A DNA stretch of 64,000 nucleotides from Bryoerythrophyllum caledonicum (Eukaryota; Streptophyta; Bryopsida; Pottiales; Pottiaceae). Shown piece by piece: positions 1 through 64,000 of the stretch (the first letter of the stretch is position 1; each line of letters starts with the position of its first letter). The notes beneath the pieces were generated by a model, which saw only the letters and a list, made by a program, of their open reading frames with translations, ran no database searches and was not told the origin of the DNA. The stretch covers positions 6,369,560 to 6,433,559 of the forward strand of contig OZ020525.1 in assembly GCA_963971425.1 (NCBI GenBank). The letters run 5' to 3'. Position numbers and translations under genes: made by a program.

Positions 1-2031
1 CATGATTCGCCCGAGCTCTAATAGGTTGGCACTTCATTGAATCACGGAAGATGTTGCTTGAATCATGCATCACCAGGCTGGAGACTCAAGAACGTGCGTG
101 CTATGTTTACCTAGGTGCATTATTGTTGCAACGTTGGGAACCCAATTCATGGTATTTTTGGGAGACATTAGTATTGCATGCGGCAAGGATTTGTTATTAG
201 CATTATTTTTGTAACTTTGTGTGGTGGACCAAACTGTACGGCAAATGAGGTGTTGCACATGATCTTGGCTTTCCAGATTTTCGGCAAATGCTATTTCTAC
301 AGGTGGTTTTTTTGCATTTTTCGACTTAACTTCCTTTTTATTTCATTGTATTTCGGCATTTAAAAAATATTTTTTTCTTGCAAATTCGGCTTGTGTCTTC
401 TGAATTATTTTACGCCGGACTACAGGTTCACCTACGGTAGATAAGATAGTTAATTCATTCCAGATTAGTTATGAGGGTTAATTCATTCACACATGTCATG
501 TTTCATGGGACCCCTTTATTCATGCAGATGGATGCCGCGGAGGGTGGGCCAGGGTAGGCCTCATTCTACTAGTTTTTTTAATAAAAAAATCAGGGTCCAG
601 AAGCTTTTTTTGGATTTGTTTTTGTCAAATTTGAGGCCTACGGTCCCAAGTAACCCGTGAAGGCTCCATCTTGGTCTAAAGAGGGCCCCCCTCCAATATA
701 AAAATAGGGATCACGTTTTGACCACACCTCCCTTCCGCCTACATGGTTTAAAGAGTTCTTATTTAATGCTCGCTTCTGAATATGATAATGAAGCTAAGGT
801 AGAGGCACCCAATTCCGATCATTCAAGCGAGTTGGGGACTCAAATGACATTGTATGTCAAAAATATTTATGCAGAGAGAAGCGTAATTAGAAATGAAACT
901 CAACAAATAGTTTTTCAAATTTAATCTCAAAGATTAGCAATTTGATATAGAATTTAGAAGCCCAAAAACCACCGGAGCCCATAATCAAACTCTAGAATAG
1001 GTGAGATTTGGTGCCCTCCTTTGCACAATGCCAATAAGTGAGAGTGAGTAAAAAGAGAGAATACATGTCATAGATAACCAACTCAAGGAGGTACCCAATG
1101 ACAATGGGCCTTGTTCGACTTTCAAGGCAAGGCCACCAATGAGGGCTCAATTGAGGTGGATCAACCCAAAACTGTACACTTCATGACCCAATGCCAATAA
1201 GTGAGAGTGAGTAAAAAGAGAGAAGACATGTCATGGATAACCAACTCAAGGAGGTACCCAATGACGATGGGCCTTGTTCGACTTTCGAGGCAAGGCCACC
1301 AATGAGGGCTCAATTGAGATGGAACAACCCAAAACTGTACACTTCATGACCCAATGCCAATAATGCATGGGGTTTTCAGATTTTGAGATATCGGTTTTGG
1401 GTGGCTTTCTACACCATTTCATGCATTTACCATTTTCATGCACCATTCCATGCATGCTCTACTGATCGGAATTGGGTGCCACTACCTTAGTTCATCCCAC
1501 AATGCTTTCGCTAAGACAAAGTGAAATGCATTCAGAACATTTATCAGAGGGTCAATAGACGGTTACTCAGAATTACCACCAGACCATTGCAAGGAGCTGC
1601 TCTTCAGCTACACTCTACCATACCCACATACCTCTACATCCAAAACCTAGAAAAACATGTTACTTGAGGGGCTGACTGCCCTGAAGACCCTACGACAACT
1701 TACACTGCTAGAAAATGTTGAGACCTTGATACCATCCCTACATTGCTCACTCCTGCATACAAAAAACACTAGCACAGCTGCTGTCATAAAAAATTTAAAC
1801 TAAAATCTCAATGTCTACGATACGTATGCCGTTCACCATGCAAAAAGTCCAGTAAAAAATTATGCGGCCATGTGCGAAAATTTGGAAGTGCTGATATTCG
1901 GCACAATTATTGCCCCCCCATGGAATATGATACATCGGGGGTTATGGGAACCAGGTTCATGTACCTGCTGCATTCATACAGATTTTGCATATCAGTATTT
2001 GTAAAGACAAATTATTAAACTTCAATTTCAG
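1..2031. other. Intergenic or intronic DNA, left edge
   Basis: I see no convincing coding exon here. The only clear structure is the 163-bp tandem duplication listed separately. If the exon at 2032-2249 is real, part of this stretch is its upstream intron. Confidence 0.5.
1028..1353. repeat. 163-bp tandem duplication
   Basis: Two adjacent copies (1028-1190 and 1191-1353), each starting ATGCCAATAAGTGAGAGTGA. A third copy begins at 1354 but breaks off after about ten bases. The copies differ at only a few positions, so the duplication is fairly recent. No coding role is apparent. Confidence 0.9.
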
Positions 2032-2249
2032 ATGAAAGTTTGTACGAGCAGAGAGTCAATCGGATGCAAGAAAGGGCATACCTGGCTGTTTCGATAAAAG
2101 CACAGCGACTGATACAAGATATTTCAAAGGAAATCAGAACTTGCGCCCCAGATTCTAAGCAGGCTTCAGATGAGAAAAGGAATGTTTCACTTGATGGGAC
2201 CTTCAGTGACCTGCTGTTCAATCACAAGAATTTCATCAGGACATTTTAG
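2032..2249 (+). CDS. Possible terminal exon of an unidentified plus-strand gene
   Basis: A polypyrimidine stretch and AG acceptor end at 2031. They are followed by an open frame starting in phase 2 and closing with TAG at 2247-2249. It encodes about 72 residues with an amphipathic, helical look (an early part rich in Glu, Arg and Gln; a later SDLLFNHKNF). It sits tail to tail with the phototropin gene, 140 bp from its stop, which fits a gene end. No upstream exon was found in the window and I do not recognise the family. It could be a chance open frame. Confidence 0.35.
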
Positions 2250-2388
2250 AAGTCGTGGAATGTTGCATCGTCTACGATTGTTTCCTAGAGTAAAGCTGGA
2301 TTTGTTCGTACTGACGGGGAATTCAATTTCTCTCTGCTACAGATACTCAAAAGTGAATAGACATAGTAAAGTAGCCTGGCTCACCGTT

Positions 2389-7208
<4,820 letters not shown>

Positions 7209-8752
7209 CCTGACAAATTCGGTTAAACTCCGCAATTGTTCTCGTCCTTCCTGTCCTGCTCAGATCCAAAAGAGCGTCAACCTCGCGCGCAACGGAATTC
7301 AAACTCCAGCGTGAAAATGTGCTCAAATTCATTCCTCATCCACCCTCATACCTCAACTCTGCCTCCAATTCTCTCACCGAAACCCCGCTTGTTCAACGAG
7401 GCTGGTGCAAGAAGAAACACCAGCACAGAAATGAATTCGCTGCCGCGCCAGCCATCCTCCAGAGCCCTCTCGCTTCAAAGCACCTCACCACCTAGAAAGA
7501 CCACGAGTTCACCGTCAAATTCGTAAACTCCTCGAGCTCAATTCATCTCTACACATTCAACGCGGCGTCTAATCCTCAACTCCTTCAACCCACTTAAACC
7601 ACCGCACAACTCAAAGAGCGCTCTTCCGCAAGCAACGAAATAAAAAAACCCGCTGTCGAAGTCACTCTCAAATCTACCGCCATCAAAGAAACGCTGCATT
7701 CCACTCCCAAAGCTGCAGTAGCGCAATGCAGTGCCTATCCCGAGCTACTACCACCACCACCAGCCTCGAATACACCCGCTCCAAATATCAGAATTCATCG
7801 CTCAAACACTCGTCTAGCTACTGACACTCGTCTGGAAATGCGAGATCCATGACCTCACCTCACGCTCCGAACGAATCCCTCTCAAACCGAAAGCCTTCTC
7901 GAAGTGTCCTACAAGATCCAAAATGCGCACGCCTTCAAAAAAAAAAACAGCACATACATACCTGCGCGGGCGAACGGCGTCGACAAAGAGGAGGGAGCTT
8001 GGAGTGCGAGGGAAGGCCGTTCGAGGTCTGTGAGCGCGCGGGAGTGGCGCTGCGAAAAGGGTGGCTTTCGGGGCCGCAGCATGAATTGGCATTCCGGAAT
8101 TCAACTGGATATGACCCGCACGTCATTGGCTGCTTGTGGAGGGAGTTAGTATTCTGTGGTCGTCTAGCCAGGGACTACACTAATTGGTCTAGAAAGGTCC
8201 TCCCAAATTAGGAGTTTTAACACTTACTATAAACGTCACACGTATTTTACTCTATTGGATACAGAGAATGTATTGAAGTTTAGCAAGACTTACACCTTTA
8301 GATTGGAATTTCTTCAACTGCCATCTTTCATTTGCAGGTCATTTCAATATGTTCATCTTATCATGTTCAAATACAACATTATACATGTAGAATATTGTGG
8401 CCACATTAAACTTTACTACGGTAAGTGATTAGATAGTACTAATGGGGATAATCAGGGTGGTAAGTTGCTAGGATACGTCGACGCTTCTCTGGATTCCTCT
8501 TTATCGGCTTTTCGGCGTTGTGTTTGATTGGTGGCGAGAGTGGCCAACAAGAGGAACGGATATGATGTGAGAATAATTTCCGTATCGAATCATGCACTCA
8601 CTTGTCCACTCTGTCTAATGGAGCTTTGTGTTGTAAGGTTCAGCTTGGGGTGATGTTTAGCATAAGAGTAGCGCTGGTCGTTTTGACCAGTGTGAGTGTA
8701 GAGTCTGTCGCGATAGCGTTGCTACTTAGGTGGCATACACTATCCTTAATTC
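7209..8752. promoter_or_regulatory. Upstream region and probable spliced leader of the phototropin gene
   Basis: No coding exon seen. The base before the phototropin ATG follows an AG acceptor (TTTGTCAG at 7210-7217 on the minus strand), so a 5' untranslated exon probably lies upstream. At 8118-8129 the minus strand reads CCAATGACGTGC, a CCAAT box next to an ACGT-core bZIP-type site. That is the kind of element used in light-regulated plant promoters, but one site is weak evidence and the transcription start is unknown. Confidence 0.35.
8245..8402 (+). repeat. Dispersed repeat, copy 1 of 2
   Basis: About 160 bp matching 11752-11914 in direct orientation. Shared landmarks are ACTTACACCTTTRGATTG, CATCTTTCATTTG and CATTATACATGT. 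Probably part of an old interspersed element; no ends identified. Confidence 0.6.
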
Positions 8753-9705
8753 TTAACCCCTAAATTTCCAACAGTCGCCCGAGGGACTCTAGAAGGTTCT
8801 GGCAGGTTCCTATGGTGTAATTTTATAACAATTTTCTTTGAAATTCTTTATGTAGATGGACATCAGTAAAAGCTTTGTGTGAGTCCAATTTATTCCTGAA
8901 TCGGGCATTTGATGAAAAAGTTATAGGGTTTTGAAGTTCAAATGGGGAGAGTGGGCACATCGGGCAACTCCAAAAACTTTTGCTAGGACACTTTGTTGAA
9001 TGTGAGATTTTCAATACTAGCAAGTAATATTTTTTCCTTTCAAATTGTCCAAAAAAAACCTCTTGTCTTTAGTGAAAAAAAACATATAAATCCAAGTCAA
9101 ACATTTTCACACATTATTGCAAATTGTCCAGCAAGGTACCAAAAAACATCTTCTTTTTCACATAAAACTTTGAGATCATTGTATTTTTTACTTTTTATTT
9201 TTTCAGCAGCATTATGTGGTGTAAACCTTCTTATTGACCATTTGGATTCTCATTCTAAAACATATTAAGTTCACAAAAAAAATATAACGCAAATTGACAA
9301 TTTTTGAACCTCCACTCCTTGCACAATTTTTTTGAATATGCTACATCATTTTTCTACTTTCTAAAATTGGAGTACAAGGAACTAATATCATGCTTAACAT
9401 GACGAAAATGAATTTAGACCTTGTGTAGTGCAAAAATTTGACACCAAGTGAAGTCAAAGTCTGCTAATCCATGAAACGGAGGGAAGAAAATGGACCCATT
9501 TCTCTACTTCAAACGCTATAATATTACAATCTGTGCTGTCAAACATTATGAAATTTTTAATGTAAATTACTTAATAAGTCTTAATTGAGATCCTACGGTT
9601 GAAACTAGAAGTAAAAGTTTTTTGTTTCGTCCTCACTCATTGCACTAAAACAAGCAATTTTGATGTGTTTTTGGTGTGAAATTGTCAAAGAAATTTAGGG
9701 GTTAA
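8753..9705 (+). mobile_element. TTAA-flanked MITE, family A, copy 1
   Basis: 953-bp non-coding element flanked by TTAA on both sides. Its inverted ends are CCCCTAAATTTC and GAAATTTAGGGG. Just inside the left end is a small GTC-CC/GG-GAC hairpin, as in other copies. The TTAA target and CCC-starting termini match the piggyBac pattern; this assignment is inference because no transposase is present. The interior is AT-rich, with a well-conserved segment around GTGGTGTAAACCTTCTTATT. Confidence 0.75.
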
Positions 9706-10422
9706 GAGCATCCCTACCGCCAGTCGTGAGAGCATCTCCACCCCTGAACGACAACCCGGTCCTCGCGAGACATGAGATGCAAGAGACGCAGGGGTGGAGC
9801 GGGCATGAAAGGGAGCGTGCCGGAATTTGGTTGCACCGCGATTGCAGACACACGGTCAACCGTGAACCAAGAAATGCCAGAGGTTGCCACGTTGCGCCGG
9901 TCCCGTAGATATAACGAAATGAAATGTTAGGTTGCGCAGAGAAAACATAGGTTGCGCACATAAAAGTGAGTGAAGGAAGCTGCAGCCACTCCTGCGCTGC
10001 CATTTAACAGCATGGGAGTGGTTTTCTTGAACGACGAAAAATCAAGTGCGCTCGCCAAAATTGTGATTTTTAGCGTCGTGTGCATTGCAGGACAGGAGCC
10101 TGGCGGAGCAGGATTCCAGGGAGGCGCACCGATTTCGAGAAAATCCATGGCACCCCAACAAATCTACCGTGGCTCCTTGCCCCGGTAGACTAGGGAAAAA
10201 TCCCGTCATGGTGTGTCAAAGGCAAGGGGCGGCTCATGTGTCGCTCAAGTGGGCTGGCAGCAAACTAGTAGAGGCTTGTCATCCCCATGGCATCTTGCAG
10301 GCTACAGTGCAACCTGCCGGGTTGAGCTCTCTGATAAGAACCTTGGTAGAAAAATCTAAACTGATGAGTTTTCTCAATATATTTTGTTTCAAAACTTTTT
10401 GGCCTTTTTACCAAAGTTTTGT

Positions 10423-11221
10423 TTAACTCCTAAAGGCCCAATGTCCCTTTGGAGAACATTTTGAGTTTGGATAAGGTCCCACAATCTCAAATTTAGGCAT
10501 GATTTTCTAAGGTTTTTTTATTGAAAGGGAAACTTTTTATTAGCTACTCTCTTGTAGACATTTTTTTGTAGAAATTTGACTTACGGTTCAAAAGTTACAA
10601 TTTTGTTCAAGAACAAATACAACTAGTGCAGCAATTTAGTGTGACATATAACAAATAATGTAACAAAACTTTAATAAATTCTAAATTCAATAGAAATTGG
10701 AGTTTTTGTCCATTTCAAAAAAAGAATCCTCTTAAAAAAAATGGAAATCTTTGCATCTACCATACAGATTTTTGAATTTCAAAAATATGAGAAGGATATG
10801 CAAAACTTGAAGTGTATTGAGATACATATAGTTGCATTTTAGGATTTTAAGGACATCTTCTACTCCTCTTCTTCTTCTAAAATTTGGTGTACATGTGCCT
10901 AACATGATCCTTTTTGAGTTAATATTAGAAAATCACAGACCGTAGTGCAAGAAGTTGCCATAGAAGGTGATCAAAGTTTGTTGAAGGTAATTAGTATGAC
11001 CTCAAGAAGAGTTTATGTCTCACTTCAAAAGCTAAAATCTTTCCATCCATGCGATCAAATTGAACAAAATTTTGACTTCATACACTTGTATAATCCTAGT
11101 ACAAGATCCTACGGCTAGGTATGTAAAAACTGTGTTTATTTGCATTTTGTGTTGAATGCATTGAAATTGACAATTTTCAGTAAGTTTGGGTGCTAAAATG
11201 TTGTGGGCCTTTAGGGATTAA
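10423..11221 (+). mobile_element. TTAA-flanked MITE, family A, copy 2 (diverged)
   Basis: Begins TTAACTCCTAAAGGCCC and ends GGGCCTTTAGGGATTAA, about 799 bp. Flanks and inverted ends match family A, but the interior has drifted strongly, so this is one of the older copies. No coding capacity. Confidence 0.6.
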
Positions 11222-13019
11222 ACCATGAAGGTTATCTTTGATGCATATCAGCTTTCCTAGGTAATATGAAGTTTATATTGTCAAATTTTTATTCCAACTT
11301 TGATTTTTATTATTGATTAAAATTGATTAATTTGTAACAAATGCAAGGTTAGTACCTACTACCAAAGAATAGTGTTTTCTACGTATTTCAAAGAAATGAA
11401 TGAATTTCATCCATAGTAAGAATCCTCACTGTGAGTTAGGGGTATGTGGCAGAATGAACATGGATTTTTGTGTATTTTTTTAATAATAATATTTATTTTT
11501 CATATTTTTCTTTTACAGATTCTTAGTAGCTTTGATTTTTTTGCAAAAAATAGATTAAAATAAAAAATCTTACATGTAGATACTCGTTGACTTTATTTAA
11601 GAAAAACGCATTAATGATCAATGTTGTAAATTTGAGTGTTAACTAGAACAAAGAAACTATTTCCTACAACCAAGATAAATTTATGGGCATAGGTCAGGCG
11701 TTTGAGGGCTAACCCGTAAATGTCATTTGTGAACCTTATACACAGTGCGCAAGTATTTTACTATGTAGAATAGAAAATATGTAATAAAGTTTTGCAAACT
11801 TACACCTTTGGATTGAAGATTCTTCAACTAACATCTTTCATTTGGAGGTCATCTTGATATCTAAACCTTATCATGTTTAAATATGACATTATACATGTTG
11901 AATACTTTGGTCACAAGTAGCACCGTCAGAGGTTTAAGGATTAATGTCCCATCTTGGAAGTAATGTGTATGATACCAGTGTTTATCATATGTATGATGAC
12001 AATTAGGAGGTTCTTCAACATTCTCCTTTCTAATTGTAGGGTGTAATTGAGTTGTTCCCATGATTTTACTTCTATTATACATCAATTTTACCAAACTTGA
12101 GCAAAAAAAATAATTTGATGAAGTCCACAACATAATATCTTTTCTTTATAAGTTTCTTCTCCCATTTCTAATCAATTGCTTCTATTACTACTTTTTGGAC
12201 TTAGGTACAACTAGTAATAAGTGTCTTTTTAAACAATTGAGTACTTGTGTTTCACTTAACCATGCCATGCCATGTGAGACCAACAGCTACCCATTCACTT
12301 CTACTTGCTACGGGATGTACCATGGAACAACCACCAAGGATTTGCTCAAGACTGACAAAGTTGCCCCAGTATCACTTGAGTTTGAAGATTAATATCACCG
12401 GGTATTGCATGGGTACCACATGGATACCATACAAGAACTGCACATCCTAAATTGCCTTCAACTTCTTCTGTGTGCAGTTGTAATTCCAATTTGATAGGCT
12501 TAACAAGGAAAGGTGATGTTTGCGATTGAGATTTTCAGAGTTTCGTGAGAAGCGTGACAAAATTGAAGAAATTTTTCTTCAATTCTTAACAAATACTAAG
12601 CGAATGCACGTGCCACCCGTGCGGTTGGCTTTCCACCCCACCTGGTCCCTGGAATCTCAGATTGGGACTTGGGTGACCGGATGGGTTATCCCGACGGACT
12701 AAAGGGGGTTCAGGTCTGGGGCCATGTGTGCTTGCTTACTATTTGTCTCCAAGGAGGCAAGGGAGTTCCCCGAGACCCTATCCGGTGTGACATCCAGTCT
12801 CAAAGCAATACCTTGGCCCGGTGAGACCATGTCCAAGTATCAACCTAGGTATGAGCCACCGGACGGGTATCTGATTTTTATTTTTTACTTTCATACATAA
12901 ATAGATATTTAACCCTAGTTGTGTAGTAGAGTTACAAGGTGAGTTAAGGTTGCATTCTTTCCGCAAGCTCTTTAAGAATTAGTCAAAACCATTGTTCCTA
13001 ATGCAACTATTGTATCTTC
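11222..13019. other. AT-rich intergenic DNA
   Basis: No gene recognised. It contains the second copy of the 160-bp dispersed repeat (11752-11914). A short GC-richer stretch at 12610-12870 has weak internal inverted similarity around CCGTGCGGTTGG and CCACCGGACGGG. The small open frames here have no supporting motifs. Confidence 0.6.
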
Positions 13020-13107
13020 TAATGCAACTCTGACGCCTCCTTGGAGAACTCGAGCAGGTTCTTATTGTGTCAATTTATAACATTATTTTTTGAAAATTTT
13101 ACTGTAG
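13020..13107 (+). mobile_element. Left piece of family A MITE copy 3, split by a later insertion
   Basis: The bases resemble the first part of family A (CTTGGAGAAC, AGGTTCTTATTGTGTCAATT) and break off at ACTGTAG, exactly where the 17.7-kb element starts. The right piece resumes at 30788 with TGTAGATAGACATTACTAAA. The outer left end is too diverged to place precisely. Confidence 0.7.
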
Positions 13108-13647
13108 TGTCGGAACCTAGTTTTTAAGGAATTGCCGTCCTAGTATAAGTCAAGGGCAAATGGGTGGTGATTTTTTGGAAATTAGAAACACTCCCATTAT
13201 AAATAGATAATTTTACTAAAACCTATCGTAAGTCCTCGTTGCCTAAAATTGGAAACCGTAAAAACAATAAGAAGGAATCCGGGTACTAGTGACCAGATTC
13301 CGGTCTCGATCGGTTATCACCACGATCAGGATCTAACGATCAGTACTGTAACCAAATTTAACGGCAATAACCGGCCGCTGTTTCAGATTCAGGTAATGAT
13401 TACCAAACTGGGAATAAATAGTTAATTCCAGGGTTCTTCTTCTCATCTTTCTTAGTGAGATTGGAGTTGGTTAGCGGCAAGCGAGCGAGCGTGGACAGTT
13501 TAGGGTTCGTGTGTAAGGGCGTTGTAAGCCAGGATTGCTGCCTTTGCGGGTTGGGAATCAGGAATTGTAGGTTAGGGTTTGAGTGCGGATTCTTTCGCGG
13601 ATCTTTTGGTATGAATCCAGGTCTGAATTCAGTCGAGGATTGTTGAG

Positions 13648-14190
13648 ATGATGTTGAAGAAGGCGATCAGTAGCAGGGCGGCGACTAAATCGATCGTGAA
13701 CCTCCGAACTGTAGTCCTGGTGATTCCCGAATCCGAGAGCGACCGGAAAGCGCTGGATGCGGATCTGAAGATGATGGGTTATTTCGGATTCCGAGAGCAA
13801 CCATGGGGTTTCAGAGACGATGCAATGGTCCAGGAGTTGCTAGACGGAGTCTCCAAAGAGTTCGAAGGCACCATCCGGGAGAGGCCGAAGAAGTGGACTT
13901 CAACAATGTGGAGCGGCATATGCAGATTCGCGATGCGGGGAGAAGGTATGTGCTCATGTCGAGAATCCTTCATTGACGGGAAGTTCACGCGGAAAGCAGA
14001 TCCGAAGGACGGGCTGACCGTGGCTGCCTGCAAAGATCCGAGGGTTCGGAAGGTGATGGAAGAAGAACGCCGGTTCCCGAAGGGAACCGGCGTGAATAAA
14101 GTGTCTGTTCGTTCCATTGCTAAGACCATGCCCACTGAACAAGGAATTAGCGAACTGGAACTACTTCCCCCTTTCGAGGGTAGACACTAT
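13648..14190 (+). pseudogene. Left part of the fossil element's coding region
   Basis: Coding-looking, GC-richer plus-strand segment beginning with ATG at 13648. It encodes a basic, Arg- and Lys-rich protein part with no motif I recognise. It stops making sense where the LINE's 3' end begins, about 14180-14200. Codon use resembles the segment at 28140-29573, consistent with one original unit. Treated as a fossil and not reconstructed. Confidence 0.5.
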
Positions 14191-14304
14191 GTAACGAGTA
14201 GCCAGAAACCACCCAACAACGACCAACCACGACCAAACTAACTAAACAACAAAAAGCAAAACCAAACAGGCAGCCAATCAGGAAGAGACAGAGTGGCGAA
14301 GTTC

Positions 14305-17300
14305 CTAAGGGGGGTCTTGCCTATCAGGGAGGACTTGGTTGTTTTCGATTTTGCGTTTATGCAGTAAAATAGACATGGCATGTTGAATAGCGATGGTGTT
14401 GATATTTTTAAAGATAGTTTTAATTGTATCAATGGGTATCTTGAAGGTATCTTCAAGAGTTTTCATAGATGGGATAAAGGTGGTGGCACGAGCGCCGGAT
14501 GTGATAACAATAAGGGGGTCCACATTCCAGCCGAGGGCAATGATGTCGTCTATGAGGGGTTGGTATTTATCTATTTTGTTTTGTATTGTTTCCGGGGAGA
14601 ATCTATTGTTGCAATATGTAAATTCGATGAATTGAATGGTGTAGTCTTGGTTGATGTTCTCGGGTGGTGGGTCGTTGTATGGTAAACCTTTGACACAGAG
14701 AATGTCCGGTTTGAGCCTAGCGTTGCAATGACATCTTTGGGTCATACATGAGCATGGAAGTAGCCATGGGGGGACCGTGTTTTCTTGTGGATTGCTATTA
14801 AAAGTGCCGGCGTTCATAAGTATGAAACATCTCGATTTATTGTAGGAGGTGATTAGTTTTCGGACTTCCCATACCGCTTTGTTATGTCTTTTAACAATTA
14901 GGGAGTGTATGTGGTGGTTTTGGCATTTGAATAGCACATGAAGCCATGTGTCGGGGTCCATTGAGGGGCATATGGGGCATGTTATGGATGGGAATCTTTC
15001 TATTCCAAAGAAGAGTTGTTTGCAAGCGTTTCCCATGTACTGACCCGTACGGAATTTGATGAGGCACGTTATTTGTGAGTCTGAGATGATGGGGTTTTTC
15101 CAAAAGTTTGTAGAGAGTTCATTGTCTATGTCGTTATTATTAGTCCATTTTTCTATGTTAGGAATATTTTCTGAGATTGTATCTAGGTTGTTGTAGAGGT
15201 CTTGTTTTTTGAGATATTCGCCCAGAAACCTAATTGGGCCTTTGTCGGGGGTATCTTCTTTGGAAGGCCAATCTTCTTTTTGAAAGTAGTATGGGGTGGC
15301 ATGAGCATGTTCGTGAGGGTCTTTGGCGTTTTTGTGTGTTTTTTCTCGGCCTTCTTTTGCAAGTTTGTCTGCTTGTTCGTTGCCATCAATGTTGGCATGG
15401 GCTCTGACTTTGTGAAGGGTTGTGATTTGTGTACGTTTTTGTAACATTTGTACCATTGATGTTAGTATGGTTTGGTCGGGGTGACTGTTGTGAAGGGTTG
15501 GGTGTGTTATTTGAGTGTTTAGTAGGTAGAGTGCATTTATACAATCGGTGAATATATGTGCAGGTTCATTTTTGTATTTTGTTGTGATGATTTGTAGTGT
15601 TTTGTGAATGGCCATGAGTTCTGCTCTGAGGATATTTTGTAGTCCATGGAGTCTTTTGGCTAGTTTAATTTCTTTGGTAGAATTATATATGCCATAGCCA
15701 GCTTTTTCTCTTCGCCAAGAGCCCGGGCTAATTTGTTCCGGTGGTTTAAAGGAGCCGTCGGTGTAATAACTGTATGCGGGGTTAAATTTTGCTATGGTAT
15801 GAGTTGGGTAGTCTAGGAGAGGGGGAAGTATGACGGAGTAGTTTAATGTGTTGTTGTCATAGTTTAATTTTGACCATTTTTTACTTTTGTTTACGGGGGT
15901 TTGTATGGGTGTTGGTGGGGCCGGTTTTGTGTATGGTCGTTGTATGTCTAGATTGTCTGTTATGGAAGTAAGTTCCGCTAGTTGTTCTAGGGAGCCCAGG
16001 TTTTGATTTTGATGATGGACGCATAGTATTTGTAATGTAGATGGCTCTATTCGGGGTTTTTTTAGCTCGGGTGGGATATTAGGTTCTTCGTATGGTATTG
16101 TGTCTGCTTCGAATAATGCAATGATGTGGGAATCTGGGAATGGGTTTGAATGTTGGTTGTTGTTTTGGTACCAATTGTTGTTCGGTGTGACGATGATTGT
16201 TTTTGTGTTATTTGGATCGTGTTTGGCGGCAAGTCTAGCCCAATGTATGGCTTGTTCTATGTCTTTCTCGTTGTGGGGGTGAGCTATTCCATTTCCGATC
16301 CATTTGTGTTCAAAGGCCTTGCCTAGGGATCCAAATATTTTGTCTCTTTCGTACGGTGAGTAGAATTTGTTTAGTTTGGTAGGACATGTGATCGGGGAGG
16401 AAAAGTATGAGTGTTCGATGTTAAAGGATGATATTAGTGAGTCTAAGATGGGGGTGGGTATTGTGTATTGCGCATTTTTGAGGGGGTCAGTTTTTGGTAT
16501 TCGATATTTATATCTTTGGTAAAGCCATATTAGTTCGGTTTCAAAGGGTTGGGTTGTTGGTTCAATGTTTGTAGGGGATTGTAATTTTGTATGATATTGG
16601 TTCCATAACCATTGGAGCCGGGTAATGGGTATGGTGTGTAAATGTCGGCCGTTTTCTTCGTATAGATGTGCTTGATTGTTATCTATTTGAATTGTGTTTG
16701 AGGATGTAAGGATATCATTTTCGGGGTTGCATTCTATTGTGTAGATGTTTAAGAGTGGGATAATTATGGGTGGCGTTACGGACCTTGAGTCTGAGGATTG
16801 TTCTTGTGGATGGTGGGCAAGGATGATATCTAAGTATATTTTGTTTTGGATCTTTTGGTAGTATTGTTTTAATTTTTCAGTGTTATGTGTGGAGGTATTG
16901 GCGTCATGCCGTGGAAAAAGGTCTCTTTGGGGGAGCCATTTATTGTATGTATTATCATTGTGTTGCCATTGGCATAGGTATTTTGTGTAGGTATTTTGTA
17001 TGTTATTTGTGTCTGTGTGTTGGATATGTTTATGGTTTATGATATTATTAATGGGGTATGTGGTAGGGTTTTTGGGGATGTATGTTGGGGGGCGAGGGTG
17101 GTATGTATGTGGAGGGTTAGGGGGATTGGTTGGTGTGGGAATATTTCTTGGGATGATGTTATTGTTGAGGGTGATGAATGGATCTTTAAGTGTATGAGAG
17201 TATGGGTGTATGTTGCAAGGAGTATGACATATTGTGGGGCATGTTATGTGGCAAAATAGTTGTTTAGCAACACTTAGGGCACTCTTTATTAGTTTAGATG

Positions 17301-17706
17301 GGGTGAAGTGGTAGGTTTTGAAGTCCTCATTGTTCATGATGTGTGTACCATTAGGTAAGGTAATTTGATTTAGTTCAAAAATATTTTTTGAGAGGAGTTT
17401 TTGTAGAAGTTTTTGGGAGAGTTGGGCATTGAGTCCAAATAGGTTATGTGGTAGTTGGGTTATTGCATTTGACATACATTTTGGTAATCCACATATGGTT
17501 TTTTGTATGGCTATTATTTTTTTATCAAGTTTTTTGATAGCTGGCATAGAGTATGGAACACCGTAGAAACTGTATGCCACACCTCGGCGTAGTACGATAT
17601 CAACCATTTTTATTTTTTGTTTCATGGTGGCTGGGCATGTTGTTGGTTCTTTGCATTGTTTGATGAGCTTTGTGGTTGTAGTGTGGATTTGGATTTTCCA
17701 TTTCAG
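14305..17706 (-). CDS. LINE ORF2, C-terminal part: RT tail, RNase H, CCHC finger, restriction-like endonuclease
   Basis: Open frame of about 1130 codons continuing the RT thumb (LVPSLKWKIQ then RRGVAYSFYGVPYS). RNase H has all acidic residues: TDGSF (about 15750-15768), RAELMAIHK (about 15615-15640), FTDC (about 15545-15556) and AHANIDGNEQAD (about 15372-15408). It is followed by a finger C-x2-C-x9-H-x4-C (about 14930-14988), RHN (about 14882-14890), KPDIL (about 14701-14715), IEFTYC and K-x2-KY. The order CCHC, RHN, KPD, acidic residue, Lys matches the endonuclease of R2-type and Dualen elements, which nicks the target for priming. This frame is offset from the APE-RT frame by a break near 17715. 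TAG stop at 14305-14307. Confidence 0.8.
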   Translation of the reverse strand: MKWKIQIHTTTTKLIKQCKEPTTCPATMKQKIKMVDIVLRRGVAYSFYGVPYSMPAIKKLDKKIIAIQKTICGLPKCMSNAITQLPHNLFGLNAQLSQKLLQKLLSKNIFELNQITLPNGTHIMNNEDFKTYHFTPSKLIKSALSVAKQLFCHITCPTICHTPCNIHPYSHTLKDPFITLNNNIIPRNIPTPTNPPNPPHTYHPRPPTYIPKNPTTYPINNIINHKHIQHTDTNNIQNTYTKYLCQWQHNDNTYNKWLPQRDLFPRHDANTSTHNTEKLKQYYQKIQNKIYLDIILAHHPQEQSSDSRSVTPPIIIPLLNIYTIECNPENDILTSSNTIQIDNNQAHLYEENGRHLHTIPITRLQWLWNQYHTKLQSPTNIEPTTQPFETELIWLYQRYKYRIPKTDPLKNAQYTIPTPILDSLISSFNIEHSYFSSPITCPTKLNKFYSPYERDKIFGSLGKAFEHKWIGNGIAHPHNEKDIEQAIHWARLAAKHDPNNTKTIIVTPNNNWYQNNNQHSNPFPDSHIIALFEADTIPYEEPNIPPELKKPRIEPSTLQILCVHHQNQNLGSLEQLAELTSITDNLDIQRPYTKPAPPTPIQTPVNKSKKWSKLNYDNNTLNYSVILPPLLDYPTHTIAKFNPAYSYYTDGSFKPPEQISPGSWRREKAGYGIYNSTKEIKLAKRLHGLQNILRAELMAIHKTLQIITTKYKNEPAHIFTDCINALYLLNTQITHPTLHNSHPDQTILTSMVQMLQKRTQITTLHKVRAHANIDGNEQADKLAKEGREKTHKNAKDPHEHAHATPYYFQKEDWPSKEDTPDKGPIRFLGEYLKKQDLYNNLDTISENIPNIEKWTNNNDIDNELSTNFWKNPIISDSQITCLIKFRTGQYMGNACKQLFFGIERFPSITCPICPSMDPDTWLHVLFKCQNHHIHSLIVKRHNKAVWEVRKLITSYNKSRCFILMNAGTFNSNPQENTVPPWLLPCSCMTQRCHCNARLKPDILCVKGLPYNDPPPENINQDYTIQFIEFTYCNNRFSPETIQNKIDKYQPLIDDIIALGWNVDPLIVITSGARATTFIPSMKTLEDTFKIPIDTIKTIFKNINTIAIQHAMSILLHKRKIENNQVLPDRQDPP

Positions 17707-20700
17707 TGAGGGAACAAGATTTGTACCTTAGGGTATATGTATGGTTCGTTTTGGTGTAGTATAGGGATTGGTTGGTTGCGGTAGTTGATGTTGGAGGTTT
17801 GCATTAGGGCTTTGAAAGTGGTAGGGTTCAATTTGGATTTGTTTGGGCATCCGGTAGCGGCACATTTTGGAACTCCCACATCCATACCAGCCCATTTACA
17901 ATATCTATCAATTTTATGGAGTTGTATTTGGGTTGATTTGATTTTGTTAGTTATGGTGGCTAGGTCATCTACGTATGCGGCGGAGTTTATTGTGACTTGT
18001 GATGTGCCAGAAGTATATCCGTTATTGCCTCTTTCTAGCCATCTAAGTAGTGGTTCTAAAAATATAATAAATAGGTATGGGCTGAGGGTGTCCCCTTGTA
18101 TAGTTCCTCTTTGGATGGGTATAGGTTTTGTTTTCCCAAAGTGTTCGCCGATATAGCAAGTAGATGATTGGGAATAGATGTTTCCAACAAGTGTAGTTGC
18201 CTCTTTTGGGTAGCCAAGGTCTGACATTATTGCTAGAAGTCTGGCATGATCAATTGAGCCAAAGGCATTTTTGAAGTCCACGTATAGTATGTATATATCT
18301 TGGTTAGTAAATTTTGCGTCTTCTAATGCGGCTATTATAGTTTGTATTTGCCTTGCGGTACTTCTCTCCGCTCTAAATCCTTCATGACTATCATGTAGGA
18401 TTTTGAATTTTTCGCCGTATGAGGATAGTATGTGGGTGAGTGTACTGGTAAAAAGCTTATATATTGTGTTAGCTAGTGCAATTGGTCTATGATTGGGTAG
18501 CATGAATGGATCGCCTTTTTTGTATAGTAGAATTGTTGCACTTGTTTTCCATGAATTTGGTATTTGTTTTTGTTTATAGCAATGAGAAAAGAATAGGAAT
18601 AGTAGTTTATGAAATCTTGGAGGCATGTTTTTGAGTATTGAGTTTGGTATGCGGTCTGGGCCTGGGGCTTTATTATTTCCAAGATTTTGGAGGCATGTGT
18701 CGTATGTGGCTCTGTTGAGGTATTTATGTAGTGGAATTTCTGGTTCGCCCCGTTTGTCAAGGGTATATCCGTCCAGGTCGTGCCAAGGGTATTGGCGTAT
18801 TGCACATGTGCATTCTATTGTATGTTGTGGCTGGTAATTACATGTTGGTACTGTTGGTCTATTGGTTTTTGTTTGTTGGTTGAATATTTCATTCGCAATG
18901 TCTTCGGGGCTAGTTAGAATATTATTATATTGATCTTTGATACAATCCATTGGTGGGGATTCAAGGTTTTTAAAGACTTTTTTGTTAATTTTTTTGGGGC
19001 TGATTTCGTATAGTTGTCTATATTTTGAGATGGCTTTTTTAATGTTTTCTTTTGTGTATTTTGTGATTATTTTCCGGGCTTGTATGTTGGCATTTTTTGC
19101 AATTATCGCGATATCTTTTATCCATGTATCTTGGGGAAGGTCCGGAGGCGGCGGGGTAGGGATTTGGATGTGTTGTATATTTGATAGTTCGTTGTGTATG
19201 GGGTGGTTACGCCATTGAGGGTTGTTTTTTACAATTCTAATGGTTTTACGTATGGTATGGTATGTGGTTAAGTGTTGTTTCCAAGTTTTAGAAAGTTTGC
19301 GGGGTAGATACCCGCCTTGTTGAGAGGTTTTGTTTGTCATTTGGGGTATTGGGTGTGCTCTACAAGTTTGTTCTAGTGTATCAGAGATTTTATTGATGAG
19401 TTTGTCTAGAGAGTGGCATGCTTCTTGCCATTGTGCTTGTGTTAATTGACTATTGATTTCTAGAGTGTTTATGAGAGAGTCTATTTGTACGGTGTTTTCT
19501 TCGAAGAATTTTGTGTTGAATTTTTCTATGTTGGTTTTTGGGATGGGGTTGAGTATGCGTATAGTGTCTTTGTTTGGGATTGTAGGAGTTCTACTAATTA
19601 GTGTGTTATTTGGGATGTGCAGTTGTACGGGTGAGTGGTCCGAATTGAGAATAATATCTTTTTTTGTTGTGGAGGTGTATTGTGTGTTGTTGTTTGTATT
19701 TATACAGAAACCATCTATTAGACTCCAATCACTATAATTGTAGCCACCTTGTCTAGAGAATTGTGTATCGGTATTGATGTAAGTGAAGTTTAAGTTTTCT
19801 GTGAAGCGGCGCCATTGGTAATCAATGTTTTGAGGGGGGGTGTGATGGTTTCCATTTTGGCGGCCAATTAGCGCTATGTCTATATTGAAGTCTCCACATA
19901 ATAGGTATGTATGATTGGGATGATTATTAATATGGGTTGTAATAGTGTTTTGTATATCTAAGAAAAATCTAGTATCTTCGGGATAGGATGGCATATACAT
20001 GTGAAAGATTAACCATGATTGTAGTGGGTGATTAGTGATTTTAATTATTTGAATGTATGGTGATATGTGCATTGGGGTAGGGATTTTGTTGATGTTGCCG
20101 GGGAATGTATATTTTTTGTGTATTAATGTAAGGAGGCCACCGCGGCCCGGTGTGTATGGTCTCCTTTGTTGCATGCATCTTGTAAGTGCATGTGTATTGT
20201 TAAAGATGAGTTTATAGTCTTGAAATATATTTTGTATATATTTTGTAGATTTTGTGGCGGTTAGTTTTCTTTCTTGTATAACTATAAGAGCCGGTGGTGT
20301 CTCTGTGTTTGCGACTAGAGTTTGTAAGCTAGGAAGGGCAGTGTTTAGTGAGGAGGCATTCCATGTGATTATGTATGTATTTTCTTGGTTTGGTCTAATG
20401 TTTTGATTTTGGTTTTGAGGAGGGATGTAGGGAAGAGGTGGGGGTGGGTGGGTGTATTCTGGTATAGGGTCTAGACATTTTATTGATTCACTTATGAGGT
20501 TGTTAGGGAGGTAAGGGAATTTTAGTTTTATTATATCATTTGAGGGTGGTATGTCTTGACTATGTAAGAAGTCGTATAGTCTTTTATGTATTGAGTTCTC
20601 ATGGTTTATAATATTTTGGTTGTCTACTAGGAATTCAGTATAGGGGTGTGGAGTGTAAATGTGTCGTTCTGGTGGGTTTTGTAAGGTTAGTAAGGTTTGT

Positions 20701-20985
20701 AGGAGTGTATTAGTCCATGTAATTGTGTTCCAATCTTGTGGATTTAGAAGTTGGTTACATTCATCTATGTTTGGATGAGTAGTGATTATTAGTGCATATA
20801 AGATGTGGGGTGGTGGATGCGTATTTTTTTGTTGTATGTATTGGGCAATGTTTGGGTGGGAAGTGTTTTGTATGTGGTGTAATGTATGTGTGTTTTTTAG
20901 AAATGGTGCGAAGGGTTTTGCAATGTGTTTATATTCTCGTTGGAGTTTTATGGTATTAGGTATAAAGTAGATTTTGGCATTTTTT
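17703..20985 (-). CDS. LINE ORF2, central part: APE endonuclease and reverse transcriptase
   Basis: Open from just after a TAA at 20985-20987 to the TGA at 17703-17705, about 1090 codons; the first ATG inside (20174) is downstream of the start of the APE domain, so it is not the true start. APE motifs: ITWNASSLN (about 20343-20369), IQERKL (about 20262-20279), GDFNID (about 19879-19896) and SDHSPV (about 19629-19646). RT motifs include the FRAERSTARQ region (about 18350-18380), QRGTIQGDTLSPYLF (about 18070-18115) and the catalytic AAYVDDLA (about 17961-17984). A 180-residue Pro-, His- and Asn-rich linker precedes the APE domain. The frame ends in mid RT thumb and continues in another frame at 17706, so a small indel near 17710-17725 is likely. 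Copies target-site DNA in target-primed reverse transcription. Confidence 0.85.
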
Positions 20986-21403
20986 TATGTGATGTAGGAT
21001 GTCTTTTTAGTATATTGGGCATGGGTCCCGGGTTGGTTTCAATGTCTCCTCCTAGAAGTAGTAGGAGTTTGTGGTATATATGTTTAGTGGTGTATTTTAA
21101 AGGCTTTGTTGTGTTATTAATGACTTGTTGGTTTGGGGGTAGGTGGATGTTTGTATTTTGTGTGGGAGTTGTGGGTTTATTTATTTTTATAGTAGGTGTA
21201 GTTGTTTTCGTCTTTAGTTTATTTTTTGTCCTTGTGTTTTTTGTGGTTGTTTTTGTTTTAGTAGTGTATGGATGTATGTATGATTGGTTGTATTTTATCT
21301 TGGTTGTTTTTGTCCGTGTGCATATGTAACTATTATGTTTAAGACTATTTGTATGTGGGTTTATGTTGGTTTTTAAAGTGGCTTTTAAGTCTTTTTTTTT
21401 CAT
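20948..21403 (-). CDS. LINE ORF2 segment carrying an intact 2A-like motif
   Basis: A 151-codon frame bridging the low-complexity frame and the APE-RT frame. It is basic and Lys-, Thr- and Asn-rich. Its end carries LLLLGGDIETNPGP followed by MPNILKRHP. It overlaps the preceding frame at a run of nine A (minus strand; 21392-21400) and the next one at a run of seven A (20980-20986). After the second run the other frame gives KNAKIYFIPN, matching the equivalent place (NTKTYFIPN) in the upstream duplicate. This suggests one original continuous frame altered by indels in the A runs, although slippage is possible. Confidence 0.6.
   Translation of the reverse strand: MKKKDLKATLKTNINPHTNSLKHNSYICTRTKTTKIKYNQSYIHPYTTKTKTTTKNTRTKNKLKTKTTTPTIKINKPTTPTQNTNIHLPPNQQVINNTTKPLKYTTKHIYHKLLLLLGGDIETNPGPMPNILKRHPTSHKKMPKSTLYLIP
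21023..21046 (-). other. 2A-like ribosome-skipping motif, intact (DIETNPGP)
   Basis: Minus-strand codons give DIETNPGP preceded by a leucine-rich run, matching the D-V/I-E-x-N-P-G-P consensus. In viruses and several LINEs this motif makes the ribosome skip the final Gly-Pro bond, releasing the upstream protein and continuing downstream. The skip would fall between codons 21026-21028 and 21023-21025. It lies about 200 codons before the APE core, so it would separate the low-complexity N-terminal part from the enzyme part. Confidence 0.8.
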
Positions 21404-24050
21404 ATGCAGTGTTATTATATACTTTGTGGTTTGTACAATTGTTTGTTTTGGTGTTTGTATTAGTATTTGGTATGAAATATGTTTTGGTATTCTTTTTGTG
21501 CGAAGCGGGGTGTCTTTTTAATATGTTCGGCATGGGTCTTGGGTTAGTCTCCATGTCTCCTCCAATTAATATTAGTAGTTTGTAGTAGATGGGTTTTATG
21601 TTTTGATTTAGAATTTTTTGTTTTTGAATGTGGCTTTGGTATTTGTGTTTTTTTGATTGTATGTGTTTGTCTTTGTATGTGTGTATGTATATGTATGTGT
21701 TTTGTTGATGGTGTGTGGTTGTCTTTGTGTGTGTGTATGTAGTTTTATGTGGTATTATATTAGTATTCTTTTGTATGTTTGTATTAGTGTATGTCACGGT
21801 TTTTGTCTTGGTATTTGTATCAGTATCTTTGTTAGTATTTGTGTTAGTATTCGTATGAGTACTCATACCATTAGTTGTATTGGTATTTGCATTTGTATAA
21901 GTATAAGTATTTGTATTTATATACATACCATTATATGTATCAGTATACGTACCAGTATTTGTATCAGAATATTTATAAGTATACTCATCGGTGTATGTAT
22001 CAGTATAAGTATCGGTATACGTATCAGTATATGTACCCATATACTGAAATATTGAGTTTTTTAAAAGATATCTTTCTAAACATATTTTGTCTAAAACTAT
22101 GATTTCTAAAAATAGAATAATATTTATTTCAATCAGATTCGTATATATTTTTACTTTTATTAGAATTTCTATTTTTAGTAAGTCTATTTTTTGCGCCTCC
22201 TGCGCCCATCCGGCTGGCGAGACATGAATCCAACCTCCAATTATAATAATTCTACATACTCTCAACAAAATTCTACTACTTAATATCGAACTCCCCTCAT
22301 CTTTATATATAAAATTTTTAATATTACTACTAACTTTCCATTTATCTCTGTAGTTTATATTCCATTTTCTATTTTTTGACTGTACTCTTTTATTACTACT
22401 ATCTTCTCTATTTCTTTTTACTCTGAAATTTTTGTTTTTCATTACAAGTTTGGTTAATTTTCCATCCGTTATTTTTGAATTTCTTAGAAAGTATAATCTA
22501 TTTTTAGAACTGTTGTTTATAGCTATAGCCTTCCTATTTGTATTCTTATTATATTTGATTCGCATTACTGTTTTGGTGCATTTTTCGTCCTTTATTTTTA
22601 AATTTCTTAGGAAGCATATTCTATTTTTAGTTCTGCTGTTTATAGCTATGTTCTTCATATTTGTATTCTTATGATAATTAATTCTCATTACTAATTTTGT
22701 TAATTTTCCATCCTTTATTTTTGATATCCTTATGAAGCCTATTCCATTTTTAGTACTGCTATTTTTAGCTCTGTTCTTGTTATATGTATTCTTATGATAA
22801 TTGTTCTCTACCTGACCCTTTGTTTTCTTCTTACATATCCACTCCGATTTTTTTGTTTTATTATTAATATTTCTTGCTCTATTTGAAACCTTTGAAATTT
22901 CATAAATATCTATCTTCTTCCTATTTAGTTTATAATATCTCTTTTTACTCTCCTTGATTTCCCTATTTTTAGACATTTTCCCATCCCTACTCTTCTGATG
23001 GTTTCTGAATTTAGATTTCCTTCTACCCTTATTTATCTTTATTACAAGATTTCCTTTATTATTTTCATTATTATTGTTTCCTTTTTTGTTATATGTAGTT
23101 ATGATACTTATTTTCTCTTTCCTTTTATTATTTATTCTTATTCCATCTCTTCTCTTATTCCTTTTATTATTTATTTTTGTTTTCATACTTCTGTTTTTTG
23201 TTTGTATCTTTAATCTATACCTTTGATTAATTTCATCCATTTCATTTATTTTTGGGTTTGTTTTCGTTTTATTAAGTGTAGTTGTATTGGTTGTGGTTGT
23301 ATTGGTTTTCGTCTTCACATGTATGTTTTTATTGGTATATGTCTTGGTATTTGTCTTAGTATTAGTATTTGTCTCAGTATTTATGTCCTTGTTTGTCTTA
23401 GTATTCGTACAAGTATTTGTACCAATATTCATTCCAGATTTTGTACTAGTGTCCATATCAGTATTTAAACCTGTATTTGTATCAGTACTCGATCCAATAT
23501 TCGTATCAATACCCGTATCAGTATTTGTTCCAGTGTATGTACCTGTATATGTAATAGTATGTGCATTATTGTTGGTATTTTCCCTATGTATTGTATTGTA
23601 TGTTATGGAATATACTGTCGGTTTCAGTTTTGTGTATGGAGCTTGATATATGTATATTCCCATTTTTTTAATACATTGTAGGTATTTTTTAATGCGAGTT
23701 TTGGTATAATGTTGTATTTTGTATTGAGAGTATTGTTTAATACAATAGAATTGTTTGTATAGTGCAAGTATTGGTATTTGTTTGTGGCTAAGGTATGTAA
23801 GTGTTTTTGTATACTTTTTGTATTGCATAGAGTAAAAAATACAGCGTTTGGTATAGTATGTAGTATGGTATTGTCTACTGTATTTATCATGGTATTGGGT
23901 AAGGTGTCTAATACGGTATGTGTATATTGTTCTCACATACTTGTATGCTATTGCGTATTTAAGACTAGTGTCAATAAAGTATTGTAAACTATAGTATATT
24001 GTAAGATAGGTATGAATTTCCCTGCGGTCTTGGGAGGTCACATGTTTGAC
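21345..24050 (-). CDS. Long low-complexity LINE reading frame between ORF1 and the APE domain
   Basis: About 900 codons without a stop, ending TAG at 21345-21347. It opens only at 24050, ten bases before the end of ORF1, and has no ATG near its start, so translation would need frameshifting or restart from ORF1. The protein is rich in Lys, Asn, Thr, Tyr and Ile. Its parts are a Tyr-rich N-terminus, a Thr-x dipeptide array (about 23280-23560), a basic Lys/Asn/Arg region with three in-frame 41-residue repeats (about 22438-22810), a second Thr-x array (about 21830-22040) and the degenerate 2A motif. No known domain is visible. A 900-codon open frame in such AT-rich DNA argues for selection or for repeat growth in frame. 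Confidence 0.5.
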   Translation of the reverse strand, partial: VKHVTSQDRREIHTYLTIYYSLQYFIDTSLKYAIAYKYVRTIYTYRIRHLTQYHDKYSRQYHTTYYTKRCIFYSMQYKKYTKTLTYLSHKQIPILALYKQFYCIKQYSQYKIQHYTKTRIKKYLQCIKKMGIYIYQAPYTKLKPTVYSITYNTIHRENTNNNAHTITYTGTYTGTNTDTGIDTNIGSSTDTNTGLNTDMDTSTKSGMNIGTNTCTNTKTNKDINTETNTNTKTNTKTYTNKNIHVKTKTNTTTTNTTTLNKTKTNPKINEMDEINQRYRLKIQTKNRSMKTKINNKRNKRRDGIRINNKRKEKISIITTYNKKGNNNNENNKGNLVIKINKGRRKSKFRNHQKSRDGKMSKNREIKESKKRYYKLNRKKIDIYEISKVSNRARNINNKTKKSEWICKKKTKGQVENNYHKNTYNKNRAKNSSTKNGIGFIRISKIKDGKLTKLVMRINYHKNTNMKNIAINSRTKNRICFLRNLKIKDEKCTKTVMRIKYNKNTNRKAIAINNSSKNRLYFLRNSKITDGKLTKLVMKNKNFRVKRNREDSSNKRVQSKNRKWNINYRDKWKVSSNIKNFIYKDEGSSILSSRILLRVCRIIIIGGWIHVSPAGWAQEAQKIDLLKIEILIKVKIYTNLIEINIILFLEIIVLDKICLERYLLKNSIFQYMGTYTDTYTDTYTDTYTDEYTYKYSDTNTGTYTDTYNGMYINTNTYTYTNANTNTTNGMSTHTNTNTNTNKDTDTNTKTKTVTYTNTNIQKNTNIIPHKTTYTHTKTTTHHQQNTYIYIHTYKDKHIQSKKHKYQSHIQKQKILNQNIKPIYYKLLILIGGDMETNPRPMPNILKRHPASHKKNTKTYFIPNTNTNTKTNNCTNHKVYNNTAYEKKRLKSHFKNQHKPTYK
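21534..21557 (-). other. 2A-like motif, degenerate duplicate (DMETNPRP)
   Basis: Second copy of the same module, 511 bp upstream in the element. Flanking residues are closely similar (KLLILIGGDMETNPRP then MPNILKRHPASHKK). The glycine of NPGP is arginine here. Gly is essential in studied 2A peptides, so this copy should not skip. The pair is a tandem duplication, one member conserved and one decayed. Confidence 0.75.
21660..22045. repeat. Hexamer-based minisatellite (GTATNN) in the LINE
   Basis: Degenerate 6-bp units such as GTATCA, GTATAC and GTATTT on the plus strand. On the coding strand they give alternating Thr-x dipeptides (TDTYTDTYTD). Period 6 keeps the frame open. A sister array lies at 23280-23570. 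Confidence 0.8.
22438..22810 (-). repeat. Three 123-bp tandem repeats inside the LINE frame
   Basis: Three consecutive copies of a 41-codon unit (each with a YHKNT or YNKNT start, a central KNR or KNG, and a KDGKLTKLVM-like end) at about 22684-22810, 22561-22684 and 22438-22561. The length is a multiple of three and the frame is kept in all copies. Confidence 0.7.
23280..23570. repeat. Second hexamer-based minisatellite in the LINE
   Basis: Same GTATNN-type period-6 array as at 21660-22045, here encoding Thr-Asn, Thr-Asp and Thr-Lys dipeptides on the minus strand. Confidence 0.75.
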
Positions 24051-26440
24051 TCAATTCTTGGATTGTTGGTTTTCCCCGTGATAGCTCGCATAGTTTGGAG
24101 TGTGGCAAACATGGATTCCTCAATTGCCTCCATCTTTTCTTTCAAGTCATCGTGTAACTTGTCCGCATACTCCCTATTTTCTTGCCTTAGCTTCTTGTTG
24201 TTCTCCTCCAATAATTCTATCATGTCCTTCTTCGTGATGACCTCACTTTGCATGTTGAAGGTGGTCATTGTGTTGACAATGGCGGTATTGATGTCGCTAA
24301 ATCCAAAATCCTTCACTTGGTCTTCGGTCGGTGGTTTTAGGCCTTCTAAGCTTCTAATGTGTGGTGCAAAATCCACATAATTTCCTCCAATGACATGTGT
24401 TTTCTTCACAAAGGTTCTATACACGATTGGGTTAGCACAAAGCACATTTGCACTACCATTGTGATTATTGCCTTCGGACCGGTGGAAATAAATAGACCTC
24501 ACATTAGCTCCTCCCATTATTCTATAGATTTCGTGGGTGGTGTGTGGTGTGTCCAAACGGAGAGGGAGTGGTGAAAGAGTAAGAGTCAAAGCATCTTTTC
24601 TAGCCTTAGTTTCGAAAATACCTTTTGGTCCTTTTGAGTCAAGGACTTGTTTTGCTTGCACGACCTCCTTTCTCATGGTAATATGATGCAACAAAATCTT
24701 GGCCACTTGTTGAGGTGTGGTCGCCATGATAAAGGCATGGGATTCGCCAAGTACCTTATGTACTCCGGTGATCTCAAACTCGTGTCCCCGATGAAAGCTA
24801 TTTTCGAGTACTTCCTTGAAGAGCACTAGTGCGGAGATGTTCACTAGAGTGTCACACTTAACCTTCACCGAGAGGTTAGAACCATTGGCAATTCCATGAT
24901 ATGTCTTACACACCTTTCCAACTACATATTCACCATCAATCGTTAGAATAAAGGGCTTAATGCCCTTGAGTAGCATTAGACCATCAATCTCCGGTTTAAG
25001 GAGATGCAATTTAACACTTCCTGCCCATACCCCTTTAATTTTCCCATGCTTAATGCTTAAACATTGGATGTCAATTGGGTCAATAAGGTCTATCCCAAGT
25101 ATAATGTCCATTTTTTTAAGTCTTTCTTCAACCATCTTCTTTACCACATCTTTCATGATAGGAGTTTTGGGAGTTTCAAAGAAGATAGCAACATGAAAAT
25201 CAAGGGAGAGTCCAGAACTCTCACTAGTTTTGATGTCGAAAGGCACTTGAGTGACGTTGTAGTGTTGGCCTTCCACTCCATTCCTTGTCATGGGGTATAG
25301 TAGTTGCGGAATTCGTGGGAAGGCCGTCCTAGCGTTGCATACCTCCAAGGCGTCTTCCTCCTTCATTCCCCTTGTCATCATGTCTTCAGCCGTCTCCCCG
25401 CTAAATAGTTCTTCTGCACCTTCTTCAATTGCCAAGGCCTCCATGGCTTTGAAACCCATCCAAAACTTGGGCTTAGTAAGTTCTGGTTCATAGAAGGACT
25501 TACCTTTTTCACTGGGGGTGAACTTGCTCTTCTTACTTGTGCTCTTCTCCTCTTCTGTTCTTCTCTGTGGCCTCGTGTTGTGGGTTCTATGAGGTGTGTT
25601 GTCCAGGGATTCAACATCCATGTATGTGGCCAAGTTCTTCTTCGCGTTCCTCGATGGTTGGTCCTCTTGTAGTCTCTCTTCCTGTGAGCTGGTTTCTGGA
25701 ATTCGTATCGTTCTTCCTTCTGAAGTTCTCCTCGAATTCATCATGCTTGGGGGTGTGAGGTCGCTGGGGGATGGGAGGTCGTTAGTGGATGGGAGGTTTC
25801 TGGTGGGTGCAATGTCACTAGTGGGTGTGAGGACTGTAATGGATAGGAGGTCGTTGGAGGGTGGGGGGTTGCTAGTGGGTGGTAGGTCGTAAGTGGGTGC
25901 GAGGCCGTTGGGGGGTGGGAGGTCGCTGAGAAGTTGGGGTCGTTGGGCAGGGGTCAGGAGTCCAGGCAGGGTCGCGTTGTGCCTGTTCTGTGGTTGTCTT
26001 CGTGAGGGGGGTGGTTGCCTGGCTTCTGTTGGAGCGGGTGACCTCGGGTGGGTGTAGGGTTTGGGGTTGGGTTTGAGCACCGACTCGGGCGTCTTCAGGG
26101 ACGAGGAGCGGTCGCCTAGGTGCTGCGGAGCCTCGTGTTGTGGTGGGTTTTGGACGAGTGCCGTCTGTAGAGAGCGAGCGTCGTCTGTGTAGTCGGTTGG
26201 TTGCCGCGGGGGCTTCTGCGTATGATCTAGCTGCTGCAGGGGCTTCTGCGTATGATCCTGCTGCTGTAGGGGCTTCTGCGTACGATCCAGCTGCTGCGGG
26301 GCCTTCTGCATATGATCTAGCTGCTGCGGGGGCTTCACCGTGTGATTCAGCTGCTGCGGGGGCTTCTGCGTACGATCCAGCTGCTTCGGGGGCTTCTTCG
26401 TATGATCTAGCTGCTGCGGGGGCTTCTCCGTATGATTCAA
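24038..26440 (-). CDS. LINE ORF1 protein (nucleic-acid-binding, coiled-coil C-terminus)
   Basis: About 800 codons, ending TGA at 24038-24040. Parts in order: decapeptide repeats (KPPQQLDHTQ type) from the 30-bp minisatellite; a Pro-rich stretch with roughly ten six-residue units of LPPTSD type (about 25757-25925); a basic charged stretch with EKSTSKKSKF; a globular middle of about 330 residues with alternating beta-like and helix-like segments; and a C-terminal heptad-type helix (LLEENNKKLRQENREYADKL). Disordered repeat, globular region and coiled coil fit a LINE ORF1 that packages the RNA, but I cannot assign an RRM or zinc knuckle with certainty. The same frame continues upstream through the repeat (26710-26456) apart from one TAG unit at 26456-26458, so the N-terminus is unclear. 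Confidence 0.65.
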   Translation of the reverse strand: MNHTEKPPQQLDHTKKPPKQLDRTQKPPQQLNHTVKPPQQLDHMQKAPQQLDRTQKPLQQQDHTQKPLQQLDHTQKPPRQPTDYTDDARSLQTALVQNPPQHEAPQHLGDRSSSLKTPESVLKPNPKPYTHPRSPAPTEARQPPPSRRQPQNRHNATLPGLLTPAQRPQLLSDLPPPNGLAPTYDLPPTSNPPPSNDLLSITVLTPTSDIAPTRNLPSTNDLPSPSDLTPPSMMNSRRTSEGRTIRIPETSSQEERLQEDQPSRNAKKNLATYMDVESLDNTPHRTHNTRPQRRTEEEKSTSKKSKFTPSEKGKSFYEPELTKPKFWMGFKAMEALAIEEGAEELFSGETAEDMMTRGMKEEDALEVCNARTAFPRIPQLLYPMTRNGVEGQHYNVTQVPFDIKTSESSGLSLDFHVAIFFETPKTPIMKDVVKKMVEERLKKMDIILGIDLIDPIDIQCLSIKHGKIKGVWAGSVKLHLLKPEIDGLMLLKGIKPFILTIDGEYVVGKVCKTYHGIANGSNLSVKVKCDTLVNISALVLFKEVLENSFHRGHEFEITGVHKVLGESHAFIMATTPQQVAKILLHHITMRKEVVQAKQVLDSKGPKGIFETKARKDALTLTLSPLPLRLDTPHTTHEIYRIMGGANVRSIYFHRSEGNNHNGSANVLCANPIVYRTFVKKTHVIGGNYVDFAPHIRSLEGLKPPTEDQVKDFGFSDINTAIVNTMTTFNMQSEVITKKDMIELLEENNKKLRQENREYADKLHDDLKEKMEAIEESMFATLQTMRAITGKTNNPRIESNM

Positions 26441-26811
26441 CTGCTGCGGGGGCTTCTACGTACGATCCAGCTGCTTCGGGGCCTTCTGCGTATGATCTAG
26501 CTGCTGCGGGGGCTTCTCCGTATGATTCAGCTGCTGCGGGGGCTTCTGCGTATGATCCAGCTGCTGCGGGGCCTTCTGCGTATGATCTAGCTGCTGCGGG
26601 GGCTTCTCCGTATGATGCAGCTGCTGCGGGGGCTTCTGCGTACGATCCAGCTGCTGCGGGGCCTTCTGCGTACGATCCAGCTGCTTCGGGGGCTTCTCCA
26701 TATGATTCAACTGCTGCGGTGGCTTCTGCGTACGATCCAGCTGCTGCGGGGCCTTCTGCGTATGATCTAGCTGCTGCGGGGGCTTCTACATATGATCCAG
26801 CTGTTGTGGGG
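26198..26811. repeat. 30-bp minisatellite, about 20 units, within ORF1
   Basis: Units of the type GCTGCTGCGGGGGCTTCTGC followed by GTAYGATCYA, with two alternating variants (GGGGGCTTC and GGGGCCTTC). As 30 is divisible by three and stop triplets are rare in the unit, several frames stay open: KPPQQLDHTQ-type and AAAGSYAEAP-type decapeptides on the minus strand, and ASAYDLAAAG-type on the plus strand. Only the first leads into the ORF1 body. Units are close in sequence, so the array is young or homogenised. Confidence 0.9.
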
Positions 26812-27611
26812 ACGAGCTTGTACAAGGAGAGGAGCAGCCGTCCAGTTCTAGTCCGGGCGCTCTTGTCTAGGTGGGTATAGGGTTCGGGGAGGGTTGAATC
26901 GGGTCTGGGTAGAGGTGAGGGTTGTGGGAAGAGGGGGTTGTGAAGGTGTAGGAGGGGAATTGCAGAAAGAATTGAAAGTGTTGTAGGAATGCTTACCTCC
27001 TTGTTTGTCTTTGAGCTGAATCTTGCTTGTTCGTGGGATACTTGCTGCTGTATAGTTCTTCCTTGATTGCCAATCTCCTTCTGTTGACCGCCTCCAGGTC
27101 GCCTCTCGCAGCTGCTGCTGGTGTGTGGAGTTGAGATGTTGGTGTAGATCGCGAGCTGATGTGTGTGCGCGCGGTTGATCCTTGCCTTTCGGGGTGGGTT
27201 CAGGCCTTCCTGTACTCCTTGTGCTTGTTGTATAGATCTGTAGTGATTTTGCCAGCGCTTCCGCGTGTAATGTATAGCTACAACCTTCCTAGAGATGTGC
27301 TTAAGGGTTGTGATGTGTCTAGGTGCTTGCAACGTGTTGTTTAATGTGAAAAGGGTAAGGACTTGTAATCTAAGTATGACTTCTTTGTTGCAACGAAAAG
27401 ATGAATGGTGATGGAGTTTGGTGAGGAACTTACCTGGATCTGGAAGAGTTGATCTTTGGAGTTGCCTGTACAGATCTCGATTTCTGCGCGTTTGGATCCC
27501 CGTAGACTTCACGGTCGATGTGTCCGGCAGTGATATGTGGGCTGCTGTTTTGCTGGGATTGCCGATGTCGGCTCTGCTGCTGCAGCAGCTGGTCCTCTTG
27601 GCGAGATCCAC

Positions 27612-28140
27612 TCCTGAGTGTGAAGACCTACATGCTTTGTTAGCGAAATCTAGTGTTAAGAACGGATAATCATAAGAGATATGAGGGGGAGGGGTAGCCT
27701 GTAGTAATGAATTGAGGCTGCGTTACAGCCGTATTTGGTGATGTCCACGCGCTATCTTGGAGTTTCAGTTCCTGGGTTGGGGTGGGGGACTTGCTGGGGA
27801 GGGTTACAGATCAGATCCCTACACTCCAGATCTTGGATGGGACGTTATCTATGTCAGCTCAGTGTTTACAGATCTGGCCCAACACTAAGTTTCCCGCTTC
27901 AGAACAAACTTGCACAGATCTGCACCTACTAAGGACATCTTCCAACTCCCTCCTCAGATCTGGTGTCTGAGCCAACCAACACGTCTACTTTGCAACTCAA
28001 ATCTCACCCAAGCCACCACAGATCTGCTTACTACGAGGGCTCTCAATAGGGCCAGCCAACTCCTATTGCACGTAGTTTGCAGCTCACAGGCTAAGTCCCC
28101 ACTCCCCTCACCAGGAAATACGGAGCTCACTCGCTGGTCA
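27612..28140 (-). promoter_or_regulatory. LINE 5' leader with repeated AGATCTG motifs
   Basis: No coding frame recognised. The palindromic AGATCT core, mostly as CAGATCTG, recurs several times between about 27828 and 28026. LINE 5' leaders usually hold the internal promoter, so these may be factor-binding sites; that is inference. The upstream limit is set only by where the interrupted host element resumes. Confidence 0.4.
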
Positions 28141-29573
28141 TTTCAACCTCCCAATTACGAAGGTGATGGAGTTCTTTCTGCTTCCTCGTCTTCCTCGTGG
28201 TGGCTGATCTTGTATCCAGATCGGCCTTTGAAGACCACCACAACACTGGCCAATACCATTTGGGGAGCGTACACCGGCGAGAGGCCTGTGGTGTGGGGAG
28301 ACATCGTAGAAGAGTTGGTAAGTAAATTCTTAACCGGATTAGGGAAGGTGCGACCTACCCCAATCTTTCCATTCTTGTATCACTTGTACGAGCACGAGGA
28401 TCTGCTGCGCAACAACGAGAAGACCGTCTACGAGACAGTCAAGGTGCTAGCAAGCCACGGTTGGGAGGATGCAGAACTGGAATAGGAACCGGATTCGGAC
28501 TCGGATTCCTCCGAAGACAACATCCAGCCGACGTCAACCAGCACGAGAAAGAGGAGGAAGCAGACCGAGAGGAGCGGCACAACTCTTCCGATCTGCAGGA
28601 AGAAGGTTAGCAAGGAGAAAGACAAAGAGGATCCTTTCGACATGATCGCGGAAGGATACGAGAAGGCCAAGGAGATTTATGAGCAAATCAAAGTCATCCT
28701 GTCCGAGGCATGCCAAATTGCAAATGACGTGGGAGCAGATGAATTATGCGGACATCTGGAGCGGAATCTGCAACCTTGGAATGTACTGGAATTGGAAGCT
28801 CGGCTCATCTCCTTAGAGAACCGGAACCGGAAGATGAAGACGGCCATGGACCAGAAGGACGTGGAATTGGCTGCGGCAATGGGTAAGGTAAACGAATCCG
28901 CACTTGCTCTCACTTGTGTGACCGAGTTCGTGCAGCAACCGGGTAATGTGTTGCTGAAAGCGAGGCTGTTTGACGCCGGATTCACCAAGGCCCGGAAGCT
29001 TGATGGACTGGTGGCGAAGAAGCTCGTCGGAGTGTTGGTGCAGTACCACTCCAAGATGGAGAATGTACTAGAGGAGTGCCGGAAGATTCCCGCAGGGATC
29101 TTCCGCGACGTTGGGAAAGGTAAGCAGAAGGTGTCTCCCGACTTAGAGCCGGCGGAGGCCCTTTCGGAAGTACTCGTGATTTCGGAACCAGAATCCGGAT
29201 TCCAAACTCGTGCTCTGGAACCCAAGAAGCGGAAGGACGAGCTCCCTCCGCTATTTAAGCTGAAGACGAAGGTTTGGAAGGGGAAGACGAGCAAGGTGGA
29301 GGTTGACACTCCAGACTTGTTGGTTTCTAAGAGACGGACCATGTCCGTTTTCGAGAGGGTAACCTCCATGCGGCAAACTCGGTCGGCTTCGTAGACTATC
29401 ACCCGGGAAGAGGAAGAGAGAACACCTGCGAGCCAACGGATTAAGGTACAGAAGCCGGAGGATAAGATCGAAGAGGAAGAACAGGTTTTGCCCCAAGTCA
29501 GAACTTCAACGGTGAAGCTCTCGGACTCTTTGGAGGAAGATGAAGTCAGGATCAGGAAGACAAGGAGTAGGTG
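28140..29573 (+). pseudogene. Right part of the fossil element's coding region
   Basis: GC-richer plus-strand coding-looking segment after the LINE. It has a Trp-rich conserved-looking start (TIWGAYTGERPVVWGDIVEE), an acidic Ser/Asp stretch with a basic KKRRK-like patch, then a long charged helical part with coiled-coil character. I suspect a gag-like or plant-transposon structural protein, without firm homology. It is broken, with a couple of interruptions. Treated as a fossil and not reconstructed. Confidence 0.45.
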
Positions 29574-30787
29574 ACCCCTTGTCTTGTGTGCAAGAAACTA
29601 GCCGTAGGAGGTTAGAACTCTAGTGGTAGGGTTAAACAGTCCCAACGGTGACCCGGTAATTAGGGTTATACCCGGAACCAGAACTTGTCCTGGAAAAGGT
29701 GGATCTGATCCATAACTTTTGGATCTGGTTGGGGATAGTTAGGTAGTGGCAGACCAGTTGTCAGGAACCGTTTTGTTTGTGGGGTTCCGGGTTTTGTGTT
29801 TTGTTCCCGAAGAGAGAGTATTTAGTTGTTAGTCGCGAGGCTCTTAGAATCTTGTTAGTTGACCTATTCGTCAGAGCGTAGGAGATTGCGGACCCGGGTA
29901 GCTTGGATTTTGGTATGTAGGTCAGACGCCTTACATGGCCGCCGCTACAGCTAGAATCCGGTTCCCGTTATCTTAGTGTTTGGAAGAGGGCTTGCAAGCA
30001 CTTAATTACGGGACATCGTTCCGAAGATTTTATGAGATGCGCTGCCCATCTTTTATGTTAAGTTTGTGTCCTTAAATCTTGACACCTATCTATCTCTTTG
30101 CGTGTGAGCTCCGAAGTGGTCCTTGTCACGGACGTACCCCATTCCGAGTGGTCGTGTAACCTTCGTGAAGCCTGGATTGTGGTGGAAAAGAAGAGGTGAG
30201 GGATCCGGGTTTCTGTAGGATTCCGCGAAAGGATAAGAAATTGTAACTGGTTATAACCAGATCCGGATTCTCTAGGATTCTTGTCGTTGTAGTTAGCGAA
30301 GGGTCGGAATACCTCTTGTGTGACCGGCTGTCCGATAGCATCCCTAGAGTTGTGAGGAGATAGACATCACCCTGGTGCGTATGTTTGTTATGTGTTGGAG
30401 TGTTAGGGTTGATTGTGGAGTCTTTCCCCACTCTAATCTACGAAAGGAGAGTTTTGCACCCTGTCCCTCACCAAATAGCTAACGTCACGAGGGAAAACTA
30501 GAGTTGATTACTATTAAGCGTGGTTTGATATTCCCGGATCCAGATGCAAAACCGGAAACATGAAAGTGAGGAGAAGACAATCTGAATAACCGGAAGGGTG
30601 AGATGACCGGATTGGGCCTGATTGAATAAGAAGAATAAGAGGAAGTTTAGGAAAGAGTCATAATCGGATTGTCCTAACCTAGCTAACTTCACCTGAATCC
30701 CTGGAACAATACACAAGCCACAACTTGGGGTGTTTTGGTCACTTAAAACACTCAAGGGGATGCACTTGCAACAACCGTGTTCCGACA
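29574..30787 (+). other. Non-coding 3' part of the fossil element
   Basis: Moderately GC-rich sequence with recurrent CCGGAT and GGATCC-like words and no open frame of note. It runs to the GTTCCGACA terminus. If the element had terminal direct repeats the right one should be here; I see no match to 13108-13600. Confidence 0.5.
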
Positions 30788-31641
30788 TGTAGATAGACAT
30801 TACTAAAAACTATGCGTGAATTCAACTATTTCCTAAATCTGACAAGCAACGAAAAAGTTGTACATTTTTTAAGTTCAAATTGGGAGAGCAGGCACGTTGG
30901 ACAACTTCAAAAACTTTTGCTATGACACTTTATCGAATATGAGATTTTCAATACTTGAAATTAGCATTACTTCCTCTCATACCGTCAAAAAAATCTCTTG
31001 TCATTAGTGAAAAATACCATATGAATCCAAGTCCAACATTTTCACAAATTGTTGCATATTGTCGGGGAAGGAACCAAAAAATCTTCTTCCTTTCCACATG
31101 AAACTCAGAGATCTTCACATTTTTTACTTTTTTATTCTCCCCACAAAATTATGTGGTGTAAACCTTCTTATTGACCATTTGGATTCTTATTCTTAAACCT
31201 ATTAAGTTCACATAAAAATATAGCATGAATTGACAATTTCTAAACCTTCACTCCTTGCACAATTTTTTTGAATATGCTAAACCCTTTCTTTATCTCTAAA
31301 AATTGGTATACAAGGAACTAATATCATGCTTAACATGATTGTAATGAGTTTAGACCTTGTGTAGTGCAATAATTGAACGCGAAGTGAAGTCAAAGTCTGT
31401 TGATCCACTGAATGCAGGGAGGAAAATGTACCCTTTTCTCAATTTCAAACACTATAATTTTTCAATATGTATGGTCAAAGTTTCTGAAAGTTTGTGAGTC
31501 TGTCAGTTAATAAGTCTTCATTGAGATCCTATAATTAAAACTAGAAATTAAAGTTTGTTTTTGCTTCTTTACTCATTGCACTAAAACGAGCAGTTTTGTA
31601 GTATTTAGGGTGTAAAATTGTCATAGTAATTTAGGGGTTAA
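30788..31641 (+). mobile_element. Right piece of family A MITE copy 3
   Basis: Starts with the duplicated TGTAG and continues the family A consensus (GATAGACATTACTAAAAACT, then AACTTCAAAAACTTTTGCTA) to TTTAGGGG and TTAA at 31638-31641. With 13020-13107 it formed one MITE before the 17.7-kb insertion. Confidence 0.8.
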
Positions 31642-33648
31642 GGCTGATGAGCTCACAAGACTTGGAATAATATACAAGTGTCGTAGATCAGGCAAAACAA
31701 CATCTACAATAAGGTTACATTTCATCATGACCCCACTTCACGGAAATCACTATAGCTCGCCAATGCTTGCATTGATTTTGGTGGCGGCCGTTTCGACACA
31801 TGCTCATCTTGCTCTACCTCTTAACTATTAAATTTTCTTTGCCTCTCCATTGCACACATCAACTTCACCTTTCAAGTTTTCCTTGGAGGTGACATGTAGT
31901 GCTTACTATAGAGGTTAACATGCCCAAACAACCCAAAATGGATGTCTGGCCTTAAAGAGTTTAGGATAGTATGCGCTATCTAGGCCCATAGACCTAAATC
32001 TTAGTGCTACGTCTAATAAAGTCTTCTCCATGTTGGGCAATAAGGCTAGTGTTACTCTTCTCTGAGGTTGATATTGCAAACTTGTAAGGTGAAGTTGATG
32101 TGTGCAATGGAGAGGCAAACACGTGCCTACATCACTTGTTTTTAATCTCATCACAAACATATGTTATTCTAGATTCCACTCTAGAATGAAATGTCCACTG
32201 TGTTCACGGAATAAATGTAAAAGGATATTGCACATTTCTCGACTATTGGGTTATTCGTAAAGGGAACCGATCTTTTGTCCTCCTTTTTTCATGCAAAAGA
32301 GAATCTAACCTGTATTTGAGTGTAGCCGGAAAGTAATCCTGTGAAAAAATTCAGGGTTTGAGGGTTTTGAGGAGGTGTTATTTATGGCACAAGTGGCACA
32401 AATCTCCAAAAAACAAACAAGAACAATCATGAGCGTCATGACACTCTGGCATGTATCCTACAATCCTAGAGTTGTGCATGATGTGAAGGGTCAGAGTTTG
32501 CTTAAAATAAAAGCCAGGCACAAACTCGAGTTTGGGAATTCTAGGGCTCAAAAACTAGTCTATCCAGTGTTCTATTCAAGGTCTACAGTGAAACCCTGCA
32601 AGTGGACTCGGCAACCCTGGCTTTTCCATTTTACAGGTTAGAAACTGAGGATTTGGGGTACTTTGCGGATAACTCTTATGTCTCTCAGATTTTATTTCAT
32701 TCTCTTGCGTTTGGTGCAATCTTTTCCTTCTGCTTTTGCTATTTCTGGTAATTTGGAAACAAGGCAGATCCATTGCTGCTTTCTTGAGAGAAAGACTATT
32801 AATCCCTTAAGGACAAACTACAGTATCAGTTGAAAGTTTATTTTTGGAGTCCAGAAATTAATCTCCGAGACGACTTAAGTTACGTTCATACAGTATTCAG
32901 TCGCACTTCGGCGGCTTCTCATCACGTGTTTCCATACGAACGACGGAAACTGTTCGGTATATGTTTTCAATTGGACGACCGAGACTACTACAGTACTGTG
33001 GTGAGTTTTCACTGCTAATTTTAGTTTTCAGGAACACACTCCCGCAAGCTTCCCATATATCACTGCAGAGAAAACTTCCGTTTTGAGTACCACAATACAG
33101 CAATTACCTCCGACACGAGAATCTGACCACACGTGTTGAATACAAAGATTGAATATCTCAACAATTGTGTGCCCTATTCACCATCTAAGAAACCTACGAA
33201 ACTAGGTCACAAACCCAGCTGTCGTGGAGTTACAGTGACGTGGCTACGAACTGGCCTTCCTTTTGGTGGAGCGGCTTTACTGCGGGAACAGTTCATTCTT
33301 TACGGTGCACAAGCATTTGCAAACTCAACCGGATTGGCTGTAAGTGCTTGAAGTTCGAGAATCTGCAACGAGTATTCAGAACTTTAACTTTGAATTCATT
33401 CCTCAATTATGCAGCCCCGATCGACTCTATTATTCACTCATCATCCACAAACGCGGCACTGCCTACATAGCTCATGTACTTCACCGAATCATACACTAAA
33501 CGCTCATTCTATTCGAATAGTACTTATGCTCTAGATTGTCACACACACGATATCCTAAAATTTGTGATTGGCCGAGGAAGTTGTTCCGGTCCGAGTTTGC
33601 TTTAAACTACCTTGAAAAAGGGAGATTGACCATGGAGTTCAAGGTTAC
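31642..33648. other. Intergenic DNA with a long inverted repeat
   Basis: No gene recognised. 31641-31800 resembles part of the second TTAA family (family C), in the words CATTTCATCATGACCCCACTTC. The inverted repeat at 31841-32116 is listed separately. The rest has only short unsupported open frames. Confidence 0.5.
31841..32116. repeat. Inverted repeat with 38-bp arms
   Basis: Left arm 31841-31878 (GCCTCTCCATTGCACACATC...) and right arm 32079-32116 are reverse complements with one mismatch, around a 200-bp loop. Transcribed, this would fold into a long hairpin. It may be the core of a foldback element or a small-RNA source. Confidence 0.85.
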
Positions 33649-34573
33649 TTAACTCCTAAAGGACCAAGTGTCCCTTGGAGGAACGATTTTGATTTGGGGC
33701 AGGTTCCTAAAATTAAAAAGATTTTTTTTTTTAAACTCTTAAACTAGGTTGTCCTTGATAAGATTTCCGTGGAGATATTTTTATTATTATTATTTTTGGA
33801 TTCATGGTTTTGAAGTTAGTACCACTCAAAGTTAGAAATGGGGACTCCGGGTAGCTTCAAAATTTTGCTAGAAGTCCCTATTGACATTGAGATTTTCCAT
33901 GCATGTAGAGAATATCACCTTCTTTGAAAATGTCAAAAAGAATTCTTGTGTTTAATGTTAAAAAACATTTTAACTCAAGTCAAACATTATTACACATTTT
34001 GAGTAAGCGGGAATTTTTTTTCATCTTTTCTACAAATAACCTAGAGATCTTCATTTTTTCACTTTTTATTTTTTCTACAACAATATGTGGTGTAAACCTT
34101 CTTATTGACTGTTTAGATTATCGTTCTAAAACAAATTAAATTCTCCAATTTTTTTTTGTGAATTGACAATTTTCGAACCTCCACTCCTTGCACACTTGTT
34201 TTGAATATGCTACAGCCCCTCTCTACCTCTAAAAATTGGTGTATAGGGAACTATCATCATGCTTAACACGATGATAAGAGATTTAGACCTTGTGTAGTGC
34301 AAAAATTTGATACCAAGTGAAGTCAAAGTGTATTGATCCACTCAACACAAAGAACAAAATGAACCATTTTTTTGACTTCAAACACTATATTCTTTTAATC
34401 CGTGCGGTCAAATTGTATGAAATTTTGTGAGTATGTTACTTAGTAAGTCTTAATGGAGATCCTACTGTCAAAAGGATAAGTGTAAGGTTTTATTTCCTTC
34501 CTTACTCATTGCACTAGAATCAACAATTTTGAAGTTTTTTGGTGTAAAATTGTCACGGTCTTTTAGGGGTTAA
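33649..34573 (+). mobile_element. TTAA-flanked MITE, family A, copy 4
   Basis: 925 bp from TTAACTCCTAAAGGACC to CTTTTAGGGGTTAA. The interior keeps the family landmarks (GTGGTGTAAACCTTCTTATT, GACCTTGTGTAGTGCAAAAA). Confidence 0.75.
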
Positions 34574-35423
34574 TATGCTATTTTGTGCCGAGTGGATAAT
34601 GTTTCTTGGTCCAACGGGTTTTTTGTCAGGTCGAGGCAAAGACGTCGACTCAACAAAAATCAGGGGGCCGTTGGGCTGAAAATCAATGATTGGCTGAAAT
34701 TCATTCTCTGTATAATTCAATTTTTTATTTTTTTGGATACAAGGAGGAAGAAGAGGAGGGTGAGAGAGTGAATGACAAGGTAAACTCAAAATCTGGTCTT
34801 TTAAGATATACAGTAAAAAAAATTAGCCCACACTCGTCTCGATTCAAATCCACTTTACACTATGAGAAGTGACCAAGACACTCAAAAAATGATTTTTGAT
34901 TTTTTATGGTCACGACACTAGACCAAGAGCCGTGACAACGAAAATAAAATGATCCCTCTTGGTCAATCATTGTGGTACATAGTGTAAACTGCCCCTAATT
35001 GGAAATTTACATGCAATTGTGGATTGACACACACTTGCTTAGAAACGAATGCTCTTTTAGAACGCAATTGTCGATTGATATGCATGTGCTTGTTGTAAAC
35101 TAGTGTAGGTGATCCACATCAATAATGAAATTTTTCGGTACATAATGTTTAGGGTTTGAACTAGGGTATCATGAATGAGAGCTTGGACTCAGGATCGACG
35201 TTTGAATCAGGGTTTGGGATTTAGGGTTTCAAGGTTGCTTGTCCTTGGATTTAAATTTGTTGATTGGTTGTGAATTCTGAAGTGGAAGGTGCAATAATCC
35301 TGAGCGCCTTTCTGTTGTTATGTAGATCACTTGAAAGCCAAGGCATGGATATGCTGGTGAGAGAGGAGGTGTGGAGTCCATGTTGCTGTTTCTAGATTTT
35401 AGGGTTTGAGGCTAAACTCCAAG
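34574..35423. promoter_or_regulatory. Upstream region of the FAM21 gene
   Basis: 34850-34997 ends in GTGTAAACTGCCCC and resembles the end of the Harbinger-like MITE at 45103, so it is probably a remnant of that family. From about 35150 to the ATG, TAGGGTTT words (plant telo-box) recur. These are common near transcription starts of plant housekeeping genes. No TATA box is obvious. Confidence 0.45.
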
Positions 35424-38400
35424 ATGGACAGAGATGCACTTCGCTCCATCTTCTCCGACGCCTCAGTTGCTGGATGGTCCCTGCGCTCCGATGTCCAGGT
35501 CTGCATATCATGCTCTGATTTTTAGGGTTTAGGGTTTGGCGCATTCACATGGGTTAGGAGTTTTGGGGAGTTTGAATTTCATTCAGGGTTCAGGGTTTAG
35601 AGTTGGGTGGGTTTGACATGGGGTTTTTCTCATCCTTGGTGGGGTTTGGATATCATTCTCTGATTTAAGGGTTTAGGGTTTGGTGGGATACACATGGGAT
35701 ACTCTTTTGCGGAGTTTGGATATCATTCGCCTCAGGGTTTAGGGTTTATGGTTGGGTGGGGTTTTTTTTTTCTCTTGGTGTAGTTTGGAGATCATTCACT
35801 GAATTTAGGGTTTAGGGTTTGGTGGGATTGACATGGGTTTTGGATTTTGGTAGCTACAAGAGTGGCTGGAGGGCTTTGCGGAGCGGCTGAGGGAGCACAC
35901 CAAGGAAGTTGCTGCGGAGGTGGATCGCTTGGGGACAGAGACTGGTCATGTGGAGTTGCACCTGCAAAACAGTTTTAACAGCTTGCGAGCTTTGTCAGCC
36001 ACTCAGTTCATTGAAAATGTAAGTCATTTGATGCTAGGAGTTATTTGTAAAGAAGGCAATGATATTATCAGTGTTGACCACTTTTCTCGTTAAATTATTG
36101 AAATCAGTTCTTAAGTATCGAAGACGGTTAAGTCATGGTACAACATGACCTCTCCTTCATTCTTCACTCTCAAAGGTGGCTGAAACTACTTACAACTTGA
36201 GTTTAAAGACCACCAATCTCATTTTAAATAATCAAAGCCAGCCCTAAATTGCTCTCAGTAAATCTGTAATTAGCTTAAGAGGAAAAGGCGGATAAGATTT
36301 GTGATACAACATGACCTCTTCTTCATTCTTAAAAATGGCTAAAACTAAATCTAAAGACCACCAAGCTCTTCCATGAGCAAATAATAGTATTATTAATCAC
36401 GAACAGACTGTTGGTGTTTTTGGACCAGTGTTTTTTCTCTCTCAAGGAGGGAGCATCTCATTCAAACTCTGGGTGAGTTTACAGATACCTCAATTGATGG
36501 TCATGTGGTATTGCAGAGGGTTGATGAAGTGGACGAGGTTTTTGTAAACAAGTCAGAGCAACCCATCAGGCAATCACGTGTTGAGGGCTACGACTCTCAG
36601 ATAATTCCACGGTACAAAGAAGCGGTTCTAGTGGCTTGGGATGCCTTTGAAGGGTTCAAAGCCAGCAAGAAATCAACTCAGGTGTGTATGTTTCAAGGTT
36701 CAGTTAATTTTCTCTCGTTTGAAGGTGGAGTTCTCTTAATTTATGATAATATGGTGCCTAGGCTTCTCAATCAAGGCCATCGTTGAAGCTACCTTACATC
36801 ATTGGAACGGAGGATTTCTCTAGAGACATCCATTGTGGCCTTGCAGGTAAGGAATATCTTCACCTGCTCAATTTTCGTAAGGTAGAGGTACATTATGAAT
36901 GTAATCAGTTGTCCTCTCAAATTGGCCACCTTGAGTAGCACCTTAGGTAGCATATTAAAGTTCATCATATGTGTCAGAACACGATCAACACGGGCTTTAG
37001 AATCGTGTAGGAAAATGCCCCCTTGTTGGAAACGAGTGTCCTTCAATACTCATGCTAAATTAGCCAGTAAAAAATCAAAACATATTACATTGGATTCCAT
37101 CACTTGGAAAAGCTTATCAAGGTACTTCTGCTTTACGGAAGTTTATGATGCATGTCTCGTCCATGGTTCAGTTTGATACATGTTTCAAGTGTTTGAGCTG
37201 AAGAACTTTACCTGAGGAATATATGCATATTTGCTTGAGTATTTAACGGTAATCTTCAACCTATTGACCGAATTGGCTTTTCAGCAGACTTCAAATTTCC
37301 GAGGGTGGCTGCAAGAGCCTCAAGTTCGGAGCCTGTTGAGAGTGGCAGTGACACCGACAGAGATGAAGCCAGAATGGCTGCAGAGATGGTGGGCGGGCGC
37401 ACCTGGTTGGAAGGCGAGTGGTCTGCCTCGGAAAGCGAGGCATCAGGCCATCAGGTGGAAAACCCTCCTGAGCTCTTTTTTTAATAAATTTATGTAAACA
37501 TATGTTGACGTTACACTTGGGTTGATGAACAGGGAGGTGTTCTGGAGCCTGCAGTCTCAGCTGCTCTGGATTTCAAAGCCATGTTGGAGGCTGCTCTACG
37601 TGGGCCATCATTCCCATGTAACTTTCCTCACCATTCTTCAGAATGTGTCTTCTATAAAAAAATGTTCCATAACTCACCTGATCTTATTTTCTTAGATGAC
37701 GTACCAAATCTGGACAACGTACATGGGCAACACAGCTTCGTGGACAACAGTATAACGTTAGATGCACAGGACACGGACAACAATGTTCCCAGGTATATGT
37801 ACGGCTCCTTTTGGTGAGAACTGGTGAATTGATGAACCACTGTCGTTTCATAATTTGTTCCTTGTCCTTGTTCACTTTGTACAGCTATATTGTTTCTATG
37901 AAAGAAGAATTTATTGCAGGATATGTGAGAGTCTGCTTAAACTGGACAGTGTGAAGTTTGTTGGCAGGACAAGATCCGAACCAGGAGAGATCAAGTTGGA
38001 TGGGAACGTACCATCAAAGTACGGATCACAGGCGTCAGCGGAGGACGACATGCATAATCAGAGTCAAGGGGTAGCGCCAGAAATCACAGTGGAAGTGAAC
38101 AGACCAGTGTTCCTGCAGCCTCCTCCAATTCAAGTATGCAACACTCCGTTGTATGTGGATGTATGTATCAATATAATGGAGTTATTTGTAAAGTCAAATG
38201 GTACCCCCTCATTTGGTTTATTTTACTACTCTTTCCTCACTGTAGAAAGTTATTAGATCAATAGAAGAGCTTGGTGGTCTCATCCTTCAATTCTGTCAGT
38301 GGAAGAGCCTGGCTGTCTCTCAATTCAAGCCCAAGTAGTTTCAGCCGTCTTTAAGAGTGAAAAAAGAGTTTGCATGAGATCAAACATAAAATATTAGCCG

Positions 38401-39349
38401 CTTTTCTTTGATCTGATTTTATTAGCCTCCTTTGAGCTGATTTTAACGAAACAAGAGGGGGTTATCTTATTGAAACTTTGAGTGCGTTTACAAAATAACT
38501 GTATTTGTGCAGAAAATTAGTTTAGGGTCTAGGATTTGTCGTTATTCTTGCCATCAGCAAAGAAGGCCTCAGTTTTTAACATGATTTTGATCCGTTTTCC
38601 AGATGCCGCCTGCACTCAAAAGGAACGACTTCACAGGTCCAATGAGCCCTTCAACTTCAACACCGAATCATTCTCTCAACAGTCCACGAGAAGGGTTTCC
38701 AGAGGATCTGGAGCGCTCTTTAGGGATAAGCCCAAGGATCGACCCACTTTCTCAAGCCATAACCAAGTCTACCGAAAATAAGCCACAACTTCGACCTCCC
38801 ATTGCCGCAACTGAAGACCTGCCCATGCCAACCCTTCCAGACGGACTTTTCCAAGGGCTCCAAGTCGCAATCCAAGCTCGTCAACTGAGGTCACAGACAA
38901 TGACGCAAAATGACGAAGCCACAGATGAGGTAAGATCACCAATCCCTGCAGAAAAATCCAGATTGGTACCTTCGAAGCTGAATGTGAAGGACAACAGAGG
39001 AGGACCTTCTGGTAAGACCACTTCCAGATTACAAAAGGAGTCGAAGGGAGTGTCGTCACCGGTCATGTTTCAAGGTGGTCTATTCGATGATGATGAGGAG
39101 GAGGAAGTTACACCAAACGTGGGGGTTATTCCAAAAGTTGGGGAAAAGCAAGGTGGTTCTCCGTTTCTGGGGCCGAAGCAGGGGCTGTTTGATGCTTTGT
39201 CTGGAGGCTCTCCGAGAGGGTCAGAAGCAGGTGCAAACTCAGGACGAGTGCAGCAGCAATCGTCTCTTCCAGACTGGAAAGATGCCAAGAGGTCAAGCGT
39301 GCTGAAGAAGTCGTTGTTCGGTGATAGTGATAGCGAGGATAGTGAATGA
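35424..39349 (+). CDS. WASHC2: WASH complex subunit FAM21/WASHC2-like protein
   Basis: FAM21 links the actin-nucleating WASH complex to retromer on endosomes. Exons 35424-35498, 35854-36018, 36517-36681, 36789-36846, 37285-37454, 37533-37617, 37696-37792, 37920-38133 and 38603-39349 sum to 1776 nt (591 aa), all GT-AG and in phase. The N-terminal head shows family hallmarks: W-S-L near residue 18, LQEWLEGFAERL, the LxLQNSFNSLRALSATQFIEN block (about 62-80), and LPYIIGTEDF (about 136-145), equivalent to the LPYLIG of animal FAM21. The tail is disordered and acidic, with LF motifs: GLFQ (about 425), GGLFDDDEEEE (about 502), GLFDAL (about 538) and SLFGDSDSED (about 580). Such LF motifs bind VPS35. 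The human protein has over 1300 residues and about twenty LF motifs, so this is a short form. It converges on the ERF gene. Confidence 0.85.
35513..35853 (+). repeat. Telomere-like tandem repeat in FAM21 intron 1
   Basis: Two full units of about 140 bp (from 35513 and 35658) and a partial third from 35797. Each contains TTTAGGGTTTAGGGTTTGG. This is interstitial telomere-type sequence inside a first intron, where telo-box motifs can bind regulatory proteins in plants. Confidence 0.75.
36138..36390 (+). repeat. Direct duplication inside FAM21 intron 2
   Basis: The segment with TACAACATGACCTCT, TTCATTCTT and AAAGACCACCAA occurs twice, about 165 bp apart. Diverged; no role seen. Confidence 0.65.
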
Positions 39350-40029
39350 TATCGCATTGAACCGTTGTCTGATTGTTGCTCTTGTTTGTCATTAACCCTT
39401 GAACGTGGTCGATGAGTCCAATTTTCGGGGAGCCACGGCTGATTGACCGTTGGATTGATTTGCACTTGTTGGAGCGGTTGTGTGCTATGCTTTCCTCCAT
39501 TTAACCCATCTTTCTGATCTCCAATCAGTTGAGGCAATAACGAACTTCAATGGTTTCTGTGAAAAAGTGAACAGTGAAGTGTACTCATGGTGTAAATACT
39601 GTCTTGCAGATTCTATTAAATTGTAAGAATTTTGAGGGCGGCGTGCAAGGCCTCGTTGTTAAAGGTTTAAGTTACAATTTAGAAGTGTTTTGTGTCATGT
39701 CTTTGGTGATAACGAAGAGAGTAGTGAAGAACGTTGGTTGTGCCCTTGTTTGTCAATAGTTTTCATGTAGAAATTTTACAGAAAAAGGTTAATACCGTCT
39801 CCAGAATATCTCATAAAATAATACTTTCAGGTGCAGGCGGATGCAAAAGTCTCTTACCCTTATACAAAGTCGTGTTTTACAGTCAAGAATGCAGGTGTGT
39901 TATAAGTTCCACTAATTGAAACCTTGCCCACTTCAGTCTTTATATTCTCTCGCCTAAGGGGATAGACAGCCAATGAATATTCAATCATTCGTGTTGGGAG
40001 TGAACACTACTTGAACAATACATAGAACC
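39350..40029. other. Intergenic space between the convergent FAM21 and ERF genes
   Basis: Contains the 3' untranslated regions of both genes. No clear polyadenylation hexamer was singled out and no other feature was found. Confidence 0.6.
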
Positions 40030-41861
40030 TCAGAAGCTCCACAGCCTGGGTTCCCAAGCACTCAACATGGGCCCCTCATCACTATCAACAGCAGAAGAAT
40101 CCGCAGGAATGCTGTACATGCTCTCCATGAGGGAGCTGCTGGAGCACTCCATCTCCGCATCCGAGGTGATAAAATCCACCGACTCCGAGGAATAATTACT
40201 CACGCGGTCCTCACACGAACTCGTCTCCGGCTTGTTTTGCTGCAGCGGCATACTCGTCTGCACGTGGTCAGACGTGGACAACCTCCTGGATTGGTGATCA
40301 TGCGAGCTGTGCCATCTCCTGTGCCGCGAGAACGTATGGGCTGCCTCGATGGCGGCGGCTTGGATGCTCTTGTCGGTGAGGTCTGCGGGACGCGGCAGCG
40401 TGCTGGCCATGCTGGGAAAGTTGAGCTGCGCCTCCGCCCCGCGCAGCGCTAGAGCTGCTGCCATAGCCACCGAAAACCAAAAAAAACTCGGCATCAAACA
40501 GGGTGAAAAATAATAATCTAGATCTGTATGGAAAAAAATGATCAGTGAGAAAACAATGGTTTTGTGAAACTATCTAGATTAGGGTGAAAATTCAGATCTG
40601 TCTGAAGAATCATCCAGTGATGTGTGTAAAAACAATCCAGTGATCTGTGTGAAAATTAATGATCTATAGATCTCTGTTGAAAAACTATCACCCAGTGATC
40701 TGTTAAAATAATGATCTAGTGATCTTTGTGAAAAACTATCTAGATCTGTGTGAAAACAATCCAGTGATCCGTGTGAGAAAAATGATTCATAGCGTAAGAG
40801 CTGTGGAAGGATAACCAACGCCTGCTTTCAAGTTATGACCCAGTAAACTTCTTCGCTGCTGTCAAGCGAAGAAGTTTGACAGGATCAGCCATTGACATTA
40901 TATCCCAGTGTAGACCTCAACTATGACGTGACTACTAGCCATTGACACTATAAACTTTGGCGGACCCCAATTATGGAAACGTAACATGTCCTGTCACTAA
41001 GCAAGAAAACTATTGTAAGGTGTGTAAGAGTGTGGTCACTGTTACCGCCTAATTTAAAGAATGATTATCCTGATGCACTTGAAGTGTCACAAGATGATGG
41101 TTCATACCAGTGTCGTAAGCTCTAGCGGCCACTTCGGCGGTGTCGAAAGACCCGAGCCAGATGCGAGACTTGGACTTGGGCTTCCGGATCTCCGACACCC
41201 AGCTGCCCCACGGCCTCCTCCTCACCCCTTTGTACACTGGATCATGGCTACTACTCTCATGATGTCGATGATGTCCTGCACCTCCCATCATCCTCCACCA
41301 CAACCGGTCACCGAACCTCAAAACCAATCAATCACGCCAGCTGTAACTAAATATATGTATGCCTCCAACACTGCCCGATGAAAGTCTCCTCGCTGAAAGT
41401 TCCGGATTTAACTGGACATAGAGACACTACTACTACTACTACTACTACTTGCTTATGATGAATCTGGAAAACCGGAAAACCAGAACCCGGAGATGGTGCC
41501 TGCACTCACGACAAGGATCTGAAAAGTTGTGAAATGGACACAATAGGCGTAAACTTACTAGGAGATGGATACACTAGGTGAAAACTAGGATTGGAGATCG
41601 ACACACAGTGGAACTAGCTAGCTGCAACTGATCATACTGGAGATCTAGGGAAGCTGAAAGCATGAGGAAATGGAGTCTAGCAATGATGAGCGGGGGCATA
41701 TACCTGGTGCTACAGCTGCAACTGCCGATGAATGATGAGTTGCGGTGAATCCAGTCCATTGGTGCAGCATGTTTCATGCAGGGACGCTCACGTCCATGCC
41801 ATTGGACCAGCGGGACGCTGTGCTTTCCCTGGTAGCGGAAAGAGGGAACACCGGAATCCAT
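40030..41861 (-). CDS. AP2/ERF transcription factor, DREB-type
   Basis: Nuclear DNA-binding regulator; DREB-type factors bind DRE/CRT elements in stress and developmental genes. Exons 41861-41704, 41316-41108 and 40457-40030 sum to 795 nt (264 aa), GT-AG and in phase. The single AP2 domain (about residues 80-137) reads [17 protein letters not shown], then [18 protein letters not shown], then [14 protein letters not shown]. Val in WVSEIR is typical of DREB rather than ERF members. The N-terminus is short with a Cys/Ser and a Trp-rich patch; the C-terminus is Ser-rich and acidic, a plausible activation region. The second intron cuts the AP2 domain after AYDT, unusual because most plant DREB genes lack introns. 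A shorter start at 41291 would skip exon 1 and keep the domain. Confidence 0.85.
40575..40790. repeat. Degenerate short tandem repeat in ERF intron 2
   Basis: Units around CCAGTGATCTGTGTGAAAA recur about eight times with irregular spacing of 20-35 bp, entirely inside the intron 41107-40458. Confidence 0.7.
41428..41451. repeat. ACT/TAC trinucleotide microsatellite
   Basis: About seven perfect triplets in the first intron of the ERF gene. Confidence 0.9.
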
Positions 41862-42423
41862 ATTATAATCATAATAGGACAACCGCGCCAAAAGTGCGCT
41901 CTGACTAGGCTCTGTTTGTGGTCCGAATGAAACTGCTGCTGGGTGACCGGTTTCAGTTCACTTGTGGAATCATGTCTATGTTACTTGATATAGCTTCATT
42001 GGTTACCCCTTCTACTTAAGGTAAGCCCCCATAAAACCGACAAGTTAAGCCCCCCTAAAACCGACAAATTAAGCCTCCCTATAACCGACAAGTTAAGGAA
42101 TGTGCATATATGGAGAGAGGAGATAATTATACTACTATTTTTCTGTCATAGCCAATAGAATTACAATTCCAACCCAAGTGATTTCATATTTTTTCGATGA
42201 AAATTGAATTAGTTATGAATTTTCAAATTGTGCAGCCATGTTTAGTTGGTGGCCAGCAGTAGGTACCCCCCATATCCAACGACCAAAAGTAAGGGTCTTG
42301 ACTTAATAGCAAACCTCCATTTGGAGCTGAGTTGGTGGTAATGGGATGGAAGAGGGTTGGATAATATACCCTAATTTTATAGGTGTTGGCTATGGGTTTT
42401 TGTTGGTTTTGGGGAGGGTTACC
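41862..42423. repeat. ERF upstream region with a 24-bp tandem repeat and dispersed repeat B
   Basis: 42019-42092 holds three units of TAAGCCCCCATAAAACCGAC-type 24-mers. From about 42090 to 42420 the sequence matches 63095-63420 (words TCCATTTGGA, GGGTCTTGACT, ACCCYAATTTTATAG), a dispersed repeat called B here. No gene seen. Confidence 0.65.
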
Positions 42424-42981
42424 TTAACCCTGTAACGCTTAAGAGGATCGTGAGGGCCTAGGAGAATCTACGAGCATTATAGATCATGCAGATCGCCATC
42501 TACACAATTGATGCATTTCATTGCAACCCCACTTCGCTGAAGTTCGTCGATACCTGCATCGATTCCAGATCAAGGAGATATGTTGGAAAGCTAATGAGTA
42601 GCTCAAAGATCGTTTTGAAGACGCAAGAGACAACGGCCAACTGTGGGAAAAGTTACAACACCTAGAACACCAAAATTTATCCTAGTAGGCCCTCGTAGGC
42701 TTAATGCCTTTGAGGCCATGGGAGGGTTGATTTTGGTGCTCTTGGTTTTTAAACTCTTTCCACAATTGGCCATTGTCATTGTGATCCTAAGAACTCACTT
42801 AGGGCAAGTTGTTAGCTTTCTGACGGATAACCTTGATCTCCAACCAATACAGGCATTGGCGAACTATGGTGATTTTTGTGAAGTGGTGTCAGAATGAAAT
42901 GTATCCTTTGTGTAAATGACAATTTGCATGACCTATTATGCTTGTAGATTCTCCCAATCCACCTAGGCGTTGGAGGGTTAA
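42424..42981 (+). mobile_element. TTAA-flanked MITE, family C, copy 1
   Basis: 558 bp between TTAA sites, with imperfect inverted ends (CCCTGTAACGCTTAAGAGG and CCTAGGCGTTGGAGGG). The right half matches 45672-45970 in CTCCAACCAATACAGGCATTGGCGA-like words. Non-coding. Confidence 0.55.
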
Positions 42982-44510
42982 GTCCAAAATGCAATACAAT
43001 TAGAGACTCTCTACGACATCCATGTTTGTTTTTCCAATTTTTTAAATAAAAAGCGGCTAATATCTGGAATGCATGTTATAGTTGACAGGGTTGATTATGG
43101 TTGTTGTTATAGGCAATGGATGTCATGAGGGTGGCTTTTGGCTTGATGAATGTTATTGTTGTAAAGAGATTGATGTTGTAGAAGCAAATTTTTGTTATGA
43201 ACCCAAACCGATTGTTATTGAATGAAATCATTGTTTTGATAGATGCTCTTGTAAAGGGGGGTGGTTGTAGTGGTAGAGCAAACTAGAAGAAGGAGAAGGA
43301 TCTTAACCCCAAATAGTAAATTGTGGACTCCATTGAAAATCACCCCTTCTTCTTGCATTCAACTTTAGCTAAATTTGATGACTTGTAGTAGAACTCAAAT
43401 CCAAGGAACAACTCAATCATGCCCCACTGCCCCCACATTTGTCACCATCTCAAACGAGGAGGTGTCTTTAGTTTGGAGGAAATATAGCACAATGATATTT
43501 GTAATACCATAGCACCATATGAGGTTTGCTGTAAAATAATCTTATAAAAAAACAAGATTTTGAAAACTTATGTAAGTGGGTCTGCAACAGAAAAGATTAT
43601 TAAAACTGGTGTTTTTTTACTAGTTCTAAGGCATTTGAGGCAAGTTTTAGTGTTTTCAAAAAAATTAAGAATTTGTCTTTTAAGATTTAAGGGTGAACCG
43701 AGTAAATTTTCCGAAGAGAACAATTATTCACCTCGAGGATGACAATATTGCTGTAATAATAATCAAGCAAATTTGTATCTGCAAAGAGTGTCCCCATTCA
43801 TGCACCTGGTATTTCCAAATTTTCTTTTCTCCAATATCATTATCGAAACTTGTGAACGAGCATAATCTCAAAATTGCATGGAATTTGACTCCAAGGATTC
43901 GAATATTATATTAGTGTTTGAAGTGAGAAGCAAGGTTTTTAAATTTTTTGCATTATGAGGATCAAGGACTTCACCACCACTTGGTGTCAATAACAATTTA
44001 TAATATAAGGTCTAATTTTTATAACATTATGGTGTAGATGAGCTGTTTCTTTTGACACCAAATTTTTGGAGGCAGAAGAGTAGTGTAATATATTCATAAA
44101 AATTGCAGAAACAGTGTAGGTTCAAAATATACCAAATAAACATTATAATTTTCTATAGACTCAATATCTTCTAGAATAAGAATTCAAATGGTCAAACTAT
44201 ACATTTATACCACATCTTGTATTAAACAACACAAAATACTAATGAATACTAAACCCTCTAAATTTTTGTGGACAAAGAAGCTTTTAAATAACCATGATTC
44301 AACTAGGTGTGGAAATGTTTGGCTTGTGTAAAATGAAATTTTACATTGATGAAAGGATTTTTTCCAATAATCCCAAATATAATACTATTACTTTATGTAT
44401 AAGAAATTATCAATTATAATAGAGACGTTGTAACCAAAAAATTTGGAACTCCCTCAAAGTTTATATTAGGATATCTAGAGGCCCAATGTGAATGAAACAC
44501 CATATGGTAT
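42982..44510. other. AT-rich intergenic DNA
   Basis: No gene, RNA or defined repeat recognised. Only short unsupported open frames. Confidence 0.6.
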
Positions 44511-44513
44511 TTA

Positions 44514-45103
44514 GGGGCGGTTTACACTACAAACCAAGAACTCGTCCCATGCACCCCTAACATCTGTGATTGGCTCCATCAACATGACTTGGGTTTACAC
44601 TACAAGGAAAAAATAAAAGTGACCAAAGGATTTGAGGTCCTGAAAAGGCCTAGAAATAGGCCTAGAAATAGGCCTTGTGGATAATGTTGAAGGGTCCCCG
44701 AATTTTGCGGTGAGAGAGGCAAAAAGGATTCTCTAATTGCTGAACGAGGAGACCATGGGCCTGAAATGCCGTTTTATTATTTTAAATATTTTTTTGTCTT
44801 TGTTTTTGAAGGGGACCAACATTACTATAGATACAATGGCGGCCACCCTTTCTATCTTTTTGGCTTGTTTTTTTCCCTTCATTTTTTAGACAAAACTGCC
44901 CTTTTTAGGCATTCATTAAAAATATCAGCACGCCCACTTTTTAGTACATGGTCATTCCTCCCGGTCCAAGTTTGGTTAACACTTAGTGAAAGGCCCAAGG
45001 GCTTTAAAAAATACATTTTTCTCAAGTGTGACCATGAAGTGTGACCATGGAATTAATCCATTTTCCTTGGTCATGGCTCTTGGTCTGTAGTGTAGACCGC
45101 CCC
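44514..45103 (+). mobile_element. Harbinger/Tourist-like MITE with TTA target duplication
   Basis: 590 bp. Ends GGGGCGGTTTACACTAC and GTAGTGTAGACCGCCCC are inverted repeats with two mismatches, extending to about 26 bp. Flanks are TTA at 44511-44513 and 45104-45106. A 3-bp TTA duplication with G-rich ends is the PIF/Harbinger pattern. No transposase. A remnant of the family may lie near 34997. Confidence 0.75.
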
Positions 45104-45454
45104 TTAGTGTTGGCAACACTAGACACTTACTCAGACACTACATGTCCACTAGGGTTTCATTAAAATGCCACCCACATTAGATGTAAATCTAAGACTATTT
45201 GTCAATTTTAGTAAATTTTTGGACGCAATTAAAAAGTTGCATGTGTACATTTAGAATTAAGTGTCCTGAACCCCAACTTGACTTGACATTTACTACTAAT
45301 TACCTCATTGTGTAGCACACATCTCTAGCTAAAGTTGAACATAAAAAGAAAGTGTAATTTTAATTTGAGTTGATTGTTTTCTAATAGGGAACATGTTTTT
45401 CTTTTTACTCCTCCATTATTACGTTATGGGCCTATGTACAACCCAACCGGTAAT

Positions 45455-45675
45455 AAACCTCCAAAGGACCAAGTGCCCATTTAGAGGACAATTTATTTCA
45501 CTTAGACTACAATCTTTCAATCCATACAGCCAAAATTCACAAATTTTTTACTACACCATGTCATATAAGTTTAGAAGAAGATCCTACGGTTTGAGTCTCA
45601 AAACTTTCGTCCTAGTAGTTTCTTTATTAATGGAATAGAGATTCCTTTTAAATGCCTTGGTTCTGTAAGGGTTAA
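45455..45675 (+). mobile_element. Short family A MITE derivative, copy 5
   Basis: About 220 bp with CCTCCAAAGGACCAAGTG at the left and TAAGGGTTAA at the right. Interior deleted compared with the 950-bp copies. Left flank diverged (TAAT rather than TTAA). Confidence 0.45.
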
Positions 45676-45970
45676 CCCTTTAAGGCCTACGAGACCTTGA
45701 GAGGGTCAATATTGGTGCTCTAAATATTGTAACTTTTCCAATGATTGGTCGTTATCATTGTAGTCTTCAGAATGCACGCCGGTCTCCATGACAACTTTCC
45801 GTTGCCATCTCCCTGATCTCCAATCAATGCAAGTATTGGCGATTTTAGCAATTTCCGTGGAGTGAGATCACAATGGAATGTATCGGTTGTGTAAATGATG
45901 TTCTACTTGATCTATTACGCTCATAGATTCTCCCAGGCCTTGCCAGTCCAGTTATGCTTTAAAGAGTTAA
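45672..45970 (+). mobile_element. TTAA-flanked MITE, family C, copy 2 (short)
   Basis: 299 bp from TTAACCCTTTAAGGCC to TTTAAAGAGTTAA, similar to the right half of 42424-42981. It shares its left TTAA with the neighbouring family A derivative, so one probably inserted at the other's flank. Confidence 0.55.
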
Positions 45971-47210
45971 TGTTATGTGCCACATGGACTGAGTGACCAC
46001 GTGAGACAGCATGTATCAATAAAGCAGCCCGCTCAGGTTGAGCCTCATCAAACATGACCAAATCATTGAAAGATGTTGCACTACTTGCATGAAGATGAAA
46101 ATAGAAACCTATAGAAAAATACATGACTCGAATCATTGAAAGATGCAGGCTCTTTTGGGTGCTTTGCTTGCTTGAACACATGGAAATAGTTTGCTCACTG
46201 ATTGTATGTATTGCATGCAGTTATGTACGACGCACAATTAGAGTGCTCAAAAGTCACCCCAACATTGGCAATCATGAGGTTTCTGAAACCAAGTAATAAT
46301 GTACCGTAACTTCCCTCGCAACTGCCCACCCTCAAAAAACAAAAGTTAAAAAATGAAATGGACGATGAAGTTCGATAAAAATACCAAATTTAAATGGAAA
46401 TAAATAAATTTGATCTAAATGAAGATGAATGAAGGATTACTGTATCTAAGGGTTGGCTTTGGAACAATAGTGCCAAATATTTATTTACTTCTAAATATAA
46501 ATGTCCAGCACAATATATATTTTTGGATTTTTTTTGCGGAGAATTGATTTTTGGAATTCAATTGCTATTTTAAGAAGTTTCTTGCTGAATCTGACCCTTG
46601 GATATAGTATTTAGCTTCATTGTGAGAAGTTGTGTTGTCACTCTAACATTTTCCAAACTACTACTGAAGGGGGGGGATGAAGAAGCTGAATAATAACACA
46701 GGTTCTTTTATAAATGGATAAAAATTGCGAAATTTTGATGGAAACCGTGTTTTTTTAATGTAGATGAAAAATATTCAAAGTCAGTATGTAAAACTCTTTG
46801 GCTATATTTTGTTGCAACATCTTCCACAATATGCATATAATAGAGTTTTCCTGAAAGTACTCAGGGTTTAAATGCTGACTGTCACCCCAAAACGGTGATA
46901 GGGGTTTGTACACCTCAAAGTCCACTTGTTTTTGAGAAACATGGTGGTTTGGTTAACTTTGGGGTTTATTCAATAAATTATGGTACTTTGTCAAACAACC
47001 AACATGCTACAGGGTTAATCATCTAGGCACAACCACCGTCCACATATAGATGCAAGGTGGCATTGGTGACTCCAAATTACTAATTTGGTTACATTAGTTC
47101 ATTCCATGCGCGTGGCCCATAAAATATGGAGGGTGAGAATTTTCACCCTGCAAATATTGCCGTATTTAAATCTCACCCTGCTTTGGTGAATAGAGAAAGA
47201 CACAAGGTCC
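45971..47210. other. AT-rich intergenic DNA
   Basis: Nothing recognised beyond A/T runs. Confidence 0.6.
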
Positions 47211-47433
47211 TTAACCCTTAAAGGACGAGAGTCTCCTTCGGGGGGATTCCTTGATTTTTGGGCAGGTTCCTAAAATTTAAAAAAAAATCAATTTTCTCTG
47301 AAACTTTTATTCTAGATTGCCTTTGATAAGAGCTTCGTGGAAATATTTTTATTTTATTTTTTGGATTTGTGGTTTGAAAGTTAGTACCACTTATAGTTTT
47401 TGAGGGAAATTGTCAAGGAACTTTAGGGGTTAA
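47211..47433 (+). mobile_element. Short family A MITE derivative, copy 6
   Basis: 223 bp, TTAACCCTTAAAGGACG to CTTTAGGGGTTAA. It keeps both ends but lacks most of the interior, an internal-deletion derivative. Confidence 0.7.
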
Positions 47434-47970
47434 AGGATGTTGCACCGGGTCTTTTTGGCTGACACAAGGTAGCCACCCTTTAAAACTCAGACTTTCAGGA
47501 AAACTCTAATGTTAAAAAAATTCAGAACCCTGCTTGCGAAGTTTTTTCTTAATTTTGGATTTGGATCCCTAGATGTTGTCTTTTGACATTTAATTAAGAG
47601 AATAAAATCTAAAAGCCCCATGTTTTACATGAGTACCCATGCCCCCCTTGATTCCACACAAAAAAGCAACCTGGTGCCCTTGACTGACATTTTTGGAAGG
47701 ACTGACCCAATATTTTGGGGATTTAAGCCACATTAGGTTGAACTTTTCAAGCAATGATTTGCTTGACCATGGATGGTGCTAAATATTGAAAGAACCAATG
47801 GAGACAACGAATATATTTATTCCACATATCGTCATATTCCTCCTTGGAATGCGAAGGATGTTTTGTTTTCAATATTTATTATTCTAGCATTTTTAAATTC
47901 TAAGTCGTACATCAAATCTCTGTAATTCACAAAAATACTAGAATAATAAATGAAATATATATTTTTATTT

Positions 47971-48929
47971 TTAACCCCTAAACTTCCAAGAGTCCCCTCG
48001 GGGGACTCTATAAGGTTTAGGCAGGTACCTCCCGCGTCGATTTCCAACATTATTTTTTGCATTTTTTTTAACAGTAGATGGACATTACTAAAAGCTTTGT
48101 GTGAGTTCAATTTTTTTCCTAAATTTGACATTTTATGAAAAAGTTATAGGGTTTTGAAGTTCAAATGCGGAGAGCGGGCACGTTGGGCAACTCCAAAAAC
48201 TTTTGCTATGACACTATTGAGATTTGTTGTACAAGCTAAAAAAATATTATTTCCTTTTATACTATCAAAAAAAATCTCTTCTCTTTAGTGAAAAAAGCAT
48301 ATAAAACCAAGTCAAACATATTCACACATTATGGCACATTATCGCACATTGTCGGGCAAGGTTCCAAAAAACTTCTTCTTTTTCACATAATACTTTGAGA
48401 TCATCATATTTTTTACTCTTTATTTTTTCCGTAGCATTATGTGGTGTAAACCTTCTTATTGACCATTTGGATTCTCATTCTAAAACATACTAAGTTTGCA
48501 AAAAAATATAATGCAAATTGACAATTTTTGAACCTCCACTCCTTGTACAATTTTTTTGAATATGTTACACCCGTCCTCTACCTCTAAAAATTGGAGTACG
48601 AGGAACTAATATCATGCTTAACATGATGGAAATGGATTTAGACCTTGTGTATTGCAAAAATTTGACATCAAGTGAAGTCAAAGTCTGCTGACTTGCTAAA
48701 CGCAAGGAAGAAAATGGACCCTTTTTTCTACTTCAAACACTATAATATTACAATCCGTGCGGTCAAACTTTATGAATTTTTTGGTGTAAGGTACTCAATA
48801 AGTCTTAATTGAGATCCTACGGTTAAAACTAGAAGTAAACGTTTTTTGTTTTGTCCTTACTTATTGCACTAAAACGGGCAGTTTTGATGTGTTTTTGGTG
48901 TGAAATTGTCAAAGAAATTCAGGGATTAA
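47971..48929 (+). mobile_element. TTAA-flanked MITE, family A, copy 7
   Basis: 959 bp, TTAACCCCTAAACTTCC to GAAATTCAGGGATTAA. Very similar to copy 1 along its whole length, including the CCCCTCGGGGGACTC hairpin near the left end, so both are among the younger copies. Confidence 0.8.
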
Positions 48930-49525
48930 ATATGTTTTAAGAAAATAACAGCAAAAAACATGTAGAAATAAAATAGTAAGTAGACATTATTATTGGGTTT
49001 TTAATATGTTTTCAAAAAGTAAAAATATAACTATATAGTGTTAGAATGGATTTTTTTACAAGTTTAGATTTGTTAAAAAAAGAAAAAGAAAAAAGAAAAT
49101 AATTTTGTAAGTATCCTAAATTTTGTATCATCACTAGTAAACTAGATTTTGTATCCATCTCCATTGATCCTTTAACGCCGAAGTAGACCACAAGGCCCTC
49201 AGAGAATCTACAAATGTAATAGATTATGCAAAATACCATCTATATAGCAAATTGCCACCCCACTTTACTCCTAGACCATAACCTACAATATCCGTGATAT
49301 AGCTAGATGATATCCTGTACTATCCATGCTATACCTAGATGTTACCTGTGGATATCAACTCAATAGGTGGCTAAATACTTATGATGCTTGTCAAACATTC
49401 TAGCAAAATTTCATTGTTTTTTCATTTTTTCACAATATACAATTAGCAACACATCTTTTCTTTGTAGAATCTCAGCTAATTTTAGAAATTTTATGGTTTG
49501 TTGCTATTAGGGCCTCATAGGCCTC
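48930..49525. other. Intergenic DNA with a family C-like fragment
   Basis: 49170-49265 resembles family C (AGAATCTACAAATGTAATAG, ACCCCACTTTACT). Otherwise nothing recognised. Confidence 0.45.
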
Positions 49526-50250
49526 AACCCCTAAATGAAAAAAGTCTTGAGGTGGGCTTCTGCAAATCTTGAGCACATTCCCATGGTTGCAAATTATATT
49601 TGCAATTATTAAATTTGTACAATGATGAAAGAAGACAAGTGGCACATGGGAATATATTTTTTATTCTCATTGGACCTATTGAAAAAAAGCTATGCCATCT
49701 TAAGGAAAACTTCTCGAGTGCGGGCACGTCGGGCAACTCCAATTTTTTTTACTGGGATACTCTTTCACGCGTGAGATTGTCAATACTAGCAAGTAATATC
49801 ATTTCCTTTCATGTTGTCAAAAAAATGTTTCTTGTCTTTAGTGAAAACTAGCATTTTAACCCAAGTCAAACATTTTCTCACATTGTCACACATATTCAGG
49901 CAAGGTACCAAAAAAACTTCTTCTTTTTTACATAAAACTTAGAAATTTTCATCTTTTTTACTTTTTATTTTTTCTACTACAAGATGTGGTGTAAACCTTT
50001 TTATCGACCATTTGGATTTGCATTTTAAAACATATAAATTTCACAAAAAAATAAAAATGTAAATTGGCAATTTTTGAACCCCCATTCCTTGCACAATCTT
50101 ATTGAATATGCTATACCCGTTGTGAAAAGAAAATTTTTGACACCAAGTTAAGTCAATGAATTTAGGCCTTGTGTACAACAAAAATTTGACACAAAGTGTA
50201 GTTAAAGTTTTGCTTATCTTCCGTGCCGTCAAAGTTTAACGGATATTTAA
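49526..50250 (+). mobile_element. Family A MITE, copy 8, damaged right end
   Basis: Begins CAACCCCTAAATG and follows the family interior (GGGCACGTCGGGCAACTCC, GATGTGGTGTAAACC) until about 50230, where the right end is no longer recognisable. Confidence 0.6.
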
Positions 50251-50399
50251 CTAGTTTTGGACAAAACGATCAATTGTGGACAAAATAAAAAACTTAGAGT
50301 CAAAATGATAAGAAAGATGTGCAAAAGGACAAAAAATGATGAAGTTGCCATGTTTTTTCCTTTTAATCCATTAGAATTGCCTAATACCGTAAGCCGCCC

Positions 50400-50690
50400 G
50401 CTTACAGAAAATGGTAAAGATTCTTCTAGACCCTGAATCCTTCAAAACACTAAAGATTCTTAAAAACCCTACAAATTTTTACAAACTGAAACTCTAAAAT
50501 CACAAAGATATTACAAACTCATGACGATTCTAGCAAATCCTCAAGATTCCGGAAAATCCTAAAGATACTAGAAAATCCTAAAGATTTCGGAAACCCCTAA
50601 AAAATTGTTGAAACCCTAAAGATTTGTTAGAAAACCTAAATATTCATGAAACCCTATAGAATCTTCAAAAATCCTAAAGATCATACGAGA
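50400..50690. repeat. Degenerate minisatellite (AAATCCTAAAGATT)
   Basis: About a dozen units of 20-24 bp built on AAAYCCTAAAGATT. They resemble plant telomere sequence (CCCTAAA) but are too diverged to call telomeric. Confidence 0.7.
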
Positions 50691-53600
50691 CAAAAGACCT
50701 TTGATAAACCTAAAGTTGAGTATGTCGACTGCCCGCTGATGAAACCATTTTGATATGTACTTCACAACATCACAATATGACAACAAGGTATACTGAAAGT
50801 GAGGACGTCGGCGAATAACCAACGTGACACAATAAAGGGCTGAATACAATTAAGTGCAAAGATTTGAAACAAGGTGTGCGTATCAAAACACAAAACATCA
50901 GTTTACAAAGAAAGTGAGCCCGTTGGCTGTTAGCGGACGTGACCATATTATCCCGCAATCAAAAGCAGTCACAAAGAATATAGTGGAGGTCAACAAGGCC
51001 AAAAAACAAATTTCAATGAGAATGAGAAGCCCAAATAGTGCATGGGGCAGCCGTCGGCGGGTAGCCAACAGGGACAACAATGCGGAGGCATACTGTCGTC
51101 AATGCATGTACGCTAGTGCAAGGCATAGTTGCATGTTGCCGGCGAATGCGTCTATGTAGAGGTGAGGGAAGTTGTCAGCGGGCAACCGAGGGGTGGAGGG
51201 TCTCAGTCCTCAATATCTTCATCGGGGTTCATGCAAACACCGCCGACCTTCAAACAAGCAATTGCAGCAGTTCTTCATGGATTTGATGATGAATTAGAGC
51301 TCCTTTCTTCTTGTGAGATGGGGAACGATGCAAGTAGAGTACGGATTTGCAATTCATAATTTGAGAATCTCATTTTCCTTTACCTATGGCTTGGTCCAAC
51401 ATTCCCTAGCAATCATATCATTTTTATCCTTCTTCAATCTCGCCGGTGTCCACCATTCAAATTAGAAGTTACCATAAGTCTTCCTTGGGTTTGTATTGAC
51501 CTTTCTCACGACTCGGCCCATCCAGACAGGAAGATAGTGCTTATCAGAAGGACGGACAAACACAAAATCACCAATGAGGACGTCACACATGGGATTGAAG
51601 GTCTATTTTGGACAACTCTCCCAAGGCCCCAATAGGGATATGGATCGGCTTCATCCTCCAAAAAAGTATCCGGAGAAAATTTGGGCACCCTTGGCACGAC
51701 ACAATTGCGGAAATAATCAATTGTCTAGTCACTTGAAGGCCAAAATTCCTCAAGAAGAGTTTCTTGGTTAAGAGGAAGGCGACCACAAATCTCCTTGTGA
51801 ATACCCGTCCAATAGTCAAAATAGGGTGCCATGTCAAGTGCATATTTCTTATTGCCGGCCATACCACTTCCTGAAAGCAATATACTTTGCAATTCCATTT
51901 TTGATGAACTTCTTCTTCTCTATGACCACGATAATCCGCGCAAATTCTTTCTTCTAATTCCTCTTCCGCCGATTTATGGTGCAATCACCCCATAGGGATT
52001 TGAACCGGGCAGGCTTGGATTCACTGATAGGTAAGCATGGGTTTCCTTTGGCATCGGCCTTCCACATTTTAACGGGCTTACGTGGAAAATAATTTTAAAT
52101 GACACAATTCATAAGTGAATCCGAAACAAGATTAAGACTTTGTCGACGGGCCACCGACGTATCACGGGACGTGGCGTCGGGGGCCTCTCTGTATCGTAGT
52201 GTTTTAGCATAGATTAGTTTCTACTAATCTACGGGTGTTTAGGGGCAAACGGCGACGCACCGCATTTATCCAAGGATGATTTTCATCCACTTAGAATTGT
52301 ATGCGTGTGTGTATAGCACCGCACACGTCCTTGACTTGACGTCTTTGCCAAGTCAAGCTTTGTGAGTGAGTTAGACAGTGTTAGTGATTATCATTGCTTG
52401 TACGTGATTGTTTATCATTAGTAAAGGCTCCGCATTCTCCTATACTACTTGCACTTGTTGATTCTCCCTTTGTGGAATGCGAGACGCTTGACTATGTGAG
52501 TGATTTCATACTTGCTCACTTGACAAAGACTTCCCCACATATCCCTCGTTAGCTATGAAATAAGAACACAGAAAGATGGATTTTTTTTGTAGATACTTTA
52601 GTTGATGTTGTAGTGCGCATTTAGATGACCCCAACGCAAAAAACGACGAGTGATTTGGACAATTTTTGAAGAAATTGTGGACGGTGAAAGTTTGGAGTGA
52701 AGAAGGACAACTACTGGACCCGTTGCCGACAGTTTCATCCATTTTGCAAATTTTCATCCGCCAATTGATTTTTCATTCACCATGCAATTTTTCATCTGTC
52801 TGGAACCTTGAGGGTGTATTACATAGACTTGTTTTAGTGTATGTTTTTTGTTTATTTGATGTTGATTAGGACTCTCGATTTGTTATGGTTATCGATCTTT
52901 CTTTACACGACAGACAAATAGAGAAATTGAGTGTCTAAACCAAACAACAACAAATGAAGGGCATACTTGGAGGGAGCCAAGAAGAGTCCATTGCGGATTT
53001 TTTGTATCTCCTGACTGGCCAGCTAGCGTCGTCGCCTTCTTCCTCGACGTAAAATTTGAGTAGATGAAGTTCCGCCAATCCAACAATCCTATTTGGGCCG
53101 TCATGATGGAAGTCATGTTATAAGACTTAAAGTCAGCCACCTCTTGCACAAACTCCGAAATGAAAGCAGAGTCTTTTGGGAGTCCATGAAGGTATGTTCC
53201 CATCCAAAGGCGTCAGCGGCCTGCTGCGTCTTTTACTGCTCGTGTTTTTTTGCTTCCCTTCCTGTTTCTTCTTCATTCTCTATGCCAACGGATAGGTTGT
53301 AATGTTCATTGTTGGCGGGCCACTGACGCCATTAATCAACTTCCTCTCTTCCCCTTTTTATTCTTCTTCTTCTTCTCCTTCTTCCCTACGCCATCTTTAT
53401 TTTCCTGACAATCCTCAAGAGGTGGATCAATGGCCATTGTGAGATCAATTATTGACCCAGCAATAGGCAGGTCGTATAAGGCCATGGATAGGCAGGCCGT
53501 ATAAGGCCATGGATCTTTTTAAGAGTGGTTCAATGGGGAGATTCAACCCAATTACTTCCACCATTGATCCACCTCTCGAGGATTATCATCTTGTTGTGGA

Positions 53601-54355
53601 GGAGTTTACAACTCTCCATCGGGGCAAAGAACTTCTCAAATGTGAGGTTAGGTTCAGCTCCAAGGTGGCAACTTCGCTCAATGAGGTCATGGGCTCTTTC
53701 AATGAAGCCAACGAAACCATGAAGTTGGAGCTTCACTACACAAAGATGTTTGTTGTCTTCGGGTTCACGTCCGACGGGGAGGTATGTTCCCATCCTAGTA
53801 CAAAATTACTCACATCTAACAATTTCCCAAACACAGGACATGAATTTCCATTGCATATGTGGACCCTAAACCCTTAAACAACAAAACATAGCCATATCTG
53901 TAAACCTCTACATATCGTTCATGCTTAGGAGTAAAGTTGTAACGGACACAGTAAAAGAGTGTAAAATCCTGACAATCATCTTCAAAAAAAGCCCTTGCGC
54001 CAAGAAAATTCAGCATCTGTTCCAATTCAGACTATTGTACAAAAAGGAGAAACAATGGCTCTCCAGTAAATTTACTACTTGGGTGCTTCCAGGACTATGA
54101 TTCCAATTGACTGCCGTACTTGGTCGCTCATGAATCAAAAAACTAGGAACTCTAAGATTTCACAGGCATGGTAACCACCTTGACATGACAAGAATTATAT
54201 CTGTCAACGTGGCTGGTTCTCCAAAACAACTAGTCGCAGCATCCAAAAAGGTATTTCCAAAATCGCTTCTATAAGTTGCAGACAACTTGGAGGTCGAGAA
54301 AACAACAGCAGTAATGTAAAATTTCCAGAGAGAAAAGGGACCCTCACCCTCGTCC
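50691..54355. other. Long intergenic region with decayed coding-like patches
   Basis: No intact gene recognised. 51480-52000 on the minus strand looks like a decayed transposon-derived protein end: a Trp/Pro-rich WPAIRNM stretch, then GDFVFVRP, PVWMGRVV and an FEWWTPARL-like tail. It has several breaks and the family is unknown. 53509-53877 (plus) is a 122-codon open frame with no known motif. 53463-53513 holds a 25-bp tandem duplication (AGGCAGGTCGTATAAGGCCA type). GC-rich GTCGGCGGG-like words recur from 50727 to 53325. Confidence 0.4.
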
Positions 54356-57300
54356 TCAGCCCCGGAACAGGAATCGCAGGTCCTCCGTTGTCAGCCGAGA
54401 TCCTTTCTCGCCTCCACCCGTCTCCCCAAATGCAGATGCAACAATTTGTCTTTTCCTTTCCTGCACCATGCAAATCCATCATAAGGGAAGGTGTTCAACG
54501 AATATGAGAAGAAAACACGAGTGTTTGTTTAATTTGAAAGAAAAACGCTTGTCTCTCAAAAAATGAATTTACTGATTTTCGTTTCTTAGCAGTAATTGCT
54601 TTGAATTGCAAAATATCCAAGATATTTTCAGTACTGCCGACACAACTTTTTTATCGTTTCGGCGCCTGTTGAAGATATTGCGCAACTAGTCTTACAGCAC
54701 ACATGACATTACGTCAAGAATGATAAGCTCAGAGCAAACCTGTAATGCTAAGATACGATCCTCAATGGTGTTTTTCACAGTAAACCGTGAAACTCTCACA
54801 GTCCGAGTCTGCCCAATGCGATGCGCCCTGTCGATTGCTTGGTCTTCAGTGGTCGGATTCCACCACACATCCAGGAGCAGCACGTGACTTGCAGCCACCA
54901 TGTTCAGCCCCAGACTGGCCGCTTTCAGAGACATGATCATCACTGTCACCTGTTCACAAGAAAATATGGCTCAGGACAAGATTCTGAGATACCGCTTGCA
55001 AGATACTACAAAGGCTCTGATCAAGACAGAGGGATTACGAAAGTGCTAAAAGGCCGGACCTCTGGAAGACTGTTGAAATCGGAGACGGCTCGGTCTCGTG
55101 CAACAACGGACATGGTGCCATCAAGTCGTCGATAACGGAATCCTGCCTGCTTCAAGGGCGTTTCCAGAAGGTCCAACATGCTTGTCCATTGCGAAAACAC
55201 AATGGCTTTCTCTGTGGAATACACCTTCTCGATTGTGCTCGCAGTAGACTCTGATGCAACTGCAACAATGGCAGCCTCTGGAACAATGGCGGACTCAGAT
55301 GCCCCTGGAACAATAGGAGACGCAGCGTTGCCCTCGTCCACAACATCCGGAGCTGCTTCCAGTTTCAGCAGCATCTCCACTTTCGGCCCCTTGACGATCT
55401 TCCCGTCCTCCACCAGCACGCTTATCTTTGGCAAGGCCTGCAATGTGCTGATTACAGCATCAATCTTGGAGGACGTGTCCCAAACAGGTTCAATGTGCTC
55501 TTGCGGTTCCCCATTCACCACGCTGCCACTTCCTCCATCGACGTTTGGATTCTTCAAAGCAGCGAGTGTAAACAGTAAAGAGGAGTTCAGTCCCCTCTTG
55601 CACTTAGGAAACCGACAGGTTGTGTCGTCGCCGTTTGCCAACTGCTCGAATATGCACTGTCGGCAGAACACATGTGCGCATATGCTAACCATTGGTTCTT
55701 CAGGCGCATCCTGGGCAACAACAAACGGTAAAACACACACGTGAATGTTATAACGTCATCCAGATTATAACAATCCCAGCTAAACCACCCTCCAAAGCAG
55801 AAACAGTCCAAGAGGCAACAAAGCAAACTAAGACCTTAGTATTCAGAAACCAGTCTTTAAACCCAGAGGCCGTTTACGGTAGTTCTCCACATCACAATTT
55901 CCGATCCTTCATGTCAATATTCATATGCATCAGCTCCAGTTACCTACACATGTAAGACTGAGAAATCAAGAAAATGATACCTGACAGATGTGGCAAATTG
56001 TCCGACCACCTTCCAAGCACTGGATTAGCACAGCACGTTGAGGAGGAGGTAGCTTCCGAATGGCTTCCAATGTCGCCTTCTGAAAACTTTCGCTCTTCAC
56101 ACTCTTCTTCACAAGCATCGGATGGTCACATGCCTGCCTTAGCCGCAGCAACATCCAAAGAATGTTTACATAGTTGTTCTGCACGGTTCCCGCTCTTGCA
56201 TACTCCTGCATGTTGCACAGATCGAGGTCAATAAGAAAAACCTTAACAAAGACACTAATGCCAGAGTGACATTCTAGCTAAGGCTTCACCACCGTGTGCC
56301 AGCTTTGACTGCGTCGGCATGTAAAATCTAAAAGTTAAAATACGATAATGTTGGTGTTACAAACCTGGAACTGTGCTCGTGACTCAGTTTCCAAGTTCGA
56401 GTAGAAGACGCGCTCGTCATTGCTAAACTCTGATTGCTTGAGTTTAACAATTCTAGGAGGTAGATTGACAATGGGCTTTCCGTCTATTAACGAAGCTGCA
56501 CGAAAACATTCACGTTCAGAACCTCGGGGACCAACTGACGATAGTCGAACTGCATCTCCAACTCTCAGCGAAAAGTGCAAATTAGCATTCCGTCCTCTCT
56601 GAAACTTTGCAAGTCCAATGTTATGCAATCTCAAAGCAAGCCCATCGTAGCCACACCTAGTCACACATTACATCAAGAAACAAACATGCGCTTGTCACTT
56701 ACTTTTGGTACGCCTCAGAACGATTGGTTTCAGGATTGCTTGCAGCTTCTTATAGCCCTCATTAGGATTCCGACTCACAGGATCCTTGATATCATGCTGA
56801 AACTTCTTGTACACGTCCCATGGACAGTAACGTAAGAACCGAAAGTAGCTGAACAGATCGTCTATAGAGTTCTGAATGGGCGTCCCGCTCAGGCACCATC
56901 GCCTTTTGGCCCGGAGACCCCATGCCGCACGTGCCACCTGAGTTCTATGATTCTTGATGCTCTGAGCTTCATCTAAGACAACTCTGAACCAGGCCACCCG
57001 TGCCAGAGGGCCTGCGTCAAGAGAGAAACCGTCGGCGTCTACACCTACCTTCTCCTTCTTGGGCTTCTTGGTCGGTTTCTCTTTCTTGGGTTTCTGGAAC
57101 GGAATAAAGCCATGCTGCTCGTAAGCAGCCCTCCTGTTCTCTTCCTCCTTTTCCTCGGGAAGTGCCTGCTTTGGAACCTCCATGCTCACAATGGAGAATG
57201 TTGAAAGCACAACGTCGTACTTGGCAATCTCCTGTGGATCCTTGATCCGATTGCTTCCATGGTACACCAGAACTGTCAAGTCTGCCTCCGCTGTGACCTT

Positions 57301-60018
57301 GTCTCTGATCTCTTGCGCCCACTGACGCAGAACACTGGTGGGACACACCACAAGGGTTCCAGCAGCCGGCCGGCCTTTTCTCAATCGGATTGCCCCAGCA
57401 TCCTCCGGCTGTGACAAGCTGCCATTTGCGCCCCCCACCGCAGTTGTTGCCCAGTTGCTGGCGTCCAGTTTCGTTTCAAATACCGCTGGATCATCGTCAT
57501 CTTCGTCACCGTCCAGATCAACTGTCGAGGCCTCAACTTCACGAAGCTCTGCGCCACTTGAGCTCGATTTTCGAACCGGAGCCCTGTTTTTCAGAATCAA
57601 GGAAATCGTAGATATCGTCTTCCCAAGACCCTGGTAACGATGGGAATTCGTCAGTCACCATCGCCGAGAGAATTTCGAACTTCCAGCATCACACACAGAC
57701 GGAATACAGAAACAAAACTGCCAGGCATGAAATCTCACCTGATCGTCGGCCAGAATGCCTCCACACGGCTCGTGCCTTCCACTCTCTCTATTCACCATCC
57801 ACGACAAAGCTATTCTCTGCAACGCAAAGTTCCAAGAAAGACGTCCGATGAGATTCCAACCCAATTTTCAGAAGGAATAGCGAACGTTATGTTACAGAAC
57901 AACACGAAGACCATTTCAAAATTACGAGATTCAAGACCTGATGCTTCAAAAGTGTCATCGTTAACAGCCTTTCGTCCGGGGTTGACTCTTCTTGCTCGTC
58001 TCCCAAAGCGAAAGCCTGCCCAGAATCACGGAGTGAGGTTAGAAGGAATAATTTGAGATCTATCCCCAACCAAGACTAAAACCCTCATCAGTACCTGGAA
58101 AACAGCTTGGTGCGCCAGCTCCTCACTCCTTTTCACAGGATCCACAGCAACGGAGAGCCGTTGATCGGCTGCAGCAGCTAACCGCATTCCGTTGGCTAAC
58201 CCTGCGTAAGCGCTCATAGACCCAGGCAAAACCCTAAGCCCCGCCCTTTCATATGATGTGCTCACCTCCCCGGAGCTAGTTCTCTTCGCCGTGCTTATCG
58301 CGTAAGACTCTCTATACGCTGAAGTTCCTCTATGCGCTTCGGTACCTGACATACCTCTCATAGAGGAAGCAGTCGTAATAGAAGAGTCCACAGTTCCCAG
58401 ATGCGAAGGATGCCTCATGGAGCTATACTCAAATGACCGGGACCTGTTCGAAAATGCATTCATCTCGGCCGTATTCTTCGCAAACTGTGCGAAAGGGTTG
58501 GACAAAGTAGTGTATTGATGCTGAATACCTTCCCGTGGCCTCTTCCTCTCACCACCACCACCAGCAGCCCAACCAGGCAGCTTTCGTTTCCCACGCCCGA
58601 TGTCTATCTCCCTAAGCTCAGACTCCTCCTCATCCACATCGCTATCATCACTCAGATCCACAATAGTAGGAACATCAAATGTCCTGGGATTCTGCACAAT
58701 GCTGTTGCGCTCGAAGGGACTCCCCAGCCTGTGCTCATGCCTTGAGAAATTGTAGTCCAACATAGCGATCGGTGAACTGGAATTCGAACGACTCGGCCTC
58801 GACACAAGGTCCGGTGACTCAGACAACGTCCAGTTCGACGCGCGCACCGAGCCGTCGTTCTGTTGCGGCCTCTCTAAATCAACAGACGGGAAATCCTCAA
58901 ACGCCTCAAAAAACTTCGTCCCGTTATCAACGGATAGCCCCTCCTCGGAAGTACTCTCGAGACCTGCAGCGGAAAACAAAAAGCAATCCATAGAGTGTCC
59001 TAGAAACTAAAGCCTCTCAATCAATAATCCTCGCACCATAAACCAAAAGTGATCGAGTCTTCGTTAAATTCACCAAACCTAATACCCAGAAAGCAACAAA
59101 AACGCATTCCATGCAACCATGTATTTAGACTAGCTCATATCCCAGAGCGCCAACTTCGTAGACACCTTGACGAACGAGTCAGTGACCCACGCATGCTCTA
59201 GAAACAAAACAGCTCCAGTCCTCTCTAAATACACCAAAACTAAACCCTGGAAGTAACAAAAACGCACTCCATGCAATCGTGCAATTAGAGTAGCTCATAT
59301 ACCAGAGCACGTGCAGCACCAAACCTCAACAAGCCAGCCTGTGAATTTCACCAGGAAACAAACCGCTGAAATTATCCCGCACACACCAAAACATGCCACA
59401 AAATGCTCACGAATAATCTAACCTTCTCCACTCCCATTTAGATCATGATGATGCCAAGAGAGCTCCTGCGCGGCCCCGTTCACCACAACCGGCGCAGTAA
59501 CAGCGTTGTTATAATGTCCCTCCGGAACCGCAGGTGTGAGCGGGGCGATCTCGGGCTCCACGAGATGCGATGACAGCGGAGGCCCGAGCCCGAGCACGGT
59601 ATCAGGGAACCCCATCTCTCCACTTCCTCCAGCAGCAGGCGCCTCGACCTCCTGCAACTTCTCCTGCGCCTGAGAAAGACAAATCCGTCACCAAACCAAA
59701 CCCTAGAGCCTCACCAAAACCTCGTAAAGCACGAATTCGCGCACTGAAGCCCTAAAAGTTGCACACGCAAACCCTCACCACGCCGAGATCCTCCTGCATT
59801 ACACCGAAAAACTCCTCCAGGCCGATGTCAGGCTCCTCGTCCTCCACGGGCGTCGCACCTCCCCCCTCCTGCAACATCCCATCCCTCCCCGCGCCTCCCC
59901 CTCCTCCAACAACATACCCTAACTCGCTGAATACGCAATTCTCCACCACCATGGCCCGCTCCCCGTAGTGCGGCCCCTCGGGGCCACGGAAACGGGCTAC
60001 TCCCAAGCTCCCTAACAT
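54356..60018 (-). CDS. SNF2 helicase with RING finger (RAD5/RAD16/FRG type)
   Basis: ATP-dependent chromatin remodeller with a RING E3 domain between the two helicase halves; plant relatives (FRG1/FRG2) act in RNA-directed DNA methylation. Exons: 60018-59779, 59669-59423, 58963-58095, 58015-57938, 57816-57739, 57630-56703, 56495-56365, 56205-55981, 55710-55060, 54949-54740, 54460-54356. They sum to 3762 nt (1253 aa), GT-AG and in phase. The N-terminal 450 residues are disordered with acidic patches. Walker A DDQGLGKT spans about 502-509 and is cut by an intron; DEAQ is 724-727; the LSGTPIQNS motif follows. The RING starts CHIC (928-931) and continues CAHVFCRQC and a Cys-x4-Cys pair across another intron. 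Then come [16 protein letters not shown] and motif [12 protein letters not shown] (about 1190). The last exon gives the conserved [10 protein letters not shown] ending. The gene looks intact. Confidence 0.95.
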
Positions 60019-61484
60019 ATCGCCGCCGCTACTGCACCACTTCTCATCTCATTATGCAGCGCCGCTCCTCCTCATCCTCGCGATCTCCCTCCTCATCATC
60101 CTCGCGAACTCTCCCTCCACCTCCTCTCTCTCTCCCTCGCCATCCCTGAATTCAGATCATCGCACCAAACCCTTGCTCCTCCTGCTCGAATTCAGTCCAA
60201 TTCCCGGGAGCGTTACATCACTCTGAAGCGAATTCCAAACCCTCCACGACCGCTCGGTTTCGGAATCATCGCCATAGCCGCCTTTCATTTCCCTCTCCCT
60301 CCGCAAAACCTCGCGGAACAACAGGCTTTTGCCATCGCCATCTCTACTTCGACTCCAGTTCCTCCCCCCCCCCCCCTCGTGGTCACCGGACGACCTCCCC
60401 GTCCGGTTCTCATCCACAAACTCTCATCCACTTCCGCCGGGGGCGCGTCCTCATCCATCCCCCGCGACCGGGGACTGGGCTTGGGGGAGAGGTGATCAGT
60501 TTCTGACCGTCCGCTTGGGCTTTTTTTTTCCTTTCCCCAATCAGTGGTTTTCATGGCGATGTCGGATGTGAACGTTCCAGGAAGAGCGTGAAGTCCACAA
60601 TGGCTTGCTGCCGTCGCAGACTTAATATTCAATGCCCTAGTACGTTCCAGGAGCACCATTAATTTGAATGGGTAAATCATTCTACCGACCCTTCGTTATT
60701 GTGTGAGGTCGGTGCGTCACCATGTTCAAGCGCAATCTGGAGAGAAATCTTCATGTGTTGACATGGCAAGGTGGTATCATAAAGGTGGAGTGGCCATGAA
60801 GCAACCAAACAGACAGGACGAGGGTTTATTGGTGTTTGAAATATCCTAAAAAGTTGGGATTGACAGGGCATTAGATATTATCCTCAGAAAGGGAGTTGGA
60901 AGGCCAACTCATGAACCTAGTTCACTGCGCATTATGTCAGATCAAGCACTAATCAGGCAGCCGTTTGACATAAATCACTAAAGCTTGAGATGGAAACAAT
61001 CAGGATAAAGCATAACCTTGAGCAACCCTAGCAGGCTATACAGATACAATGGTGAAGGGAACTCTCTATCTAAAAGGCTCTGAAAGGGGCGGCCATGAAA
61101 ATCTGGAGGAGACGTGATTGTGATCCCAGGTTGTCTGTCTGATCTGAAGGGGGATGGATGGTGGGGCACAGATCCTACAAACCGTGATTGCTTGACCTGA
61201 AGTTTTCAACAAGCGGATCAAAACATCCCAGGACATGCATCGTGGGGGCATCAAACACCACAACCGCCATGCTTATCTTCAAAGTTGAGGATCTTTGGCA
61301 CGTCAACATTTAAAAGCTAACCTTATCTAGATTGTAATATCCATTACAAGACGCCCACACGAACGCATCACCTCTCCCTAAACCCTAACAGAGTGTATTT
61401 CTTAACCTCAACCAGGGTTTATCCATGAAAATCTGGATTATGATATATTCTTTTTGGCTACAGCATGAATGACAAACCTCTGTC
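60019..61484. promoter_or_regulatory. Upstream region of the SNF2 gene and downstream region of DPM2
   Basis: 60040-60380 is CT-rich on the plus strand (GA-rich on the coding strand), including CCTCTCTCTCTCC and a C10 run at 60367, consistent with a pyrimidine/purine-rich plant core promoter and 5' leader. 60570-61480 has no gene or repeat that I recognise. Confidence 0.5.
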
Positions 61485-62246
61485 TCAACTTGTCTTGGAC
61501 TTCGCCTTGGCCTTCACTTGGCTGGACCGCACCATCACGAATCCCACAAAAACAAGCACAAAGGACACCAATGCTGCAATGGCAAGCCCCGGTATGATGA
61601 TCGCATACTCACGCGCCGGAAAGTAACTGTGCACGAAGTGATCCGAATCCACAAAAGGCTGCACACATGACATCCCAAAAACCATCAACCTTTCATCGAG
61701 AATCTCCAATCGTATATAACGCCATCATCCAAAGCGAAGAACATGACATTACAACCACCTTAACCCAACTGATCTTAAATCCAAAATGGAATATGCCACC
61801 ATCTTCAATATGGAATCAACAATCAAACGTAGGAGAATATGACACCATCTTCTTCACCCAATCCAACATGAGCATATGACATCATACTCTTCACTTTAGA
61901 ATACGACCTTTCTGGTGATCAATATGGAGCCAGCATACTTGACACATGAAACTTAACCGAGCTCCAATGCGAAATGACAAATAGGGCCATCTTCATTGCC
62001 AAAACCCAACTGCTCTCCCATCGTAAATGCAAATATGATACCCAACTGATCTCCAATCCAGGATGAAGAACATGACACCGTCTTCAACATAAGACCAACC
62101 GAGAAATGACACCACCTTCTTCTTCTTCATGCATTCATAGATGAGAGGGATGGTACCGTAATGATGACCCAGAAGGTGTAGTAAGCGAAGAGCGTGGTGC
62201 TGAAGAGCAGCAACAGGAATCCGATGGCTCTGTCGCCGAGCTCCAT
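61485..62246 (-). CDS. DPM2: DPM2-like subunit of dolichol-phosphate mannosyltransferase
   Basis: Small ER-membrane protein that stabilises DPM1 in making dolichol-phosphate-mannose for N-glycans, GPI anchors and O-mannosylation. Two exons, 62246-62157 and 61658-61485, GT-AG, give 87 aa, close to the usual 80-85. Two membrane helices are clear: AIGFLLLLFSTTLFAYYTFW in exon 1 and YAIIIPGLAIAALVSFVLVF in exon 2. Between them lies PFVDSDHFVHSYFPAREYA, matching the animal FIDSQHVIHKYFLPRAYA. The FxYYTxW signature of the family is present and the C-terminus is Lys-rich, as an ER protein would have. The start is the ATG giving MELGDRAIGF; an upstream in-frame ATG would add an unrelated basic stretch. 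Same strand as the SNF2 gene, 1.5 kb upstream of it. Confidence 0.93.
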
Positions 62247-64000
62247 CTCGTGAATGCTGAAGTTTCGACGTTGCGTGGTCAGATCCGTGCTGCGGCCATG
62301 CACTTGATACGTGGATTGTCGTCGCAGGCAGTCGTCCTTCACGGTGATGGATGTGGCGAGAATCTAGTCTGCGAGGGTGCCTGACGAGCCCTAACCCTAA
62401 CTTTGTGTGCGGGTTAAGGGAGTTTGGAGGGGAGGACCTAAATCCGTCACTGTAGCTAAATCCGCCAGCGTTGTGTTTGGTGTGGGTCCCAAAACCGTTA
62501 GATACTGGTTGAAGATGTCATATAATGACATGAGGTTTAAAAACAAATGTAGACAGCCCGTGCTCTTTATCATGGAACCTTGCAACACTCTATCTCATCA
62601 AGGCATCAAGTCTATGAGCTTATTATAGTGAGCTTATTACAGTGTGATATATTGTACAAAGTGGTCACTTTCGAACACTCCCAGACGAACTTATTATTTT
62701 TCCAGATCATAGTAGTTCGAACACAATGGATACCACCTAGGTAATTACATGGGTAACACCTAGGCATAAGATGGGTATCACATTGGCATTACATGGGTAT
62801 CCCTTAACAAATCTCTTGAATTTTCCAAAAATTTTGGACACTCTCCATTTTGAATTGATAATATACAAAATTGATCATTGCATAGGGTACCTTGCATGTG
62901 TATGAATATCCTTTTAGAGTGCATAGTTGGTTATAGGTAGCCATCTTTGACCCGCCCCGGATCACGAAGGGAGGGGGGTGGATTAAAATTAGAAGGTTGT
63001 CCATCAGGTCCATAGCAAGCCCCAGCAGAGATTGCCATATGCAGCTACAAACCTGCGAACCAAACTTCGAATAAGGTAAACACACTATAATGGACAAATT
63101 AAGCAATATGCATACATGGAGAGTCCAAAGAATATTACAAAAAAAAATTAGTCAAAGCCAATGAAACTACAATTTCAATCCAAGTGAATTCATATTTTTT
63201 ATGATGAAATGTACATTAGTCATGAAAATTTTAAATGCGCTGCCATCTTTAGCTGATAGTTGCAATAGTTACCCTCCAAAAGCCCAGCCAGAAATAAGGG
63301 GTCTTGACTAATAACAAATCTCCATTTGGAATTGAAATGGGATGAAAGTGGGTTGAATATACCCCAATTTTATAGCTATTGATTACCAAATATGGTTGAT
63401 TATGGGTTGACTTACCATATCTTTGTCGACAGTAGCATCGATAGGAACTGCTCAAAATCAACTGAGAAAAAGATCATTTTTTAAATCAATCAATCGCACA
63501 CTATAGGACAGCCAACGTTGAGTCATTGCAGGGCCGGTAGTAGAGTCAACAGAAAGCGGTTTAACGTTGACTATGGACTAGTAGGGGTCGCGCCCGGCGG
63601 TGTCTCCATGCCGTTTTCCGGATTTGCAAACGGGTGAGGTTGCTCTTAGAAAAAGAAACGTAAAAGAAAAAAAGGTGTAGATGACGTGTTCTTTTGCATG
63701 GGTCACAAAAGCCGTCGATCCTTATAGTATCAAAAGCGCGTAGATTTGAACGTTCCCAATAATGGCCATGTTGAGCACTACTCACCATTGTTTAAATAAT
63801 ATAATCAATTTTTATCAACTAAGTTTGAATAATTTGTTCAACATCTTTGCACTCATTTCTTTATTGACTTTTCTATCTTACAAGACTTTTGAAAGCTATT
63901 ATGTGTGTTGTTCAAAAAGAAATTGTCCAAACTCGCCAAAATCGGTTGCTTTGGACAATACGTGCTAAGCATACAAATAATGAGCGTGAAGTACACAACA
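62247..64000. other. Intergenic DNA, right edge, with dispersed repeat B
   Basis: 63095-63420 matches about 42090-42420 (repeat B) in direct orientation. No gene recognised in the rest; a C-to-T-rich stretch and short open frames only. Confidence 0.55.

Follow-up and report, generated by a model that had tools for sequence, protein, structure and literature searches.

A 2A core just ahead of the enzyme in an abundant LINE family of a streptophyte genome

Short peptides of the 2A type make a ribosome release one protein and begin another; their best-known carriers are animal viruses and some jumping genes of animals and parasites. The window, i.e. the whole stretch of 64,000 nucleotides analysed here, carries two 2A-like modules in tandem ahead of the enzyme of a LINE. 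The locus raises the question whether a 2A is kept in this element as a working signal that frees the enzyme from what lies upstream of it.

The window copy and its two modules

The sequence-only reading had placed the octapeptides DIETNPGP and DMETNPRP on the minus strand, in duplicated modules 511 bp apart with matching flanks, and coordinates, duplication, spacing and flanks were all confirmed. The features concerned are:

20981..21082, minus strand: proximal 2A module with leader YHKLLLLLGG and core DIETNPGP (21046-21023); also present in other copies
21492..21593, minus strand: distal 2A-like module whose core, DMETNPRP (21557-21534), has Arg in place of Gly
20980..20986, minus strand: run of A at which the window copy leaves the register of its 2A and enters that of APE-RT (from sequence and frames)
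17703..20984, minus strand: open frame of the APE endonuclease (approx. 20369-19626) and reverse transcriptase (RVT_1, approx. 18512-17853)

The proximal core fits the 2A/StopGo consensus (D/G/C/N)(V/I)ExNPGP, while the distal module has Arg in the window at the position before the final Pro, where a 2A needs Gly. Both the LINE identity and the presence of a canonical 2A core ahead of the APE domain of a LINE, as described earlier, were borne out. According to the open-frame listing, NPGP lies in the frame 20948-21517 of the window copy and APE-RT in the frame 17703-20984, and the motif is not placed in frame between two products here. A role of the intact 2A in serving the APE-RT of its own copy was ruled out by this one-base register change. 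Since the frames differ, the window copy is unable to make its enzyme through its 2A; it is a dead element. The earlier proposal that the intact module frees the N-terminal part from the APE-RT enzyme consequently fails for this copy; in other copies the two are in register, the 2A frame reading through into APE-RT.

State of the motif across the genome

The same 437-Mb genome was scanned for GGD[IM]ETNPxP, with the reversed pattern as control. The 1729 matches, compared to 0 for the control, place the motif beyond chance; the form with the essential Gly, GGD[IM]ETNPGP, accounts for 1405 matches (0 for its reversed control). Of 28 loci retrieved by means of the motif, 27 show the conserved region that follows the 2A; in the loci so examined, the Gly-bearing matches sit in a LINE superfamily. 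The exact module was absent from viral contigs in a scan of such contigs. DMETNPxP was found 186 times in the genome, and among the 100 matches listed the variable residue is Arg in 98, Ser in one and Gly in one. NPRP as a private lesion of the window copy is ruled out by this Arg state common to other copies, and the first module, previously called decayed, is instead in an inherited and propagated state. Ten tandem pairs were seen among the 100 places listed; these copies are related and the pairs hence not independent, the proximal Gly being kept in 10/10 and the distal position being Gly in 1/10 and Arg in 9/10. In copies L021 and L023 the distal duplicate has lost the end of the core.

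For the subfamily of the window, the genome search left only the Gly codon free; a motif-blind sample was drawn from the second subfamily only, in which 60 of 150 listed places were picked by the sequence downstream of the motif. DIETNPGP was found in 54 of these 60 copies, a module with one substitution in five (three NLGP, one NRGP and one NPGA, each the sole module of its copy) and no module in one (L079), which was left out of the pN/pS sample. The conservation of NPGP in other copies of the element, which had been proposed as a check, was thus found both here and among the 1405 Gly-bearing matches. In all 59 module-bearing copies the module shares the register of the APE side; two of these copies have a stop separating the two. 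The pN/pS of the eight-codon core was 0.049 in the 59 copies and 0.057 (bootstrap 0.013–0.135) in the 49 distinct ones, compared to neutral values of 0.94 and 0.98 for the adjoining simple-repeat linker of the same copies and to 4.1 and 1.1 for the core read in the two other frames as control. The core keeps its amino acids although the codons used for D, I, T, N and the two P differ between copies; those for E and G are invariant in this sample. Successive windows after the core are constrained as well (0.17, 0.46, 0.05 and 0.08). Purifying selection appears to preserve the 2A core in the one subfamily tested. More than 50 of 150 listed matches lie in open frames of at least 2000 codons, in a listing biased by a query that contained the motif, and a 3087-aa open frame is represented by 33 copies among the matches listed; stops and frameshifts are common in the copies retrieved.

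ORF1, linker and enzyme domains

The element layout given earlier, a LINE enzyme following the 2A, stands, and is extended here by an upstream ORF1 and by additional enzyme domains:

24038..26455, minus strand: ORF1, an 805-aa open frame with its stop at 24038-24040, no known family
24038..24050, minus strand: end of ORF1, overlapping the -1 frame towards the 2A region (from sequence)
21594..24050, minus strand: Thr/Asn/Lys-rich low-complexity linker frame (open frame, repeats D2-D4)
16177..16581, minus strand: PCIF1-like domain (PF12237) between RT and RNase H, E 1.9e-10 and, for the stretch alone, 1.2e-11, both over the cut-off
15346..15774, minus strand: RNase H domain (PF00075, E 6.5e-13)
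14356..15198, minus strand: C-terminal region with CxxC..H..C and KPD..E..K..KY, motif recognized by eye

The whole ORF1 frame gave zero Pfam matches up to E 0.1, its C-terminal 480 aa only sub-threshold Pfam matches up to E 10, and a profile search against the PDB one chance-level match (E 0.22). A homologous ORF1 (27–33% identity) is found in the second subfamily, where it ends in TCAAAC TAA in most loci. Beyond the ORF1 stop, the -1 frame is open in eight other loci of the family, in a comparison that left out L121 (its locus has no stop), L022 (the end of ORF1 is missing) and L016 (match not at an ORF1 stop). The 2A frame is unbroken in nine second-subfamily loci. Seven of them lack an AUG from the ORF1 stop to the 2A; their first AUG comes directly after the 2A (NPGP-MPN), where the enzyme could in principle start.

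The reverse transcriptase was matched in the window frame with E 1.9e-24 (PF00078), and its best PDB relatives are R2 proteins. Both APE matches of the window (PF03372, E 6.1e-5; PF14529, E 7.6e-5) lie just under the curated cut-offs, and PF03372 exceeds its cut-off in copy L012. A PDB profile search with the PCIF1-like domain gave a weak PCIF1 match (E 0.13). RNase H was not among the matches for the whole 3119-aa frame of L012, though this region is 94% identical to that of L021. The C-terminal region, which we take to resemble an R2-type restriction-like endonuclease, has motif residues that show little or no variation across 10 aligned copies. Its PDB profile search gave one chance-level match (E 0.83) and AlphaFold, run on the single sequence, an unusable fold (mean pLDDT 36), for which reason the putative R2-like endonuclease is a motif claim, and unproven.

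The streptophyte host proposed earlier is supported by a SAM_LFY (LEAFY) match with E 1.3e-27; LEAFY is not known from outside the streptophytes. The family shares a 2A core with known 2A-bearing LINEs, in which it reportedly lies near the APE domain. It differs from them in that its host is a streptophyte, its modules stand in tandem, its simple-repeat linker is hypervariable and its enzyme includes PCIF1-like, RNase H and R2-endonuclease-like parts. A 2A in a streptophyte LINE was not found in a literature search, a weak absence as the key surveys (Odon 2013, Rao 2025) lie outside it. 2A cores in LINEs are cited in the available parts of PMC12846837 and PMC4981915. The family is a very abundant LINE of a streptophyte genome with a 2A core just before its enzyme.

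By domain content, with the endonuclease recognized by motif only, the layout is like that of the Dualen/RandI LINEs of Chlamydomonas and relatives, for which the passages available of PMC8226300, PMC4640811, PMC12747079 and PMC3747384 describe APE, RNase H and an R2-endonuclease-like C-terminus. APE before RT is found here as well (the match exceeds the cut-off in L012 and falls just short of it in the window), and RNase H was matched in the window but not listed in the L012 scan. In contrast, the 2A and PCIF1-like domain of the family have no mention in those passages.

StopGo and its alternatives

The proximal module is very probably a working StopGo (2A) signal of this large LINE family, by which the enzyme would be freed from the upstream part; skipping, and what becomes of the two products, are inferred from the sequence. 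A ribosome would arrive in frame from the upstream side (ORF1 and low-complexity linker) and reach ...LLLLLGGDIETNPG, where the Gly would not be joined to the next Pro and the upstream peptide would be let go. Translation would continue and yield a separate enzyme starting with P-MPN... (APE, RT, PCIF1-like, RNase H, R2-endonuclease-like). The 2A would in this way shield the enzyme from the linker, in which the simple repeats differ from copy to copy. The upstream duplicate would be redundant, so that loss of its Gly or truncation would be tolerated.

The enzyme might instead be made by internal initiation or re-initiation at the AUG right after the motif, the latter being kept for another cause such as an RNA signal. 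The post-motif Met is nearly fixed (58/59), and the seven loci lacking an AUG between ORF1 stop and 2A would fit. An RNA signal is disfavoured, however, because the core codons vary while the amino acids stay (pN/pS approx. 0.05), and the motif would have to fit the whole 2A consensus by chance; we consider this explanation improbable. Still less probable is a conserved peptide segment of enzyme or linker that acts without skipping, e.g. in hydrophobic interaction or targeting. The L-rich leader could play such a role and constraint does extend beyond the core, but all constrained positions of the published 2A core are matched and the preceding linker is neutral. Moreover, the distal duplicates lose exactly the Gly (Arg in 98 of the 100 listed) or the core end, which is what a specific role in skipping would predict. 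That both modules are relics without present function, NPGP lingering only through the youth of the copies, would suit the dead window copy and the many damaged ones; the low pN/pS of the core, when the linker next to it evolves neutrally in those very copies, makes this scarcely credible.

With StopGo as the preferred reading, how the ribosome would get from ORF1 to the 2A may be considered. Tentatively, two recoding steps could act in series: a -1 shift (or a non-AUG restart) at the conserved short overlap at the ORF1 end would lead into a frame-tolerant simple-repeat linker, often without an AUG of its own, before the 2A cuts the enzyme loose. The P-site codons TCA, CCA and TTA would re-pair poorly in a canonical -1 slip, and frameshifting at the ORF1 end therefore stays a proposal. 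If this two-step reading is true, the 2A lets the element tolerate unchecked growth of the repeats midway through its coding sequence, and the first step determines how much ORF1 protein is made relative to the enzyme.

The leaders are L-rich (LLLLGG in the window, LIILCG and LLLLSG in other subfamilies) and by eye resemble classes in PMC12846837, in the available part of which L-rich hexapeptides end in (A/S/C)G, with GG not among the named endings. With the viral StopGo/2A sequences of motifs 2 and 6 given there, the family shares the D(V/I)ExNPGP core, and by eye its leader resembles their L-rich hexapeptide with a small residue plus Gly at its end. Unlike those, it is carried by a retrotransposon, and its leader ends in GG (window) or in CG or SG (others) compared to (A/S/C)G.

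The same part of PMC12846837 describes StopGo as rare in cellular genes, with no natural use by plant viruses found. One streptophyte genome with 1405 Gly-bearing 2A-core matches is a natural source from the plant lineage with many variants, and the natural Gly-to-Arg siblings are controls for 2A variants. The finding also prompts one to ask by what means LINEs separate ORF1 from the enzyme.

Two 2A-like modules and their genome-wide abundance

Both octapeptides of the LINE sit exactly at the coordinates claimed by the sequence-only reading, as re-reading of the window sequence showed. The window features referred to here are:

21046-21023, minus strand: DIETNPGP, proximal (enzyme-side) module YHKLLLLLGGDIETNPGPMPNILKRHPTSHKK
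21557-21534, minus strand: DMETNPRP, distal module YYKLLILIGGDMETNPRPMPNILKRHPASHKK
16177-16581, minus strand: PCIF1-like methyltransferase-type domain, between RT and RNase H in the LINE polyprotein
24038-26455: ORF1
24038-24050, minus strand: end of ORF1, overlapping the -1 frame, where the hexamer ahead of the stop recurs between loci (also L095-L120)
26082-26921: tandem repeat with a 30-bp unit (19 in-register copies for a 300-nt reference), whose translation is KPPQQLDHTQ-like and, in a second frame overlapping the first, SYAEAPAAAG-like
6189-7235, minus strand: PAS-domain open frame (PF13426, E 1e-20), perhaps a host gene
55024-57600, minus strand: open frames of helicase/RING and SNF2 type (PF00176, E 4.4e-41), which may be host genes

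The genome searched (437 Mb, 894 contigs, window included) contains a SAM_LFY match (E 1.3e-27, best of 7). LEAFY is not known outside streptophytes, and the match supports the streptophyte host that had been claimed.

GGD[IM]ETNPxP was matched 1729 times (882 + 847 on the two strands) in the whole genome, where the backward-read control gave 0 + 0 matches; the motif is more abundant than expected by chance. The form requiring Gly accounted for 1405 matches (715 + 690). Among 100 matches listed, 83 kept Gly and 17 carried Arg (15), Ser (1) or a stop (1), a search that tests Gly only, because the pattern fixes the other residues. The conserved post-2A region was present in 27 of the 28 loci fetched via the motif, the exception (L002) being broken directly after the module.

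Selection on the core and fate of the duplicates

A motif-blind query, 115 residues from the region downstream of the motif in L022 (a locus of the related second subfamily), gave 150 scored places, of which 60, all second subfamily, were sampled across the ranking, at its top, middle and end. DIETNPGP was kept in 54 of these 60 copies (53 by pattern, plus L050, where Arg precedes Asp), which answers favourably the proposed check for NPGP in other copies. Altered cores were NLGP (3), NRGP (1) and NPGA (1), and only L079 lacked the module. The APE side was in register with the module in 59/59 module-bearing copies, with an intervening stop in two (L037, L093).

Values of pN/pS, counted over all pairs of related copies and hence descriptive rather than formal tests, were 0.049 for the core (59 copies) and 0.057 for 49 distinct sequences (bootstrap range 0.013-0.135). 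The linker directly upstream gave 0.94 and 0.98, the Leu-rich leader 0.40, and the region past the core 0.17 (codons 8-15), 0.46 (codons 16-23) and 0.05 (codons 24-31). Read in the two other frames, the core codons gave 4.1 and 1.1.

Ten same-strand module pairs (spacing 494-855 bp) occurred among the 100 GGD[IM]ETNPxP matches listed; the enzyme-proximal module had Gly in all ten, the distal one Arg in nine and Gly in one. DMETNPxP was matched 186 times genome-wide, and x was Arg in 98 of 100 matches listed (1 Ser, 1 Gly); NPRP is therefore an inherited state of a propagated subfamily. The Gly loss described for the distal copy thus stands, but not as a decay private to the window. Other distal remnants end after GGDI (L021) or read DIGTIPGP (L023) and NPRS (L007). 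Both modules are Gly-intact in at least two pairs, C1:6319947/6320457 and C1:44910457/44910967, these NPGP-NPGP tandems spanning G000 C1:6319947-6320482 and C1:44910457-44910992 (C1, a contig of the source genome); if both modules skip, a middle peptide of ~170 residues would be freed.

Reading frames on both sides of the module

The window copy is dead: its NPGP frame (20948-21517) is out of register with the APE-RT frame (17703-20984), a register change common to L002 and L019. Near 17703-17727 there are further breaks, in its RT and RNase H frames. The proposed freeing of the enzyme by 2A accordingly fails for this copy but agrees with others that are open across the module, such as L012 (3119 codons within the stretch fetched). 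Frames of at least 2000 codons (longest 3757) were found at >50 of 150 scored places, for a query that held the motif itself and was biased towards motif-bearing copies. A frame length of 3087 aa is common to 33 of 150 PCIF1-domain matches, L021 included; these copies are a young subfamily.

ORF1 is homologous to that of the second subfamily (27-33% identity). In the window's family and the second subfamily alike, the -1 frame opens 1 to 121 nt ahead of the ORF1 stop and runs on past it. In the second subfamily (20 of 150 ORF1 matches fetched, mostly favouring long ORF1 frames; stop within 19), the -1 frame lasted to the limit of the 350 nt fetched in 16/19 loci and the +1 frame in 1/19. For nine window-family loci, the -1 frame ran 156 to 2694 nt beyond the stop and the +1 frame closed within 36-78 nt. 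Simple-repeat openness inflates these frame counts and those that follow, and L095-L101 were picked for long frames. The first motif downstream of ORF1 was in the -1 frame in 11/12 second-subfamily and 5/9 window-family loci. The stretch from ORF1 stop to 2A was AUG-free in 7/9 second-subfamily loci with an unbroken 2A frame, L096 and L097 having two AUGs each; in L022, polyglutamine joins ORF1 directly to 2A. Of 30 second-subfamily loci, 26 had the hexamer TCAAAC before the stop, two TTAAAC, one ACAAAC and one TCTAAC. The ORF1 end there is usually TCAAAC TAA TAG, often followed by AGCGTCAAACAACGCT, possibly a small hairpin. Upstream of 2A, L035-L101 carry hypervariable CAA/AAC/ACA-type repeats of very different lengths, encoding polyQ, polyN, polyT, NH or PQ tracts, with all three frames open in several loci.

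Enzyme part and overall reading

Genome-wide, 2614 candidates for the PCIF1 profile PF12237 were found, and all 150 places that were scored exceeded its cut-off. The catalytic motif of PCIF1 is NPPF; in the LINE, AHPH presumably occupies this position (placed by eye) and is present in 11/11 aligned copies, which points to a conserved but altered site. Pfam matched RT, the PCIF1-like domain and RNase H in the window element; the APE match was just under cut-off there and over it in L012, for whose whole frame RNase H was absent from the Pfam results. The best PDB relatives of the window RT are R2 proteins. The C-terminus bears a CCHC and a KPD..E..K..KY pattern, found by eye, which we take to resemble R2 endonucleases; neither a PDB profile search nor a predicted fold confirmed this identity. 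The post-2A regions of L021 and second-subfamily loci are alignable (54-56% identity). According to PMC4640811, Dualen/RandI elements combine APE, RNase H and an R2-like endonuclease C-terminus; the window LINE would have this layout if its by-eye C-terminal motif marks such an endonuclease.

By far the most likely reading of the motif is that it would act as an active StopGo signal, because the core is under selection and matches the 2A consensus exactly, the leader resembles a known kind, the module is in register, and the duplicates have met the fate described. 2A peptides in LINEs are already known; the host lineage and the scale are unexpected here, and the element is unusually elaborate.
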